From Flavipsychrobacter sp. (GTDB lineage Bacteria; Bacteroidota; Bacteroidia; Chitinophagales; Chitinophagaceae), in assembly GCA_031292525.1 (NCBI GenBank), contig JARLGY010000019.1, positions 124,001-188,000 on the forward strand: a DNA stretch of 64,000 bases. The letters run 5' to 3'. This document shows positions 1-64,000 of the stretch, piece by piece. Position numbers and translations under genes: made by a program. The notes beneath the pieces are model-generated. The model ran no database searches and was not told where the DNA came from. It saw only the letters and a list, made by a program, of their open reading frames with translations. How positions within the stretch are numbered: position 1 is the stretch's first letter; the number at the start of each line of letters is the position of its first letter.

Positions 1-1010
1 ACAACAATATATTTTATGAAGATAGCGGATGTGGAGCATACCAGCTTCAATACATTGCGCTAAATGCCGGTGCTGAACCATTTACCTATATATATTACAA
101 CACGATCAATGATATTGCTAATTACTATTTTGACAAAAGGAATGGTTCCTTTTTGAGCGTGAGTAACAAGCCAGTACGCATATCGACTCAGGGCATCCTA
201 TTTGATGGGTTTGCCGGAAATTACGTAGCAGGCAGCGAAAACGGCATCCAAATCTACGATACATCGGGATTATTGTTACGGTCTTTCAAATTGCCATTGA
301 CCAGTTCTGCATCGACAATTTATTTGTGGAAAATTGCAGTTAATGCGCATTATTATGTACTAAATTACACGGAGACATACGGGAATGTCTATCAACCGAT
401 GACTGTTGTTTTAACAAAGAATGGCGATTTGATATCATCAGCAGCAAGTACTGTATTTAGTGATATTAAATTGACCACTGACAATCAAATATGGGCATTG
501 GAAAGAACAATAACCTCTGACAGTTCTAACCACACGCCGGTTACGTTTATGCAAATGGACCTTTATCAAAACATAAAACGTAAAAAGAGCATTGGCAAAT
601 CAATGACAAATGGCGTGGCTTTATCCATCAGCAACGGGAATATAATTATCACGGGGAATTGTTCTGAAGGGAATAGCAATGATAGTATTATAGTACCTAG
701 CCAGCTTTACTTTTACCGAGAAGCTATAGCGCACATACCCTTGCTGCCAGATACCAGCATTTCGTGCAATGAGATCAATGTTTTTCCCAACCCGGCTACT
801 CATATTTTACACATTGTCAGCAACAGCTTTAATGTAACTTATGGCTCTATTATAATCTTATATAATACTCTTGGGCAAAAGCTAGGGGTGTATAAATGGG
901 ACTTCAAGGAACTGGATATTGATGTAAGCTGGTTGCCTAAAGGGATGTATTATATACAAGCCATGAACGGTACCAACAAAATCTGTACTCAAAAAATAGT
1001 AAAACTGTAA
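1..1010 (+). CDS. T9SS type A sorting domain-containing protein (5' partial)
   Basis: The frame is open from base 3, so the gene begins upstream of the window; an in-frame TTG at 153 is not a convincing start. The visible part has no catalytic motif I recognise and reads like a beta-rich repeat or propeller ectodomain. The last 80 residues are a typical Bacteroidota type IX secretion C-terminal domain: an NVFPNPATH motif, a LYNTLGQ segment, a LPKGMYYIQ turn and a basic end KIVKL. The protein is therefore probably exported by T9SS and either anchored at the surface or released. It converges on the minus-strand thioredoxin-like gene with no base between the two stop codons. The function of the body of the protein is unknown. 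Confidence 0.85.
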   Translation, partial: NNIFYEDSGCGAYQLQYIALNAGAEPFTYIYYNTINDIANYYFDKRNGSFLSVSNKPVRISTQGILFDGFAGNYVAGSENGIQIYDTSGLLLRSFKLPLTSSASTIYLWKIAVNAHYYVLNYTETYGNVYQPMTVVLTKNGDLISSAASTVFSDIKLTTDNQIWALERTITSDSSNHTPVTFMQMDLYQNIKRKKSIGKSMTNGVALSISNGNIIITGNCSEGNSNDSIIVPSQLYFYREAIAHIPLLPDTSISCNEINVFPNPATHILHIVSNSFNVTYGSIIILYNTLGQKLGVYKWDFKELDIDVSWLPKGMYYIQAMNGTNKICTQKIVKL

Positions 1011-1625
1011 TTAGCCCTGGCTTATAATCACGCTTCTCATCAGCCTTAATATCTCTGCTTGAAAAGTGACACCTTTGTCTTTGGCATACCAGCCATGAAT
1101 TTCTTTTTCTATATCCAGAAATGACTGGCCATTATTATCTCTACGCCAGTTCATCATCATGGCCTGTGGAATGGAAGGACGGGGACCCCAATGAAATAAT
1201 TCCTCGCCGGTAGCGTTGCTGACTGCTATAAGTATGGGAATACTGCGCCCACCATTGGTAAGGTACTTATCCATTATTTGAGGATTAGTATCGCGCAATA
1301 TGAGCCGGAGCTCGATATTACCGCCTGAAGCTTCCACCATTTTTACCATAACAGGCAAGGTCTGTGCTGCATCGCCACACCAAGATTCTGTGATGACCCA
1401 CCATATTTGTGGCTGTGCCTTTTTTGCTTCAGCAATAGCCTCATCACTTATAGTAAGCGTCTTTTCCCAACGCTGGAGGCGCTGCAAGGAAAGTTTGGTC
1501 CAGAATATAAAGTCATCCCCTTTTACATCTCCCGTAAACAAACCATCGGCCACCAGCTTTTCCATAAGCTGCATGAAAGCAGGATAAGAATAGTAGCTGA
1601 GGTTATTAAAAACATCCATGATCAT
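1011..1625 (-). CDS. thioredoxin-family protein with a WCGDA active site
   Basis: A 204-residue cytosolic protein without a signal peptide. The segment ITESWCGDAAQTLP, followed by a cis-Pro-like SIPILIAV strand, matches the thioredoxin_9-type family (PF14595). The second cysteine of a CxxC pair is Ala here (C-G-D-A), so a classical dithiol/disulfide exchange is unlikely; a single-cysteine or non-redox role is inferred. Two ATG codons (1625 and 1619) are possible starts. Its stop codon abuts the stop of the convergent T9SS gene. About 270 bp of hairpin-rich spacer separates it from the upstream MFS gene on the same strand, so it is probably transcribed separately. Confidence 0.8.
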   Translation of the reverse strand: MIMDVFNNLSYYSYPAFMQLMEKLVADGLFTGDVKGDDFIFWTKLSLQRLQRWEKTLTISDEAIAEAKKAQPQIWWVITESWCGDAAQTLPVMVKMVEASGGNIELRLILRDTNPQIMDKYLTNGGRSIPILIAVSNATGEELFHWGPRPSIPQAMMMNWRRDNNGQSFLDIEKEIHGWYAKDKGVTFQAEILRLMRSVIISQG

Positions 1626-1729
1626 ACGTCTTTAGTGGAGTGAAGCAATTAGTAAGTGTATCCTTATTTATTGTTGTCTACAAGCGCCCAAAATCTTAAA
1701 ATATTTCTACAAATTCTGATTTCCATTCT

Positions 1730-1797
1730 TTACTTTTTTTGATGCCAAAAAAAGTAACAAAAAAAGGCGGTCGGCAGCTATTATCGCTGCTGCCGAC
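1730..1797. repeat. two adjacent perfect hairpins in an intergenic spacer
   Basis: TTACTTTTTTT (1730-1740) and AAAAAAAGTAA (1747-1757) form a perfect 11-bp inverted repeat around GATGCC. Immediately downstream, GTCGGCAGC (1770-1778) and GCTGCCGAC (1789-1797) form a 9-bp GC-rich stem. The element lies between two minus-strand genes. It could act as a bidirectional terminator for the MFS gene or belong to an interspersed intergenic repeat family. I did not find another copy by eye in this window. Confidence 0.6.
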
Positions 1798-1898
1798 GCA
1801 GCTTTGTGCGGGCAGCAGTGCTATTGTTCTGCCAAGCTAAAGAATTCTACCTCATAGTAACCTGCCCCGTAACTATCCTACTTAATCTTTTAGAACAG

Positions 1899-3128
1899 TT
1901 ACTCTTCAATAAAATCAAGATCTTTACCGTAGGTTTCTTCGGTAAGTATTGCGGCTACAAAACTAATGGTCATTACTATAATGCCTGTAACCGCGGCAGC
2001 ATCTATATAACCAAATGTAGGCTTCAGGGTGTTGAACAAGAGGATAAGCAACGGGACTGAACCGCGCACCATATTAGGGACGGTGGTTGCTGAAGTGGCC
2101 CGTAAGTTGGTACCAAAATGCTCTGCAGCCATAGTAACAAATAACGCCCAGAAGCCGGTACCAAAGCCTAACAATGCACAGATGAGATACATGCCGGTGA
2201 CACTGCCATGCCCTTGCCGGAAAAAGAAGATCATACCCACAACGGTGATGCAATAAAAAAGATAAAGGGCACGCTTACGGCTGCGGAGCTCGCGACTGAG
2301 CAAACCTGCCAGCAGATCGCCAATAGAAATAGCTACGTAGGCAAACATTACTGCTCTTCCGGAATCTACAGGACCCTGCAAGCCAAAACGCTCGCCAAAC
2401 TCTTTCGAAAATGTGATAAGGATACCAATAACGTACCAGGTGGGCAAGCCAATGAGTATGCTTAATAGGTACTTTTTAAACCGCTTGTCATTAGTAAAGA
2501 ACATGAGGAAATTCCCCTTCTTTACATTGGCATGCTGTATGGTTTTAAACATACCTGACTCGAAGACACTGACACGCAATAACAGTAACAATAGCCCCAG
2601 GCCACCACCTATATAGTAGCAAACGCGCCAATCGAAAGTTTGGGAAATAAAGTAAGCAACAACAGCGCCGGTAAGACCTATACCCGCCACTATAGAAGTA
2701 GCAACACCACGCTTTTCTTTTGTAACCAATTCGCTTACAAGTGTAATGCCAGCACCTAATTCGCCAGCCAGGCCTATACCTGCAATGAAACGACAAAGGC
2801 TGTATTGATTAACTGTTTGGACGAAGCCATTGGCGATATTGGCCAAAGAGTATAATAGTATGGAGCCAAATAATACACTCAATCTACCCTTCTTATCACC
2901 TATAACGCCCCAAATAATGCCACCAATTAGCAGCCCCGTCATTTGAATACTTATGATAGACTTGCCACTTACATCCAATTGCACAGCATCAAGGCCTAAG
3001 CTTTTGAGGCTTTTTACCCGAATGATGCTGAACAGCAAAAGATCGTATATATCTACAAAGTAACCCAACGAAGCCACCAGTACCGGGATGCTAAGCAGGG
3101 CAATAGTTTTGTTCTGACTCTGAGTCAT
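1899..3128 (-). CDS. MFS transporter (sugar/metabolite porter type)
   Basis: A 409-residue protein with about 12 hydrophobic segments. Residues around 77-85 (GVIGDKKGR) form the cytoplasmic loop 2-3 signature GxxxDxxGR of the major facilitator superfamily, and the RFIAGIGLAGELGAG stretch is characteristic of the metabolite:H+ symporter branch. It should be an inner-membrane secondary transporter; the substrate cannot be told from sequence. It starts 5 bp downstream of the DedA gene stop, so the two are probably cotranscribed. No dedicated enzyme lies in the same operon to indicate a substrate. Confidence 0.85.
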   Translation of the reverse strand: MTQSQNKTIALLSIPVLVASLGYFVDIYDLLLFSIIRVKSLKSLGLDAVQLDVSGKSIISIQMTGLLIGGIIWGVIGDKKGRLSVLFGSILLYSLANIANGFVQTVNQYSLCRFIAGIGLAGELGAGITLVSELVTKEKRGVATSIVAGIGLTGAVVAYFISQTFDWRVCYYIGGGLGLLLLLLRVSVFESGMFKTIQHANVKKGNFLMFFTNDKRFKKYLLSILIGLPTWYVIGILITFSKEFGERFGLQGPVDSGRAVMFAYVAISIGDLLAGLLSRELRSRKRALYLFYCITVVGMIFFFRQGHGSVTGMYLICALLGFGTGFWALFVTMAAEHFGTNLRATSATTVPNMVRGSVPLLILLFNTLKPTFGYIDAAAVTGIIVMTISFVAAILTEETYGKDLDFIEE

Positions 3129-3133
3129 GGAAA

Positions 3134-3799
3134 TTAGTTATTGGGTTGACCGCCTGCCGCTACCGGTTTTTTACCGAAGATCATCTTCAGCAATACAGGA
3201 GCTGTGGTTACTAAAATAAGTGCATAGATCACCTTGTCCAGGTTGGTCCTCACCCACTCATTGCCACCCAACATGAAGCCGATGGTAAGCACGCCACCTA
3301 CCCACAGTATGCAACCAATAACGTTGTATGAAAAAAACTTTTTGTAGTTCATATCTACAACGCCTGCAACTATTGGGGCGAAAGTGCGCACGATAGGCAG
3401 AAAGCGGGCCAGTATAATGGCTGTGCCACCTTTTCGCTCATAAAAGTCGTGCGCCTGATGCAGGTGTTTTTGCTTGAATAAGAATGTATCTTTTTTCTGG
3501 AACAGCATATGGCCAGATTTATTACCAAACCAGTAACCCACCATATTACCGAGCACCCCGGCTACCGTCATTAATACGATCCAATAAATAAGATTGACAA
3601 CGGGATTTTCAAACGGCACATTTGAGCGGGAGATAATCATACCACTTACAAACAAAAGAGAATCGCCAGGAAGAAAGAAACCAACAAAAAGACCTGTTTC
3701 GGCAAAAAGCACAAACATTACTATATATAAGCCACCATGACTATTTATCCAGACTTCGTTCGTGAGGTTCTTGAAGAGGTCTAATAATTCGTGTATCAT
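3134..3799 (-). CDS. DedA-family membrane protein (VTT domain)
   Basis: A 221-residue protein of the DedA/SNARE-associated family. It has GFFLPGDSLLF near residues 40-50 and the conserved ARFLPIVRTFAPIVAG motif at 131-146 with both arginines (R132 and R138) present. The glycine-rich VLGNMVGYWFG helix is also typical. Family members act in the inner membrane and are linked to lipid carrier (undecaprenyl phosphate or phospholipid) flipping, proton-motive force and envelope integrity. Length is normal. It is the first gene of a probable two-gene operon with the MFS permease. Confidence 0.92.
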   Translation of the reverse strand: MIHELLDLFKNLTNEVWINSHGGLYIVMFVLFAETGLFVGFFLPGDSLLFVSGMIISRSNVPFENPVVNLIYWIVLMTVAGVLGNMVGYWFGNKSGHMLFQKKDTFLFKQKHLHQAHDFYERKGGTAIILARFLPIVRTFAPIVAGVVDMNYKKFFSYNVIGCILWVGGVLTIGFMLGGNEWVRTNLDKVIYALILVTTAPVLLKMIFGKKPVAAGGQPNN

Positions 3800-3892
3800 A
3801 AATTGTTCTTAGAAAGGGTGAAAATAAGGAAAATACTATAAACACGGCGTTTACACATAGCAAAATCCGTATTAAATAATGGCGAAAAGATA

Positions 3893-5266
3893 CTAAGGCT
3901 TCTCCCATTTGTTGACCACGACGGTAGCAATACTATTGCCTACCACGTTGGCTGCAGTTCTGCCCATGTCCATTATGGGATCGATACCCAGCAGCAGGGC
4001 AAGGCCTGCTTCTGGTATTTTGAAGGTAGCTAAGGTACCTGCAACAATAACTAAAGATGCACGTGGCACCCCCGCTATGCCCTTGCTGGTAAGCAAAAGC
4101 ACCATAAGCATACTGAACTGAGTGCCCATATCCAAATGCATACCATAGCACTGCGCCAGGAATAAAGATGCAAAGGCCATGTACATCATAGAACCAGCCA
4201 GGTTGAAAGAGTAGCCAAGCGGTAATACAAAACTTACTATACGCTCGTGGCAACCAAAACGCTCTAACTGTAAAATAAGAGACGGGAATGCAGCCTCACT
4301 GCTATTGGTACTAAATGCCAGCAATGTTGGCTGTTTGATGTGACTGAGCAGGCTGCGCACCCGGCGGCCTATTATAAAATAGCACGCCAGCAACAGAATG
4401 CCCAACAACAAGAATAGCCCCAAATAAAACTCACCAATGAATAATGAATACGTTTGCAGAATGCCTATGCCCTGCTTTGCAATAACCACCGTGATAGCAC
4501 CGAAAACAGCGACAGGTGCAAAACGCATGATGATCATCGTCATTTTGAGGATGACGTGGGAAATAGCATCTAATGCCCTGGTAACTGCAATACCCCGCTT
4601 ACCAATGGATGCGGTAGCGAACCCAAAGAACAAAGCGAAGACCACCACTTGCAATATCTCGTTGCGCGCCATGGCATCGAAAATGCTGGTGGGGAACATA
4701 TGATATAGAAAATCACGGGCATTCATGCTTACGGCAGGAAGCGGCGCACTGCTTGCAATATCGGGGACGGGTAAATGCATGGTCGAGCCAGGCTGAAAGA
4801 AATTGACCAACCCCATGCCCAGTAACAAACTGAGAAACGAACCGCATGAAAACCAAATTAATGTGCGCGCACCAATACGACCAATAGCTTTACTATCGCC
4901 AATTTTGGCCACGCCTACCGCCAATGTAGTAAATACTATAGGCGCAATGATCATTTTTATAAGACGCAGAAAAAGATCAGCTATCAGGGAAAATGGTTCG
5001 AGTTTTTTATCCCTGTCGGCACTGGCATTATCTTTCAGACAGTTGAGATCTGCTATATGCTTATGTAGTATTTTATAAGCAGCCCCGGTAGTATCTGCAA
5101 TGCCATGCATCTGTAGCCTTGTATCCTGCAACTGCCTTTCCAAACTAGCTATTACAAGGTTCTCATGTTGTACGTACCTGGTGTTCAGTATCACGCCCAC
5201 ACAAACACCTAATACTAAAGCAAGCACTATGTATAGCGTGAGGTGATTCGTTTTTTTATTCTCCAT
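3893..5266 (-). CDS. dicarboxylate/amino acid:cation symporter (DAACS/SDF family)
   Basis: A 457-residue symporter related to GltP/DctA. The C-terminal transport core carries the serine-rich reentrant loop STNSSEAAFPS, the LGYSFNLAGS segment, the reentrant loop around SKGIAGVPRAS, and the substrate/ion site DPIMDMGRTAANVVGN. It should import dicarboxylates or acidic amino acids with Na+ or H+. Between the first transmembrane helix and TM2 there is a charged segment of about 60 residues (ENLVIASLERQLQDTRLQM onward) with heptad-like character, longer than in DctA and probably periplasmic. It is monocistronic, with AT-rich spacers on both sides. Confidence 0.93.
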   Translation of the reverse strand: MENKKTNHLTLYIVLALVLGVCVGVILNTRYVQHENLVIASLERQLQDTRLQMHGIADTTGAAYKILHKHIADLNCLKDNASADRDKKLEPFSLIADLFLRLIKMIIAPIVFTTLAVGVAKIGDSKAIGRIGARTLIWFSCGSFLSLLLGMGLVNFFQPGSTMHLPVPDIASSAPLPAVSMNARDFLYHMFPTSIFDAMARNEILQVVVFALFFGFATASIGKRGIAVTRALDAISHVILKMTMIIMRFAPVAVFGAITVVIAKQGIGILQTYSLFIGEFYLGLFLLLGILLLACYFIIGRRVRSLLSHIKQPTLLAFSTNSSEAAFPSLILQLERFGCHERIVSFVLPLGYSFNLAGSMMYMAFASLFLAQCYGMHLDMGTQFSMLMVLLLTSKGIAGVPRASLVIVAGTLATFKIPEAGLALLLGIDPIMDMGRTAANVVGNSIATVVVNKWEKP

Positions 5267-5355
5267 GTTGATAAGGCAACAAATTTAAAACAATTTAACA
5301 GCACTACTGTATAACAAAACAACTGCACAAGCCACTAACGTTTATTAACATAATA

Positions 5356-6267
5356 CTAAAAGTCAAGCTGGTCTTGCACTGAACTATTGCCTTGCAGTCC
5401 TCCTGTATGCACACACAGAATACGAGCATTCTTTGAGAAAACGCCATTACTTAACATTTCTTTAAGACCATACATCATTTTAGCATTGTACACCATATCC
5501 AATGGTATTCCATGGCGGTGATAAAACTCATTCATAAATTGAAGCAATATATTATTGCACTTACCAAACCCACCAAAATGCCAATTGGTGTATATATGCC
5601 AATTTTCATTTGTTTTATTGTTGAGATGAGGCACAATGGCACTGTTAAAATCATTATTACCTTTAAAGGGAGCAAAACCAAGCACGGTGGTTGAGGGACA
5701 TAAGGCATTCCGCAAACCGATAAATGAAGTGCCTGTACCCACCGAAATGCAAACATGTGTGTAGCCGCCGGGTATCAATAAAGCCATATCGGCAGCACCC
5801 ATGCGGCCCTCGTTGTTAGCTCCGCCTTCCGGAATAATGAAACTATCGCCATACTTATCGGTGAGCTCCTGCTGGAATCCAGGTTCTGTTTTCCTGCTGT
5901 AGTCGGCAGTGGATATGTACACCAGTTGCATTCCCATATCACTACTGGTTTTTAAAGTTACAGAGGGAGCATTTTGCGCATACAAGCCACGCACAATACC
6001 TATACATGGCATATGATGTGCTTGTGCAGCGGCGGCAGTAGCTATTAAATGATTGGAGTAAGCACCACCGAATGTAAGCACCTGTGTAGCCCCAAAATCT
6101 TTAGCTGCCTGCAGGTTGCGTTTTAACTTGTACCATTTATTGCCTGATATAACAGGATGCACCAGATCGAGCCGCAACATATTTATTGCGGCTACCCTCC
6201 CCCCATACCAATCTTCATTTAATGGTTGTATTATGGCCTTATCCTCACAAATTATATCCATACTCAC
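5356..6267 (-). CDS. 1-aminocyclopropane-1-carboxylate deaminase/D-cysteine desulfhydrase family PLP enzyme
   Basis: A 303-residue fold-type II PLP enzyme. Residues 40-49 (ISGNKWYKLK) contain the lysine-bearing motif of the ACC deaminase/D-cysteine desulfhydrase family, and GGAYSNH (67-73) forms the cofactor/substrate pocket. A phosphate-binding glycine loop follows (CISVGTGTSFIG). Enzymes of this family deaminate ACC to 2-oxobutyrate or convert D-cysteine to pyruvate, H2S and ammonia. SNH rather than an ACC-deaminase-like motif makes D-cysteine desulfhydrase more likely. The start overlaps the 3' end of era by 23 bp (17 bp if the second ATG is used), implying translational coupling. Confidence 0.88.
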   Translation of the reverse strand: MSMDIICEDKAIIQPLNEDWYGGRVAAINMLRLDLVHPVISGNKWYKLKRNLQAAKDFGATQVLTFGGAYSNHLIATAAAAQAHHMPCIGIVRGLYAQNAPSVTLKTSSDMGMQLVYISTADYSRKTEPGFQQELTDKYGDSFIIPEGGANNEGRMGAADMALLIPGGYTHVCISVGTGTSFIGLRNALCPSTTVLGFAPFKGNNDFNSAIVPHLNNKTNENWHIYTNWHFGGFGKCNNILLQFMNEFYHRHGIPLDMVYNAKMMYGLKEMLSNGVFSKNARILCVHTGGLQGNSSVQDQLDF

Positions 6268-7141
6268 GCAGGTAGTTTTCGTTGTCGCGCCACTTATCCC
6301 GCACCTTCACAAAGAGCTCCAAGTGCACCTTTACGCCCAGGAAGTCTTCTATATCTTTCCGAGAGCTGATGCCGAGTTGTTTTATCATGCTCCCCCCCTT
6401 ACCTATTAATATTACCTTTTGGGTTTCGCGGGTTACAATGATCTCCACCTTTATAACGGTGAGTGTACTTTTCTCTTCAAAAGACTGCACTATGACCGCT
6501 GAATGATAAGGTATCTCTTCGTGATAGAGATTATATATCTGCCCACGAACCAATTCACTTACAAAGAACCGTTCTGTACGGTCGCTGATATTATCATCAG
6601 GATAATAAGGTGGCGCTACAGGAAGATGTTTCAATATAAACGTAAGTATCTTATCCATGTTCAGCTTTTTATGTGCTGAAACAGGTACGACATCCCACTT
6701 GGGGTATTTCTCTTTATATTGAGCTACGGTGGCAGCCACTTCTTCTTTATCCTTTACCAGATCGGTCTTGTTCAACAAAAGTATTGTAGGCACCTTCAGC
6801 TTCAACATAGCCGTTATGGCTTCAAATTCTTCAGCAGGTTGCGTGATATCATGCATTAGTATAGCCACATCGGCATCTTCAAGTGCACTCTTTACCTGGC
6901 GCATCATTTTCTCGTGCAGCTTGTACTTAGGCTCTATGATACCCGGGGTATCAGAAAATATGATCTGATAGTAAGGATCGTTAAGGATACCCAATATGCG
7001 ATGACGCGTGGTTTGCACCTTTGCAGATGTAATAACGAGCTTCTCGCCCAATAAGGCATTGAGCAATGTGGACTTACCTGCGTTGGGCGCGCCGAATATA
7101 TTTACGAAACCTGATTTAAAATTGTCTGGCATTGGATGCAA
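6245..7141 (-). CDS. era: GTPase Era
   Basis: A 298-residue protein of normal Era length. It has G1 GAPNAGKST (17-25), switch region TTRHR, G3 DTPG, G4 NKTD and a C-terminal KH domain with the GKGGSMIKQLG loop that binds the 3' end of 16S rRNA. Era assists 30S subunit maturation. Start codons at 7141 and 7132 are both possible. It is followed by the PLP enzyme gene in a 23-bp overlap. The initiator tRNA lies upstream on the opposite strand. Confidence 0.97.
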   Translation of the reverse strand: MHPMPDNFKSGFVNIFGAPNAGKSTLLNALLGEKLVITSAKVQTTRHRILGILNDPYYQIIFSDTPGIIEPKYKLHEKMMRQVKSALEDADVAILMHDITQPAEEFEAITAMLKLKVPTILLLNKTDLVKDKEEVAATVAQYKEKYPKWDVVPVSAHKKLNMDKILTFILKHLPVAPPYYPDDNISDRTERFFVSELVRGQIYNLYHEEIPYHSAVIVQSFEEKSTLTVIKVEIIVTRETQKVILIGKGGSMIKQLGISSRKDIEDFLGVKVHLELFVKVRDKWRDNENYLREYGYNL

Positions 7142-7195
7142 AATTACTATGCATTGGGCAATAAGCAGTTATTTACAGAAACTAAAAGAAATAGT

Positions 7196-7226
7196 TTGGT
7201 TAGTAATTATGAACCCTCTATATTTG
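7196..7226 (+). promoter_or_regulatory. Bacteroidota-type promoter of the initiator tRNA
   Basis: A -33 TTG (7196-7198) and a -7 box TATATTTG (7219-7226) are separated by 20 nt. They match the primary sigma consensus of Bacteroidota (TTG, about 19-21 nt, TAnnTTTG). The -7 box ends 12 nt before the first tRNA base. Confidence 0.8.
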
Positions 7227-7238
7227 CACTCCCAACAG

Positions 7239-7310
<72 letters not shown>

Positions 7311-7315
7311 CACAG

Positions 7316-7346
7316 TCCCTTCTGATTCATTTCAGGAGGGATTTTT
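7316..7346 (+). terminator. Rho-independent terminator of the tRNA
   Basis: TCCCTTCTGA (7316-7325) pairs with TCAGGAGGGA (7332-7341) to give a 10-bp stem with one T:G wobble and a 6-nt loop, followed by TTTTT. Confidence 0.92.
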
Positions 7347-7385
7347 GTTTAAGTAAATAGCTCACTATAAATACCCACTTATTTC

Positions 7386-8294
7386 ATGTTCTCTTTACAC
7401 AGAAAGGCAGCGCTGCTCCTTACCTCATTGGTTATTACCACTACTACTACCCAACTAAAAGCTCAGGGATTTTACATTAAAGAAGGTATCGGTTATGCCA
7501 TACCCATGCCGGGATCAACAAAAGACCAATTGGGCAATGTACTTAACGGCACTATAGTTGTGGGCTCCTCGGTAACCGGCTACCAGATAAAAAATGCATC
7601 CTTTTCGTCGGGTTTCCACGACATGATAGGCGGAGGCTATATGTTTACCAAGAATATTGGTGTTGAACTGAATGCCGATATTTTATTAGCCGGTACCCAG
7701 TACACCATTAATGAAATAGGCATCACCTCAAATAATGCCCCCGCCAATTTAGCTATAACACGACAAGCCAATGCATCCATCACATTTATGCCCGCTATGG
7801 TTATGCAAACATCCGGTAACAAGATAACAGGGTATATGCGCATGGGATTGCTATTGCCTGTGAGTACCAGTATTGAACGCCATAATATTTACTCTTACAA
7901 TACCGGGCAAGTAGATGACAACTATTGGAAAGACAAAAATTCGTTCTCTTTAGGGTTTGCAGGTGCAACTGGCATAAAATATAAGTGCGCCAGCAATTTT
8001 ACTTTATGGGCAGAGGTGAACCTGCAGTACTTATCCATATCGCGAAAAGAGTCGGATCTGGTGGGTTTTAGCGAAAATGGCCGTAGCTACAACACAGCCC
8101 TTTTAACGGGTGGGGTTAAAACAATATATTACAATAAGAATGCTACTACAAGTGCTAATGGGGAATATCAAGAGGCATTTGCACAACCATATAGTAATAT
8201 TGGATTTACCGTAGGTGTATCTGTAAATTTTGCGAAACACTATCACAAAGTGATCAAACGCAAAAAATCTGAACTTATGTCACGTGATTTTTAA
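7386..8294 (+). CDS. outer-membrane beta-barrel protein
   Basis: A 302-residue protein with a signal peptide (about residues 1-26, ending LKAQG). The mature part alternates polar and hydrophobic residues as in an OmpA/OmpW-like beta-barrel: FYIKEGIGYAIP, a GGYMFTKNIGVELNADI strand pair, and a final strand IGFTVGVSVNFAKHY. A short basic tail (KVIKRKKSELM) follows the last strand. No specific substrate or family could be named. It is flanked by the tRNA terminator upstream and a strong terminator downstream, so it is monocistronic. Confidence 0.75.
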   Translation: MFSLHRKAALLLTSLVITTTTTQLKAQGFYIKEGIGYAIPMPGSTKDQLGNVLNGTIVVGSSVTGYQIKNASFSSGFHDMIGGGYMFTKNIGVELNADILLAGTQYTINEIGITSNNAPANLAITRQANASITFMPAMVMQTSGNKITGYMRMGLLLPVSTSIERHNIYSYNTGQVDDNYWKDKNSFSLGFAGATGIKYKCASNFTLWAEVNLQYLSISRKESDLVGFSENGRSYNTALLTGGVKTIYYNKNATTSANGEYQEAFAQPYSNIGFTVGVSVNFAKHYHKVIKRKKSELMSRDF

Positions 8295-8361
8295 TCGTGT
8301 TGACTAGTTATTAAATAAAGAACTGACTAACACAATTCTATTCCTGTCATCGTTATTCCGT

Positions 8362-8392
8362 AAAAGCAATCATGAAAATGGTTGCTTTTTTT
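8362..8392 (+). terminator. Rho-independent terminator
   Basis: AAAAGCAATCAT (8362-8373) pairs with ATGGTTGCTTTT (8378-8389) around a GAAA tetraloop: 12 bp with one wobble, then further Ts. It closes the outer-membrane protein gene and insulates it from the Kdp regulator. Confidence 0.92.
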
Positions 8393-8446
8393 ATGTTTGT
8401 TTGGCAAGAGACCCCTTAGCGTTTTTCAGTTATTATCTGCTGGCTA

Positions 8447-8470
8447 CGTCAAAATTATTTTATTTTGACG
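8447..8470. promoter_or_regulatory. inverted repeat upstream of the Kdp-locus regulator (candidate operator)
   Basis: CGTCAAAAT (8447-8455) and ATTTTGACG (8462-8470) form a perfect 9-bp dyad with a 6-nt centre. The half-site TCAAAAT/ATTTTGA matches the core of the palindromes at 9907-9921 and 17987-18014, so it may be an autoregulatory site for the sigma-54 activator encoded at 8534. Confidence 0.5.
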
Positions 8471-8478
8471 ATAGTACT

Positions 8479-8516
8479 AAAAGTACAATAGATTGAAACC
8501 ACCTATTGTACTTTTG
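8479..8516. promoter_or_regulatory. 13-bp inverted repeat overlapping the -7 box of the regulator gene
   Basis: AAAAGTACAATAG (8479-8491) and CTATTGTACTTTT (8503-8515) are perfect reverse complements separated by 11 nt. The right arm contains TACTTTTG (8509-8516), a good TAnnTTTG -7 box, 17 nt before the ATG of the regulator. I saw no matching TTG at the right distance. The dyad could be a repressor operator or a 5' mRNA hairpin. The 10-mer AAAGTACAAT recurs at 9941-9950 downstream of the same gene. Confidence 0.6.
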
Positions 8517-8533
8517 CATTCCAATCCAACGCA

Positions 8534-9877
8534 ATGGCCGATAGCACCAACATACTTATCATAGATGATGAAGATAAACTAAGAGGATTACTGAAGCGCA
8601 TTATATCGCTGGAAGGGTATGCTGTGCAGGAAGCCAACTCTTTGGCTGCAGGGTTAAAGATATTGGCAAAGGGCGGAATCTGCATTGTATTGTGCGATGT
8701 AAAGCTACCTGACGGCAGCGGGGTAGAGTTTGTAAGCACAGTAAAAAAACAATACCCCGCTGTAGAGATAATACTACTCACAGCGTACGGCAATATTCCT
8801 GATGGTGTGCAGGCAATGAAGAACGGTGCCTTTGACTATATAGTAAAGGGGGATGATAATGACAGAATCATACCACTCATAAGCCGCGCTGCTGAGAAAC
8901 TGGCGCTGGTAAGGAAAATTAATAAGCTAGAAGAACAAGTAGCGCTGAAAGGCGATTTTGATAAAATAATAGGAACAAGCACCGCGCTGGCTGCCGCGGT
9001 GAACCTGGCCAAAAAAGTAGCCACATCGCAGACCCCAGTTTTACTTACAGGCCCAACTGGAACCGGTAAGGAGGTATTTGCACAGGCCATACATAGTTAC
9101 AGCCCGCAAAACAACCAGGCCTTTGTGGCACTCAATTGCAGTGCTTTGAGTAAGGACATAATGGAAAGTGAACTTTTTGGCCATGTTGCCGGAGCGTTTA
9201 CCGGCGCGGCAAAAGACAAAAAAGGACTTGTAGAAGAAGCAAAAGGCGGTACGCTGTTCCTGGATGAAATTGGTGAAATGCCACTGGAACTGCAGCCCAA
9301 GCTATTGCGATTTCTTGAAAATGGCACCTACTACAGGGTTGGCGATACCATACAACGCAGTGCACAGGTGAGGCTGATAGCTGCAACCAACCGGGACCTT
9401 CAGAAAGAAATACAAGAAGGAATATTCAGAAGTGATCTTTATTACCGTATAGCTGTGTTTTCTATACAGCTGCCTATGCTGCGGGAACGAAAGACAGATA
9501 TCCCATCGTTAACCTCCCACTTCCTGGAAGTTTTTAATGCAAGGACGAATAAACAAATAAAGGGCATTGAAAAGGATACACTTACCCTTTTGATGAACTA
9601 TGCATGGCCAGGAAATATAAGGGAGCTAAAAAATGTGATAGAACGGGCTGTAATACTTGAAGATACCACTATGCTCACCACCAGCAGCCTACCCTATGAG
9701 CTACAATTTACAAACACGATAACGGAAAGCAGCTCAACCTTTCAACTGAGCGATATGGAGAAAATACATATCAAGATGGTGCTGGGACATACTAAGGGTA
9801 ATAAAACGGAAGCTGCCAGGTTACTGAATATAGGCTTGGCCACCCTTTACCGAAAAATAGAAGAGTACCAATTATAA
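8534..9877 (+). CDS. NtrC-family sigma-54-dependent response regulator of the Kdp locus
   Basis: A 447-residue protein with three domains. The receiver (about 6-118) has the acidic pair D11/D12, phospho-acceptor D55 (VLCDVKLPD) and K105. The AAA+ sigma-54 interaction domain (about 143-375) has Walker A GPTGTGKE (173-180), the sigma-54-contact loop GAFTGA (220-225), Walker [12 protein letters not shown] and the [10 protein letters not shown] sensor segment. A C-terminal Fis-type helix-turn-helix (about 410-445) ends the protein. GAFTGA is intact, so it should open sigma-54 promoters. It lies upstream of kdpFABC, and no OmpR-type KdpE occurs in the window; I infer it takes the KdpE role, with the kinase at 19222 as the likely partner. 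Dyads lie both upstream and downstream of the gene. Confidence 0.93.
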
Positions 9878-9906
9878 CCACCAACCACCTTGTTTTGATA
9901 TAAGAT

Positions 9907-9921
9907 TTCTCATTTTGAGAA
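9907..9921. promoter_or_regulatory. palindrome TTCTCA-TTT-TGAGAA, candidate upstream activator site
   Basis: A perfect 6-bp dyad around TTT, containing the 9-mer TCATTTTGA. It is centred about 110 bp upstream of the sigma-54-like promoter at 10010-10025, a usual distance for an NtrC-type activator site. The same 9-mer recurs at 17987-18014, just upstream of the kdpD-like gene. Confidence 0.5.
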
Positions 9922-10009
9922 GGATAAATTATTCCCACCCAAAGTACAATTTATAGGCATCCCGTTGCTGCATTGGGTTTACACGGTTTTTCTGCTTTCT
10001 TTAACACTT

Positions 10010-10025
10010 TGGTACATGGTTGGCA
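10010..10025 (+). promoter_or_regulatory. sigma-54 (-24/-12) promoter candidate of the kdp run
   Basis: TGGTACATGGTTGGCA fits the consensus TGGCAC-N5-TTGCA at 9 of 11 defined positions, with the invariant GG (10011-10012) and GC (10023-10024) at the correct spacing. Transcription would start near 10036, about 14 nt before the ATG at 10050. An activator with an intact GAFTGA loop is encoded just upstream. Confidence 0.6.
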
Positions 10026-10049
10026 TATACTGGGCAAATACCCTGTAAA

Positions 10050-10403
10050 ATGATCAACCAATTTGAGGTGCCCATGTACCTGAAGGAAGCCTTGCCGGAG
10101 ATAGCACAAGACCTGAAAATAGAAGCAAATAATAATGCCTATAAGCAAATGGATGCGCTTACTGCGTTTACCCGAAAAAACATCCAGGAACACGACTATA
10201 AAGCTGTAAAACGTTGTTTTAAAATAGCAGACAAACTGTATAACAAGGGAAATGCTGTTGTAAAGAATGCAGTGCAGAATGTATTTGTCTATTCGTTTAC
10301 CAACATCTTCCAAACATGCAGGCCTGAAAAACCAACTGTGCTGGCATTGTTGCCTATGTCTTTGTACACTATTTACATAGCACAAATACACAAAGGTTGC
10401 TAA
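10050..10403 (+). CDS. DUF7674-like small cytosolic protein
   Basis: A 117-residue protein beginning MINQFEVPMYLKEALPE. The in-frame TTG at 10020 is rejected because the ATG gives the conserved-looking N-terminus. It is mostly alpha-helical, with no signal peptide or membrane segment. The core KRCFKIADKLYNKGN and the end LALLPMSLYTIYIAQI resemble the family I know as DUF7674. The function is unknown. It is the first gene after the sigma-54-like promoter, so it heads the potassium run; a regulatory or accessory role is only an inference from position. Confidence 0.7.
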   Translation: MINQFEVPMYLKEALPEIAQDLKIEANNNAYKQMDALTAFTRKNIQEHDYKAVKRCFKIADKLYNKGNAVVKNAVQNVFVYSFTNIFQTCRPEKPTVLALLPMSLYTIYIAQIHKGC

Positions 10404-10532
10404 TGGCACTCATGCACACGAGTACATGCGAAAATAACGCTGCTTTCTTAGCCATGATAAGCATCATATAAACAAAGCATATAAGTCACTTAGGTTTATA
10501 GAATAATAAATTCCTTTTGTAAAAAGCAAAAA

Positions 10533-10616
10533 ATGATAACAACTGCATTAATCGTCGGAACACTAATAGGTTTTTGGCTCCTATTTAAATCAATAGACTG
10601 GTTTGAAAAAATATAG
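10533..10616 (+). CDS. 27-residue single-pass membrane peptide upstream of kdpF
   Basis: A short frame, ATG to TAG, encoding a hydrophobic helix (ALIVGTLIGFWLLF) followed by the polar end KSIDWFEKI. It has the size and architecture of KdpF (25 residues, encoded 613 bp further on) but a different sequence, so the locus carries two mini-membrane proteins. It may be a second small subunit stabilising the Kdp complex. The coding assignment rests on composition and position only. The next gene starts 18 bp after its stop. Confidence 0.6.
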   Translation: MITTALIVGTLIGFWLLFKSIDWFEKI

Positions 10617-10634
10617 ACGGACAAACGTAAACAC

Positions 10635-11204
10635 ATGAACAAGAAACTGCTGATCATAATTTCCATATTGATTGTTTTGGGAAAAGACAGTTATGGGAAA
10701 AAACCTGTCGGCATATTCATGACTGCCACCGACTTTCAACATAACAAAATTGCTTACATGCAGGATGCCAGTCAGGGTGAAACTACAATACGGATACATC
10801 ATTTTTTCTGGAACATGCCAACAATAACAATTGTAACAAAAGGAAGCAGGCACAACTTAAGAAAAAGTGACCTGTACGGCTTTATAGATAGTAACAAAGA
10901 TGTGTACCGCTTTTATAATAACATGGAGTACCGACTTGCTGAAGCTGGGAATATCTACATCTACATTCATCAAAATAATATTGCACAAAGCAAAGGTTTT
11001 ATAGTAGTGAATACTTACTACTTCAGCAGTTCAGCAGATGGTAAAATTGAGCGATTAACAATGGACAACTTAAAAACTGTTTATGCAGGTAATGAAAAAT
11101 TTATAGACCTGCTTGACCAATACAATGGGAATGTAAGCAGTTACGATAAACAGAACAAAACGTACAAAATCAATTACATTTTTTCAAAAACAAGCAGACA
11201 ATAA
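10635..11204 (+). CDS. secreted protein of unknown function in the kdp run
   Basis: A 189-residue protein with an N-terminal signal peptide (hydrophobic stretch LLIIISILIVLG, about residues 4-15, then DSYGKK). The mature part is rich in beta-strand-type segments (TTIRIHHFFW, NIYIYIHQNN) and ends in a basic tail. No cysteine pair or known motif is visible. It lies between the 27-residue peptide and kdpF on the same strand with short gaps, so it is probably cotranscribed with kdp. I do not recognise the family. Confidence 0.65.
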   Translation: MNKKLLIIISILIVLGKDSYGKKPVGIFMTATDFQHNKIAYMQDASQGETTIRIHHFFWNMPTITIVTKGSRHNLRKSDLYGFIDSNKDVYRFYNNMEYRLAEAGNIYIYIHQNNIAQSKGFIVVNTYYFSSSADGKIERLTMDNLKTVYAGNEKFIDLLDQYNGNVSSYDKQNKTYKINYIFSKTSRQ

Positions 11205-11228
11205 GACTGCCTGCATTAAAAAAATTTT

Positions 11229-11306
11229 ATGATAGCACTGTTCATTATAGCGGTATTGACTTTTGTCTATATGGTCTATGTATTAGTTAAACCTGAAAAA
11301 TTCTAA
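11229..11306 (+). CDS. kdpF: KdpF, small subunit of the K+-transporting ATPase
   Basis: A 25-residue protein consisting of one transmembrane helix (ALFIIAVLTFVYMVYVLV) ending in KPEKF, the classical KdpF pattern. KdpF is a lipid-like stabiliser bound to KdpA in the KdpFABC complex. It lies 11 bp upstream of kdpA, as in other bacteria. Confidence 0.88.
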   Translation: MIALFIIAVLTFVYMVYVLVKPEKF

Positions 11307-11317
11307 AACACATTTAC

Positions 11318-13057
11318 ATGGAGCCTCAAATTTTAGGAGTCGTTGTAATGTTTATTGCAACGTTATTGTTAGCAGTACCCCTGGGCAAGTATATTGCTAA
11401 GGTATATGCCGGGCAGCATATTTGGACAGACCGTATTTTTAGTCCGATAGAAAAACTATTCTTTAGAATATCCCGAATAGACCCAACAAAAGAAATGAAC
11501 TGGAAGCAACACTTAACGGTGCTGCTCACCATCAACCTTATCTGGTTTTTTTGGGCCATGTTTTGCCTGCTGAACCAAGGATGGTTGCCTATGAACCCAG
11601 ATCATAACCAGAACATGACCTCTGACCTGGCATGGAACACAGCCATATCTTTTTTGGTGAACTGCAATCTACAGGACTATAGCGGTGAAACAGGGGTTTC
11701 TTATTTCACTCAGATATATGGCTTGATGTTCCTGCAATTTGTGTCTGCCGGTACAGGGATGGCTGCTGCTGCAGTGGTATTTAATGCACTTAGAGACAGG
11801 ACTACAGAGCAATTAGGTAATTTTTATAATTACTTTTTAAAGAGCTGTACACGCATTTTGCTACCCGTATGTATACTTGTGGCGGCAATCCACTTGTTTG
11901 AAGGTACGCCAATGACCTTTAAGGGAATGGATACAGTAACCACAATGCAAGGAGATACCATGCATGTGAGCCGCGGGCCCGTGGCAGCATTTGTAGCTAT
12001 AAAACATGTGGGCACTAATGGCGGCGGTTTTTACGGTGCAAACTCGGCCCACCCACTTGAAAACCCTAACTACCTGTCGAACATTGTACAGATGGTAGCA
12101 CAGATACTGATACCGTTTGCCATGGTATTTGCGTTTGGTTTTTATACCAATAAAAAAAGATTGGCGTGGGTATTTTGGAGCGTGATGACCATAGGATTTC
12201 TGATACTTGTAGTACCAGCCATCTACACTGAAGTACAGGGTAATCCTAACATAGCCCATATGGGCATTTCGCAACCGGGTGGCAATATGGAAGGTAAGGA
12301 AGTTCGCTTTGGCGCTACTGCGTCGGCCTTCTGGAGTATAGCAACTACAGTTATATCAACCGGTTCTGTAAATGGCATGCATGACAGTTTCATGCCGGTT
12401 TCAGGAATGAATATGCTGTTGGGGATGATGATCAATTCGTTTTATGGCGGTGTAGGAGTAGGGTTCCTCAACTTCTTTATTTATGTGATACTGGCGGTAT
12501 TCATAGGAGGGCTAATGGTGGGACGTACCCCTGAGTTTTTGGGTAAGAAAATAGAAGCGAAGGAAATGAAGATCGCCATGATCATTGCCTTGTTCCATCC
12601 ATTCTTAATTCTTGTAGGAACGGCGGTTGCGAGCTACTTGACGGCACATGATACCAATATGGGTTGGTGGTTTGCAGATGCCGCAGGGAAACATAATGCC
12701 AGCGGTTGGTTGAACAACCCCTCTTACCATGGATTTAGCGAAATGCTGTACCAATACACTTCTTGCTCGGCAAATAATGGGAGTGGATTTGAAGGGTTGG
12801 CAGATAACAACCCATTCTGGAATATAAGTGCAGGTATTGTGCTGCTCTTCTCCAGGTTCTTGCCCATAATAGGCCCTGTTGCTATAGCCGGTATATTGGC
12901 ACAGAAGAAGTTTATACCTGTAAGCAGCGGAACACTTAAGACGGATACGGGAACATTTGGGATGCTGGTATTTGCCGTAAAGGTGATCATAGCAGCACTG
13001 GCCTTCTTCCCTGCCCTGGCCCTTGGACCAATTGCAGAATGGCTAAAAATGCATTAA
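11318..13057 (+). CDS. kdpA: KdpA, K+-binding/translocating subunit
   Basis: A 579-residue polytopic membrane protein, about 20 residues longer than E. coli KdpA. It belongs to the superfamily of K+ transporters with four pore loops. Loop 1 reads NTAISFLVNCNLQDYSGE and loop 2 GTNGGGFYGANSAHPLENP; the other loops carry GSVNGMHDS and CSANNGSGFEGL. In the first filter E. coli has TNTN where this protein has VNCN. KdpA is the high-affinity K+ selectivity channel of the KdpFABC pump in the inner membrane. It is followed 33 bp later by kdpB. Confidence 0.97.
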   Translation: MEPQILGVVVMFIATLLLAVPLGKYIAKVYAGQHIWTDRIFSPIEKLFFRISRIDPTKEMNWKQHLTVLLTINLIWFFWAMFCLLNQGWLPMNPDHNQNMTSDLAWNTAISFLVNCNLQDYSGETGVSYFTQIYGLMFLQFVSAGTGMAAAAVVFNALRDRTTEQLGNFYNYFLKSCTRILLPVCILVAAIHLFEGTPMTFKGMDTVTTMQGDTMHVSRGPVAAFVAIKHVGTNGGGFYGANSAHPLENPNYLSNIVQMVAQILIPFAMVFAFGFYTNKKRLAWVFWSVMTIGFLILVVPAIYTEVQGNPNIAHMGISQPGGNMEGKEVRFGATASAFWSIATTVISTGSVNGMHDSFMPVSGMNMLLGMMINSFYGGVGVGFLNFFIYVILAVFIGGLMVGRTPEFLGKKIEAKEMKIAMIIALFHPFLILVGTAVASYLTAHDTNMGWWFADAAGKHNASGWLNNPSYHGFSEMLYQYTSCSANNGSGFEGLADNNPFWNISAGIVLLFSRFLPIIGPVAIAGILAQKKFIPVSSGTLKTDTGTFGMLVFAVKVIIAALAFFPALALGPIAEWLKMH

Positions 13058-13090
13058 AAAAACACACTTCAGCGCTAAAAAAATTAGATA

Positions 13091-15166
13091 ATGAAAGCCG
13101 ATAACAAAGAAAGCTTGTTTAAAAAGGACCTGGTAGCCGAAGCTATCAAGCAGTCTTTTATCAAGCTGAATCCAAAATACCAGTACCGCAACCCGGTAAT
13201 GTTTACAGTTGAAATAGGAACAATGGTAATGATGTTTGTATGTGCCTGGATATTATCAGGAGAACACAGCCAAGGGTCGTTTGCATACAACTTCATAATA
13301 TTTTTTATCCTGCTGGTTACATTACTGTTTGCCAATTTTGCAGAAGCTCTTGCCGAGGCAAGAGGTAAGGCACAAGCTGCATCATTAAGAAAAACACGTG
13401 AAGAGACCCCAGCTAAAAAACTAATAGTACCCGGAGAAATATTTACCAGCGAAACACAGGTTGTTGCATCTTCACAATTAGTAAAAGGCGACTTGTTCAT
13501 CTGTGAAACAGGGGATATCGTGCCTACTGACGGAGAGATAGTTGAAGGAATAGCTACAATAGATGAATCTGCTATTACCGGGGAATCTGCACCTGTAATT
13601 CGGGAAGCTGGTGGTGATAAATCGTCTGTGACGGGTGGAACGAAAGTATTGTCTGATAAAATAATAGTAAAGGTGACTACAGAACCGGGGGAAAGTTTCC
13701 TGGATAAGATGATAGCCTTGGTAGAAGGGGCATCGAGACAAAAGACGCCCAACGAAATTGCGCTTACTATATTGCTTGCTGGCTTTACACTGGTATTCAT
13801 CATTGTATGTATTACCCTGTACCCATTTGCGCTTTATGCTAAAACGCCTATACCAATCTCTGCATATATCTCATTGTTCGTGTGTCTTATACCCACCACT
13901 ATTGGTGGTTTATTATCTGCTATTGGCATATCTGGAATGGACAGGGCATTACGTGCGAATGTAATTGCGAAATCGGGCAAGGCAGTTGAAACAGCCGGAG
14001 ACCTTGATGTATTGCTGCTGGACAAAACAGGCACCATAACTATAGGTAACCGCAAAGCCACTAATTTTTATAATGCTCCCGGGGTTGCGCTGAATGAATT
14101 CATACATGCAGCGGTACTCAGCTCGGTGTCAGATACCACACCAGAAGGCAAGTCTATTGTGGAACTTGGCAATAAAATGCTGAGCGAAAATGCAGTATTT
14201 GGAGCAAAGCTGGACAAATACCAATCTGCAGTATTACAGCAGATAGATTTTACAGCCGAAACAAGATCGAGTGGTGTGAACCTGGCAAATGGAGTAATGA
14301 TAAGGAAAGGTGCCAGTGACGCTATTAAAGCAATGGTGCAAAAAGCAGGAAACTTATTTGACCTTGAAGTAACCGAAGCAGTAAACAAAATAGCTGGCAA
14401 TGGCGGTACTCCACTAGTGGTAATTGAAAATGATAGAGTGCTGGGCGTAGTGGAACTACAGGATATAATAAAGACCGGCATACAGGAAAGGTTTGAGCGC
14501 CTGAGAAAAATGGGAGTGAAAACAGTAATGGTGACCGGGGACAACCCGCTAACTGCAAAGTATATAGCAGGCAAGGCCGGAGTGGATGACTATATAGCTG
14601 AGGCCAAGCCAGAAGATAAGATGGCCTATATACGTAAAGAACAGGCGGCAGGCAAGCTTGTAGCTATGATGGGGGATGGCACAAATGATGCCCCGGCGTT
14701 GGCACAAGCCGATGTAGGTGTAGCCATGAACAGCGGTACTGCCGCTGCCAAAGAAGCCGGCAACATGGTGGACCTGGACAATGACCCGACTAAGCTGATA
14801 GAGATAGTAGAGATAGGCAAGCAATTGCTAATGACGAGGGGAACACTAACCACATTCTCTATAGCCAATGATGTAGCCAAGTATTTTGCCATAGTGCCTG
14901 CGCTGTTCATAGCATCTATACCAGCGCTGCAGCGTATAAACGTAATGAACCTGCATAGCCCGGCAAGTGCCATACTATCGGCCATCATATTTAATGCGAT
15001 CATCATTCCGTTGCTGATACCACTAGCTTTAAAAGGCGTAGCGTACAAGCCAATAGGTGCAAGCGCGTTGTTAAGAAGAAACCTGCTTGTGTATGGATTG
15101 GGTGGTATATTGGTACCATTCATAGGGATCAAGCTGATAGACATGGTGGTTATGTTATTTATGTAA
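13091..15166 (+). CDS. kdpB: KdpB, P-type ATPase subunit
   Basis: A 691-residue P-type ATPase of normal KdpB length. The actuator loop is ITGES (162-166); its serine corresponds to the inhibitory phosphorylation site described for E. coli KdpB (Ser162). The phosphorylation motif is DKTGT with D311, and further motifs are KGAS in the nucleotide-binding domain, TGDN and [10 protein letters not shown] in the P-domain. Together with KdpA it couples ATP hydrolysis to K+ uptake. It sits between kdpA and kdpC with gaps of about 33 bp. Confidence 0.98.
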
Positions 15167-15198
15167 AACTTTTTGACACCGAAAAAACAATAAAGAAA

Positions 15199-15768
15199 AT
15201 GAAAAAGGAAATCATTCCATCGCTACTGTTGACTATAGTTTGCATCCTTTTTTTTTCCGGGGTATATCCGGCACTGATATGGGGGATAGCCCAACTTGCG
15301 CCCAATAAGGGGGAAGGTTTTGTGATAAAAGGCGACAATGGCAAGTACTACTATGAAAACATAGGCCAAAAGTTTACTGACGATAAATACTTCTGGTCGA
15401 GACCATCGGCAGTAAATTACAATGCGTCCGGATCTGGCGGTAGTAATAAAGGACCTGACAACCCGGATTACCTAGCACAGGTACAAGCTACGATAGACAC
15501 TTTTATGAAACACAATCCGGACATTAACAAAGCGGATATACCATCTGATATGGTAACTGCAAGCGGCAGTGGCCTGGACCCACATATTAGCGTGCAGGGA
15601 GCAGAAGTACAAGTAGCAAGAATTGCCAAAGTACGCAGGATAGATAAAAGTGTAGTTGAAGCCCTGGTAAAAAAGCATATTGACGGCCCTATGTATGGAC
15701 TGGGACCAGAGCGAGTAAACGTGTTGAAATTAAATATTGAACTAGATCAAACAACCAGGAGACAATGA
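15199..15768 (+). CDS. kdpC: KdpC subunit
   Basis: A 189-residue protein with one N-terminal membrane helix (LLLTIVCILFFSGVYPALI) and a periplasmic domain. The motifs YFWSRPSAVNYNASGSGGSN and SGLDPHISVQGAEVQVARIA are diagnostic for KdpC, an assembly and affinity subunit of KdpFABC. Its stop overlaps the next start (ATGA at 15765-15768), so the YnfA-like gene is translationally coupled to the operon. Confidence 0.97.
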   Translation: MKKEIIPSLLLTIVCILFFSGVYPALIWGIAQLAPNKGEGFVIKGDNGKYYYENIGQKFTDDKYFWSRPSAVNYNASGSGGSNKGPDNPDYLAQVQATIDTFMKHNPDINKADIPSDMVTASGSGLDPHISVQGAEVQVARIAKVRRIDKSVVEALVKKHIDGPMYGLGPERVNVLKLNIELDQTTRRQ

Positions 15769-16103
15769 TGAGAGAAGCTATGTACCGATCACTTTTTTTC
15801 TTCCTGCTTGCAGGCATATGCGAGATTGGTGGCGGGTATATGATATGGAAGGCTGTGAAACATGAACAACCTATATGGGTAGGCCTGCTAGGTTGCATTG
15901 TGATGGCAGCGTATGGTGTTGTGGCAACATTTCAACCAGCTGGATTTGGGCGCACATACGCTACATATGGTGGCATATTTGTAATCATGTCTCTGTTATG
16001 GGGATGGGTAGCAGAAAAAGCCAAACCTGATCTATATGACATTATAGGCGGCCTTGTTGTACTAGCAGGCACCGCAATCATATTTTATGCACCGAGAAAA
16101 TAG
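15765..16103 (+). CDS. YnfA-family membrane protein (UPF0060)
   Basis: A 112-residue protein with four membrane helices. LLAGICEIGGGYMIW near the N-terminus and YATYGGIFVIMSLLWGW in the third helix are the UPF0060/YnfA signatures, a branch of the small multidrug resistance fold. YnfA proteins have been linked to efflux of cationic compounds; no role in K+ transport is established. The 4-bp overlap with kdpC shows it is part of the kdp transcription unit here. An alternative start at 15768 or 15780 would remove a few N-terminal residues. Confidence 0.92.
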   Translation: MMREAMYRSLFFFLLAGICEIGGGYMIWKAVKHEQPIWVGLLGCIVMAAYGVVATFQPAGFGRTYATYGGIFVIMSLLWGWVAEKAKPDLYDIIGGLVVLAGTAIIFYAPRK

Positions 16104-16140
16104 GAATCAATTTAAATTTATTAGATCAAAAACGACAAAA

Positions 16141-17559
16141 ATGAAAAAAACAATTACTGCAGTATTAGTATTAACAACAGCTTTTTTCAGTCCAAAAGCT
16201 AACGCTCAGGCTACAGTTGAAGGGACGGTGGAACTTTCGACCCAGGAAAAAGCGCCAGCAAAAGAAGTAAAAGAAAAAATACCCTGGGATGGGTATGACC
16301 AAACCTGGGTAAATGGGAATGACAGAAGGGATTCTTCTGTGTTTCATATACCATTTTTCACACCAAGCATATTGATAGACTGCAACGCTACACACTCTTT
16401 TAACAGTCCTATAGATCATACAGTGGTTGGCTCAACTGCACTTGCCCGTAATGACGAAATGGTGATCTCGGCAATTAATATTGGCGGCGATTTCAACTAT
16501 GGTAATGCACGTGGACGCATCATGACACAATTTGGAGCTCGCTCGCAGGTTGTGCCACGTAATGACCTAAGTCCATATCGTGGTCAATATGACCTTGCTG
16601 ACGCTTACCGTTATCTTGACGAAGCATATGCGGGATACCACTTTAATGTTTGGTATGGTATTAATGTTGACGCGGGGTTATTCATGTCTTATATAGGCCT
16701 TAACTCTTACTACCAGCAGGAGAACTGGGAATACCAGGCATCCTTTACATCGGACAATACACCATGGTTCTTTAATGGTATCCGCATACAGATATTCCCA
16801 ACCAAGAACCTGAAAATAGAACCATGGATCATCAATGGATGGCAGAGTTATGGCTCGTTCAATTCGCTGCCAGGGTTAGGTACTAATATAACGTACATAC
16901 CTAAAGAGAATATTAAAATGCTTACCAATGATTACTATGGTACCGATGCTGCTGGTCTTTTAGGAAGGCATAGGTTTCACTCTGATAACAGCTTTTTGTG
17001 GAGGTATTACAATCATCCAAAATCAAAAGGCATCTCGAGAATGGCATTATCCATAACAGGCGATATTGGTTATGAAAAAGGAGATGGTGTAAATGGTTTT
17101 ACCAGCGATGCAGTGAAAGGGCCAGCCCAGTACTTTGAAAGCTGGATGGTGTACGATAAAATATGGTTCCACAAAAACAAGATGGGCGTGTACTTTGGCG
17201 GTGGCTGGATGACCAACCCTGGCCGTTACCTGGTATTGGCACCAACAGGGGATGCAAGTCCTTTCCCTAACCCATACAATCCAACTCAAACAGTAGGTAC
17301 CCATCCGTTCACTGAAAACCCTGGAGATAAGTTTACAGGATGGGATTGTTCTATTGGCTTTAGCTGGACGCCTAACCAAAGTATTGAATTTAAAGCAGAG
17401 TATGTGCACAGGGAAGCAGATGTACCCTACTTCGCTGGACCAGGTGGTGTAACATCACCAAGTGGTTATACTTATACTCCGATACCTACAAGTGGCTGGG
17501 CACCTGACCTTGTAAAATCTGAAAACAGGGTAATATTCGCAGCATTGTTCAGGCTTTAA
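16141..17559 (+). CDS. outer-membrane porin (bbp2/OmpL-like) of the kdp run
   Basis: A 472-residue protein from ATG 16141, which starts a clean signal peptide (MKKTITAVLVLTTAFFSP...NAQ). A longer in-frame start at 16087 overlaps ynfA and is rejected. The mature part has aromatic, glycine-rich beta-strands (GVYFGGGWMTNPGRYLVLAP, SIGFSWTPNQSIEFKAEYVH) ending in a terminal strand VIFAALFRL. This is typical of the Bacteroidota putative beta-barrel porin family (bbp2, PF07642). Placed 37 bp after ynfA, it probably provides an outer-membrane route for K+ to the Kdp pump; that role is inferred from context. Confidence 0.82.
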   Translation: MKKTITAVLVLTTAFFSPKANAQATVEGTVELSTQEKAPAKEVKEKIPWDGYDQTWVNGNDRRDSSVFHIPFFTPSILIDCNATHSFNSPIDHTVVGSTALARNDEMVISAINIGGDFNYGNARGRIMTQFGARSQVVPRNDLSPYRGQYDLADAYRYLDEAYAGYHFNVWYGINVDAGLFMSYIGLNSYYQQENWEYQASFTSDNTPWFFNGIRIQIFPTKNLKIEPWIINGWQSYGSFNSLPGLGTNITYIPKENIKMLTNDYYGTDAAGLLGRHRFHSDNSFLWRYYNHPKSKGISRMALSITGDIGYEKGDGVNGFTSDAVKGPAQYFESWMVYDKIWFHKNKMGVYFGGGWMTNPGRYLVLAPTGDASPFPNPYNPTQTVGTHPFTENPGDKFTGWDCSIGFSWTPNQSIEFKAEYVHREADVPYFAGPGGVTSPSGYTYTPIPTSGWAPDLVKSENRVIFAALFRL

Positions 17560-17567
17560 TTAATTGT

Positions 17568-17613
17568 GGTGTGTAGTAAGTAGTTTATTTATAAAGCACA
17601 TTTACTACACACC
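17568..17613 (+). terminator. long-loop hairpin after the porin gene
   Basis: GGTGTGTAGTAA (17568-17579) and TTACTACACACC (17602-17613) are a perfect 12-bp inverted repeat with a 22-nt loop, followed by an AT-rich stretch without a strong T-run. It may terminate or attenuate the kdp transcript, or protect its 3' end. Confidence 0.5.
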
Positions 17614-17624
17614 TATTTTATACT

Positions 17625-17837
17625 ATGGAAAAATTCATAAAATATGCCTATAGGATGACTATTTTTTTCGTCCTACTGTCTTTATCGGCAGATATATATT
17701 GGCTTATTCATCCGGAAAACAAACAAGCATTATTTACATACATAAACATTATTACTCCTTTTGGGGTGCTATTTTATTTTTTCATGGCATTTAGAAAACA
17801 CGTTCAAATTAAACGAAAGAAGAAAATGTATCAATAA
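17625..17837 (+). CDS. 70-residue two-helix membrane protein, unknown
   Basis: Two hydrophobic segments (MTIFFVLLSLSADIYWLI and YINIITPFGVLFYFFMAF) and a strongly basic tail (RKHVQIKRKKKMYQ) that should face the cytoplasm. No family is recognised. It lies between the porin hairpin and a strong terminator, at the end of the kdp run. It could be an accessory small membrane protein. Confidence 0.6.
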   Translation: MEKFIKYAYRMTIFFVLLSLSADIYWLIHPENKQALFTYINIITPFGVLFYFFMAFRKHVQIKRKKKMYQ

Positions 17838-17889
17838 TATGTTAGGAGTACAAGCTGTAAAGACAGAATAGCTGTGGAGTGTAATAAAG

Positions 17890-17920
17890 GTGGCTTCGTC
17901 AAAATGACGAGCCACTTTTT
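17890..17920 (+). terminator. Rho-independent terminator of the kdp run
   Basis: GTGGCTTCGTCA pairs with TGACGAGCCAC around AAA, with one bulged base, followed by TTTTT. The loop region reads TCAAAATGA, the same 9-mer as in the nearby dyads. Confidence 0.85.
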
Positions 17921-17986
17921 GTGCTTTTAGTCATTTTAAACGAAGAAGTAATAAATAAAAAAAATACACGAACAAGAATGTATTTC

Positions 17987-18014
17987 TCATTTTGAAAACT
18001 TACTATCAAAATGA
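17987..18014. promoter_or_regulatory. TCATTTTGA dyad upstream of the kdpD-like gene
   Basis: TCATTTTGA (17987-17995) and TCAAAATGA (18006-18014) are perfect 9-bp arms with a 10-nt centre (about one helical turn), about 70 bp before the kdpD-like ATG. The arms contain the same core as the palindrome at 9907-9921. No GG-N10-GC sigma-54 element lies between this dyad and the gene. Confidence 0.5.
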
Positions 18015-18085
18015 ATGTTTTTCGACTGCGGAAATATTATTTGGGCCTATTATGGAATACTGCCAACTTTTAAAATTATAAGCCA

Positions 18086-19213
18086 ATGGAAATAACACAG
18101 GACGAACATGCCGAACATTTCCTGGAGCTGATCAAGAGGTCAAAAAAAGGTAAGTTCAAAGTATATATAGGTATGAGTGCCGGTGTGGGCAAGACATACC
18201 GGATGCTGCAGGAAGCGCATACGCTGCTGCAAAATGGAGTGGATGTAAAGATAGGCTACGTAGAAACGCATAACAGGGCTGAAACGATTGCGTTGCTGCC
18301 CGGACTACCCATGATACCTAGGAAAAAAGCGTTTTACCTAGGTAAGGAAGTAGAGGAAATGGATGTACAAGCTATTATCAACCTATCACCAGAATTGGTG
18401 ATAGTTGATGAACTTGCACATAGCAATATACCGGGTGGAAAAAATGAGAAGAGGTGGCAGGATGTTATAGATATATTGGACGCCGGGATAAGCGTGATAA
18501 GCGCGGTGAACATACAGCATATAGAAAGCCTTAATGCGCTTGTGAAGGAAATAACGGGTATAGATGTAGCTGAGCGGGTACCTGATAAAGTGCTGAAACT
18601 GGCAGACGAAGTGGTAAACATAGATATGACCGCTGAAGAACTGATATCGAGGCTAAAGGAAGGTAAAATATATACTATTGATAAAATTGAAACGGCTTTA
18701 AAGAACTTCTTTAAGCCAGAGAGTATATTGCAGTTGCGGGAACTGGCCCTAAAAGAAGTAGCGGGCCAAATTGAGCGCAAAGTAGAAGCTGAAATACCCC
18801 GTAACATATCTTTCAGACACGAAAAGATATTGGCCTGCATCAGCAGCAATGATGCAACTGCAAAAACAGTGATAAGAAAAGCCGCCAGGTTGGCCAGCTA
18901 CTATAATGCCCAGTGGTGGGTATTATTTGTAGAAACCCCTAAAGAAACCCCAGATAAAATAGCACTGGACAAGCAACGACATTTAATTAATAATTTTAAG
19001 CTGGCCACTGAATTGGGAGCCGAGGTATTACGAGAAAACAGTGATAGTGTGGCAGCTGCTATTGTGAAAGTTGTAGATGAAAAACACATCACCACTGTTT
19101 GTATCTGTAAGCCCAAGTTGAGCCTGTTGCAAATTATCTTTGCGACCAACGTATTTAGCCAGATATTAAAAAAACTGAAGAGCAATAATACAGACCTGAT
19201 CATTATGTCTTAA
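18086..19213 (+). CDS. N-terminal-only KdpD (sensor domain without kinase)
   Basis: A 375-residue cytosolic protein. Residues about 20-230 form the KdpD sensor domain with Walker A GMSAGVGKT (29-37) and Walker B ELVIVDELAHSN (103-114); about 245-375 is a universal-stress-protein-like domain. The four membrane helices, GAF and histidine kinase parts of full KdpD (about 900 residues) are missing. The protein ends naturally, and a complete histidine kinase gene follows 8 bp later. This is a split arrangement rather than a broken gene. N-terminal KdpD proteins without a kinase are also known in cyanobacteria. It probably senses K+ or ATP status and modulates the neighbouring kinase. Confidence 0.92.
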   Translation: MEITQDEHAEHFLELIKRSKKGKFKVYIGMSAGVGKTYRMLQEAHTLLQNGVDVKIGYVETHNRAETIALLPGLPMIPRKKAFYLGKEVEEMDVQAIINLSPELVIVDELAHSNIPGGKNEKRWQDVIDILDAGISVISAVNIQHIESLNALVKEITGIDVAERVPDKVLKLADEVVNIDMTAEELISRLKEGKIYTIDKIETALKNFFKPESILQLRELALKEVAGQIERKVEAEIPRNISFRHEKILACISSNDATAKTVIRKAARLASYYNAQWWVLFVETPKETPDKIALDKQRHLINNFKLATELGAEVLRENSDSVAAAIVKVVDEKHITTVCICKPKLSLLQIIFATNVFSQILKKLKSNNTDLIIMS

Positions 19214-19221
19214 TTTAAACC

Positions 19222-20919
19222 ATGTCTTTTACAATAAAATCGAAGATCACTACTGGTATCAGCATATTCTTTATGTTGCTACTTACGGTTAGTGCCATAG
19301 CCATTTATTTTATTAACATTTTATCTTCAAAGACAGAGAACCTGCTTACAGCCAACTACAATACCATCAGGTATTGCAGTGAAATGTCTAATGCGCTGAA
19401 CAACATAAATACCAATCCAAATGCCACAGACCTTTTTGAAAAGAATCTGGTGGCGCAAGAACACAATATTACCGAACCGGGTGAAGCGGAGGCAACTGGC
19501 AGGCTGCGCGATGACTTTGAGCAGTTGAAAGCAGGAAGGAGGACGGACACCATATTTCATCAAATAAACACAGAGATATACAATATATACAGGCTTAACC
19601 AAGTAGCCCTTGAACATAAAAATACAAGCGCCCTTGAAACGGCAGGCCGTGCAAGATTATGGCTTACGGTGTTGACCACACTCATTGTTTTGATCAGTTT
19701 TTCATTGACACTGAATTTTCCTGGTTATATAGCAAATCCTTTACGCCTGCTTACCGAGGGGATAAAAGAAGTGGCAGAAAAGAAATACGACAAAAGGATA
19801 CACCTGGATTCTAATGATGAGTTTGGAGAAATGGCCCAGGCATTTAATGTGATGGCCCAAAAGCTGTATGAATACGAACATAGCAACCTATCTAAACTAA
19901 TGTTTGAAAAAAAACGGGTAGAGACGATCATCAACCAGATGGAAGATGCGGTGATAGGATTTGATGTTAATAATAAAATCCTCTTCATTAACCACATGGC
20001 CGAAGGCTTATTTAATTTGAAAGAAGAGGTTGTTGTAAATAAATACGCACTAGATGTAGCTAAACAAAATGATCTGCTACGCACGGTACTACAGAAAACA
20101 GAAAAGCAGCCACTCAAGATCATTGTAAATAAAAAGGAGCATTATTTCTTTGTAGATAGCAGAACGGTATATAGCGAAGGGCAAAATATAGGCGAAGTAT
20201 TCACATTGAGAGATATTACTTCGTTTAAAGAACTGGATATCTCTAAGACCAACCTTCTGGCTACCATATCTCATGAGTTGAAAACCCCGATATCGTCTAT
20301 TAAAATGAGTACTAAACTTGTTAATGATGAACGTATAGGCAACCTAAATACAGAGCAGAAGGAACTACTACACAATATAGATGAAGACGCAGACCGCCTG
20401 TTACGACTGACCAGCGAGTTGCTGAATATGACGCAAATAGAAACCGGGAACATACAGTTAAAACTGCAACGCGTAAGTCCTCTAGAAATAGTAAATACAT
20501 CGGTACAGGCCGTGCAAGTACAGGCTGAACAGAAAAACATACAACTGGAAGTGCATTGTACGGAAACCCTACCCTACGTACTTGCTGATGCAGACAAGAC
20601 GTCGTGGGTATTGATCAACCTGATGACCAATGCAATCAAGTATTCTGAAGAAGGCACTAAAACTACAGTTAATGTAACTGCACAACAAAACCTGGTGCAG
20701 TTTTCCGTACAAGATAACGGTATTGGCATAGAAGAAAAATATCTCTCTAAAATCTTTGATCGCTATTTTAAGGTGCCCAGTGCCACGCAAGCAAGCAGTA
20801 CCGGTTTGGGGCTTGCTATTTCGAAAGAATTTATAGAAGCACAAGGTGGCAATATCAGTGTAAAAAGCCCCCCGGGTAAGGGAAGTATATTTGTTTTTTC
20901 GTTGCCTTTATATAAGTAA
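19222..20919 (+). CDS. membrane sensor histidine kinase (HAMP-PAS) of the Kdp locus
   Basis: A 565-residue kinase. TM1 is at about 11-33, a periplasmic domain at about 35-145, TM2 at about 147-165, HAMP at about 170-222 and PAS at about 232-335. The HisKA motif is SHELKTPISSIK with H351, and the HATPase has LINLMTNAIKYS (N-box), DNGIGIEEKY (G1) and STGLGLAIS (G2). It starts 8 bp after the kdpD-like gene, so the two are coexpressed. Its likely partner is the NtrC-type regulator at 8534, since no other response regulator lies in the window. The periplasmic domain is not a recognised ligand-binding family. Confidence 0.93.
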   Translation: MSFTIKSKITTGISIFFMLLLTVSAIAIYFINILSSKTENLLTANYNTIRYCSEMSNALNNINTNPNATDLFEKNLVAQEHNITEPGEAEATGRLRDDFEQLKAGRRTDTIFHQINTEIYNIYRLNQVALEHKNTSALETAGRARLWLTVLTTLIVLISFSLTLNFPGYIANPLRLLTEGIKEVAEKKYDKRIHLDSNDEFGEMAQAFNVMAQKLYEYEHSNLSKLMFEKKRVETIINQMEDAVIGFDVNNKILFINHMAEGLFNLKEEVVVNKYALDVAKQNDLLRTVLQKTEKQPLKIIVNKKEHYFFVDSRTVYSEGQNIGEVFTLRDITSFKELDISKTNLLATISHELKTPISSIKMSTKLVNDERIGNLNTEQKELLHNIDEDADRLLRLTSELLNMTQIETGNIQLKLQRVSPLEIVNTSVQAVQVQAEQKNIQLEVHCTETLPYVLADADKTSWVLINLMTNAIKYSEEGTKTTVNVTAQQNLVQFSVQDNGIGIEEKYLSKIFDRYFKVPSATQASSTGLGLAISKEFIEAQGGNISVKSPPGKGSIFVFSLPLYK

Positions 20920-21200
20920 ACCGGGCTGACGGTTTTCTATCTAATCATGTAAAAAGGTCACTTTTATACCTACTATTTTGCCCCTATTCATTTGTTCTGT
21001 TGAACCTGATTATATCAGAAGATTTTTCAGCTATATAGTCTCTTACGTCAAAAAACAAGGCTATGTTAACTAAATGTTGTCGTTTTGTTGCGTTAACATT
21101 ACCGCATCATTAAGTGTGTTTTAAGCCTTTCGATTTGGGGTAAAAATTCAGAATCCCCTCAGAATTTACCGACAAACTTTGCGCAAAATCTAATAAATAC

Positions 21201-24005
21201 ATGCGCTTACACTTACAATTTTACTTTCTTACGCTCTTTGTTATTGCAAGTTTAACCTCAACCGCAGCTACGATAAAGGGGTTGGTTATTGACAAAGAAA
21301 GTGGCGAACCTGTGATTGGGGCACTTGTGGTAATAAAAGGTACTGAGTATGCAACTACAACCGGACTTGACGGAAGCTATACAATAAAAAATGTTCCTAA
21401 AGGTGAGTATGATATTAGTATTCAATACACCTCGTTCGAAAAATACAATAACCATATTGTAATAAGCGACGAGACACAGATTGTTTCTAATAATATCAAA
21501 CTTATAGAAACGAGTTCTGTATTAAATGAAGTACAAATTAAGGGCAAGTATAAAGCAGGTACAGACGAAGAGGCAAGAAACCTAGAGAAGAACGGAGACA
21601 ACCTGATGAACGTGATGTCTGCCCGGGCAATTGAATTATCGCCGGACATTATTGTAGCCAATGTATTGCAACGCATATCAGGAGTTCAGGTGGAACGTGA
21701 TGAAAATGGAGAGGCTCGCTATGCTACTATACGCGGTATGGATAAGAGGTATAACTATACGACCGTAGATGGAATAAAAATACCCAGCACCGATGATAAA
21801 GGACGTTTCGTACCACTAGATATATTTCCAGCGGAAATAGTGGAACGAGTAGAAGTAATTAAATCGCTAACCCCTTCTATGGAAGGCGATGCTGTAGGTG
21901 GTGTTACAAACCTTGAACTAAAAAAAGCTCCAGACCATTTTGTTATATATGCTTCTGCAGCTACTGGTTACAATCAGAATGGATTCAATGAAAGCTACAA
22001 CAGCTTCGATAAAGGATCTCTTACTGCAAAAGACCCGACAAGGATGTATGGTAATAACTATTCTGCTTCATTAAAGGATTTCCCATTAAACAGTTCAATT
22101 ATAAAACCAATGCAAGCGCCAGCAAACGGGCTTTTCAGTTTAAGTGTTGGTGATAGATTTTTCAAAAACAAATTGGGGGTAATGCTTTCAGGAAGCTACC
22201 AAAACACATACAAACAAACGGATGACATATTTTTCAAACCTGCATCGCAGCCCAATCCATATAACATACCTGAATTTGATGATATTGACTTGAGGAAATA
22301 TTCAACGCAGGAAACTCGTAGTGCAATTCATTTAAATACCGATTATAGAATTAATGATCGTAACACTATAACGTTAAGTGGCCTTTACACACAGTTGAAC
22401 CAATGGCAGGAACGTAATGTGGTTGATTCTGTAATAACAGCAGTAAACAGACCAGCCCCGGGACTGGGTACTGTTGATTATAAAGACCGTACACAATTTA
22501 TAAAACAGAGTATAGCAAACCTAACCCTGAGAGGTAGCCACCAGATAACAAACAGATTAAAAGTAGATTGGACTGTAGCTGCATCCCAAGCCATAAGGGA
22601 TATGCCTGACCAAACAGAATTTTCAACAGAAAACCAATTTTCTAAAGATTCACTAGGAAATATAAAACAACAAGGCAGAACCTTAAAAGCCATTACTAAG
22701 ATATGGGAATATACAAATGACCAGGATATACAGGAGTTTGTAAATATCACTTATGTTCCGACCATTTCGGGGAAAGATATTGAGTTTAAGGTTGGGGCTA
22801 TGGATAGGAATAAAAACCGCGACAACCTTAATAATGAATATGACATCAACCCAGTTGGAAGCATTTTATATACTAACGTTCAAGGTATTCAAGATGCATC
22901 TCTTAAACTTCAAAACCCAATGGGCACTGCTAATGGGAACGGATTATCTTACACTGTACATGAAAATATCTGGGCTTACTATGCACAAGCCAAGCTGCGG
23001 TTCTTTAATAACAAGCTCGAGGCCTTAGGTGGAGTAAGGGTAGAAAATACCTTTGTTTCGGATAGCTCGAGGCAAAACCCACAATATGTGGTTGCGGTAT
23101 CTGGAACATATAATTACATGGACGTTTTGCCTAGCCTGAATTTAAAATACAAACTAAGCTCTAAAGAAAACATACGCTTGTCTTATTTTGAATCGATTTC
23201 ACGCCCTGGATTTTTTGAACTCATAAATGCTACTACACCGGGTGAAGATTTCGACCAGGTAGGCAATCCATACCTCACCCGCAGTGTGGCTCAAAACATA
23301 GATGCCAGGTATGAGTGGTTTCCAAAAGGTATAGACCAATTATTAGTAGGCACCTTTTATAAAAGCATATATCAACCTATAGAGTATTTGCTGGCAAGGC
23401 CTACTGGTCCATCGGCTGTTGATATCCAACCTACTAACTTACCGGGTACTGCAACCAACTATGGCGCTGAATTTCAGATCACAAAGTATTTCCACTATTT
23501 CGGCATCAATGCTAACTACACCTATACACACTCTGCGATAACAGACACCGTTCAATATTTACAACCAAGTAGTACAGGACAAAAAATAACTTCGGTTACT
23601 GAAACCAGACCTCTGCAAGGCCAAGCAGCACATGTAGCCAACCTTTCTTTTATATACAAAAACCCAAAGCTAGGTTTGGATGCACAGATAAATGAGCAAT
23701 ATACCGGTCGACACATTTATCTAACCGCACAATTTGCTGGACTTGCTTATTGGCAAAAGGCAACATTCCTCACAAGTCTATCTGTTGAAAAGAGGGTTGC
23801 AAAAAAACTATTCGCTTACGCCAAAGTAAATAATCTATTAAACACACCTGTTCTCATCGAGATCAAATATCCAAACAACAAATTACAAAATTCGGCTCCT
23901 TCATCATGGTTGCCGTATCAGAATCTGAAAGACGGACAAACGCTAGTAGAGAAAACTAAGTATGGTCAGAATTACCTAGTGGGCATCAGATATAAATTTG
24001 ATTAA
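21201..24005 (+). CDS. TonB-dependent outer-membrane receptor
   Basis: A 934-residue protein with a signal peptide (about 1-23) and a carboxypeptidase D regulatory-like beta-sandwich (about 24-105: IKGLVIDKESGEPVIGALV). The plug domain follows (about 130-235), with IRGMDKRYNYTTVDGIKIP and VERVEVIKSLTPSMEGDAVGG, then a 22-strand barrel ending in GIRYKF. The body resembles the larger TonB receptors for complex substrates (TIGR01782-like). No SusD partner follows; the next genes are a beta-helix lipoprotein and a secreted EEP-family protein, which may process the imported substrate. About 280 bp of AT-rich, apparently non-coding DNA separates it from the kinase gene. Confidence 0.93.
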   Translation: MRLHLQFYFLTLFVIASLTSTAATIKGLVIDKESGEPVIGALVVIKGTEYATTTGLDGSYTIKNVPKGEYDISIQYTSFEKYNNHIVISDETQIVSNNIKLIETSSVLNEVQIKGKYKAGTDEEARNLEKNGDNLMNVMSARAIELSPDIIVANVLQRISGVQVERDENGEARYATIRGMDKRYNYTTVDGIKIPSTDDKGRFVPLDIFPAEIVERVEVIKSLTPSMEGDAVGGVTNLELKKAPDHFVIYASAATGYNQNGFNESYNSFDKGSLTAKDPTRMYGNNYSASLKDFPLNSSIIKPMQAPANGLFSLSVGDRFFKNKLGVMLSGSYQNTYKQTDDIFFKPASQPNPYNIPEFDDIDLRKYSTQETRSAIHLNTDYRINDRNTITLSGLYTQLNQWQERNVVDSVITAVNRPAPGLGTVDYKDRTQFIKQSIANLTLRGSHQITNRLKVDWTVAASQAIRDMPDQTEFSTENQFSKDSLGNIKQQGRTLKAITKIWEYTNDQDIQEFVNITYVPTISGKDIEFKVGAMDRNKNRDNLNNEYDINPVGSILYTNVQGIQDASLKLQNPMGTANGNGLSYTVHENIWAYYAQAKLRFFNNKLEALGGVRVENTFVSDSSRQNPQYVVAVSGTYNYMDVLPSLNLKYKLSSKENIRLSYFESISRPGFFELINATTPGEDFDQVGNPYLTRSVAQNIDARYEWFPKGIDQLLVGTFYKSIYQPIEYLLARPTGPSAVDIQPTNLPGTATNYGAEFQITKYFHYFGINANYTYTHSAITDTVQYLQPSSTGQKITSVTETRPLQGQAAHVANLSFIYKNPKLGLDAQINEQYTGRHIYLTAQFAGLAYWQKATFLTSLSVEKRVAKKLFAYAKVNNLLNTPVLIEIKYPNNKLQNSAPSSWLPYQNLKDGQTLVEKTKYGQNYLVGIRYKFD

Positions 24006-24052
24006 ATAACTCAGAACATATTCTAAACAACCAAACAAAAACAACAAGTACA

Positions 24053-25441
24053 ATGAAACAACTTAACTATTGCATCCTGGCTATGATAGCGGGACTTGCA
24101 TTCTTTACATCTTGCAAAAAATCTTCTTCAACATCCGTATCTGGTATCCAGAAACAAATTGGCAACCTAATATCAAGTGATACTTTATGTGGTGGTATAA
24201 AAGGGACATTACAATCGGGTAAAACATATGTAATGACATGCCCTGTAGTTATTAATTCGGGCGATACAGTATTAATGCAAAGCGGAGCAACTATCAATGT
24301 AGTAAATCCACAAGCGTTTATGTTGGTGCAAGGATCATTTATTTCGCTGGGTACAAAGGCAGCTCCAAACTGGATAACAGTTAAAAGCATTGCAAAAACA
24401 GATAATCTTGGTACTGCTAATAACCCTTCATCAGACGCTGCGTTTACCAACGCAAATCTTTGGCTGGGTATTCAGTGCGATAGTTCGTGCCCACTATTGG
24501 TCTTGAAATGGACACACCTTGAATTTGCAGGAGGTACATTTGGCGCAACACCACCAATTGCTTCACTTTCTGCTGGTGCAAATGCATGGCCATTATACTT
24601 TAAAAATGCTAACGGCTATTGCATAGTGGAAGATAGCTGGTTGTATGGTGGTACAGATGATGGAGTACGTTTTGCCGGTGGTAAAATATGCTTTATGCGT
24701 AACACTGTAGAAAAAGAAGGTTATATAGGCGGAGACGTTTTCAATGCAAAACATGGTACTGTAGGTATTATGGCATACAACGTTTTTGTGGGTACTGCTA
24801 CTAATGGTACAAAGGCATCTGATAAAGGTACCGGCTCAACACCTACTTGCCAGATAGACATGTATAACAACACTTATGTAAATGGTGGGTATCGCCAAAT
24901 ACAAACGGGACGTGGTGGTGATTGCAACTATGAGCAAGGCGCTTATGGCCAAGCGTACAACAACCTGATAGTAAATTGCAAATTTGGATTTCGGATAGTA
25001 GGTAACCCTGCTGCTGATACATCTCGTTGCCACTATGGTTATAACTATTCTTATGGTGATGCAGATTCAATAGTTAACCAATTCTACCCTGTTGGGTATA
25101 TATCATTACCTGTAACAACGAATATACCAAATCCTAGTACTTTCTTACCATCAAGTTATGTTTTAGGTGCAACATATACTGCACATGCTTTGGTTGGTGC
25201 TAATAATCCACAGTTTGTAAACTATCCGTTACCATGCCCTTCAGGCGCAGTGATAGACTACGCTACAGGTTATGACTTCCATTTGGCATCAGGTTCTCCT
25301 GCAATTGGTAAAGGATATACAGGTTGGACACCAATGGCTAACCCTGTACCAGTTGACCCTACTTATGGCGCTACAACCATTACTGGCCCAGGTAAAGACA
25401 TAGGTGCTTACCAAACAGATGGTACAGGTAACCAACACTAA
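24053..25441 (+). CDS. surface lipoprotein with predicted beta-helix fold
   Basis: A 462-residue protein with a lipoprotein signal peptide ending in the lipobox FFTSC (C21) followed by KKSSSTS. The body has repeated short strands with Asn/Gly turns (TVLMQSGATINVVNPQAFMLVQGSF, GTVGIMAYNVFVGTAT, IDMYNNTYVNGGYRQIQTG), as in right-handed parallel beta-helices of the pectate-lyase type. It ends with DIGAYQTDG, common in such Bacteroidota proteins. No catalytic residues can be assigned. It lies 47 bp after the TonB receptor and is probably its surface partner in substrate capture. Confidence 0.75.
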   Translation: MKQLNYCILAMIAGLAFFTSCKKSSSTSVSGIQKQIGNLISSDTLCGGIKGTLQSGKTYVMTCPVVINSGDTVLMQSGATINVVNPQAFMLVQGSFISLGTKAAPNWITVKSIAKTDNLGTANNPSSDAAFTNANLWLGIQCDSSCPLLVLKWTHLEFAGGTFGATPPIASLSAGANAWPLYFKNANGYCIVEDSWLYGGTDDGVRFAGGKICFMRNTVEKEGYIGGDVFNAKHGTVGIMAYNVFVGTATNGTKASDKGTGSTPTCQIDMYNNTYVNGGYRQIQTGRGGDCNYEQGAYGQAYNNLIVNCKFGFRIVGNPAADTSRCHYGYNYSYGDADSIVNQFYPVGYISLPVTTNIPNPSTFLPSSYVLGATYTAHALVGANNPQFVNYPLPCPSGAVIDYATGYDFHLASGSPAIGKGYTGWTPMANPVPVDPTYGATTITGPGKDIGAYQTDGTGNQH

Positions 25442-25468
25442 TATTTACAGTATTTAATAACCATAAAC

Positions 25469-25501
25469 TGTCCGCTGCAGATAAATGCAGCGGACATTTT
25501 C
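25469..25501 (+). terminator. Rho-independent terminator
   Basis: TGTCCGCTGCA (25469-25479) and TGCAGCGGACA (25486-25496) make a perfect 11-bp stem with a GATAAA loop, followed by TTTT. It ends the receptor/lipoprotein unit. Confidence 0.93.
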
Positions 25502-25514
25502 AATCACTCATTTT

Positions 25515-25598
25515 ATGATAAAGAGATACAGCGTTCTTTGTATTGCTGTCATGTTCATCCTGGCAGGACTATCGTTAGTAAGTGTTTTTCACTCATAG
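25515..25598 (+). other. 27-codon signal-peptide-like open frame
   Basis: ATG to TAG, encoding MIKR followed by a hydrophobic stretch (VLCIAVMFILAGLSLVSV). It looks exactly like a Sec signal peptide that stops right after the h-region. It lies 54 bp upstream of the EEP gene, which has its own signal peptide. It may be a gene remnant, a leader peptide or chance. Confidence 0.3.
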
Positions 25599-25651
25599 TA
25601 TTATTGCCACAACAGTATAATTTTTTAATAATTATTTTTCAAGCCTTTACA

Positions 25652-27061
25652 ATGCGTACAACACTTTTGAAATGTCAGATCATAGCATTTATAACACTGT
25701 TATCGGTAATAGGTAATACCACGTTTGCAGCTACAGATACATTGCGTGTAATGGCGTATAATGTGCTGAATTATGGCTCTTATCCACTTTGCCAAGGCCC
25801 TAACAATACTTATCATGCTTACCTGCAAACAATAGTACAATATGCAAACCCAGATATTATTGGACTTGAAAAAATGGGATCCATACAAACAGCTCCCGGA
25901 GATAATAATTATACTGCAGAACTAAACTTTCAGGATTCTATACTAAAATATGTATTGAACCCTCCTTTTCCAGGAAGATTTAGTTATTGCCCATTTACTA
26001 ACTTTTCTGCTGCAGGCACAGAATGCCTGGTATTCTACAACCAACAGAAATTAGGGTTTGTAGCTACTACTTGTACCTACTATGGGGCTCTAGGTGACAA
26101 AAATGAAGATTTCAATACTTATAAGTTTTATTATAAAGATCCTAACCTGGCAACAACCTACGATACCACGTTCCTTTATGTAACTGACAACCACGATATA
26201 TCGGGCAACAGCAATTCCGCACAAAGAGGCGCACAAATAGCCGGCGAAATGGCCCAGATACAAACCCATTTTACACACCTGGCCAATATGATAAATATGG
26301 GCGATTTCAATTTAAGAAACAGTTCTGAACCTGTGTACCAGACGCTTACGGCGCCTGCAAATTCTAATTTTCAATATTACGATCCTCCGATCTATCCTGA
26401 TGCAACCGTAAGCTTACCTGCTAACTGGGATAGCAATCCAACAGCATTTGCAAAATTCCTAACTACTTCAACAAGAGTATCACCTTCCGTGCCTAATTCT
26501 TGTGGTACAAGTGGCGGAGCTAAAGACTGGTACGACCATATTTTTCTGTCTCCATGGATCATTAATAATACCAATTACATCTCTTATATACCCAAATCAT
26601 TCAGGGTGGTTGGTAATGATGGCAATAGGGTGAGCATTTCGGTTAATGATGCACCTACTAATACATCGGCACCGACGGCTGTAATCAATGCACTCTTCCA
26701 GATGTCTAATAAGTACCCCGTTATGGTAGATTTGTTAGTGACACCAAACACTACGGGGGTAAGTCCTGTTGACCCAGAGATATTGAATGTTTCTGTCGCT
26801 AACACAACATTGAATAGCAATCATGCAACTGTTGTGAACCCTGTATCATCGCAAATGACGATCGTATTTACAGAAGGCCTGATCGGAGAAACTGTTTCGT
26901 TAGAATGCACTGATATTGTAGGACGAGTAAAATTTCATAAAACCATCACGGTAAGTAGCACCTCTGAGCACGTGGCAACAGATCTGGCACCGGGGATGTA
27001 CTACCTCATGATCTCAGACAATAAGGACATCATAACAAGGACTGTTATTACAAAACAATAG
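25652..27061 (+). CDS. secreted endonuclease/exonuclease/phosphatase-family protein with T9SS sorting domain
   Basis: A 469-residue protein from ATG 25652; an upstream in-frame start at 25538 lacks a signal peptide and is rejected. After the signal peptide (cleavage near FAATDT) the EEP-fold motifs appear in order: RVMAYNVLNYG (Asn), IIGLEKMG (metal-binding Glu), MINMGDFN (Asp/Asn) and WYDHIFLS (Asp-His). A T9SS type A-like domain covers the last 80 residues (IVGRVKFHKTI, LAPGMYYLMISD). The enzyme should hydrolyse phosphodiester or phosphomonoester bonds outside the cell, for example in DNA or lipids. It follows the TonB receptor and beta-helix lipoprotein after a terminator. Confidence 0.87.
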   Translation: MRTTLLKCQIIAFITLLSVIGNTTFAATDTLRVMAYNVLNYGSYPLCQGPNNTYHAYLQTIVQYANPDIIGLEKMGSIQTAPGDNNYTAELNFQDSILKYVLNPPFPGRFSYCPFTNFSAAGTECLVFYNQQKLGFVATTCTYYGALGDKNEDFNTYKFYYKDPNLATTYDTTFLYVTDNHDISGNSNSAQRGAQIAGEMAQIQTHFTHLANMINMGDFNLRNSSEPVYQTLTAPANSNFQYYDPPIYPDATVSLPANWDSNPTAFAKFLTTSTRVSPSVPNSCGTSGGAKDWYDHIFLSPWIINNTNYISYIPKSFRVVGNDGNRVSISVNDAPTNTSAPTAVINALFQMSNKYPVMVDLLVTPNTTGVSPVDPEILNVSVANTTLNSNHATVVNPVSSQMTIVFTEGLIGETVSLECTDIVGRVKFHKTITVSSTSEHVATDLAPGMYYLMISDNKDIITRTVITKQ

Positions 27062-27069
27062 CCGAATTA

Positions 27070-28365
27070 CTACCGAGTGGTCTCCGAAAGCCAATGAAAC
27101 TGATGCTCTGTCAACGGGAATTGGGTATTTGTTCTTGTTAGCAATAAATAAAGTGAATCATTATTTATTCGAGTCCGCAACTGTATCGTATCACTACCTT
27201 TTAAATTGTAGTGCGTGGTAAATATCTGGCTATCGTCATCGGGCATTTTCCTGAAGGTGATCATTTTTTTTACACTATCTATTTCGTAGCTAAAGTACCC
27301 TCTTCCATATCGTTGCCTGAACATAGTTGTTGTATCATTAACACTGCCTATGCGGGTGCTTTCAAAAGCCATGTTTGTCCAGGAGGTTTCGTTATTTCCT
27401 ATGGAATGCATGGTATCATCTATAGCATAAGTGTGCACCTGATATATACCTGGCTTAATTATGCTGTAATCATTTAGAAGCCTGCTACTACTATAAGCAT
27501 TTTCAAAAGGCATTACTATAACCAGATAAATAAATACAGCCTTGATGCCAACCCTACTTACACGCATCCACCGTTTATGTAGAGTAAACTCATAAAATTT
27601 ATTACCTGCAACGGCTTTATTGAATATAAAAAAATCAATCATTCTTTGTAAATCGTAAGACAAAAGTAACAGACAACAGGCTAATAGATTAAGCGAAAAC
27701 AGTTTTACCGGGATATCGTAACATAGATTCAGCATTACGACATTTAAGAAAACACCAGTGGCAAGGCATACACCTAATGTTATTGTTCTACGATACAATA
27801 GCAACAGTCCTACCATCACTTCCAATACTCCGGTAAATATTTGGTACGGGGTAGAATAACCTAGTGTAACCCACATCAAACGCATGGGAAGGAAATTACC
27901 TAGAGGAGTAAGCAACTGGCTTTGATTGGGAAAGGGCATTTGTAACGCAAATAGTTTTTGAATACCATAGCTTAAACTCACCATTATGATAAAGTATCTG
28001 ACTAGTATTCGCAAATAGTAGTTTAGCCGTTCATAATTCCTTCGCTTAATATCTAATGCAGTCCATATGACACAGACAAGCCCTGCAACGCACAATGTTA
28101 GATAAAATTGAGCCCAAGCATACGATGTATCCCCACTGCCATTTACAGGCACTAAGAGGCCTCTAATGTGAAACATATGCGTATTAGCCAGATTAACTAA
28201 CCCATCCAAGAACCAATAATATGCTTGTGCTATTTTATTTGTGAATGGTATATCTCCCGGCCATGTCCATGGAGCTATAAAAAGAGTGAAATAAACAAAG
28301 AAAAAGCGAAATAGAATTTTCTTGGTAATTGGCCAATTTGGGTTTTCGGGTTGGATCGTATTCAT
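27070..28365 (-). CDS. DoxX-like polytopic membrane protein with extracytoplasmic tail
   Basis: A 431-residue protein with about seven hydrophobic helices in the first 285 residues (for example YFTLFIAPWTWPGDIPF, FTGVLEVMVGLLLLYRRTITLG), resembling the DoxX/SURF4 type. A soluble C-terminal domain of about 140 residues follows, rich in beta-type segments (KKMITFRKMPDD, YNLKGSDTIQLRTRI). No catalytic motif is seen; the function is unknown. It converges with the EEP gene with only 8 bp between the stops. Confidence 0.7.
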   Translation of the reverse strand: MNTIQPENPNWPITKKILFRFFFVYFTLFIAPWTWPGDIPFTNKIAQAYYWFLDGLVNLANTHMFHIRGLLVPVNGSGDTSYAWAQFYLTLCVAGLVCVIWTALDIKRRNYERLNYYLRILVRYFIIMVSLSYGIQKLFALQMPFPNQSQLLTPLGNFLPMRLMWVTLGYSTPYQIFTGVLEVMVGLLLLYRRTITLGVCLATGVFLNVVMLNLCYDIPVKLFSLNLLACCLLLLSYDLQRMIDFFIFNKAVAGNKFYEFTLHKRWMRVSRVGIKAVFIYLVIVMPFENAYSSSRLLNDYSIIKPGIYQVHTYAIDDTMHSIGNNETSWTNMAFESTRIGSVNDTTTMFRQRYGRGYFSYEIDSVKKMITFRKMPDDDSQIFTTHYNLKGSDTIQLRTRINNDSLYLLLTRTNTQFPLTEHQFHWLSETTR

Positions 28366-28407
28366 AATGTTTGAAAATAATCAATCTAACATAAATGTAC
28401 AATCTCC

Positions 28408-28438
28408 CCAAAAATAGAGCGCCGGATAAACCGGCGCT
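28408..28438 (-). terminator. terminator of RNase P RNA
   Basis: GAGCGCCGG (28416-28424) and CCGGCGCTC (28430-28438) form a perfect 9-bp stem with a 5-nt loop. On the minus strand it is followed by TATTTTT. Confidence 0.9.
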
Positions 28439-28456
28439 CACATCACTTAACCAAAA

Positions 28457-28822
28457 CAACTACAAAACCTATAAGCCGGATTCTGTTATTCCGTATGGTC
28501 CCGGAATGGCTGTCATTTATCTGGGATGCTGCTCACACATCACCTCTTTCTGCCAACCCGCGGACATCGGGCGAGCCGCCCTCAATCGTCCGCCTATTTG
28601 GCATTTCAGCACGCAAGGTTTACCCCTTTACATTGTTACCAGTATAAAGCGCAGGCTCTTACCCTGCATTTTCACCCTTACCCTTTGCAAGGCGGTTATT
28701 TTCTGTGGCACTCTCTGTATCCCTTTTTACAGGAACCCCACCCGTTAGGTGGTGCGCTGCTCTTTGCTGTCCGGACTTTCCTCTCCCCTTTTACAAGAAG
28801 CGACAGCCTGGCATTGTAGTCA
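28457..28822 (-). ncRNA. rnpB: RNase P RNA (bacterial type A)
   Basis: On the minus strand the universally conserved blocks are present: GAGGAAAGTCCGGACAG near the 5' end (about 28790-28770), CCACAGAAA, AAGGGTGAAAATGCAGGGTAAGAGCCTGC in two parts, and ACAGAATCCGGCTTAT near the 3' end (about 28485-28470). P1 can form between ACTACAA (28814-28820 side) and TTGTAGT (28459-28465 side), which sets the approximate ends. The length of about 365 nt is normal. It is the catalytic RNA that matures tRNA 5' ends. Ends are accurate to about 5 nt. Confidence 0.96.
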
Positions 28823-28825
28823 AAA

Positions 28826-28833
28826 CAAATTTA
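28826..28833 (-). promoter_or_regulatory. -7 promoter box of rnpB
   Basis: TAAATTTG on the minus strand fits TAnnTTTG and lies a few nt upstream of the inferred RNA 5' end. A perfect TTG at about -33 is not seen. Confidence 0.55.
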
Positions 28834-28912
28834 AACAAAAAACAATGATTATGTACATTGTTAAAGGTTAAAAAAGCCTACACGCCTTACAAATGACATA
28901 AACCTTACAAGT

Positions 28913-28947
28913 AATAAAAAATGCATTCCGGATGAACCGGAATGCAT
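28913..28947 (-). terminator. Rho-independent terminator after plsX
   Basis: ATGCATTCCGG (28921-28931) and CCGGAATGCAT (28937-28947) form an 11-bp perfect stem with a 5-nt loop, followed on the minus strand by a T-rich tract. Confidence 0.92.
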
Positions 28948-28970
28948 AAGTAAGTTTTATAAAATAAATT

Positions 28971-29924
28971 TTAAACAGTTGGTGTTGCGAAAGAAGCCTT
29001 AAAAGCTTCTGTAAGATCTGAACTAATGATCTTTTGGGTCACCGCGATCATATTCTTGAATGCCAGGGCATGAGATATGCCATGACCGATGATAACGGGC
29101 TTGTTGATACCTAAAATAGGGGTTCCCCCATATATCTCGTAATTGAAGTTATCCAGAAATGGATCTTGTATATTACGGTCTTTTAAAATTGGATAGATAG
29201 ATTCTGCCATTTTAAGCATTACATTACCAGTAAAACCTTCACAGACAATAACGTTGGCCTTATCGTGAAATACATCACGACCTTCAACGTTACCTATAAA
29301 GTCAATACCTGTACATTCTTTGAGCAAAGGGTAAGTAGCCTGAGCAAGAATATTACCTTTACCTTCTTCTTCGCCAAGGTTAAGTAAACCAACTCTAGGA
29401 CTCTCTACTCCCAGTACACTGCGTGCATATATGGCTCCTAATTGGGCAAATTGCACAAGGTGTTCTGGTTTACAGTCTGCATTAGCACCCACATCTAGCA
29501 ATAAGTTAAACTTACCATCTGTACGTGGTACCGGAGAAGCAATGGTAGGACGTAATATCCCTTCAATAGTTTTTACAGTGTACATGGCACCTACCATCAT
29601 TGCGCCGGTATTACCTGCGCTAATGAAAGCATCAGCCTTTTTAAGCTGTAAAAGGCCGAAACCTATTGCAATGCTGGATTCTGGCTTTTCTTTAAGTGCC
29701 CGAGTAGGGTGCTCGTTCATGCCTATAACCTGGCTAGCCTCTACGAACGTGTACCTATACTGATGTTCGTCAAGCAGGGGCATATATGGTGCTGCCGCTG
29801 CTGCGTTGCCAATAAGCAATAGGTGCACAGATGCATCGGGCTCCTGGGCCAAAAACATCTGTACACCCTTTATGGCTTCGGCGGGGGCATAATCTCCCCC
29901 CATTATATCCAGCGCTATCTTCAT
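28971..29924 (-). CDS. plsX: phosphate acyltransferase PlsX
   Basis: A 317-residue protein of normal length. It begins KIALDIMGGDYAP and contains HPTRALKEKPESS, ISAGNTGAMMVGA, LLDVGANADCKPEHLVQFA and CEGFTGNVMLKM, all PlsX signatures. It converts acyl-ACP and phosphate to acyl-phosphate, the acyl donor for glycerol-3-phosphate acylation in phospholipid synthesis. It is cytosolic or membrane-associated. The gene order yceD-like, rpmF, plsX with gaps of 11-17 bp is the classic conserved operon. Confidence 0.97.
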   Translation of the reverse strand: MKIALDIMGGDYAPAEAIKGVQMFLAQEPDASVHLLLIGNAAAAAPYMPLLDEHQYRYTFVEASQVIGMNEHPTRALKEKPESSIAIGFGLLQLKKADAFISAGNTGAMMVGAMYTVKTIEGILRPTIASPVPRTDGKFNLLLDVGANADCKPEHLVQFAQLGAIYARSVLGVESPRVGLLNLGEEEGKGNILAQATYPLLKECTGIDFIGNVEGRDVFHDKANVIVCEGFTGNVMLKMAESIYPILKDRNIQDPFLDNFNYEIYGGTPILGINKPVIIGHGISHALAFKNMIAVTQKIISSDLTEAFKASFATPTV

Positions 29925-29941
29925 TAAATGAAAATATTGCG

Positions 29942-30151
29942 TTATTGATTAGTTTCCCCTTCAGTTGCAGGTGTCTTGTCTATTACTATCCGTCCACGGT
30001 AGTAAAGTTTGCCTTCCACCCAATGCGCACGATGACGCAGATGGCTTTCGCCTGTAACTTTATCTATGCTCCATGTTGCTGCTTCCGCCTTGTAGTGGGT
30101 ACGGCGTTTTGCACCGCGTTGTTGGGAATGTCGTCTTTTTGGATTAGGCAT
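29942..30151 (-). CDS. rpmF: 50S ribosomal protein L32
   Basis: A 69-residue basic protein beginning [19 protein letters not shown], the L32 signature. The usual zinc-binding cysteines are absent, so this is the zinc-independent form. It lies 11 bp after the DUF177 gene and 17 bp before plsX. Confidence 0.97.
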
Positions 30152-30162
30152 TGTTATTTATT

Positions 30163-30723
30163 TTACTTCGTTTTACGTTTGTTTGTTTTTCCTGTTTCTT
30201 TAAACTGCTCAAGTCCTTGCCAGATACTGTTTTTAGCTTCATCGGCAGGTTCAGAAAGCTTGTTTAGCAAGTTCAATGCTACGGGGTTACACCCTGGCTT
30301 ATCATTTACGTCTGGGTGAATGTGCTGCAAAGGTACACTAAGCATTACAAATTCATACAGCCATTTGCTTATATCTATAACGGTTTCACTCCTTGGTATA
30401 AATATCACATCGTCTTCATCCTCTATTACCTTTGTATCGTCACCAGTAAGTTTTATTACCAGATCAAATTCATCCCAAAGTTTAATTGAGAAATCGTCTC
30501 CGCAACGGTCGCAAGGTACTATCACACTTCCATCTACATCAAAATGCAACATGAAGAAATTACTCTTCTTATCGAAGGTAAGCCCTATCGTTGCTTTCCA
30601 GTCTTTAAACTCGTTTCCTTCAACACGTTCCTTCATAAACTCATCGTCTATGTCGTACCTGAACGTACTGATACCGGGTTTAAGTCCCTGCCACGCTATT
30701 TCAAATTCCCGGCTATGTTTCAT
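30163..30723 (-). CDS. YceD/DUF177-family protein
   Basis: A 186-residue acidic protein with a CDRCGDDF motif in the middle and the PLQHIHPD...C segment near the end, as in the YceD (DUF177) family. Family members are encoded next to rpmF and, at least in plants and some bacteria, are linked to 23S rRNA accumulation. It is the first gene of the yceD-rpmF-plsX unit. Confidence 0.9.
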   Translation of the reverse strand: MKHSREFEIAWQGLKPGISTFRYDIDDEFMKERVEGNEFKDWKATIGLTFDKKSNFFMLHFDVDGSVIVPCDRCGDDFSIKLWDEFDLVIKLTGDDTKVIEDEDDVIFIPRSETVIDISKWLYEFVMLSVPLQHIHPDVNDKPGCNPVALNLLNKLSEPADEAKNSIWQGLEQFKETGKTNKRKTK

Positions 30724-30868
30724 CTTACTTAATGTTTACACACTATGCAGAAGTAATTGACTTAAAGTATTTTATAACTTTAAAAGCATTTCTTTTAAAG
30801 CCACGGGCATACAATCAGCAATTGTATTTCTGCAAAACGGGATGCAAAGGTACTGAAATATTTTTTTA

Positions 30869-31777
30869 TTACTGCATTTTATTTCGCTTCAGTAAAAAGG
30901 AATACAGTACCTGGTCTGGAGGGGCCGATAGATCGACAGGTATACGATCGACCTGGTACTGATGACACTTGTCTGCAATAAGCTGCTGGAATGTCTGCAT
31001 TTGAGAAGTGTATTGCTCTTTTATCTGCTGAGGCTGCAGTTTTATACGCTCTCCACTCTCCATATCAACAAACTCATAGGGCCGGTCCTCAAATTCAAAA
31101 GATATTTCTTGTATGCCATCCATGACATGGAATAGTATCACTTCATGTTTGTTATAACGCAGGTGCTGAAGAGCAGCAAATATTTCATCAATATTATCTG
31201 CATCGTCCATCATATCGCTAAACACCACAATAAGCGATCTTTTGTGCATTTGCTCAGCTACCTGATGCAGTGCTTTGGCAGCATTGGTTTTCTTATTTAC
31301 AGGCTTGTATTGCAGGGTACGGCTCAACTCGTTAGTTAACAAACGATAGTGACTATTTGCCGAGCGGCAAGCAGACATATAATTTACCTGATCGTCAAAA
31401 AGAGCCAGCGCACCAGCATCTAATTGCCTTTTTAACAACTGAAAAAGAGCTGCAGCACACACGCATGAATATTGAAGCTTGTTCAACTTCACCGTATCTT
31501 CCGGAAAAAGCATAGAGGATGAAGTATCCAGTACTATACAACATCGCAGATTAGTTTCTTCCTCAAACCTTTTCACAAAAAGTTTGTCAGTGCGGCCATA
31601 TACCCGCCAATCTATATGCCGTAACGGATCGCCAGGATTATACAACCTATGCTCAGCAAATTCAACCGAAAAGCCATGAAACGGGCTTTTATGTAACCCA
31701 ATTATAAAGCCTTCTACTACCTGCCGGGCTATCAGTTCAAGGTTTTCAGACAAGGGTTGTTGCAGCAGAATAGGCAT
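30869..31777 (-). CDS. DUF58 domain-containing protein
   Basis: A 302-residue protein with the DUF58 hallmark YNPGDPLRHIDWRVYGRTDKLFVK (in two parts, about 46-72), followed by FEEET and a von Willebrand A-like fold with LDTSSSM (MIDAS-like DxSxS). DUF58 proteins are usually encoded with MoxR ATPases, but none lies in the window. The role is unknown; chaperone-like assembly functions have been proposed for MoxR/DUF58 clusters. It has about 145 bp of non-coding DNA downstream, with an IR at 30778-30800. Confidence 0.92.
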   Translation of the reverse strand: MPILLQQPLSENLELIARQVVEGFIIGLHKSPFHGFSVEFAEHRLYNPGDPLRHIDWRVYGRTDKLFVKRFEEETNLRCCIVLDTSSSMLFPEDTVKLNKLQYSCVCAAALFQLLKRQLDAGALALFDDQVNYMSACRSANSHYRLLTNELSRTLQYKPVNKKTNAAKALHQVAEQMHKRSLIVVFSDMMDDADNIDEIFAALQHLRYNKHEVILFHVMDGIQEISFEFEDRPYEFVDMESGERIKLQPQQIKEQYTSQMQTFQQLIADKCHQYQVDRIPVDLSAPPDQVLYSFLLKRNKMQ

Positions 31778-32063
31778 TTTTATGTTGGTAGAATAGTTGA
31801 ATATAAAGATAAGAAGGATAACAAGATAAACGCCACCTTTAATTTGTTGATTCTTGTTTCGCCCTGTACAATACTTACAAAGAACATTTATTCAAAGCAC
31901 CTACGGGTAGCAAAAGAGAAAGCACACCGCCATATAATAAAATTCACATTAATAATACTAAGTGCTGATTGTAAGAAAATAAGGGTGAACGTTATTTATT
32001 AAGGCTATAATATTTGCGATTTAAATTTTTCCTATTATCTTCAACCGTCAAATAATTGTGTAC

Positions 32064-32312
32064 ATGAAATTTCGCCCATCTTTATTGTTGGCTTTAGCAT
32101 TTACGGCAATGGTCTGTATGAGTTCTTGCACCAGGAATTACATCTGTCATTGCGTCATATCGTATAGCGGGCAACCGGGCTTACCTGATACGCTAGTGCA
32201 GGAATATAAAATAGAAGACACCAAGGCTAATGCCAAAAGTAAATGCACTGCAAATTCGTCTACTGCTTCTAATAACGGCATCAATACCGTTGAAAATTGC
32301 TATCTATACTAG
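32064..32312 (+). CDS. small lipoprotein, unknown
   Basis: An 82-residue protein from ATG 32064; a GTG at 32058 is less likely. The signal peptide ends in the lipobox MSSCT, with a mature protein of about 60 residues containing three further cysteines (ICHC, SKC, ENC). The body contains KANAKSKCTAN and ends in VENCYLY. It is probably anchored to a membrane. I do not recognise a family; similar small cysteine-containing lipoproteins are common in Bacteroidota. It is preceded by about 285 bp and followed by about 258 bp of AT-rich DNA in which I see no gene. Confidence 0.65.
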   Translation: MKFRPSLLLALAFTAMVCMSSCTRNYICHCVISYSGQPGLPDTLVQEYKIEDTKANAKSKCTANSSTASNNGINTVENCYLY

Positions 32313-32570
32313 GCTAACCTGAACAATATATTGAACTGTTACTTACTAATTATACATTGATTGTAATAGTGTAATTCTATTCTGAATGTTGGTGATGATT
32401 AGTTAGAACATAATCAATCCAACAACACTTCTAAAATATTACAGGTCTAAAATCTATTTGTTCAAAGTATATCCGCAATTGCTACACATACTGACGATTT
32501 AACGAATGACTTATTTTGCATACGTTATATAAAACTACAAAAAGCCTATTTTTGGGCGCTATTTGCAGTT

Positions 32571-33527
32571 ATGACAGAAATATCCAGACCACACAGGTCC
32601 CCATCATTTATTATCAAACGTATCATAGGGTCTATTTTGCTGCTGGCAATGACCGTGGTATTCATTCTATCTGGCTTTTCAAAAATATATAGCCGCAATG
32701 CATTTGACGGTTTTGTATGGACCTTTCTTGACCTTGGCGTAAATAGTATAAGTACAGCAGGCATTATAGCGCGTGTAATGATAGGATTTGAATTTCTGCT
32801 TGCACTGTTCCTGCTTTGTCATATATTTTTAAAGGCGTTCACTTATCCGGCAGTTATATTGCTGCTTACCGCATTTACAGGATACCTGGGGATAGTAATG
32901 CTACAGCAAGGCAATACCGGCAACTGCGGCTGTTTTGGCGATGTTTATGCCATGACACCACTACATGCCATTTATAAAAACCTGATCATGATAGCAGTAA
33001 CAATACTGCTGATATATATATACCCAATAAAGCCATTCAAAACCCAGGAATGGATTGCACCTATGCTGGGTATGGCGGCCCTTGTTGCCCCTTTTATTAT
33101 AGCTCCATTCAGCGGTGATACTCAACCAGAGGTTGTTAATAAGACCATCAACCTTTCACCACTTTATGAAGGCGATGTAAAACCAAACGTTGAATTAAGG
33201 AAAGGAAAGCACATTATAGCCTTTCTGAGCCTCACGTGTCCGCATTGCCGCAAAGCTGCATACTTACTGCAGGTGATACATAAACAACACCCTGAAATAC
33301 CTATATACATAGTGCTTAGCGGTCCCGCTGCTTATAAGGATGAGTTTTTTAATGAAACCCATGCGAAAAATGTGCCTTACCTGCTGTATAACAATACTGA
33401 CGGATTTGTAGCAATGGCGGGCAGCTCAGTACCATCTATATTATGGGTAACTAATGGCTTTGTAAGCTTTAAAACCACATATTACCAGATGGATCCTAAG
33501 AGGATGCTTACCTGGATGAAGAATTAA
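32571..33527 (+). CDS. MauE/DoxX membrane domain fused to a thioredoxin-like domain
   Basis: A 318-residue fusion. Residues about 15-180 form a MauE/DoxX-type helical domain with the redox motif GNCGCFGD (C119, C121). Residues about 195-318 are a thioredoxin-like domain with CPHC (C223, C226) and a cis-Pro region SSVPSILW. Such fusions relay electrons across the inner membrane to periplasmic thiols, in the manner of DsbD/VKOR substitutes. TATTTTTG about 28 nt upstream could be a -7 box. It is followed 21 bp later by the pseudouridine synthase gene. Confidence 0.85.
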   Translation: MTEISRPHRSPSFIIKRIIGSILLLAMTVVFILSGFSKIYSRNAFDGFVWTFLDLGVNSISTAGIIARVMIGFEFLLALFLLCHIFLKAFTYPAVILLLTAFTGYLGIVMLQQGNTGNCGCFGDVYAMTPLHAIYKNLIMIAVTILLIYIYPIKPFKTQEWIAPMLGMAALVAPFIIAPFSGDTQPEVVNKTINLSPLYEGDVKPNVELRKGKHIIAFLSLTCPHCRKAAYLLQVIHKQHPEIPIYIVLSGPAAYKDEFFNETHAKNVPYLLYNNTDGFVAMAGSSVPSILWVTNGFVSFKTTYYQMDPKRMLTWMKN

Positions 33528-33548
33528 TTTTGAGTAATAGACATAAAA

Positions 33549-34649
33549 ATGATAAGCGAGAACGATATAGAAGGCACCTGGGATGATGATGAACCCGAAG
33601 AAGAAGTGCAGGACGCCAGTGGTGAGCGCGTGGAACGAGTACGTATTACCGCTACCCGCAAGCAAGAACCGTTACGCATAGACAAGTACCTAATGCACCG
33701 GGTGGAAGGTGCTACCAGGAACAAAATACAACAGGCCATTGACGAGGGGAATATTATTGTAAACGGCGGACTGGTAAAAGCAAACTATAAAGTAAAGCCC
33801 GACGATGAAATAATTATTTACGAAACCCGTAAGGCAGAGCTGAATGATGTACTGCCAGAAAACATACCCCTGGATGTAATTTATGAAGATGACGCGCTAA
33901 TGATAGTCCACAAAAATCCTGGCATGGTAGTGCACCCAGGCTGTGGTAACTATAGTGGTACTCTTGTAAACGCACTCGCCTACTACCTGCACGGAGACAA
34001 AGTGGACCCAGAATCGCTGCACAGAGTAGGTTTGGTACACCGTATAGACAAGGACACTAGCGGTCTTTTGGTGATAGCCAAGACAGGCGATGCAATGACC
34101 AAGTTAGCCGCACAATTTAAAGCACATACTGTACACCGCCGTTATATAGCTTTAGTATGGGGCGATTTGGCCGAAGATGAAGGAACCATTACAGGCAATA
34201 TTGGTCGTAACCTCAGGTTTAGGAAAATAATGGACGTGTTTCCCGACGGAGACCATGGAAAGGAAGCAATAACACACTATAAAGTACTGGAGCGTTTTAA
34301 CTATGTAACGTTGGTAGAACTAAGGCTTGAAACCGGCCGTACACACCAGATAAGAGTGCATATGCGCTCAACAGGACACCCACTGTTTGGGGACCATACT
34401 TACGGCGGCGACTCTATTGTTAAAGGCACCGTATTTACTAAGTATAAGCAGTTTGTTGAGAACTGCCTGAGAATACTGCCGCGGCAAGCACTCCACGCAA
34501 AGGAACTGGGCTTTAAGCATCCCGTTACGGGCGAGTGGATACAATTTACGTCTGAACTACCTGACGACCTTGACCAAGTTATAGATAAATGGCGCGTTTA
34601 TACTAACGGAATGAACCGCCAGTTAAGAGAAAGAATGGATAATGCGTAA
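33549..34649 (+). CDS. RluA-family 23S rRNA pseudouridine synthase (RluD-like)
   Basis: A 366-residue protein. An acidic N-terminal extension (about 1-40) is followed by an S4 domain (LRIDKYLMHRVEGATRNKIQ in two parts, about 42-95) and the catalytic domain with HRIDKDTSGLLVIAKT, in which D167 is the nucleophile of the family. HQIRVH and HPLFGDHTYGG motifs follow. It isomerises uridines in 23S rRNA; RluD (positions 1911/1915/1917) is the closest type, but the exact site cannot be read from sequence. Confidence 0.94.
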   Translation: MISENDIEGTWDDDEPEEEVQDASGERVERVRITATRKQEPLRIDKYLMHRVEGATRNKIQQAIDEGNIIVNGGLVKANYKVKPDDEIIIYETRKAELNDVLPENIPLDVIYEDDALMIVHKNPGMVVHPGCGNYSGTLVNALAYYLHGDKVDPESLHRVGLVHRIDKDTSGLLVIAKTGDAMTKLAAQFKAHTVHRRYIALVWGDLAEDEGTITGNIGRNLRFRKIMDVFPDGDHGKEAITHYKVLERFNYVTLVELRLETGRTHQIRVHMRSTGHPLFGDHTYGGDSIVKGTVFTKYKQFVENCLRILPRQALHAKELGFKHPVTGEWIQFTSELPDDLDQVIDKWRVYTNGMNRQLRERMDNA

Positions 34650-34777
34650 GTTATAACGCTATAAACGAAGCAAGTTGCACACATGTTAAAATTACCAACT
34701 ATCTCACCAAGGTGGTGAAAGTATGGATTTAAATCGCTATTTTTGCTTTAGTCGATTATCATTAAACACAGTAGATT

Positions 34778-35035
34778 ATGCTTATATTAAATATTCCCAC
34801 ACAGTTTTTATTGCATCTTCCAGAAGGGGGACAATGGGTATGGATACTGATTGGGGTGATCGTTCTGTTTGGCGGGAAAAAGATACCTGAACTAGCCAAA
34901 GGAATAGGAAAAGGCATACGTGAATTTAATGATGCAAAAGATGGCATTAAGACCGAGATAGAGAATAATATGAAGGAAAAAGAAAAGGCCCAGGTCACTA
35001 CAAATACAAATCCACCAACGCCACCTCAGTCGTAA
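34778..35035 (+). CDS. tatA: twin-arginine translocase subunit TatA/TatE
   Basis: An 85-residue protein with one N-terminal membrane helix ([21 protein letters not shown]) containing the FGGKKIPEL hinge, then an amphipathic helix ([14 protein letters not shown]) and a polar tail. This is the TatA/E pattern; the Tat system exports folded proteins. A TATTTTTG -7 box lies at 34738-34745. No tatC is present in the window. Confidence 0.92.
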
Positions 35036-35128
35036 TTTTAGAACATCTGTATTACTGCTTTAAGAGTTGAATAGCTGCTTCCCGCATAAGGGAGCCGCAT
35101 GGTTTCACCGCTTTATAACGATTAAAAC

Positions 35129-36241
35129 ATGCATTGCAAAGGCTTTTTACTGGCAATCTCACTTTCTTTTATATCAATAACATCTTACGGCCAACGCACC
35201 TTACCCATAAGGCGCGATGGAGGACAGGTGCTACGTGTTGATACAATTGTAATTAAAAAAGGTGTTACCCCCGCATCTGAGCTTGCCAACTGCTCTATAC
35301 CCAAAGGTGGTAACCTGGTAAATGGTTACAAGCCCATTCCCTTGGCGGGACAGAAGTCTTACTTTGGCGATATGGATGAATATGTTACTTCATTTGTACG
35401 ACAGTATTTCATGGCTCATAACAAAACACTCAATTTTGTCCAGGATAAAAGTCCGTCTTCCTTTTCGCTAATGGACAATGTGCTGCTGAAGAATGACATA
35501 CCCAAGGAACTTAAATACCTGGCAGTTATAGAATCGGCATTAAACTACAACGCAGTATCTAACGCCGGCGCTGTAGGCCCATGGCAGTTTATGGAATCGA
35601 CTGCAAAGCTGATGGGATTAACAGTAAACAAAAAAAGGGACGACCGTAAGGACTTATATAAATCTACCGGTGCGGCTGCAAAATACCTGGGTATTTTATA
35701 CAACCAGCTTAACGACTGGCTACTTGTAATTGCTGCATATAACAGTGGCCCGGGAGTAGTGCAAAGAGCTATAGACCGAACTGGCAGCCGTAATTTCTGG
35801 GATATCAAGAAGTACTTGCCGAGGGAAACGCAAGGGCATGTATTGGCCTTTATTGCAACTGCAACCATTTTTGAGAACCTTAGTAAGTTTATAGGCCTAG
35901 GCGATATACCTGAAAATTTCAGGTTCGATAACCCCAAAGGATCTCTTACCGATGCAAAAAAAGCAGGTGCCCCCTCCCCTTTTACCCCAGAAGAATTGAA
36001 AAACATGTCCATCATCCATATTACAGAACCTTTGAGCCTGGAGCTAATGGCTATGGACCTGGGAGTGGATAAAAAATTGCTGATAAAATGGAATCCAGAC
36101 TACGATCTATTTATCTACAATACCTACCCTAGCAAGGACTATGCACTACGCATACCCAAGGATAAGGTAGATCTATTCATCCAGAAAAAACCATCGCTGG
36201 AGAAGAGATCAAAACAGATATACAGCGATATGGTGATGTAG
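35129..36241 (+). CDS. lytic transglycosylase (MltD-like)
   Basis: A 370-residue secreted protein with a signal peptide (about 1-21, ending SYGQ). An SLT domain (about 105-260) holds the catalytic-type glutamate in LAVIESALNYNAVSNAGAVG and the WQFM, AAYNSGPG and YLPRETQGHV motifs of family 1D (MltD) enzymes. No LysM repeats are complete; the C-terminal part (LELMAMDLGVDKKLLIKWNPDY) resembles one degenerate LysM-like segment. It should cleave peptidoglycan glycan strands to 1,6-anhydro products in the periplasm. Confidence 0.92.
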   Translation: MHCKGFLLAISLSFISITSYGQRTLPIRRDGGQVLRVDTIVIKKGVTPASELANCSIPKGGNLVNGYKPIPLAGQKSYFGDMDEYVTSFVRQYFMAHNKTLNFVQDKSPSSFSLMDNVLLKNDIPKELKYLAVIESALNYNAVSNAGAVGPWQFMESTAKLMGLTVNKKRDDRKDLYKSTGAAAKYLGILYNQLNDWLLVIAAYNSGPGVVQRAIDRTGSRNFWDIKKYLPRETQGHVLAFIATATIFENLSKFIGLGDIPENFRFDNPKGSLTDAKKAGAPSPFTPEELKNMSIIHITEPLSLELMAMDLGVDKKLLIKWNPDYDLFIYNTYPSKDYALRIPKDKVDLFIQKKPSLEKRSKQIYSDMVM

Positions 36242-36273
36242 TTTTACCTATTAACAAAAAGCAAAAATAATTT

Positions 36274-36302
36274 TTGTAAAATATTTTTTTATATTACCTT
36301 TG
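36274..36302 (+). promoter_or_regulatory. promoter of rpsT
   Basis: TTG (36274-36276), an 18-nt spacer and TACCTTTG (36295-36302) match the Bacteroidota consensus closely. The ATG lies 40 nt further downstream. Confidence 0.82.
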
Positions 36303-36341
36303 CAGTCCTAAATAAGAATAATCCAAAATAAGATTTATTAG

Positions 36342-36596
36342 ATGGCAAACCATAAAGCAACCAAAAAAGATATCCGTCAGAGTGAAAAACGCCGTGATCG
36401 CAATCGCTATTACGGTAAAACTACCCGTAACGCGATACGTAAACTTTTAGCTGTTGCAGACAAGACCGAAGCTATGGCAGAATTGCCAAAGGTAGTATCT
36501 ATGATAGATAAGCTTGCTAAGCGTAATGTAATCCACAAAAACAAAGCTGGTAACATTAAATCTGGTATTGCAAAAAGAGTAGGAGCTTTAGCTTAA
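36342..36596 (+). CDS. rpsT: 30S ribosomal protein S20
   Basis: An 84-residue basic protein starting [21 protein letters not shown], with [14 protein letters not shown] near the end; both are S20 signatures. It has its own promoter and terminator. Confidence 0.97.
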
Positions 36597-36620
36597 CATA
36601 CTTTCCAAGATATATATACG

Positions 36621-36647
36621 AGCGCCTCAATAGAGGCGCTTTTTTTT
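36621..36647 (+). terminator. Rho-independent terminator of rpsT
   Basis: AGCGCCTC-AATA-GAGGCGCT is a perfect 8-bp stem followed by seven Ts. Confidence 0.95.
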
Positions 36648-36748
36648 ATACTCACAATCGAGCTCCCACCTCTCTTTGTTCTTTTTCTGTTTCCACCCCC
36701 CTCGAAAAATGCAGGATTGTTTATTAAGAAAATAAATCTATACCATGA

Positions 36749-36799
36749 TTGTTTTTATTTACGAAAACATTCGTATGTTTGCTACGAAATAATTCGTAG
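36749..36799 (+). promoter_or_regulatory. promoter with two BlaI-type operator dyads
   Basis: TTG (36749-36751) and TATGTTTG (36774-36781) form a promoter with a 22-nt spacer. Dyad 1 is TACGAA-AACA-TTCGTA (36760-36775) and ends on the TA of the -7 box. Dyad 2 is CTACGAA-ATAA-TTCGTAG (36782-36799) just downstream. The centres are 23 bp apart, close to two helical turns. The position next to a BlaI gene suggests autorepression by two repressor dimers. Confidence 0.78.
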
Positions 36800-36813
36800 A
36801 AAGGATATAGAAG

Positions 36814-37194
36814 ATGTCAGAGCAAATAAAACCAACCGATAGTGAAGTAGAAATACTCAGCATATTGTGGGAACACGGTCCAGCCAGTGTACGTGATGTA
36901 CATGATATACTAAGTCGCAAAAAAGATGCAGGATATACTACTACCCTTAAGCTAATGCAGATCATGCTACAAAAAGGGTTGCTGGAACGTGATGAGACAA
37001 ACAGGAGCCATGTATATAAAGCGGCTGTAAATAAAGAGCAGACCCAAAAACAAATATTGAAACGCATTATAGATCAGGTATATAACGGATCGGCAGCACA
37101 ACTGGTAATGCAGGCACTGGGTAAGCACGAGACCACATCCGACGAACTGGAACAAATAAAGGCATACCTGGAGAAAATAGAAAATAAACATTAA
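36814..37194 (+). CDS. BlaI/MecI/CopY-family repressor
   Basis: A 126-residue protein with a winged helix (about 8-75: DSEVEILSILWEHGPASVRDVHDIL and YTTTLKLMQIMLQKGLLER, each in parts) and a C-terminal dimerisation segment. This is the standard BlaI length. It should bind the dyads at 36760-36799 and repress its own operon. The partner M56 protease gene starts 20 bp after its stop, the usual blaI-blaR1 arrangement. Confidence 0.94.
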   Translation: MSEQIKPTDSEVEILSILWEHGPASVRDVHDILSRKKDAGYTTTLKLMQIMLQKGLLERDETNRSHVYKAAVNKEQTQKQILKRIIDQVYNGSAAQLVMQALGKHETTSDELEQIKAYLEKIENKH

Positions 37195-37213
37195 ACTTCT
37201 AAAGATCGTTTTT

Positions 37214-39058
37214 ATGACACCCTGGCTATTATCAATAGTATCAATTACCTCCTATTCCCTTGGTATGGCGCTGTTGCAAACGCTTTGGCAAGGAGCAATA
37301 CTGTATATCTTACTAAGAGTAGGATTAATAATACTTAAAAATGCTTCGGCATCAGTTAGGTATGCCTTATCCTATACTGCGCTAGGTGGAATATGTATAT
37401 GGTTCATCTGCGATTGGATAAGCCAAGCACAAGCATACAATGCTGCATCCTATATGATACAGGCATCGGGCAATACAGGTGCAACATATACTTCCTCCAC
37501 ATTTTACAGCGATTCTCAACCAGGCCTGGTGAAATTGTTATACGCTATTGAACATTCCCTACCCTACTTCTGGTACCTATATATTCCAGGGTTGATGCTA
37601 ATGATGGCCCGGCTAATACTAAACATGTTGAGCATACATACTTACCGTACAAAAGGCATTGTATATCACAAGGAATCGCAGGCTAATTTAGAACAGCTGA
37701 TGCAGCAGATGAACATTGTGCGTAAAATAAAGGTGTACCTATCTGACCGGGTAAAAGTACCCGCTATGATGGGCACTTTGCGGCCTTATATCCTGCTGCC
37801 GGTTACTATACTTACGCAACTGGATGAAGCACAACTGCACACTATACTAATGCACGAGCTGGCACATATAAAAAGACACGACTACATACTGAACCTACTG
37901 CAGGTATTTGTAGAAACGGTACTATTCTTCAACCCTTTTGTATGGCTTGTAAACGGCATCATACGCCGTGAACGGGAGCATTGCTGCGACGATATGGTAA
38001 TAAAATATACCCAACAACCTTACCACTACGCTACCGCCCTAGCCCAATTGGAACAATGCCGTACTGCACCAACAACAGCCCTTGCAGCTACAGGTAATAA
38101 GTATCATTTATTCACCCGCATAAAACGTATCATAGAAATGAAAAAGAACCCGGTTACACAACATTATATACCTGGAATAGTACTAGTATGTATAGCGTTA
38201 CTCATACCCATGTTTTGGTTCACTCCAGGTTTTGCCCAAAAAGTAAAGGAAAATAATACCAAGAATGTAAAGAAAGTGACCATTGTTACCGATAGCAGCA
38301 ACACGGCAAAAGAATACATTACTACCGACGAAGAGCATATTAAAGATGACAACAATGATGCAATACCTGGGAAACATAAGGTGATAATAATAAAAAGCGA
38401 TGAGGACGCTGACTATGCTGATTCCATAATTGAATCCGTTAGTGTGGCAGTAAAAGAATTTGCTAATTCTGAAACACTGGCTCAAATAAAACAGAGCCTT
38501 ATGGATGGTCGCCAAGAGATGGAAAGAGCCCGGGAAAATGCAATAAAAGATCGCCAGGAGATAGAAAAAGTAAGAGAAAGTGCAATGGACAGCCGCGAGG
38601 AGATGGAAAAAGCCAGGCAAAAGTTAATGGGAGTAAAAATATACCTGGACAAAGACAAGAACAAAAACATAAAAGAGATACAAAACCAAGTAGACAAAAT
38701 AGACTGGGATGCCATTGGTGAAGACATAACAGGCGCAATGAAGGATATAGAAATACAACTTTCTGACACGTTCTTACCTAATGTGATAAAAACTGTGCAA
38801 AAGGAACTGAAAGAAAACCGTGACGTTTATACCAAACCGGCAAAAGACCCTTATCAAAGAATGCTGGATAAAATGCAACATGACGGCCTAATAAATAAAA
38901 GCGAAGGATTTGAAATTGAAAAAGAGGGTAATCATTTGTACATAAACGGAGATAAGCAGCCTAAGTCGGTATATGACAAGTACAGTTACTTTTTATCGGC
39001 CAACCAGGTAACAATAAAAGGGAAAAAGAATCGAATGAATATCAATGTAAGAGATTAA
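37214..39058 (+). CDS. BlaR1-type M56 membrane metallopeptidase with coiled-coil tail
   Basis: A 614-residue protein. The N-terminal half has four hydrophobic helices and the M56 zinc motif HELAH (214-218) with a downstream REREHCCDD segment. A fifth helix lies at about residues 317-338 (IPGIVLVCIALLIPMFWF). Instead of a penicillin-binding sensor domain, the C-terminal 270 residues are charged and contain a repeated heptad-like unit (DGRQEMERARENAIK, DRQEIEKVRESAM, SREEMEKARQKLM). The sensor is therefore not BlaR1-like and the signal is unknown. It is expected to cleave or inactivate the adjacent BlaI-type repressor. Confidence 0.88.
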   Translation: MTPWLLSIVSITSYSLGMALLQTLWQGAILYILLRVGLIILKNASASVRYALSYTALGGICIWFICDWISQAQAYNAASYMIQASGNTGATYTSSTFYSDSQPGLVKLLYAIEHSLPYFWYLYIPGLMLMMARLILNMLSIHTYRTKGIVYHKESQANLEQLMQQMNIVRKIKVYLSDRVKVPAMMGTLRPYILLPVTILTQLDEAQLHTILMHELAHIKRHDYILNLLQVFVETVLFFNPFVWLVNGIIRREREHCCDDMVIKYTQQPYHYATALAQLEQCRTAPTTALAATGNKYHLFTRIKRIIEMKKNPVTQHYIPGIVLVCIALLIPMFWFTPGFAQKVKENNTKNVKKVTIVTDSSNTAKEYITTDEEHIKDDNNDAIPGKHKVIIIKSDEDADYADSIIESVSVAVKEFANSETLAQIKQSLMDGRQEMERARENAIKDRQEIEKVRESAMDSREEMEKARQKLMGVKIYLDKDKNKNIKEIQNQVDKIDWDAIGEDITGAMKDIEIQLSDTFLPNVIKTVQKELKENRDVYTKPAKDPYQRMLDKMQHDGLINKSEGFEIEKEGNHLYINGDKQPKSVYDKYSYFLSANQVTIKGKKNRMNINVRD

Positions 39059-39153
39059 ATACCGGTCCATCAACTCTAACATAACAATCGAGACGTGACA
39101 TTTTTTTTGCAACCGGTTATTTTTTGACTAAACAGCAAGCATCAGTAAAACAT

Positions 39154-39312
39154 TTACAGTGCGTCTACTACCAGCGGTGTCAGCTGTAAATAGATTGGAC
39201 GACTAAACAGGTATTTATTCTTATCTACCTGGTTCTTCCAATGCTCTTTATCTTTTCGTATTATAAAATTTAACGGCGACATATGATGGCATAAGCGGGA
39301 CAGTATGACCAT
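39154..39312 (-). CDS. possible 52-residue protein
   Basis: An ATG-to-TAA frame in an otherwise empty 279-bp gap. It has a plausible protein composition, especially from M11 onward (SPLNFIIRKDKEHWKNQ, then NKYLFSRPIYLQLTPLVV). No family is recognised and no upstream signal supports translation. It could be a small gene, the tail of a decayed one, or chance. Confidence 0.35.
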   Translation of the reverse strand: MVILSRLCHHMSPLNFIIRKDKEHWKNQVDKNKYLFSRPIYLQLTPLVVDAL

Positions 39313-39337
39313 AAAAATACATGCAAAGGAATAATAG

Positions 39338-39865
39338 TTATTGCCCGGAATTAATTGCCGGCATCGGCCCCTGGCTTTCTTTAGTGAGGAAATCTACCTG
39401 CTTTTTAAACGTACCGTCCTCATTATAGTATTTCCACGTACCAACATCTTCATTGTTATACCGAACGCCTACTTCTTCAATTTTTCCGTTACAATATCGC
39501 CAGGTTGAAAGTCCATAGCCATTGTCCTGGTACATAACGCCCTCAAAGTCAAATCTGCCATCCCCACACCATTCATGTGTAAACCGCCAATTGCCATCCC
39601 TGGTATAATGAGATTCTAGCGACAGTTTACCCTTTTCATAGCCCTTTAGCCAATAAATATTGCCGTGCGAAAAGAAATGCTCCTCTTTATAAGAGCTATC
39701 CTTATTGAATTTGGTGACGATGCTATCTGGCTGAGATGCACTTTGAGCTAATATTTTAGCTTTTGTATCATCGTACCATTTCTGCGTTTTCTGCTGCTCT
39801 GTATTGCAGGACGCCAAGAAGAGAAGCAGCGGTGTAACAAACAATATGGTTCGTTGCAGAAACAT
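39338..39865 (-). CDS. lipoprotein with MORN-like repeats, unknown
   Basis: A 175-residue protein with a lipoprotein signal peptide (lipobox LASC, about C20). The body has repeated aromatic/glycine units (GNIYWLKGYEKGKL, DGNWRFTHEWCGDGRFDFEGV, VGTWKYYNEDGTFKKQ) of the MORN-variant type common in Bacteroidota. The cellular role is unknown. The start lies just downstream of the PhnA-like frame on the same strand. Confidence 0.7.
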   Translation of the reverse strand: MFLQRTILFVTPLLLFLASCNTEQQKTQKWYDDTKAKILAQSASQPDSIVTKFNKDSSYKEEHFFSHGNIYWLKGYEKGKLSLESHYTRDGNWRFTHEWCGDGRFDFEGVMYQDNGYGLSTWRYCNGKIEEVGVRYNNEDVGTWKYYNEDGTFKKQVDFLTKESQGPMPAINSGQ

Positions 39866-39872
39866 AAAAATA

Positions 39873-40091
39873 TCAGGCTTTCTTTAAGAATTCAGTTTTA
39901 AACACTACCCTGGTCCCTTCTACCCTTCAATCTATTTCACCATCATCTTCAGTAAGTTTAATGTTCTTTATTTTCAATCCCTTCTTCAGCGTAATCGCGG
40001 TGCCTTTTACAGGCAAACTCTTTATCAATATCACTGAATCCCCATCCTTCAATTCATTGCGGTTGCTGTCTTTTACTTTACGCTCTTCCAT
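39873..40091 (-). pseudogene. PhnA-like (YjdM C-terminal) gene interrupted by one in-frame TGA
   Basis: From ATG 40091 the frame reads MEERKVKDSNRNELKDGDSV, then ILIKSLPVKGTAITLKKGLK, then IKNIKLTEDDGEID, which is the PhnA domain fold (54 residues), and meets TGA at 39929-39927. Beyond that codon, in the same frame, it continues RVEGTRVVFKTEFLKKA to a second TGA at 39873, which is the normal C-terminus of the 70-residue Bacteroidota PhnA-domain proteins. The TGA stands at the position where relatives typically have Cys (TGC/TGT). A one-base nonsense mutation is the simplest explanation; readthrough, Sec insertion or sequence error are alternatives. Confidence 0.75.
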
Positions 40092-40278
40092 TGTGCTATT
40101 GATTTAAAATATGCGCAAAATTACTAAATGGTTCCTCATTACTCTCATCGTTATTTTGATAACCACTAGCGCTTGTCTTTTCCTTTGAAAATCTGTAGTG
40201 TAAAAATTTAAAGTACTATAGATTAAACCTATTGGAAACAATTTAATAAAACAGCGATCCCTATTTGTTTATAATTTT

Positions 40279-41079
40279 ATGGAAATACCTCCTTTAATGA
40301 CGTTTGCTGGTTTTTCTTTAAAACACTTAGTATTAACCATACATTTTTTAGCGCTTACTTCAACAATAAACGCACAAGACAACTACGAGATACAAGTATA
40401 TGGATCGGAAACCGTGGCGAAAGGTCGTACGATGGTGGAACTACATAGTAACTATACCCTGTCTGGATTTACCAAGGAAGTAGATGGCCAGCTACCTGAT
40501 AACCATATTGTACATGAAACAGTAGAAATAACACATGGCTGGACGCCCTGGTTTGAAACAGGATTCTATTTTTTTAACGCAATAGGCAGCGAAGGGCGCA
40601 CCGCATATGTAGGGTCTCACATTCGCCCACGGGTAGCAGCGCCGGAGGCATGGCACTGGCCTGTCGGCGTAAGTCTTTCAGTGGAATATGGTGTACAGAA
40701 ACAAGCCTATTCTGCCAATACAAGTACGCTTGAAGTAAGGCCTATAGTAGATAAAAAAATAAACAAGGTATACATAGCACTTAACCCTACACTAGATAAA
40801 AGCTTCTCAGGGCCAGACCAGAACCGCGGATTTATATTTTCGCCGAATGTGAAAGGCGGTTACGATGTAACTAAGGTTGTAGCACTGGGACTAGAATACT
40901 ATGGCAGTACTGGCCCATTTTTCCATTATGATGCTTTTCAACAACAGCAGCAGCAAATATTTGCTGCTATAGATCTCAATTTCAATCCTGAGTGGGAGTT
41001 TAATGCAGGCTATGGGTTAGGATTTACCAACAATACCGACAAAGCTATTTTTAAAGTTATTCTTGGTCGCAGGATATAA
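40279..41079 (+). CDS. outer-membrane beta-barrel protein, transporter-like
   Basis: A 266-residue protein with a signal peptide (about 1-32, ending INAQ). Mature segments alternate as in a barrel: TMVELHSNYTLSG, WFETGFYFFNAIG, GVSLSVEYGVQKQ and a final strand KAIFKVILGRRI. It resembles the MetA/transporter-type barrels (PF13557-like) but I cannot name it with certainty. A QQQQQ tract precedes the penultimate strands. About 185 bp of non-coding DNA separates it from the PhnA-like gene; it includes AAAGTACTAT (40210-40219). Confidence 0.7.
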   Translation: MEIPPLMTFAGFSLKHLVLTIHFLALTSTINAQDNYEIQVYGSETVAKGRTMVELHSNYTLSGFTKEVDGQLPDNHIVHETVEITHGWTPWFETGFYFFNAIGSEGRTAYVGSHIRPRVAAPEAWHWPVGVSLSVEYGVQKQAYSANTSTLEVRPIVDKKINKVYIALNPTLDKSFSGPDQNRGFIFSPNVKGGYDVTKVVALGLEYYGSTGPFFHYDAFQQQQQQIFAAIDLNFNPEWEFNAGYGLGFTNNTDKAIFKVILGRRI

Positions 41080-41110
41080 ACATTACCAAAGACCAATTCT
41101 ATTAAAGGCA

Positions 41111-42265
41111 TCAAGGTTTTTTTAGCACGGCCACAAACATGCTATCTGCTTTTTCATTTACACCATTCAATACTTGCGTACTTTCTAAAACAAGGTTTGT
41201 TCCAGCTGATAAATTAGCTACTACAACTTCATTTTCTTGCCTAAACACAGAGCAGGTAATGTATATAAACCTGCCACCAGCCCTAACATAGCTGGCCGCA
41301 TTGATGGCTATATTAATTTGTAAATGGCTAATTTCAGTAAGCCTTGCAGGATCAAAAAAATAGAGTTGTTCAGGAGTTCGTGCCCATGTGCCAGAACCTG
41401 TACATGGAACATCACAAATAATTCCATCAAAGTCTGCATTTCCCAATACAGTTTTCAGCACCTCAGCGCTTTGTACATCTGTAATATGAGCCGTAGGTTG
41501 TTTGAGGTGATATTGCTTAAATCTTTCCTTAAGATTATGAAGAATGCTTCCTCTTCGATCTGTTACGGTCAATTGTATGGTAGGCTCAATATCTGTAAGA
41601 AGCAGAGATTTACCACCAGCGCCTGAACAGCAATCGTACCATCTGTCATTTTTTTGTGGCAGGAAGTAATTACCTGTCCTTTGAGATGAAAGGTCTTGAA
41701 CCACATAACTATCTGCAGGTAGCAGCTTATCAATTTGCGTCCCGTTAGACAAAGCAAGGCTATTGTTACCAATAGGTTTATAAGCTATATTATTTTCACC
41801 TAGTATTGATAATAACTTCTCCCTGCTCTTACGGATACGAATGAACAAAGCAGGCTGCGTAATAATGGATTGTAACCATTCCCTAGCATCAATGCCGTGA
41901 GATAAAGGTATATCGTATGGAAAGATCGCATTGACGCTAAAAACTGGTTGCAATTTATTGATGCGTGCCGTTACAGACTGTTCAACGTCCTGCAAATGAG
42001 CCGGCAAGAAGGCTTGAATATGTTTTGAATCGCTACCAGATAAGTACAAGCACATACCCATCTTTTCCTCAATAGACAAAGCGCTGATTATGCCTTTTTT
42101 ACAACGGTACCAACTATAGCACATGTCGCTTATTATCTTTCTATCTCTACTGCCTAGCTTTGGATGCTGCCTGAAGTGATTTTTAAGATAGTGCGCCAAC
42201 GGTACATCGCCCTTGTAGCTTCCGGTAATAGTATGTATATGTTGCCAGATGTAGCGCATATTCAA
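41111..42265 (-). CDS. RsmB/NOP-family RNA (cytosine-C5) methyltransferase
   Basis: A 384-residue protein. The N-terminal helical part resembles the NusB-like region of RsmB. The Rossmann methyltransferase domain has the SAM motif WYDCCSGAGGKSLLL, motif IV DVPCTGSGTWAR and motif VI ITCSVFRQEN; the last two supply the Cys pair used in m5C catalysis. The target is probably 16S rRNA C967 or an equivalent site; the substrate cannot be read directly. It is downstream of odhB with a terminator between. Confidence 0.9.
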   Translation of the reverse strand: MNMRYIWQHIHTITGSYKGDVPLAHYLKNHFRQHPKLGSRDRKIISDMCYSWYRCKKGIISALSIEEKMGMCLYLSGSDSKHIQAFLPAHLQDVEQSVTARINKLQPVFSVNAIFPYDIPLSHGIDAREWLQSIITQPALFIRIRKSREKLLSILGENNIAYKPIGNNSLALSNGTQIDKLLPADSYVVQDLSSQRTGNYFLPQKNDRWYDCCSGAGGKSLLLTDIEPTIQLTVTDRRGSILHNLKERFKQYHLKQPTAHITDVQSAEVLKTVLGNADFDGIICDVPCTGSGTWARTPEQLYFFDPARLTEISHLQINIAINAASYVRAGGRFIYITCSVFRQENEVVVANLSAGTNLVLESTQVLNGVNEKADSMFVAVLKKP

Positions 42266-42270
42266 TAATA

Positions 42271-42306
42271 AAAAATAGCCGCTCCATTGTGGAAACGGCT
42301 ATTTTT
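42271..42306. terminator. bidirectional-looking terminator after odhB
   Basis: AAAAATAGCCG and CGGCTATTTTT form an 11-bp stem with inner CCA/TGG pairs. It is T-rich on both strands, between odhB (minus) and the methyltransferase start. Confidence 0.85.
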
Positions 42307-42321
42307 ATATAATTCAGTTAA

Positions 42322-43545
42322 TTAAATTTCTAAAAGCGTTTTTACCGGATCCTTGCCAAACAATAAAAGATCAGGGCTTTCCAGCAATTCTTTTACACGC
42401 ACCAGGAAGCTTACTGATTCGCGGCCGTCTATGATACGGTGGTCATAGCTTACAGCCAGGTACATCATTGGGCGTATCTCTACTTTACCATTTATAGCTA
42501 CTGGACGATCCTGTATCTTATGCATTCCCAATATAGCGGACTGTGGTATATTAATAATAGGCGTTGACATGAGTGAACCAAATACCCCACCATTAGTAAT
42601 AGTGAAGGTACCTCCGGCCATTTCATCAGGGCTTAATTTATTGTCACGTGCTTTCTTGGCCAGTTCAACTACTTTTTGTTCGATCTCGGCCATGCTCAGG
42701 CTTTCGGCATTGCGTATAACAGGAACTACCAATCCTTTAGGAGCAGATACCGCTATAGAAATGTCGCAATATTCATGGTACACCAATTCATCGCCACTGA
42801 TGTAAGCATTTACAGCAGGCCATTCCTGCAGCGCAATGCAAACAGCTTTGGTGAAAAATGACATGAAGCCAAGATTGACACCATGTATTTCCTTGAAATT
42901 GTCTTTATATTGTTTGCGTATCTCCATGATACGCGTCATATCTACTTCGTTGAACGTGGTAAGCATGGCAGTGCTGTTCTTAGCCTCTACCAACCTGCGC
43001 GATATTGTTTTGCGCAAATTGCTCATCCTTTCGTGCTTGTCTTCGCGACTAAAGGCTTCGGCACCGCCTTTTCGGCCTGGGTTAGCTATAGCATCAAGCA
43101 CATCATGCTTCAATATTCTGCCTAAGCTACCAGAACCCTTAACATCTGAAGGTTTTACCTGCTTATCGCTCATGATAGCTTGTGCCACCGGGGTAGCCTT
43201 AACATCACTTTGCGCAGGTGTTGGGGTAGGTGCAGGTGCTGCAGCAGCAGCTTTAGGCGCCTCAGCTTTTGCAGCTTGTGGCGCAGGGGCTGGTGCGCCT
43301 TCTGGCTTAGGAGCAGTTTCATCTATAGTACAGGCTACATCACCAATATTAAGCACTGCGTTTTCCTGTGCTAGCTGGTGCAATATTCCTGCTTGTTCGG
43401 CATTGAGTTCAAACGTCGCTTTTTCAGATTCCAATTCACATATTACCTCATCGCGATTTACGTAATCTCCTTCTTTTTTCAGCCATTTCACCAGGGTTAC
43501 TTCACTTATTGATTCACCTACGGTGGGAACTTTAATTTCTATCAT
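42322..43545 (-). CDS. odhB: 2-oxoglutarate dehydrogenase E2 (dihydrolipoyllysine succinyltransferase)
   Basis: A 407-residue protein. The lipoyl domain (1-75) has the lipoylated lysine in ESEKATFE (K42). An Ala/Pro-rich linker follows, then an E3/E1-binding domain (about 120-160: [20 protein letters not shown]) and the catalytic domain ending in [11 protein letters not shown] with H369 and D373. It transfers succinyl groups to CoA in the TCA cycle. The E1 gene (odhA/sucA), often adjacent, is not in the window on this side. A terminator follows. Confidence 0.95.
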
Positions 43546-43662
43546 GTAAAGAGGACTGTTTTAACGGAGTGTAAATTAATAAACCCCTGCTTACAAAGCA
43601 AAATTACCAAATTATTCCATGCAGGTATTATTCATTTGCTGAAAAACAGGACAAATAGCTTA

Positions 43663-44424
43663 TTAATCGTGATGATGTTGGACAGCCAGCGCCGGCGCAG
43701 CAGATATTTCGATAATGTGCATCCACGCAAACAAACGAATAATGGGGTAAATAGGATCTATTTCGTGCCAGCGTTTACCAAAATTAATAGCTGACGGGTA
43801 TTTGTGGTGGTTATTATGATAAGACTCCCCTAGCATCAGAAAATCGACACTAAACAGGTTCTCTGAAGTGTTTTTAAGAATGTAGTTCTTGTAACCATAT
43901 TTATGAGCAAACCAGTTGATGACCGCACCATGAAATGCCCCCATGGTAATTACAATAGGCAACAGCAAATACAACCATGGCGATTTCGCAAACAAAACGA
44001 AAAACGTAACATACAACCCTACCCAAATGATACGGGAGTAGCCTGAATTAGCCCACTTATCAAAGCCAGACCAAACAGGAACGTTTTTAGTGAAACGTTG
44101 CTCTACAGCCTCACCACGTTCATTAAATATATCCGAATAGATATTACGCGTTCTCCACATCATACTAAAGATATTTTTGGAGAACGAAGGTGAATGGGGA
44201 TCTTTCTCGGTATCAGTATAGGCGTGATGCAAACGGTGCATAATAGCGTAAGCACGCGGACTCATGTAAGATGAGCCCTGAGAAACGTAAGCGAGGATAA
44301 AAAAGAAACGTTCCCATCCCTTGGTCATTTTAAAGGCACCATGTGCAGCATACCTATGCTGGAAAAACGTTTGTGAAAATAGTGATATATACCACAATGC
44401 GATAAAGAACAAAATAACCCACAT
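43663..44424 (-). CDS. acyl-CoA/fatty acid desaturase
   Basis: A 253-residue membrane protein with the three histidine boxes of the membrane di-iron desaturases: HRYAAH (23-28), HRLHH (63-67) and HNNHH near residue 208. Length and spacing match the stearoyl-CoA delta-9 desaturase group. It should introduce double bonds into membrane fatty acids. No redox partner gene is adjacent. About 290 bp of AT-rich non-coding DNA lies upstream. Confidence 0.93.
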   Translation of the reverse strand: MWVILFFIALWYISLFSQTFFQHRYAAHGAFKMTKGWERFFFILAYVSQGSSYMSPRAYAIMHRLHHAYTDTEKDPHSPSFSKNIFSMMWRTRNIYSDIFNERGEAVEQRFTKNVPVWSGFDKWANSGYSRIIWVGLYVTFFVLFAKSPWLYLLLPIVITMGAFHGAVINWFAHKYGYKNYILKNTSENLFSVDFLMLGESYHNNHHKYPSAINFGKRWHEIDPIYPIIRLFAWMHIIEISAAPALAVQHHHD

Positions 44425-44716
44425 AATAAATTCAATTTGACAATTAATAATGATTGAAACAGATAATTGCGAAAAACTGAATTTATTACTGCCGCATTAA
44501 GGAAGCGAAAAGAATAGATGGAATTAAAGGCACTATCTCTATATGGTTATAAAGTTAGTCTATCTAACGTTAAGAAAATCTGAAGGTTATACAATAAATT
44601 TTCGATTAACGGACTGTGTAGAACACCATATCATATTAAAGTCTATTTTGCAGACTTCATTGGTTATACCAGTCTTTGATAATGATATCAGAGGTAAAAA
44701 TGAACACAGATACTAA

Positions 44717-45373
44717 ATGTGTTTTTCACCTTCTGCAAGTTTTGGCGCAAGTGCAGTACTAACGGGTATTGGTATTGCTTCCATGGCGTGTGCGCGCAGT
44801 ACTCCCCAAAAAATCCTTTCTTGCATTCCTTTACTCTTCGCTATTCAACAATTCTCTGAAGGCATACTTTGGCTGGCACTGTTAAACCCCGTCCATGCAG
44901 ATTGGGAGAAACCAGCTTCTTATACCTTTCTGATCTTTGCCCAGGTAGTATGGCCAATATTTATGCCATTTTGCATGCTGGTATTTGAAAAACATAAAAG
45001 AAGAAAAAGCATAATGGCCACATTGCTGCTTGCAGGAGTGGCCCTGGGATCATATTTGCTTTATTGCCTTTGTACTTATTCCGTAAAGGCTATAACCCAG
45101 CATCATCATATAAAATACGATCTCGGTTTTGCGTTATCCACCAAATGGTTTTTCGGCTTGCTGTATTTTATCCCTACTATAGTTTCGCCACTGTTTTCGA
45201 GTGTGAAACGCATGCCCCTACTTGGCTATCTTTTTTTGGGGTCATATATCATTTCAAGACTGTTGTTCCATTTTTATGTCATATCAGTTTGGTGCTTCTT
45301 TGGTGCTATTATCAGCATTGTTGTACTGGATATAGTACTGCGATCAAGAAAATTCAGTCCACATAATTTTTAA
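44717..45373 (+). CDS. DUF6629-family membrane protein
   Basis: A 218-residue protein beginning MCFSPSASFGASAVLTGIG, with about seven hydrophobic helices and the motif IPLLFAIQQFSEGILWL. This matches the family I know as DUF6629. It is inner-membrane; the function is unknown. It is followed 115 bp later by the RRM gene. Confidence 0.82.
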   Translation: MCFSPSASFGASAVLTGIGIASMACARSTPQKILSCIPLLFAIQQFSEGILWLALLNPVHADWEKPASYTFLIFAQVVWPIFMPFCMLVFEKHKRRKSIMATLLLAGVALGSYLLYCLCTYSVKAITQHHHIKYDLGFALSTKWFFGLLYFIPTIVSPLFSSVKRMPLLGYLFLGSYIISRLLFHFYVISVWCFFGAIISIVVLDIVLRSRKFSPHNF

Positions 45374-45488
45374 AGTGACCCTACTTTTAAATAGGTTACC
45401 TTTAGTATGGCCCCTTGCTTCTAAACTGATCTGCAAACAATAACTCCTCAGCTTCTACATCAATCCTGCCGAAATAAAATTTTATTTT

Positions 45489-45809
45489 ATGAACATACTT
45501 GTCGGCAACCTGGGTAACAACATCAGTGAACAAAACGTGCGCGAGCTTTTTGCGCAATATGGCACTGTGACCTCTGTAAATATTATGATGGATTTTAAAA
45601 CCCGCCAGCCCAAAGGCTATGGTTTCGTCGAAATGAGCGACAGGGGGCAAGCTGAAAAAGCCATCAATAAGCTGAACAACTTTACCCATCATGGAGTTTT
45701 GCTTGAAGTAAGTGAAGCCCGCCCAAAATCAGCGTCACGTAACGACCAGCATTTTACATTTAGGAATATAATTCCACCTGTCAAACCTGACGATAAAAAA
45801 GGCAAATAA
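45489..45809 (+). CDS. RRM-type RNA-binding protein
   Basis: A 106-residue protein with one RNA recognition motif: RNP2 ILVGNL (3-8) and RNP1 KGYGFVEM (42-49), followed by a basic tail ending DDKKGK. These small RRM proteins, often cold-inducible, occur in cyanobacteria and Bacteroidota and are thought to act as RNA chaperones. Confidence 0.95.
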   Translation: MNILVGNLGNNISEQNVRELFAQYGTVTSVNIMMDFKTRQPKGYGFVEMSDRGQAEKAINKLNNFTHHGVLLEVSEARPKSASRNDQHFTFRNIIPPVKPDDKKGK

Positions 45810-45839
45810 GTTATACTTATAGGACAAACACTGGGCACC

Positions 45840-46643
45840 CTATAAAGCAGAAGGCGCCACCCCATACTCTTTTTTAAAAGCGAAGGAGAAATGAGAAAGG
45901 TTTTCGAAGCCAACTTCTATATATACGTCTGACGATTTTTTGCCTTTTTTGCTAATAAGGTAGTGTGCCTCTGATAGCCGCCTCTCCTGCAGCCATTTGC
46001 CAGGTGATTGACTGAATATTTTTTCAAAATCACGTTTAAAAGAAGCAAGGCTCCTGCCGGTAAGTTGTGCAAATTTTTCAATAGGCACATTGTACGTAAA
46101 GTTCTTTTGCATGAACTCTTCCAGGTCTATTTTGTGTGGCTCGGCAAAATCAAATAATAGATCTTTAAGTTGAGGCGCTACCCGCAATACCAACTCTATA
46201 GCTTCTTTTGTTTTCAACTCGGTGAGTGCATTACTTAGCTGGCTAGGATGTTTAAAGTAAGGCAGCAGCGATTCAAAAAAGCCTTTAATGAAAGGATCAT
46301 CCGGAAAAATATAGCCCTCTCCCGGGTATTTATTAGTCGCTTCTATTTTGCGCTCCCTGCTGTAGGCACGCAACAGGTCCTGGTTGAAATAAATATTGAT
46401 GGCCTTAAATTCTCCGTCTGCCGGTGGTATTTTCACCGATTTTACCAATTGGTAACGTTTAACCATTCCAATGGTACCGGCCTTCAGCACAGTTACTCCT
46501 GCATTGCTGGTAATGTGCGTTTCGCCCGATATGATGTACCCCAGTGAGTGATCCGGCACAAATTGCTCATTACCCCGCTGTGCCTTATCTACACAGGAGT
46601 ATAGCAGGTTGTTTATGATCGTATGGTCTTTAGGGAGTGCCAT
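45840..46643 (-). CDS. AraC-family transcriptional regulator
   Basis: A 267-residue protein. An N-terminal cupin-like sensor (about 20-150: ISGETHITSNAGVTVLKAGTIGM in parts) precedes two helix-turn-helix motifs (about 175-265), with RSLASFKRDFEKIFSQSPGKWL, YIEVGFENLSHFSFAFKKEYG and the terminal GVAPSAL. It is transcribed 4 bp downstream of the SDR gene and probably controls it. Confidence 0.9.
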   Translation of the reverse strand: MALPKDHTIINNLLYSCVDKAQRGNEQFVPDHSLGYIISGETHITSNAGVTVLKAGTIGMVKRYQLVKSVKIPPADGEFKAINIYFNQDLLRAYSRERKIEATNKYPGEGYIFPDDPFIKGFFESLLPYFKHPSQLSNALTELKTKEAIELVLRVAPQLKDLLFDFAEPHKIDLEEFMQKNFTYNVPIEKFAQLTGRSLASFKRDFEKIFSQSPGKWLQERRLSEAHYLISKKGKKSSDVYIEVGFENLSHFSFAFKKEYGVAPSAL

Positions 46644-46647
46644 TGAT

Positions 46648-47481
46648 TTATTTTAAAGGGAACATAAATATCTTATCCATCATCCTATCCGATAACACTT
46701 TTCTCAAGAACAGCAGGGGTGTAGCACCAAACCCGCCTTTGTATCTTGTTTTGGGTTGTTTTGCTTCAATGGCCCTTTGTATCAACGTTGCTATTACGCC
46801 AGGCTCAGAAGCTCTGTGTCCCTGGCTTTTTATTAGATCTGCAAATTTTTTCACAAAGGACTTATATGCACCATTCCCTGATATTTTTACGAGATTTTCT
46901 GCTGCAATATCACTCCATTCGCTTTTTACACCACCGGGTTCTATCACTACCACATCTATACCAAAAGACTTTACCTCACCACGCAAACTATCACTTAAAC
47001 CCTCAAGTGCAAATTTGCTGGCATGGTACCATGCACCAAGAGGTGTGGCGATCTTACCGCCGATGGAGGATATATTAATAATACGCCCAAAATGTTGCTG
47101 CCGCATATGCGGTAACACAAGTTGTATCAACCTTGCCGCACCAAATACGTTTACATCCAGCTGATATTTGGCATCGCTTATGGGAACATCTTCTACAGCA
47201 CCGTAAGACCCAAACCCAGCATTGTTAACCAATACATCTATTCTACCCTCGGCCTGCACTATAGTTGCAATGCCTTTTACCATGGCGGCATCGTCGGTAA
47301 CATCCATCGCCAAAACTTTAGCACCCAACCTACCCAAGTCTTCCATCATCACCACTCTACGTGCAGCTACATACACTATGTACCCCTTTTGCAATAATAG
47401 CTTTGCTGTTTCCTTGCCCATTCCTGATGAGGCCCCGGTAATCAATACTACCTTCTTGTCCATTTGTTCTTGTTTATACAA
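46648..47481 (-). CDS. short-chain dehydrogenase/reductase (SDR)
   Basis: A 277-residue classical SDR. The nucleotide-binding motif is TGASSGMGKETA, followed by NNAGFGSYG, the active-site Ser in INISSIGG and YHASKFALEG with the catalytic Tyr-Lys. An internal ATG at 47463 gives a more usual N-terminus (MDKKVVLITG). The Arg pair after the second strand (VAARR) favours NADP(H). The substrate is unknown. It forms an operon with the AraC regulator. Confidence 0.92.
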   Translation of the reverse strand: MYKQEQMDKKVVLITGASSGMGKETAKLLLQKGYIVYVAARRVVMMEDLGRLGAKVLAMDVTDDAAMVKGIATIVQAEGRIDVLVNNAGFGSYGAVEDVPISDAKYQLDVNVFGAARLIQLVLPHMRQQHFGRIINISSIGGKIATPLGAWYHASKFALEGLSDSLRGEVKSFGIDVVVIEPGGVKSEWSDIAAENLVKISGNGAYKSFVKKFADLIKSQGHRASEPGVIATLIQRAIEAKQPKTRYKGGFGATPLLFLRKVLSDRMMDKIFMFPLK

Positions 47482-47550
47482 AGGTCAGGTAAAAAGCATA
47501 CCGCCATTTTGCTGTAGAGCTCATACTTTGTTTGTTGTAAAGCTCGACTA

Positions 47551-48165
47551 TTAAATTATAGTATCGTTAGATGATGCATTAAGTTGATCATTCATACTTT
47601 GTAGCCTATCTATCATGGCATCTAATGCAGCCTGTTGTTTCTTTATTGTTCTGGGCCTGATGTAAAACCAGTTAAACAATATCCAAAGTGCTGTAATACC
47701 ATACACCATTGCTTTTCCAATTGTACCCATAGGGCCTGCAACTTCTATAAAGTAAAGGAATAGTCCTACTGATAGCAGCACGAAGTAAATGGAAAGAATA
47801 GTTTTTTGCAGGAATTCTTGTTTTTGTTTTATCCGTATGAATTGTTGCAGGTATTGACTAATGCTGGTTTCTGAATTATTTTTCAGCAATAAAGGTAATA
47901 ACCTGTTATAAACAATAAGGTACATAATCATTGCAATAACCATGAGCAGAATACCTAGTTTGGTCGTGATCATTTTAGGATGGTACGCTTCACCTATAAA
48001 TACAATAAATGCGCACGTTGCCGCCAGGAGAATATTGGTAATGATGATCTTGTTACGCGTTTTCATTTTTAATTTTGCAGCTTTTGCAAACAATTCTTTC
48101 GTGTCGGGCGCTGGCATATCTGGTTGCTGCTGCCACAAAGCCTTTAAATCAATATCACTGTTCAT
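47551..48165 (-). CDS. membrane protein partnered with the ECF sigma factor
   Basis: A 204-residue protein with an N-terminal cytosolic part (LKALWQQQPDMPAPDTKELF) and four hydrophobic helices. This type is regularly found directly downstream of ECF sigma genes in Bacteroidota and may act as an anti-sigma factor. It overlaps the sigma gene by 11 bp. No zinc-binding anti-sigma (HxxxCxxC) motif is present. Confidence 0.7.
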   Translation of the reverse strand: MNSDIDLKALWQQQPDMPAPDTKELFAKAAKLKMKTRNKIIITNILLAATCAFIVFIGEAYHPKMITTKLGILLMVIAMIMYLIVYNRLLPLLLKNNSETSISQYLQQFIRIKQKQEFLQKTILSIYFVLLSVGLFLYFIEVAGPMGTIGKAMVYGITALWILFNWFYIRPRTIKKQQAALDAMIDRLQSMNDQLNASSNDTII

Positions 48166-48625
48166 TTTGCTTAAATTTTTTGAGTAATTTTTCTTTGATG
48201 CGATGAACCTTTACCCTGATATTGGTTTCAGATAGGCCTACTATGGTTGCTATTTCATTTTGCTTTATATCTTCCAGTTCCAGTAGTATAATGATCCTAT
48301 CTGTTTCGTTTAGTTCGCTAATGTATTTATACAGCAGGCGAATGTTTTCTTCCATACTCGGCTCCGCCTTGTCCATCATTTGGGTAGGTATTTCGCCTGC
48401 TGGCATCCGATTGTTTTTTTCTATTTGTCGCAGGCAATTGTTGGATGCTATCTTAAATATCCATGTGCCAATAGCAGACTCGTTACGGAATTTGGGCAGT
48501 TGCTGCCATACGGTAATAAAAGTTTCCTGTGCTATGTCTTTTGCCCATTCAGCATCATTTACATAACCCATGCATAGCCTGTATATTTTGCCCCAATAGG
48601 CTTCGTATATCTCTTCAAATATCAT
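48155..48625 (-). CDS. ECF RNA polymerase sigma factor
   Basis: A 156-residue sigma-70 family protein. Region 2 (WAKDIAQETFITVWQ) binds the -10 element; region 4 (LLELEDIKQNEIATIVGLSETNIRVKVHRIKEKL in parts) binds the -35. It should direct transcription of a small regulon, probably including its own operon. It is encoded 6 bp after the hydrolase gene and overlaps the membrane-protein gene. Confidence 0.93.
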   Translation of the reverse strand: MIFEEIYEAYWGKIYRLCMGYVNDAEWAKDIAQETFITVWQQLPKFRNESAIGTWIFKIASNNCLRQIEKNNRMPAGEIPTQMMDKAEPSMEENIRLLYKYISELNETDRIIILLELEDIKQNEIATIVGLSETNIRVKVHRIKEKLLKKFKQNEQ

Positions 48626-48631
48626 TGCGGC

Positions 48632-49486
48632 CTACTTTATAAATGCTGCAAGTTGTTTGTTGTACCATTCCATATCATCGTACATAATGAAATGTAATCC
48701 TTTTGCGGCATACATCAGTTGTGCCCCTTTCAGGTTTTTATATTGTTCCTCTATGGCTGGTTTTATGTTTGCAAAAGATGGTTCCAACAGTACCAGTGTT
48801 GGGCAGTGTATTTCTGTTATCTTTTCGCGTACATCTGTATTCTGGAAATCGCAATAGATCTCGCCCAATGTTTTGCGGTCGCTCGTTATACCCCAATGTG
48901 CTATTGTTTTTACCCTTGTAGTATCGGCAACTAACCGTGGCAGCATGCCAACCTGCATATTATAAAACTGATCATCATTCATGCCGGTCATCATGGCAAT
49001 AGTACTGCCGCAATCATTGTTTTCTTTTGTTTTAAACGTCGGGTTACTCAAGGCAGATAAGCACGGGAGCGCATCGACCACTACAATCTTTGAAACAAGA
49101 TCAGGATGATCAGCTGCAAGTGTTAATGCTAATACCCCACCCATACTGTGCCCAACAATAATAGGGTGATCAATTTTATGGTCAATTATATAATCGGCAA
49201 TGATCTTTTCCCAATAACTAATAGTTGCTGTTTGTAGCGGAGGTACACCGGCAATGCCAGGCATGGTAAGCACAATACATCTATTGCTTTTTTCATAGCC
49301 AGCAACAGTTTCTTTCCATACATCGCCAGAACAAGCAAAGCCCGGTATAAAAATGATGGTTTGATTTCCCTTACCGCAGATATTTGCATTTAAGGTTGGG
49401 ATACCTTGTGCTACAAGGTGATATTGCAGCATCACAAATAGCAATGTAATTAATATTGCATTGATCTTTTTCATAAAGAATGACAT
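48632..49486 (-). CDS. secreted alpha/beta hydrolase
   Basis: A 284-residue protein with a signal peptide (about 1-26, ending LVAQG). The nucleophile elbow is VGHSMGG, the acid region is around VVDALP and the C-terminal His is in KGLHFIMYDD. It is expected in the periplasm or outside. Its stop lies 6 bp before the sigma-factor start, so hydrolase, sigma factor and membrane protein form one transcription unit. Confidence 0.87.
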   Translation of the reverse strand: MSFFMKKINAILITLLFVMLQYHLVAQGIPTLNANICGKGNQTIIFIPGFACSGDVWKETVAGYEKSNRCIVLTMPGIAGVPPLQTATISYWEKIIADYIIDHKIDHPIIVGHSMGGVLALTLAADHPDLVSKIVVVDALPCLSALSNPTFKTKENNDCGSTIAMMTGMNDDQFYNMQVGMLPRLVADTTRVKTIAHWGITSDRKTLGEIYCDFQNTDVREKITEIHCPTLVLLEPSFANIKPAIEEQYKNLKGAQLMYAAKGLHFIMYDDMEWYNKQLAAFIK

Positions 49487-49564
49487 TTAGTTGTTTATTC
49501 TTTAGATACTCAAATGGGCAAAATGCTACAGTTTGGCAAAAAATATTTTTATAGCGGCTGCAGG

Positions 49565-50836
49565 CTATACTTTTTCAGGCGCTTTGTCTTCACCGCTTAA
49601 ATTCAATACACGCAGCATAGGCGCTGCAAGGAAGGTAACACCAACTACAACAAGCGTCATACAACCACCAAAAACAACCGATGGGACCATACCCATCCAC
49701 TTGGCGGTATAACCACTTTCTACAGCACCAAGTTCGTTACTTGAACTGATGAACATGGTATTTACCGCGGCTACCCTACCCCGCACTTTATCCGGTGTGT
49801 ATATTTGCAATATTGTTCCCCTGATAACGACACTTACTGCATCAAACATTCCCCCAACCAATAGCATCAGGAACGATAAAATAAAGCTGGTAGAGATACC
49901 AAATACAATAATGCTCAATCCAAAACCAGCAATACAACCTAAGAGTTTTATACCAGGTTTATTTTTGAGTGGCAAAAAAGATAATATACCAAGTGTGAGC
50001 ACCGACCCTATGCCGGGTGCGGCCCTTAGCCAGCCAAAACCAATTTCACCCACATGCAATATGTCTTTAGCATAGGCAGGCAAAAGGGCAGTTGCTCCGC
50101 CAAACAACACAGCAAACATATCTAAAGACAATGCTGCAAGTATCACCTGGGTGCTAAAAACAAATTTTAATCCCTCACGCAGGCTTTTAAGTATTGGTTC
50201 TTTATCCTTTTGTACAATGGCTTGCCGCGGTATTGTTATAACAGCTGCCATTCCTAAAAACATCAGCAAAAATGTTATTGCAAAACTAATATCAACCCCA
50301 AATGAAAGCATAACGCCGGCCATAAGTGGTCCGAGTACTGCCCCCGCCTGCCAAGCCCCACTACTCCAGGTTGTTCCATTAGCGTAATGTTTGCGTGGTA
50401 AAAGGCCAGCCATGAGCGCAAATGTAGCCGGACTAATGAAAGCCCTTAAGGCCCCACCAATAAAAATACCTGCATATACAAGATGCACTATAGTTTGTAC
50501 AGAATTATCCCTGCCAAAGGCTGGAGTAGCTAACCAGGTAAAGCCAGCGGCAAGCAATACGTAGGCTATTACACATTGCAGAATGATACCTTTCTTTTCC
50601 CTCATATCAACAAAATGGCCGGAAAAGAAAGAACACCCAATAGCCGGGATCACCTCAAAAAGACCTAAAATACCTACCTGTGCAACATCGTTTGTAAGAT
50701 GATACACCCAATAATACATTATTGTTGACTGCATATTTAATGCGAGCGTAACCAATACCCGCATAGTGAGGTATTTCTTAAAATGAGGTGTGCTAAGCGC
50801 TTCATTTTTCTGCAGAAAAGAAATAGCTGGTGGCAA
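49565..50836 (-). CDS. MFS transporter (MFS_3/enterobactin-exporter type)
   Basis: A 423-residue protein with about 12 membrane helices. SGHFVDMREKKGIILQC is the loop 2-3 signature, and the overall pattern (INKED start omitted) with an APGIGSVLTLGIL segment in the second half places it among the MFS_3-type exporters. The substrate is unknown. It is divergent from the ABC permease gene with about 95 bp between the starts, which should hold both promoters. Confidence 0.83.
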   Translation of the reverse strand: MPPAISFLQKNEALSTPHFKKYLTMRVLVTLALNMQSTIMYYWVYHLTNDVAQVGILGLFEVIPAIGCSFFSGHFVDMREKKGIILQCVIAYVLLAAGFTWLATPAFGRDNSVQTIVHLVYAGIFIGGALRAFISPATFALMAGLLPRKHYANGTTWSSGAWQAGAVLGPLMAGVMLSFGVDISFAITFLLMFLGMAAVITIPRQAIVQKDKEPILKSLREGLKFVFSTQVILAALSLDMFAVLFGGATALLPAYAKDILHVGEIGFGWLRAAPGIGSVLTLGILSFLPLKNKPGIKLLGCIAGFGLSIIVFGISTSFILSFLMLLVGGMFDAVSVVIRGTILQIYTPDKVRGRVAAVNTMFISSSNELGAVESGYTAKWMGMVPSVVFGGCMTLVVVGVTFLAAPMLRVLNLSGEDKAPEKV

Positions 50837-50933
50837 GTAAGGTGTGTTTGTTGCTGTGCAAATTTATTGTTTATGGTTCGTATCCGTTTATTATATCAGG
50901 AATTTAACCTGCAACGACTAAATTTGCTTATCA

Positions 50934-52190
50934 ATGAATAGTTTCGGTCAGATATTTACCACCAGTGTCACACAGGCTTTGCAGGAACTGCGGGTGAATA
51001 AACTACGTACGTTTCTGTCACTATTGGGCATCACCATCGGCATTTTCTGTATCATAGCAGTGCTTACAGCCCTGGACAGCATGAAGGATAATATACATAA
51101 AGAGGTATCTACCCTGGGCAGCGATGAGATCTATATAAACAGGTGGCCTTGGACCGATGACGGCGGCGAATATAAGTGGTGGGAGTATTGGCGCAGACCA
51201 AGCATGAGCTTGGCAGAGATAAGAGCAGTGGAAACGCAAATGCCCGATGCTGAATATGCTTCGCTAGTACTACCAATATCTAATATGACTGTAAAACGGG
51301 GCGATTTTGATATCAGCAATATTACAGGCTATGCAGTTACAAACAATTTTGATAAGGTACAAAATATTGAAGTACAAAGCGGTCGCTACTTATCGCCGGC
51401 AGAGATAGGAGCCGGGATTTACACTGTAGTACTTGGCAACGATGTTTATGACCAATTGTTTCAAGGCAACAGTGATGTAACAGGCAAAACAGTGACCTTC
51501 CTGGGGAGGAAGTTTTACGTAGCCGGATTTCTGAAAAAGATCGGACAGAATATGGCAGGTTTCGATTTTGACAACAGCGTCATCTTCCCTTATTATGCGG
51601 CTGCAAACCTTGTAGATCTGAGGTCTCTTGAATATAACCCAAACCTGATCATTAAAGCTGCTCCTGGCAAAAATGTGGATGATGTAAGATATGAAGCCGA
51701 GGGCCTGCTGCGACGCGTACGCAAAGTAAAACCGGGTGCCGGTGACGATTTTGCCATGAATCAACTCAGCCAGATATCTCAAAAACTGGACATGCTGTTT
51801 TCTTCTATAGACTTTATTGGTGTTATTATAGGCGGTTTTTCATTACTGGTAGGCTCTTTTGGCATTGCCAATATTATGTTTGTAACGGTAAAAGAACGTA
51901 CCAAAATAATAGGATTAAAAAAAGCTATTGGTGCTAAGCCCAACAGCATTTTGATGGAATTTTTGGTAGAAGCTGTTACACTTTGTATCATTGGCGGGTT
52001 AATTGGAATAACTATTGTGCTATTGCTCAGCTTTGTGCTTACTTATGGTTTTCATTATAATGTTATTTTATCGCTGCAAAACTTTTTCTTAGGCGTTGGC
52101 ATCTCTGCAGTAGTGGGCGTGCTTGCAGGCATTATACCTGCACGTGCGGCATCGCGGCTGGATCCTGTTGTAGCAATAAGATCAAACTAA
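50934..52190 (+). CDS. MacB-type ABC transporter permease
   Basis: A 418-residue permease with TM1 (LRTFLSLLGITIGIFCIIAVL), a large periplasmic MacB_PCD domain (about 60-260) and three C-terminal helices of the FtsX domain ending in PARAASRLDPVVAIRSN. It belongs to the MacB/LolC mechanotransmission family. No ATPase gene is adjacent, so its ATPase must lie elsewhere. The phosphoribosyltransferase starts 4 bp after its stop. Confidence 0.9.
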   Translation: MNSFGQIFTTSVTQALQELRVNKLRTFLSLLGITIGIFCIIAVLTALDSMKDNIHKEVSTLGSDEIYINRWPWTDDGGEYKWWEYWRRPSMSLAEIRAVETQMPDAEYASLVLPISNMTVKRGDFDISNITGYAVTNNFDKVQNIEVQSGRYLSPAEIGAGIYTVVLGNDVYDQLFQGNSDVTGKTVTFLGRKFYVAGFLKKIGQNMAGFDFDNSVIFPYYAAANLVDLRSLEYNPNLIIKAAPGKNVDDVRYEAEGLLRRVRKVKPGAGDDFAMNQLSQISQKLDMLFSSIDFIGVIIGGFSLLVGSFGIANIMFVTVKERTKIIGLKKAIGAKPNSILMEFLVEAVTLCIIGGLIGITIVLLLSFVLTYGFHYNVILSLQNFFLGVGISAVVGVLAGIIPARAASRLDPVVAIRSN

Positions 52191-52194
52191 CTTT

Positions 52195-52695
52195 ATGAAC
52201 AAACAACGTGTACTGATATTGGACCGCGAACGCATAGACAGGAAACTGCAGCGTATGGCATACCAGATATGGGAAGAAAACAGCAACGAAAAAGCGCTAA
52301 CTCTTGTTGGCATTGAGGAAAGCGGCATGGCTGTAGCCAAAAGCCTCGTGGAAAGACTAAGAAAAATAAGCCCGTTGAATATTGATCTTATTTCCTTGAA
52401 ACTGAATAAGAAGAAATTGCTGAACGAGGACATAAAAATTGCCGAAGATCTGAACGGCCGTACCGTGATATTGGTAGATGACGTTGCTAACTCTGGCAAA
52501 ACACTGCTTTATGGTTTACGCCCGCTGATGAATTATGAACTTAAAAAGATCATGATAGCAGTACTCATCGACCGCAAACATAAATCGTACCCCATTACCC
52601 CCGACATTATTGGCCAGAGTGTAAGTACTACACTGCTAGAGCATATAGAAGTAGTAACCGACGGTGATGATATTACAGCTGCCTACCTGCTGTAA
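52195..52695 (+). CDS. phosphoribosyltransferase-fold protein (PyrR-like)
   Basis: A 166-residue type I PRTase. The PRPP-binding loop is VILVDDVANSGKTLLYGL, and the fold begins with LVGIEESGMAVAKSLVERL. It resembles PyrR or hypoxanthine/uracil PRTases; the acceptor base cannot be assigned. It is probably coexpressed with the upstream permease (4-bp gap) although the functions look unrelated. Confidence 0.85.
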   Translation: MNKQRVLILDRERIDRKLQRMAYQIWEENSNEKALTLVGIEESGMAVAKSLVERLRKISPLNIDLISLKLNKKKLLNEDIKIAEDLNGRTVILVDDVANSGKTLLYGLRPLMNYELKKIMIAVLIDRKHKSYPITPDIIGQSVSTTLLEHIEVVTDGDDITAAYLL

Positions 52696-52739
52696 ACGTT
52701 GAAAAATAGTTTTTAATAATCAAACATATATATAGTAGT

Positions 52740-53702
52740 ATGCCTATTACATTAGTCATTCATGGGGGTGCAGGCAATATAACCCCTGCCATAATGAACA
52801 AAGAGCAAGAAGCACAATATCATGCCGGACTTGAAGAAGCATTGCAAAAAGGCTATAGTGTACTTGCAGGTGGCGGAGCAGCAATAGATGCTGTAGTAGC
52901 TGCTATATCAGTAATGGAAGATAACCCGTTGTTTAATGCCGGCCGGGGTGCTGTGTTTACCAAAAAAGGATTGAATGAAATGGACGCTGCTATTATGGAT
53001 GGCAGCAACCTTGCAGCCGGCGCTATAGCAGGTGTACGCAATATAAAAAATCCTATAAAGCTGGCTCGCGAAGTAATGCTGCATTCGGGCCACGTATTTT
53101 TAAGTGGCAAAGGGGCTTCTGAATTTGCGCTCAAGCAAGGGATAGAAATGGCGCCAGACGAGTATTTCTTTAATAAATCGAGGTACGACCAATGGGTAGA
53201 AATACGTGACAGCGATTTTTACCAACTGGATCATAAAGAAGATAATTTAAAAGGACCGCTACCTAAAACCAATCCTGATTACAAGTATGGCACTGTAGGA
53301 GCAGCCGCTTGCGATGCGCAAGGCAACCTTGCCGCAGGCACATCTACCGGTGGCATGACCAACAAACGCTATGGCCGCATTGGCGATAGCCCAGTAATAG
53401 GTGCCGGCACTTACGCTAACAATGCCACCTGTGCTATATCATGCACTGGTCATGGGGAGTATTTTTTACGTGCAGTAGTAGCACACGACATATCGTGCCT
53501 TATGGAGTATAAGGGCATGACCCTGCAACAGGCTTGCGACAAAGTAATAAAGGACAAATTGGTGAAAATGGGTGGCGAAGGTGGCTTGATAGCGGTTGAC
53601 GCACAAGGGAACTACGATTTCTGTTTTAACTCGGCAGGGATGTATCGCGCCATGAAAAACAATGAAGGGAAAGAAATAGTTGCATATTATGGTAATGAAT
53701 AG
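52740..53702 (+). CDS. isoaspartyl peptidase/L-asparaginase (Ntn hydrolase)
   Basis: A 320-residue plant-type asparaginase precursor. It starts LVIHGGAGNI and has NPLFNAGRGAVF. The autocleavage site is Gly-Thr in YKYGTVGAAACD, making T185 the N-terminal nucleophile of the beta subunit, with GTSTGGMTNKRYGRIGDSPV and TGHGEYFLRAVVA around the active site. It removes isoaspartyl dipeptides and hydrolyses asparagine. No signal peptide, so it is cytosolic. Confidence 0.94.
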   Translation: MPITLVIHGGAGNITPAIMNKEQEAQYHAGLEEALQKGYSVLAGGGAAIDAVVAAISVMEDNPLFNAGRGAVFTKKGLNEMDAAIMDGSNLAAGAIAGVRNIKNPIKLAREVMLHSGHVFLSGKGASEFALKQGIEMAPDEYFFNKSRYDQWVEIRDSDFYQLDHKEDNLKGPLPKTNPDYKYGTVGAAACDAQGNLAAGTSTGGMTNKRYGRIGDSPVIGAGTYANNATCAISCTGHGEYFLRAVVAHDISCLMEYKGMTLQQACDKVIKDKLVKMGGEGGLIAVDAQGNYDFCFNSAGMYRAMKNNEGKEIVAYYGNE

Positions 53703-53792
53703 GGTAGCTAAATACATCGATAGCGAATCTTAATACCCCTTTAATATTAGTACCCATAGCTTTGCACCCGTAATTAAACCAGGAAACAAAAA

Positions 53793-54833
53793 ATGATAGC
53801 AGCGAAAGGTTATGCAGCCCCTGCCCCTAAAGAAAAATTAGGGCATTGGGATTTTGAAAGAAGAGAAGTAGGTCCACACGATGTGCAGTTTGACATACAC
53901 TATTGCGGTGTTTGCCATAGCGACCTGCACCAGGTGAATAACGACTGGTTCCCGGGTATATTCCCTATGGTACCAGGCCATGAAATTGTAGGCAAGGTGG
54001 TGGCTGTGGGTAGTGAAGTAAAGAATTTTAAAGTAGGTGACCTGGCAGGTGTAGGATGTCTGGTAGATAGTTGCCGTACCTGCGAGAATTGCAAGAAGGA
54101 CCTGGAACAATATTGCCTGAATGGCAACGTAGGTACTTACAATAGCAAGGATAAGCAAGGCAACCCTACTTATGGCGGCTATTCAAATACTATCGTAGTT
54201 GACGAAGCATTCGTTTTGCATGTATCTGACAAGCTGCCGCTTGCTGCCGTAGCTCCATTGCTGTGTGCTGGTATCACTACTTATTCACCACTCAGGCACT
54301 GGAAGGTGGGTAAAGGACACAAACTGGCTGTACTTGGCTTGGGTGGTCTTGGTCATATGGCAGTAAAGTTTGGTGTAGCGTTTGGTGCTGAAGTAACCGT
54401 ATTAAGCACATCGCCAAGGAAGGAAGAAGATGCCAAAAAGTTGGGCGCACATAAGTTTGTAGTTACTACCGATAAGGAGCAAGTTGCAGCGGTAAAGGGA
54501 TATTTTGATTTTATTCTTGATACCGTTTCTGCAGAACATGATCTGAACATGTACTTAGGAATGCTTGCAACTGATGGTACCCATATCTGTGTGGGCGCAC
54601 CATCTGAACCATCACCGGTACGTGCATTTAGCTTACTTGGTGGTCGCAAAAGTTTGGCTGGTTCCGGGATTGGCGGTATAGCCGAAACTCAGGAAATGCT
54701 GGATTTCTGCGCAGAAAATAACATCGTTTCAGAAATCGAAATGATTGATATCAAAGACATACAAACAGCTTACGACCGTATGCTGAAAGGTGATGTGCGT
54801 TATCGTTTTGTAATTGATATAGCTACGCTTTAA
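53793..54833 (+). CDS. zinc-dependent NAD(P)H alcohol dehydrogenase (YahK/CAD type)
   Basis: A 346-residue medium-chain dehydrogenase. The catalytic zinc site uses CGVCHSDLH (C41) and PGHE (H63/E64). The structural zinc lobe is [20 protein letters not shown]. The Rossmann glycine motif [11 protein letters not shown] follows. This is the cinnamyl-alcohol-dehydrogenase/YahK type, an aldehyde reductase with broad specificity and usually NADPH. It ends at a strong terminator. Confidence 0.94.
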
Positions 54834-54851
54834 TATTATATTTTTGTCTTC

Positions 54852-54887
54852 AAGGGGATGGATACGCACGTATTCATCCCCTTTTTT
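54852..54887 (+). terminator. Rho-independent terminator
   Basis: AAGGGGATGGATAC pairs with GTATTCATCCCCTT over 14 bp (one G:T) around GCAC, followed by TTTT. Confidence 0.94.
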
Positions 54888-54945
54888 GCTTAAATTCGTT
54901 ATCCTGCATTGCAGGCAGTATATATCACTATCAAAACATCTTTTT

Positions 54946-55323
54946 ATGCTTAAAGAGTCAAAAGCCTTCAGCGGATTTTCTGCAAACGACACCCAGAAAG
55001 CCAAAGCATTTTACAGCGACAAACTTGGCCTTGATGTGACAGATAACGGCGGCATGCTCACCTTACATTTAAATGGAGGGAATAAGGTTATTATATATCC
55101 TAAACCTAACCATGAGCCCGCAACATTTACGGTACTTAATTTCCCGGTTGCTGATGTAGATAAAGTTGTGGATGACCTTACAGCAAAAGGCATCCAGTTC
55201 GAACACTATAACTTCGGCACCATAGTCACCGACGATAAAGGTATCATGCGTGGCAATGGTCCAACCATAGCCTGGTTCAAAGACCCAGCAGGTAATATCC
55301 TTTCCGTGCTACAGGATACGTAA
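54946..55323 (+). CDS. VOC-family (glyoxalase-like) protein
   Basis: A 125-residue protein from ATG 54946; an upstream in-frame start at 54844 would run through the terminator. It shows the VOC beta-alpha-beta-beta-beta repeats: [20 protein letters not shown] at the start and [16 protein letters not shown] at the end. It may be a metal-dependent lyase, dioxygenase or binding protein; the substrate is unknown. It is followed 48 bp later by an MFS gene. Confidence 0.9.
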
Positions 55324-55371
55324 TGAAGTTACACTATAGCATATTAATGTACAGCATTTAATAGATCAACT

Positions 55372-56703
55372 ATGGAAGAAGCAACGATTGCTGAAGATGT
55401 AGCAGATGCAACCCCGGCCTCTAAGCAATCGTTATTCCCTATCCTGTTGGTTAATTTTATTGGCACCCTTGGGTTTAGCGTTGTACTTCCTTTTTTGGTG
55501 GTCATTGTTTTAAAGCTCGGTGGTAATGAGATCGTGTATGGCATATTGGGGGCCACATATTCTTTCTTCCAGTTTATAGGCGCCCCCATACTGGGCTCAT
55601 GGTCAGATAAGTTTGGGCGTAAAAAGATACTTATACTCAGCTCAGCAGGCACTTTGGCCGGCTGGATAATATTTCTTTTCGCTTTGATATTGCCTATCCC
55701 CAAAGTCTCATACCCATTTTTAGGAGGCTTATTTATAATCAACATTCCACTCATCATTATCTTCCTGGCAAGGGCACTTGATGGTATTACCGGGGGCAAT
55801 ATCTCTGTCGCCAATGCTTACCTGGCAGACATTTCTACACATAAGGAACGCAAAAGAAATTTTGGCAAAATGTCTGCATCAGCCAACCTTGGGTTGATAT
55901 TCGGTCCTGTGCTTGCCGGGGTACTAGGAGCAACCATTTGGGGTAATCTTTTACCTGTAGCAGCTGCGGCATTTATATCTCTGATTTCCATTGTAGTTAT
56001 TGCTATCAAATTGAAGAATGTAGTGCCTGGAACGGTAACAGAAGTATTGGCGACTGATATCGTCAATAGAATACCTGCCCAAAGTCAAAAGGAATGTTAC
56101 CTGGTAAAAGATAGTGCCTCCCCACAAAAAGTATCGGTTTTCACCTTGCCTGATGTGAATTATTTCCTCGTACTTTACTTCCTCATTTTCCTGGCATTCA
56201 ACTTTTTTTATGTTGCATTCCCTGTTTTTGTAGCACAGCAATTGCACTGGTCGGTACTGCAAATAGGTATTTTCTTTTCCGTGTTAAGCGGGCTGCTGGT
56301 GCTGGTGCAAGGTCCCGTGCTTACAATACTATCTAATAAGTTTTCATCTTCAGTCCTTGTTATAGCAGGTTGTTTATTGCTTGCTGTGGGTTTTGCTTTG
56401 TTTATGAGCAGCAGAGATGTGATCATTTATGCCGGCGCATTCTTTTTTGCATTGGGTAATGGCTTGATGTGGCCATCGTTTCAGGCTATATTGTCTAATA
56501 TTGTAGCAGATAAATACCAAGGCGTAGTACAAGGCTATGCAAGCAGCGCGGGTAGCCTGGCAAGCATAATAGGTTTACTATCAGGCGCTTTTTTATATAA
56601 AAGTATGGGGGTGAATATTTTTTTAATTGCAACAGTATTGATGGTGCTCATAGCTATAAGCTCGTACCATATGATAGTTATAGAACAAAAAAACAACGAA
56701 TAA
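55372..56703 (+). CDS. MFS drug/metabolite exporter (TetA-like)
   Basis: A 443-residue protein with about 12 helices and the DHA1-type signature: GSWSDKFGRKKILI (loop 2-3), ARALDGITGGNISVANAYLAD (TM5 motif C region). It resembles TetA/multidrug exporters. A loop of about 60 residues separates the two halves. It is followed 4 bp later by the DUF5996 gene, so the two are an operon. Confidence 0.88.
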   Translation: MEEATIAEDVADATPASKQSLFPILLVNFIGTLGFSVVLPFLVVIVLKLGGNEIVYGILGATYSFFQFIGAPILGSWSDKFGRKKILILSSAGTLAGWIIFLFALILPIPKVSYPFLGGLFIINIPLIIIFLARALDGITGGNISVANAYLADISTHKERKRNFGKMSASANLGLIFGPVLAGVLGATIWGNLLPVAAAAFISLISIVVIAIKLKNVVPGTVTEVLATDIVNRIPAQSQKECYLVKDSASPQKVSVFTLPDVNYFLVLYFLIFLAFNFFYVAFPVFVAQQLHWSVLQIGIFFSVLSGLLVLVQGPVLTILSNKFSSSVLVIAGCLLLAVGFALFMSSRDVIIYAGAFFFALGNGLMWPSFQAILSNIVADKYQGVVQGYASSAGSLASIIGLLSGAFLYKSMGVNIFLIATVLMVLIAISSYHMIVIEQKNNE

Positions 56704-56707
56704 AATT

Positions 56708-57640
56708 ATGGAACATAAACCTAGCCAATGGCCTGAATTAAAGTATGACGCTTTACAAGACACGATTACAACAGTACACCTATGGACACAAATAGTTGGT
56801 AAGGTACGGATGGTAAAAATGCCATGGCTCAACCACTCCTGGCATGTATCTCTGTATGTTTCCTCCCGAGGTTTAACAACAGGCAGCGTTCCTTACGAAG
56901 GCGGGATTTTCCAGATCGAGTTTGATTTTAACCAACATTTATTGTTACTCAGTACCAGCCAGGGTAGTAACGCAGAAATGAAACTTTATCCACGTTCAGT
57001 TGCATCATTTTATAAAGAGCTTTTTGAAAAACTGCACACATTAGGTGTAGCCGTGCAGATATATGCAAGACCTAACGAGATAGACCCCGCCATACCTTTT
57101 GAAGAAGATGAGATACACCAGCATTACAACAAAGAACAAATGCATGCCTTGTGGCAAACACTTGTGCATGTGGATACTGTACTGAAACGCTTCAGGGCAA
57201 GATTTACAGGCAAGAGCAGCCCGGTGCATTTCTTCTGGGGCGGATTTGATCTTGCAGTGACCCGTTTTTCTGGACGGGAGGCTCCAATACATCCTGGCGG
57301 TATGCCCAACATGCCGCTGAAGGTAATGCAGGAAGCCTATTCGCATGAGGTATGCAGCGCAGGTTTCTGGCCGGGTAGTCCGGCATTCCCCAAACCTGTT
57401 TTTTATGCGTATTGCTACCCTACTCCAGATGCCTTCAGCCAACAGCCCATATTGCCTAAAGAAGCTTTTTACAGTAATGAAATGGGAGAGTTTTTTCTTC
57501 CTTATGACGTTGTAAGGCTATCAGAAAATCCGGAAGAGACACTCATGCAATTTCTGCAATCCACTTACGAAGCTGCGGCTACTACTGGGAATTGGGATAG
57601 AGAAGCTTTGGATTTTACCTATTTTGAAGTGAATAACTAA
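56708..57640 (+). CDS. DUF5996-family protein
   Basis: A 310-residue cytosolic protein beginning with SQWPELKYDALQDTITTVHL and containing WLNHSWHVSLYVSSRGLTTG, HFFWGGFDLAVTRFSG and EAYSHEVCSAGFWPG. These match the DUF5996 family. The function is unknown. It lies 4 bp behind the exporter gene. Confidence 0.9.
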   Translation: MEHKPSQWPELKYDALQDTITTVHLWTQIVGKVRMVKMPWLNHSWHVSLYVSSRGLTTGSVPYEGGIFQIEFDFNQHLLLLSTSQGSNAEMKLYPRSVASFYKELFEKLHTLGVAVQIYARPNEIDPAIPFEEDEIHQHYNKEQMHALWQTLVHVDTVLKRFRARFTGKSSPVHFFWGGFDLAVTRFSGREAPIHPGGMPNMPLKVMQEAYSHEVCSAGFWPGSPAFPKPVFYAYCYPTPDAFSQQPILPKEAFYSNEMGEFFLPYDVVRLSENPEETLMQFLQSTYEAAATTGNWDREALDFTYFEVNN

Positions 57641-57697
57641 ATACGAAAGCGGTGCCACGTAAAAAGCCTGGCACTGCTTATTGTTACCCCATTTTTG

Positions 57698-58261
57698 CTA
57701 CCCCAACTTTTCAATGATATTGTCAGTATCACCTACCTCCCCTACCCTAGGAAAGATATATTTCAGGCTATGTTCATGAGCATCAGCAAACATGTCTGTT
57801 ATAGCATCTTTTGCAATAGCAATGTTATACCCACGCTCAAAAGCGCCCCTGGCTGTACCTTCTACACCAATACTGGTTGCTATGCCTGCTAGCACTATAC
57901 CTGTTACTCCTCTTTTTTGCAGTTCTTCATGCAATTCGGTATCATAAAATGCCCCCCAAGTGCGCTTGGTTATAAATATATCGCCTGGTTCCGTTTTTAT
58001 TTGCGGCACTATCTCAAACCATTCAGCAGGCAATTCGCCACCTGCAGGTTGCTTTGCATCTTTCCTTGTTTTTGACCCAGCAGAACCGGCAGGGTTTACA
58101 TTTACAATAACAATTGGCAAACCTGCTTTACGGAAAGCCGCAACAAGTTTTACCGCATTAGCTACTATTTCGTGAGCAGGTTTTGCCAAAGGCAAGTTTA
58201 CAATTCCATTTTGCAGGTCTATAAGTACAAGTGCTGTGTTTTTGTCTAAAGTGGTTATCAT
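57698..58261 (-). CDS. isochorismatase-like protein lacking the nucleophilic cysteine
   Basis: A 187-residue protein of the isochorismatase-like hydrolase fold. The catalytic Asp (LIDLQNG, D15) and Lys (ITKRTWGAF, K99) are present, but the Cys position in the GIATSxxV loop is Gly (GIATSIGVEGTARGAF, G132). It belongs to a common subgroup with TSIGV and may be an isochorismatase-type enzyme using water, or not a hydrolase. It is the last gene of a minus-strand unit with the MFS exporter and MarR. Confidence 0.88.
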   Translation of the reverse strand: MITTLDKNTALVLIDLQNGIVNLPLAKPAHEIVANAVKLVAAFRKAGLPIVIVNVNPAGSAGSKTRKDAKQPAGGELPAEWFEIVPQIKTEPGDIFITKRTWGAFYDTELHEELQKRGVTGIVLAGIATSIGVEGTARGAFERGYNIAIAKDAITDMFADAHEHSLKYIFPRVGEVGDTDNIIEKLG

Positions 58262-58290
58262 TTTATGGCTTTGATCTGTTTAATTATTGT

Positions 58291-59559
58291 TTATGCTTGT
58301 ACTGCCACCTCTATTGTTGGTACAGGTATTTCAGGAGTTCCCTGTTCTTTCATTTTCCTATTCTTTCTTAGAAAACGCAGATGAAGCACGCCTATTAACA
58401 AAGCTATCAGCCCCTCTGCCAGTACTGTGTTCTCTACACCTATATGTTGTGATACTAATCCAATGACCAATCCACCTAGGGGTTGCATGCCAAAGAAAGC
58501 CATAGCGTAGATGCTGATGACACGTCCACGCATAGCTGGGTCAACAGTAGTTTGTATCAGCGTATTGCTGATGGTTATCTGCGACATCATGCCGAAAGCA
58601 GCAATAGTAGCAAAGAGCAGTGCAAGCGGATAATAAGTAGTGTGTGAAAACAATACCAGCCCCACTCCAAACACAAAAGTATTTATAGCCAATATTTTAG
58701 CAAGATTGCGACCTGGTCGCAAAGAAGCCAGGAATATAGCACCCGAGAATGCACCTAAACCTATAGCACTATCTATGACACCAAACGTAGAAGCCGTACC
58801 ATGAAAAATATCTTTTGCATACACGGGGATAAGTGTACTGAATGGAAGCACCAGCAGGCTGATCAGCGCCAACATGCCTAACACAAAGCCTATTGAGGGT
58901 GTATTTTTTACGTATACCAGCCCTTCCTTTAACTGTCCCGCTACATTCATTGTGCGCGGCTTACGTACATACTTGGGCAACTTCATCATAAACAACGAAA
59001 TGATCACAGCTACAAAACTGAGTGCATTCAAGCCGAAGCAAACGTCGTCGCCTAATTTTTCTATTGCAAGACCCGCCAGTGCCGGTCCTATAAGCCGCGA
59101 CAGGTTTACCATTGATGAATTGAGGGCCAATGCATTAGGCAGATCTTTCTTATCATCTACCATATCATATACCAGGCTTTGGCGCGCAGGGACATCAAAT
59201 GCATTAATGATACCCAACACCACACTTAGCGTAAGTATCTCCCATACCTGATAGTGTTTAAAAAAGATAAGTATGGTGAGTAATACAGCTTGTATCATTG
59301 ATGCAAACTGGGTAAGCAACAATAACTGGTATCTATCGTAACGATCCGCTGCTACTCCGCCCATGAATGACAGTACAAATGAAGGAAACATTGTGGCAAA
59401 CAAAGTGACCCCAAGCATGAACTTGGAATGCGTGAGCGAATAAATTACCCAGCTCACTGCGGTTTTCTGCATCCAGGTGCCTATCAGAGATATGGATTGA
59501 CCTGCAAAATATAACCTGTAATTGTGACTCTTAAACGCACTGAATGTACTGATTCTCAT
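58291..59559 (-). CDS. MFS transporter (EntS-like exporter)
   Basis: A 422-residue protein with about 12 helices: FAGQSISLIGTWMQKTAVSWVIYSL and MGGVAADRYDRYQLLL (loop 2-3) are typical of the MFS_3/EntS group. It is probably an efflux pump. It lies 35 bp downstream of MarR and 29 bp before the isochorismatase-like gene, in the familiar marR-efflux arrangement. Confidence 0.88.
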   Translation of the reverse strand: MRISTFSAFKSHNYRLYFAGQSISLIGTWMQKTAVSWVIYSLTHSKFMLGVTLFATMFPSFVLSFMGGVAADRYDRYQLLLLTQFASMIQAVLLTILIFFKHYQVWEILTLSVVLGIINAFDVPARQSLVYDMVDDKKDLPNALALNSSMVNLSRLIGPALAGLAIEKLGDDVCFGLNALSFVAVIISLFMMKLPKYVRKPRTMNVAGQLKEGLVYVKNTPSIGFVLGMLALISLLVLPFSTLIPVYAKDIFHGTASTFGVIDSAIGLGAFSGAIFLASLRPGRNLAKILAINTFVFGVGLVLFSHTTYYPLALLFATIAAFGMMSQITISNTLIQTTVDPAMRGRVISIYAMAFFGMQPLGGLVIGLVSQHIGVENTVLAEGLIALLIGVLHLRFLRKNRKMKEQGTPEIPVPTIEVAVQA

Positions 59560-59594
59560 TACTACCCTTTTTCTTTAGTCAATCATCATTCTAT

Positions 59595-60035
59595 TTAATC
59601 AAAATCTACCAGCTTAGTCAATAGTGCAATCGCCTGGCGCAAAGCTTCCATTTCTGCTGCATTACACGTTTGTGCTAATGCCTTATTCAGCCATTCATCG
59701 CGATCGTTCCGAACTTTGATTAAAATATCCTGCCCGGCCTGCGACAAGGAGATTATAGTTTTACGCTTGTCTGTTTCGGAAGCGGTGCGTGTAATAAAAC
59801 CTAATTCATCCAAATGATTCAGTACTTGAGACATAGACTGCGTGGTTATCTTTTCCATTGCAGCAAGCTCACTTGGCAACAGTTGCTTATGCTGATCTAG
59901 CGATACTATTGTTGATCGTTCTGTTTGTGACAACATTCCCGAAGTAGCCCCCTGGTTACGTATTTTCTTTACCAGGCGCATAATTACAATTCTAAGGTCT
60001 GAGGCTAAATGGTTATCTTTTACGTGTTGACTCAT
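59595..60035 (-). CDS. MarR-family regulator
   Basis: A 146-residue winged-helix protein: LLPSELAAMEKITTQSMSQVLNHLDELGFITR (in parts) is the recognition helix and wing, with SETDKRKTIISLSQAGQDIL. It probably represses the downstream MFS exporter and is relieved by a small ligand. A dyad just upstream of its start (60047-60060) is a likely operator. Confidence 0.93.
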   Translation of the reverse strand: MSQHVKDNHLASDLRIVIMRLVKKIRNQGATSGMLSQTERSTIVSLDQHKQLLPSELAAMEKITTQSMSQVLNHLDELGFITRTASETDKRKTIISLSQAGQDILIKVRNDRDEWLNKALAQTCNAAEMEALRQAIALLTKLVDFD

Positions 60036-60046
60036 TTTATGTAAGC

Positions 60047-60060
60047 AAACTTGTAAGTTT
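60047..60060. promoter_or_regulatory. candidate MarR operator
   Basis: AAACTT-GT-AAGTTT is a perfect dyad 12 bp upstream of the marR-type ATG on the minus strand, overlapping a -7-like CAAGTTTG. This fits autorepression. Confidence 0.6.
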
Positions 60061-60221
60061 ACCTAACAAAATTAAGGATAAATTTTTCCGTGGTAAAATA
60101 TATACCAACGATCGGAATTGTTTTAACAGAGATTAAACACAATTAGGTATTTACCTTCAAGAAAGTAGGAAGTGAAAATCAAGGGTGTAAATATGTGACT
60201 TCGGCGGCTATTTTCTAATCA

Positions 60222-61958
60222 CTATTCTTTTACCATCTTTAGTACTTGTTGCTGACCTGCAGAAACAACATGCAAAATATAAACTCCTGAAGATAGGCTA
60301 CCGGGTATTTGCAAAGAAACATGAGTAGCCTGTTCCTGATAAAAAGTCTGCGTACTAGAAAAAATTTTCTTTCCGCTCAGGTCTGTAAGAATAAAATCAA
60401 CATCACTTTTAAATGGTGCTTTTACTATGAGGTGTATAGCATTTGAAAAAGGGTTTTCTGCCAGTACCCATGTTTGCGTTGTAGGTGTATTGTGCAATTC
60501 TGAAACACCTAACGCCTGTTGCAATGCCTTCCTGAAATCCGGTACTCCATATCCTATCTGCGGGCCTGGATTACTATGATGATCTGCACTCTGGCTTATT
60601 AATTTACGTATAGTATATGGAGATGTACTGTTACCCGCAGCTTGCCAAAGGCATGCTGCCCAACCCGCCAATTGCGGTGTAGAAAAGGATGTGCCATCTT
60701 GTTTACCTATTATTCCTCCGGGATAAAACATAGCGGCAGATACGCCCAGCAAACAAACGTCTGGCTTTACCTGCCCTGCGGCATTAGGTCCATAACCGCT
60801 AAAAGCAGCACTAGTGCCATTCATGCTCACAGCCCCTACAGTTATAGCGCTATCTGCGTCACCTGGTGTCAATATATAATTACCCCACCCGGGTACACCT
60901 GTGCCTTCATTTCCGGCCGATGCAACATATAGCATACCTTTTTTTGTAGCCATGTTTGCCGCCCGGGCTGCTATTGTACTCTTACCATCAAAGTCAGTGG
61001 AAAAATTGAAACCCGGGAAAAAGCAATCCGGATCATTCGCGGTACCTTCAAATAGATCGAACCCAAGAGAAACAGAAATCACGTCGGCTCCTACACTATC
61101 TGCTCTTTCGGTTGCAGCTACAAGATTATCCAGTAATAGAGGTTCTTCGTTATCGTCTTGTGCAATATACAATGCATACTGTGCATGAGGGGCACTGCCT
61201 ATATACCCGGTATCACTGCCTACTCCACCAGGCATATTACCTGCCATAGTAGATAATGATCCTAACCCATGCGGACTATAACCAAATACAAATCCTGTAT
61301 CTAAAACAAAGTTGTGCGTATCAACAAAACCGCCTGCCATCCTTACACTGTCAAATCCGGGATGCGTGTCTGCTTCCTGGAAGCCCGCATCAATAACAGC
61401 GATTAGCTCCCCCTCTCCCTTATAACCATTATCGTGTAGATAATCGCCGTTTACCAATAAAGTTTGAGTATATGCCTGTCCATATTCCCAGGAGTTGCCG
61501 GTAGTCTTTGCAAGTAACATTTGAGGTTGACTTGTGTTGGCTGAAGGGTGAGGTACTTTATTATGCAAACCATGAGTATAGCAACCCACCAACCTTACAT
61601 CTGTAATATAAGGCAGCGTACGCAATGGGGCTATTGCATTAGTATCTCTCACTAACACCACACACATATTCAGCCATTTACTGGTTTCATGAAACACACC
61701 ACCTGTAATGGTAAGAACGCTATCAATATATATTGGAGACACAGGCACGTCTGTACTATCAATAGCAATACCTTGTGTTGCTCGCCTGTTGAGCGCCCTT
61801 GCAGAAAGAAATGCAGAAGGATTAGTTATTGATAAGCTACCTTTTTTGTCAGCAAAAGACACCTGGTATGCATACTGTTGGGCACTACCAGTTATACTTA
61901 ATAATACCCCGATAAAAAACAGCAACAATCTTTGATAAGGCATGTGACGAGGTTTCAA
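60222..61958 (-). CDS. T9SS-exported subtilisin-family (S8) serine protease
   Basis: A 578-residue protein with a signal peptide (about 1-25, ending SAQQ), a propeptide-like region and an S8 catalytic domain. The catalytic Asp is in AVIDAGF, the His in HGLGSLSTMAG and the Ser in GTSFSTPQLAGW. A T9SS type A domain closes the protein (VDFILTDLSGKKIF...SGVYILHVVSAG...KMVKE). It should degrade extracellular protein. It is a clear paralogue of the next gene (62039) and both are on the minus strand, 80 bp apart. Confidence 0.94.
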   Translation of the reverse strand: MKPRHMPYQRLLLFFIGVLLSITGSAQQYAYQVSFADKKGSLSITNPSAFLSARALNRRATQGIAIDSTDVPVSPIYIDSVLTITGGVFHETSKWLNMCVVLVRDTNAIAPLRTLPYITDVRLVGCYTHGLHNKVPHPSANTSQPQMLLAKTTGNSWEYGQAYTQTLLVNGDYLHDNGYKGEGELIAVIDAGFQEADTHPGFDSVRMAGGFVDTHNFVLDTGFVFGYSPHGLGSLSTMAGNMPGGVGSDTGYIGSAPHAQYALYIAQDDNEEPLLLDNLVAATERADSVGADVISVSLGFDLFEGTANDPDCFFPGFNFSTDFDGKSTIAARAANMATKKGMLYVASAGNEGTGVPGWGNYILTPGDADSAITVGAVSMNGTSAAFSGYGPNAAGQVKPDVCLLGVSAAMFYPGGIIGKQDGTSFSTPQLAGWAACLWQAAGNSTSPYTIRKLISQSADHHSNPGPQIGYGVPDFRKALQQALGVSELHNTPTTQTWVLAENPFSNAIHLIVKAPFKSDVDFILTDLSGKKIFSSTQTFYQEQATHVSLQIPGSLSSGVYILHVVSAGQQQVLKMVKE

Positions 61959-62038
61959 TAAAATTACTGATAAATATATACTACAACAAATAGATGAAAC
62001 ACATGTACGTTAACCGAGAAAGGATGAAAAAAGTGGGG

Positions 62039-63763
62039 TTATTCTTTCACCATCTTTATCACCTGCTGCTGTGTGGAGGAAATAGCATGCAAAATGTAAA
62101 TACCGGCGGGCAAACTCCCTGGCACAGGTAATGAAATACGTGGATTCCAGCCGGGGTAGAAAGTTTTCGTGGTGGTAATTATTTTCTTTCCGCTAAGGTC
62201 TGTGAGTAAAAAATCAACATCACTTTTTGTCTGCACTTTCACTGCCAAACCTATAGTATTAGTAAAGGGATTACCTTCGGCAATCACCCATACAGATGAT
62301 GCAGATGATGAATTTGGCGTATCCTTTACATCCAGGATCTGGAAGGCCTTCTGGAAATCAGGAACACCATAGCCAATTTGCGGACCAACATTTGTGTAAT
62401 GATCTGCACTGCGATTGATAGCATTGCGGATCATATAAGGTGTAGCAGCACTACCTGCAGCTTGCCAGAGACAGGCAGCCCATCCAGCAAGTTGCGGAGT
62501 AGAGAAGGATGTTCCATCTTCTTTCACAACAAGACCTCCTGAGTGGAAAACAGATGTTGCAACGCCCAACAGGCATACATCGGGTTTCACCTGCCCGGCA
62601 GCATTGGGACCATAACCGCTAAACGATGGATTTATTCCAGTCAAATCCACTGCGCCTACAGTAATAGCGCTGTCTGCATCGCCAGGAGTTAATATGTAGT
62701 GCCCCCAGCCAGGAACGCCGTCACCTTCATTACCAGCTGATGCTACAAACAACATTCCTTTCTTTGTAGCAAAGTTTGCTGCCCTTGCAGTTATGGTACT
62801 TTTACCATCAAAGTCTGTTGAGAAATTAAAATTGTAATCTACGTCATCAAACGTATCATAGCCTAACGACACAGAAACCACATCGGCACCAATACTATCT
62901 GCCCGTTCTGTACCAGCTACCAGGTTATCCAGTTCTATCGGTTGTTCGCTGTTATCATCTTCGGTAACATAAATTGCATATTGTGCAAGAGGGGCACTGC
63001 CCACATAGCCCGTATCGCTACCTACCCCTCCCGGTTTATAACCTGCAATTGTTGATAAAGAGCTTAACCCATGGGTATCGTAATCAAATACATAACTGGT
63101 ATCTAAAGTAAAGTTATAAGCATCTACAAAACCTCCGGCATACACGAGGCTGTCAAAACCGGGATGCAAATTGGTTGTGGAGTGTACATCTGCATCTATA
63201 AATCCAGCATCTAATACTGCTATTAGTTTTCCCTGGCCCTGGTAGCCATTACCATGCAGATAATCACCATTAACAAGAGCTGTTTGTGGATATGTTTGGC
63301 CGTAATAAGATGAATTAGGTGTGAATGTAGTAAGCTGACCTTGTGCTGTAACAGGACTATACTGTGACCCGCTACTCTTATAATGAAGGAATGTACTATA
63401 GAATGCTACTTGTTTTACCCCAGTTATAAATGGTTTGGAACGCAACGCAGGAATACTACTAGTATCTGTCACTAGTATCACACACATGTTCAACCACTTA
63501 CTAGTCAAATGCAAAATTCCGCTGGTTGCAGTAAGTACACTATCCAGGTAAAGCGGAGAAACGGGCACATCAGTACTATCAATTGCTATTCCCTGGGCAG
63601 CGCGACGATTGAGCGCACGGGTTGAGAGAAACAATGACGGTGTGGTGACTGACGGGCTACCTTTTTTATCAGTAAAAGATACTTGGTAGGCATACTGTTG
63701 CGCAGTAGCAGTTACTCCCAATAGTATTGCGACAAACAAACAAAACACGCTCCGGGAGCACAT
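62039..63763 (-). CDS. T9SS-exported subtilisin-family (S8) serine protease, paralogue
   Basis: A 574-residue protein with the same layout as the preceding protease: signal peptide ending ATAQQ, Asp in AVLDAGF, His in HGLSSLSTIAG, Ser in GTSFSTPQLAGW and a T9SS type A domain (LLTDLSGKKII...PAGIYILHAISS). The segments around PSFLSTRALNRRAAQGIAIDS are nearly identical between the two, whereas the insert DADVHSTTNLHPGFD has extra residues here. This is a tandem duplication that has since diverged moderately. Confidence 0.94.
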   Translation of the reverse strand: MCSRSVFCLFVAILLGVTATAQQYAYQVSFTDKKGSPSVTTPSLFLSTRALNRRAAQGIAIDSTDVPVSPLYLDSVLTATSGILHLTSKWLNMCVILVTDTSSIPALRSKPFITGVKQVAFYSTFLHYKSSGSQYSPVTAQGQLTTFTPNSSYYGQTYPQTALVNGDYLHGNGYQGQGKLIAVLDAGFIDADVHSTTNLHPGFDSLVYAGGFVDAYNFTLDTSYVFDYDTHGLSSLSTIAGYKPGGVGSDTGYVGSAPLAQYAIYVTEDDNSEQPIELDNLVAGTERADSIGADVVSVSLGYDTFDDVDYNFNFSTDFDGKSTITARAANFATKKGMLFVASAGNEGDGVPGWGHYILTPGDADSAITVGAVDLTGINPSFSGYGPNAAGQVKPDVCLLGVATSVFHSGGLVVKEDGTSFSTPQLAGWAACLWQAAGSAATPYMIRNAINRSADHYTNVGPQIGYGVPDFQKAFQILDVKDTPNSSSASSVWVIAEGNPFTNTIGLAVKVQTKSDVDFLLTDLSGKKIITTTKTFYPGWNPRISLPVPGSLPAGIYILHAISSTQQQVIKMVKE

Positions 63764-63792
63764 ACCAATTGCTTTAACTAAAGATACACAAA

Positions 63793-64000
63793 TTAATTAT
63801 GATCTATAGCCTGCATCACCAATGTATAGCCGCCAACACAATTGCCTTTTTTAGCACTGTAGGTGAGATACTTTGTTTCGCGGTATATGAGACCTACATT
63901 ATAAGCATATACTTCCTTAGCATAGCTCTGCAAACTATATGGCACCGCATCTGAATTGGAACCGGTATTGCTGATAGTTTCATTATTTTCCAGAACTGTT
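63793..64000 (-). CDS. C-terminal part of an unknown protein (5' end outside the window)
   Basis: An open frame of 69 codons from the window edge to TAA at 63793-63795. It reads TVLENNETISNTG, then VPYSLQSYAKEVYAYNVGLIYRE in parts, and ends GNCVGGYTLVMQAIDHN. The YAKxxGLIYRE...IDHN pattern is common at the C-terminus of small Bacteroidota lipoproteins of unknown function. The start, and hence any signal peptide, is not visible. It lies about 30 bp upstream of the second protease on the same strand. Confidence 0.7.
   Translation of the reverse strand, partial: TVLENNETISNTGSNSDAVPYSLQSYAKEVYAYNVGLIYRETKYLTYSAKKGNCVGGYTLVMQAIDHN

Follow-up and report, generated by a model that had tools for sequence, protein, structure and literature searches.

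A putative sigma-54 promoter and NtrC-family activator at the kdp potassium-pump locus in Bacteroidota

Described kdp systems and the locus

Desulfovibrio vulgaris offers a precedent for placing kdp under sigma-54, according to two reports on the response regulator DVU3334. The first describes DVU3334 as regulating its own operon, in which kdpFABC is joined by a two-part kinase (PMC3333781); the second lists it within the sigma-54 regulome among the GAFTGA response regulators, with potassium uptake as its function and DVU3339.1-DVU3337 as its target (PMC4641369). The split KdpD of D. vulgaris is reported to consist of a K+ sensor and UspA protein together with a separate kinase. In the KdpD/KdpE system of E. 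coli, the sensor adjoins kdpFABC and KdpE is of the OmpR type, and no sigma-54 promoter is known for kdp in this organism. An indirect link through PTS-Ntr has been proposed (PMC3162934). A 2024 survey places Bacteroidota among the phyla with mainly short KdpD, and describes species with only the N-terminal part of KdpD as appearing to use it only post-translationally (PMC11018627). The sigma-54 regulon of Flavobacterium psychrophilum provides -24/-12 promoters in Bacteroidota, one of them validated by mutagenesis, and the word kdp is absent from the main text of that paper (PMC9723704); a sigma-54 regulon survey mentions neither kdp nor potassium in its main text (PMC12316311). A literature search, with most subscription journals outside its reach, found no publication on sigma-54 control of kdp in Bacteroidota. 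The spread of putatively sigma-54-controlled kdp in Bacteroidota, a probable phased enhancer and a possibly relaxed -12 base would be new here.

The DNA analyzed (the window, 64,000 nt) lies on contig 61 of a 4.44 Mb genome and contains a kdp locus, with all of the genes named below on the + strand. An NtrC-family response regulator, the proposed activator (8534-9877), carries a receiver domain (PF00072), a sigma-54 AAA+ domain with the GAFTGA motif (PF00158, 229 bits) and a Fis-type HTH (PF02954). It is separated by a 172 bp spacer from a gene for a DUF7674 protein (10050-10403; PF24722, 91 bits), the first gene 3' of the putative promoter, which is followed by kdpF (10533-10616; 27 aa, MITTALIVGTLIGFWLLFKSIDWFEKI, recognized by pattern), a gene for a 189-aa protein without a Pfam match (10635-11204), kdpA (11318-13057; PF03814, 743 bits), kdpB (13091-15166; PF00122/PF00702) and kdpC (15199-15768; PF02669). 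The kdp unit possibly ends with a small membrane protein (15765-16103) and a BBP2 porin (16087-17559), and a hairpin followed by a T-run at 17886-17919 on the + strand (-19.4 kcal/mol, z -5.0) is a possible end of the unit. Beyond this are the genes for an N-terminal KdpD protein (18086-19213; PF02702, 299 bits) and a HAMP-PAS-HisKA-HATPase kinase (19222-20919; PF00672, PF00989, PF00512, PF02518). E. coli KdpD gives two separate alignments, one of its residues 2-345 with the KdpD protein and one of its residues 664-880 with the kinase; KdpD is split over these two genes, and is not a single chain. A tblastn search of positions 4001-21500 with E. coli KdpE gave no full-length match to this OmpR-type regulator, and matches were found in only 3 of 99 loci, two at 44-47% identity (L037, L038) and one at 30% in a distant place (L111). 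An RNA element, such as a c-di-AMP riboswitch, was considered and rejected, since nothing in 8300-11400 reaches the gathering score of an Rfam family.

The window has in common with DVU3334-3339 a GAFTGA response regulator at kdp and a split KdpD, and it also carries a sigma-54-type element at kdp. DVU3334 is reported to lie inside the kdp operon that it regulates, whereas the regulator of the window is a separate upstream gene, and the spacer that follows it holds the putative enhancer and promoter. Desulfovibrio belongs to a different phylum, and the likeness is one of features, not of traced descent. As in E. coli, the sensor is encoded beside the pump genes, and both the N-terminal and kinase parts of E. 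coli KdpD have homologs in the window, but the OmpR-type KdpE of E. coli has no similar match at this locus. As in the short KdpD/Usp systems, KdpD is reduced to its N-terminal part; unlike in those systems, a kinase gene follows KdpD and a sigma-54 regulator precedes kdp. The locus offers a complete, testable answer to how short-KdpD bacteria switch on their pump genes, and a testable transcription switch for bacteria whose kdp loci rarely hold KdpE.

Two further proteins of the kdp run recur in relatives. DUF7674-like genes occur in 22 of 80 fetched kdp loci, several of them directly 3' of a sigma-54 element, and the DUF7674 protein is a candidate potassium-response protein; a full-text literature search for the term DUF7674, with most subscription journals outside its reach, found no publication. 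Relatives of the 189-aa protein are present in the kdp loci L035, L036, L037, L039, L040 and L055.

The -24/-12 element within the family

The sigma-54 consensus is TGGCAC-N5-TTGCW, and the element TGGTACATGGTTGGCA (10010-10025, + strand) agrees with it at 9 of 11 positions. The GG pair at 10011-10012 and the GC pair at 10023-10024 have the canonical GG-N10-GC spacing, the -24 part reads TGGYAY and the -12 base is the canonical C. The stop codon of the activator ORF is 132 bp 5' of the element, and 24 nt separate it from the DUF7674 ATG at 10050. Transcription from a sigma-54 promoter is expected to begin about 12 nt past the -12 base, and a start is predicted near 10036. An earlier reading, made from the sequence alone, had drawn attention to the GG and GC pairs at correct spacing, the 9/11 match, the placement just before a DUF7674-like ATG and the gene for a GAFTGA activator directly 5', and the coordinates and domain matches bear out each of these.

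Scored with a general sigma-54 matrix, TGGTACATGGTTGGCA ranks 4th among 127,968 window positions, and with a held-out matrix of 40 sites, all from other genomes, it is 2nd among about 128,000, only the position at 42457 being higher. A scan of the window for the consensus with two mismatches gave 297 matches against 225 expected, and by this count alone TGGTACATGGTTGGCA is not told from noise. Taking matrix rank and conservation together, we regard TGGTACATGGTTGGCA as a genuine sigma-54 element, beyond what chance would produce.

Conservation was examined in the family, where KdpA was found in 100 of 195 sampled genomes. Loci were taken from 80 of the other 99 KdpA genomes, some of them ending early at contig ends; with the window added and one locus (L033) left out of the counts, as it belongs to the same genus and its KdpA is 98% identical, 80 loci were counted. 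Of the 80, 57 carry the activator upstream of kdpA in the same orientation, and 63 carry it somewhere in the fetched stretch. A KdpF-like ORF is present in 77 of the 80 loci and the N-terminal KdpD protein in 73, with the kinase directly after it in 71. An unsupervised motif search of the 57 spacers behind the activator returned YGGYAY-N4-TTTG[CG][CA] with a log-likelihood of 225.5; the same search in 20 dinucleotide shuffles averaged 91.1 and never exceeded 98.7. Sites of at least 7 nats occur in 41 of these spacers, with GG kept in 39 and the G at -13 in all 41; no position in the remaining 16 reaches 7 nats. In 38 of the 41 cases, an ORF of 20 aa or longer begins with ATG within 70 nt of the site and, judged by translation, 17 of the ORFs behind sites are kdpF and 6 are DUF7674.

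The 23 family loci with no activator upstream were outside the matrix training. Using a cut-off of 10 bits, which is our own choice and carries no formal error rate, a site was found within 700 bp upstream of kdpF in 19 of the 23 (6/6 of those with the activator elsewhere and 13/17 of those with none in the stretch). The controls gave 1 hit among 80 kdpB stretches and 5 among 80 shuffled upstream regions. The cut-off is also passed by 45 of the other 57 loci, 40 of which were training loci. Some of the 10-bit hits, lying far from kdpF, may be due to chance. Three loci (L036, L045 and L112) lack both the activator and a good site, and two others (L034, L035) have a site with the activator absent from the fetched stretch.

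Of the 41 family sites, 18 have C at -12 (as does the window), 18 have G, 3 have A and 2 have T, which departs from the textbook consensus and weighs against the promoter reading. This matched set of sites suggests that sigma-54 promoters of the family may tolerate G at -12. Regions upstream of groES were searched in 30 loci; the first motif search returned coding or start-codon signal and, when limited to -135..-50, part of the 30 loci gave TGGCAY-like elements with a variable -12 base and the others a different motif, TTGCCAT. Because the groES elements are mixed, they lend the relaxed -12 base only weak support outside kdp, and tolerance of G in the sigma-54 promoters of the family is a possibility rather than an established feature. 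A search of 60 family genomes for TGGCACN{1,9}TTGCA showed, by eye and among the matches listed, no preferred spacing.

The upstream palindrome and proposed activation

A palindrome, TTCTCA-TTT-TGAGAA (9907-9921), with the core TCA-NNN-TGA, is the proposed upstream activating sequence (UAS) of the putative promoter. The sequence-only reading was right that a palindrome is present, but the distance it gave, about 110 bp, was not, as the centre is about 97 bp (96.5) from the GG. A first, weaker operator, TTGTTTTGA (9890-9898), matches 4 of 6 core positions and has its centre 20 bp before that of the second, and a tandem-operator pattern matches the genome at 9893-9918. The consensus among relatives is ACC(C/T)TTTCA-NNN-TGAAAGGGT, with the same TCA-NNN-TGA core, and a palindromic motif search of 41 spacers gave a log-likelihood of 243, compared with 29.7 or less in 12 mononucleotide shuffles. 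Most relatives have two operators in tandem, the palindrome being the downstream one; measured from its centre, the best match to a further core lies 19-23 bp upstream in 43 of 46 relatives, and an upstream core copy with at least 5 of 6 positions is found in 39 of 46 (both are raw counts, with no shuffles). Around the activator stop, counting the 40 bp on its 5' side and the 130 bp on its 3' side, TCAWWWTGA is present in 38 of 57 stretches; among 470-bp stretches taken upstream of the activator it is present in 5 of 57, and its overall frequency is 0.066 per 470 bp.

Palindrome and site occur together, 50-150 bp apart, in 53 of 98 loci but in only 2 of 98 control stretches, the control being mainly coding and the test stretch largely noncoding. 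This count required a stem of 7 or more and a site scoring 5 bits or more, the 6-bp stem of the window being admitted by exception. At least 4 of 6 positions of the TCA-NNN-TGA core are kept in 48 of the 53 loci. The distances between palindrome and GG cluster near 86, 96 and 108 bp, one helical turn apart. Counting one distance for each of 39 genera, 17 are at 83-88 bp, 16 at 103-112 bp, 2 at 95-98 bp (the genus of the window among them) and 4 elsewhere. Four periods from 10 to 11.5 bp were tried in the phase test, and 10.5 and 11 were then used by genus; the Rayleigh p value is about 1e-8 at the 11-bp period across the 39 genera, with relatedness handled at genus level only. An activator that is bound to DNA and touches the polymerase by looping needs spacings that change in steps of a helical turn, and the comparison indicates that the palindrome would be an upstream activating sequence in helical phase. 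Lack of conservation in orthologous spacers had been named in advance as evidence against the element; both element and palindrome are kept there, at phased distances. With RpoN also present, the earlier view of the spacer as a sigma-54 module appears right in substance.

The palindrome, as TYTCAWWWTGARA, is also found at six further places in the same genome outside kdp (L161-L166), giving 8 in all, and a reversed control pattern had 0 matches in this genome. A second tandem pair, TCATTTTGA / TCAAAATGA (17987-18014), precedes the sensor genes. It is followed by no good sigma-54 element, and only 5 of 72 loci, counting the window, have TCAWWWTGA upstream of KdpD, so we do not propose a second target here. 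The loop of the hairpin at 17886-17919 also reads TCAAAATGA.

Activator copies in the kdp loci of other genera of the family are 53-65% identical to that of the window, and the best-scoring paralog in its own genome is 41% identical, with shorter AAA+ matches of up to 47%. RpoN was found in 193 of the 195 sampled family genomes. The genome of the window encodes two RpoN proteins (PF04552), both containing ARRTVAKYR, the RpoN box, and residues 3-492 of one of them (C60) align to solved sigma-54. The second RpoN (471 aa; L002, contig 10) adjoins another NtrC-type activator (contig 10, 25709-26914), and the two are possibly a private sigma-54/activator pair. Just 5' of the activator gene of the kdp locus, at 8479-8515, is a perfect 13-bp inverted repeat (AAAAGTACAATAG / CTATTGTACTTTT), overlapped at 8509 by TACTTTTG, which resembles a Bacteroidota sigma-A -7 element; together these are possibly the operator and promoter of the activator gene.

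We propose that the GAFTGA activator acts on the TGGTACATGGTTGGCA promoter. RpoN polymerase would bind 10010-10025 as a closed complex, and the NtrC-family regulator, probably phosphorylated by the HAMP-PAS kinase (19222-20919), would bind the tandem TCA-NNN-TGA operators at 9890-9921. The intervening ~97 bp of DNA would then loop, the GAFTGA AAA+ domain would open the complex, and transcription would begin near 10036; how far the transcript extends is likewise a prediction, and K+ is the presumed inducing signal. The regulator would fill the role that KdpE has in E. coli. We consider it highly probable that the DUF7674-kdpF-(189 aa)-kdpABC run has TGGTACATGGTTGGCA as its sigma-54 promoter, activated by the upstream NtrC-family regulator. 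Element and activator very probably form a switch for the emergency potassium pump, one that recurs before the pump genes in many relatives.

A rival reading keeps the sigma-54 promoter, activated by a regulator bound elsewhere, and makes the palindrome nothing but the intrinsic terminator of an upstream gene, be it the activator's or another. The best inverted repeat begins within 60 bp of the activator stop codon in 37 of 41 loci, as a terminator would, and since a T-run lies 3' of the palindrome in 44 of 53 loci and the hairpins of two relatives fold well, it probably does end the activator's message as well. It is nevertheless unlikely to be a terminator and nothing more, because the core is conserved in 48 of the 53 loci, its spacing from the promoter is in helical phase, and palindrome and promoter stay together where the activator gene is absent from the stretch or far (L043, L092, L103 and L109 among others, where the palindrome might be the terminator of another gene). 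The second core copy about 20 bp upstream also speaks against this, as does the window itself, in which the palindrome persists with no T-run behind it, is not among the terminator-like sites found and is unremarkable as an RNA hairpin (-6.9 kcal/mol, z -0.94). In most relatives, the phased enhancer looks fused to a terminator, and we infer that the palindrome may have both uses there. That one and the same piece of DNA both ends the activator's message and receives the activator is a tentative proposal, one that we lean slightly against; were dual use true, binding of the activator could in turn influence termination, or read-through into kdp.

Two other readings place the start of kdp transcription under a different promoter. 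A second -24/-12-like element, TTGGCATATACTGGGCA (10020-10036), overlaps TGGTACATGGTTGGCA, scores 12.1 with the general matrix, and is kept in the same-genus locus L033 and, more weakly, in L039. It scores under TGGTACATGGTTGGCA (12.1 vs 14.4), its -12 base at 10035 would place the start only about 3 nt before the ATG, and the unsupervised search across relatives finds the register of TGGTACATGGTTGGCA instead, so it is very improbable that TTGGCATATACTGGGCA is the true promoter. Even less credence is given to a housekeeping sigma-A promoter reading the kdp run beside a coincidental sigma-54-like element. Loci with a weak or absent site do exist, as such a promoter would allow, but the Bacteroidota -7 element, TAnnTTTG, occurs in only 2 of 57 spacers, compared with a shuffled mean of 6.5, and is absent from the spacer of the window, and conservation of the -24/-12 motif is far above that in shuffles. 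Sigma-54 control from TGGTACATGGTTGGCA is the reading that we prefer.

Occurrence in other families and named genomes

Within the phylum, KdpA was found in 52 of 198 sampled genomes, 48 of them outside the family, and the 18 most similar of these 48 loci were used to look for the element in other families. A 10-bit site is present in 14 of the 18, compared with 1 of 18 controls, and two of the 14 (L154, L160) fall within the activator ORF. Two other-family loci (L155 and L158) have the activator and no good site.

A set of named genomes was made up of the best 80 loci among the matches listed, and in these the activator is 48-62% identical to that of the window in 36 loci and at most 42% identical in 44. 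The 36 closer loci of this best 80 among the matches listed are nearly all titled as Bacteroidota groups, and 35 of them were used, one being too short. Within the same best 80 of the matches listed, a site of at least 10 bits is found in 13 of the 16 closer loci with a kdp gene or KdpF-like ORF within 1 kb, in 4 of the 19 without kdp nearby, and in 8 of the 44 behind activators of 42% identity or less; site and palindrome are found together in 13 of 35 closer loci vs 1 of 44 distant ones. For example, among the matches listed, Flavobacterium psychrophilum DSM 3660 (L182) has activator, palindrome, site and kdpF, and Chryseobacterium gregarium (L214) also has both site and palindrome. Chitinophaga sp. 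YR627 (L181), among these same listed matches, has an activator of 61% identity and neither flanking kdp nor a site; L187 and L207 have the activator and flanking kdp with no good site, and the site of L186 reaches only 8.9 bits.

The two family loci with the stronger KdpE matches (L037 and L038) come from one near genus, and in both an OmpR-type KdpE-like gene lies by kdp and the NtrC-family activator is absent. L037 has no sigma-54 site, and the sole site in L038 (12.6 bits) is 629 bp before kdpF. This appears to be a natural swap of the control system, and it fits the idea of sigma-54/NtrC control at the other loci.
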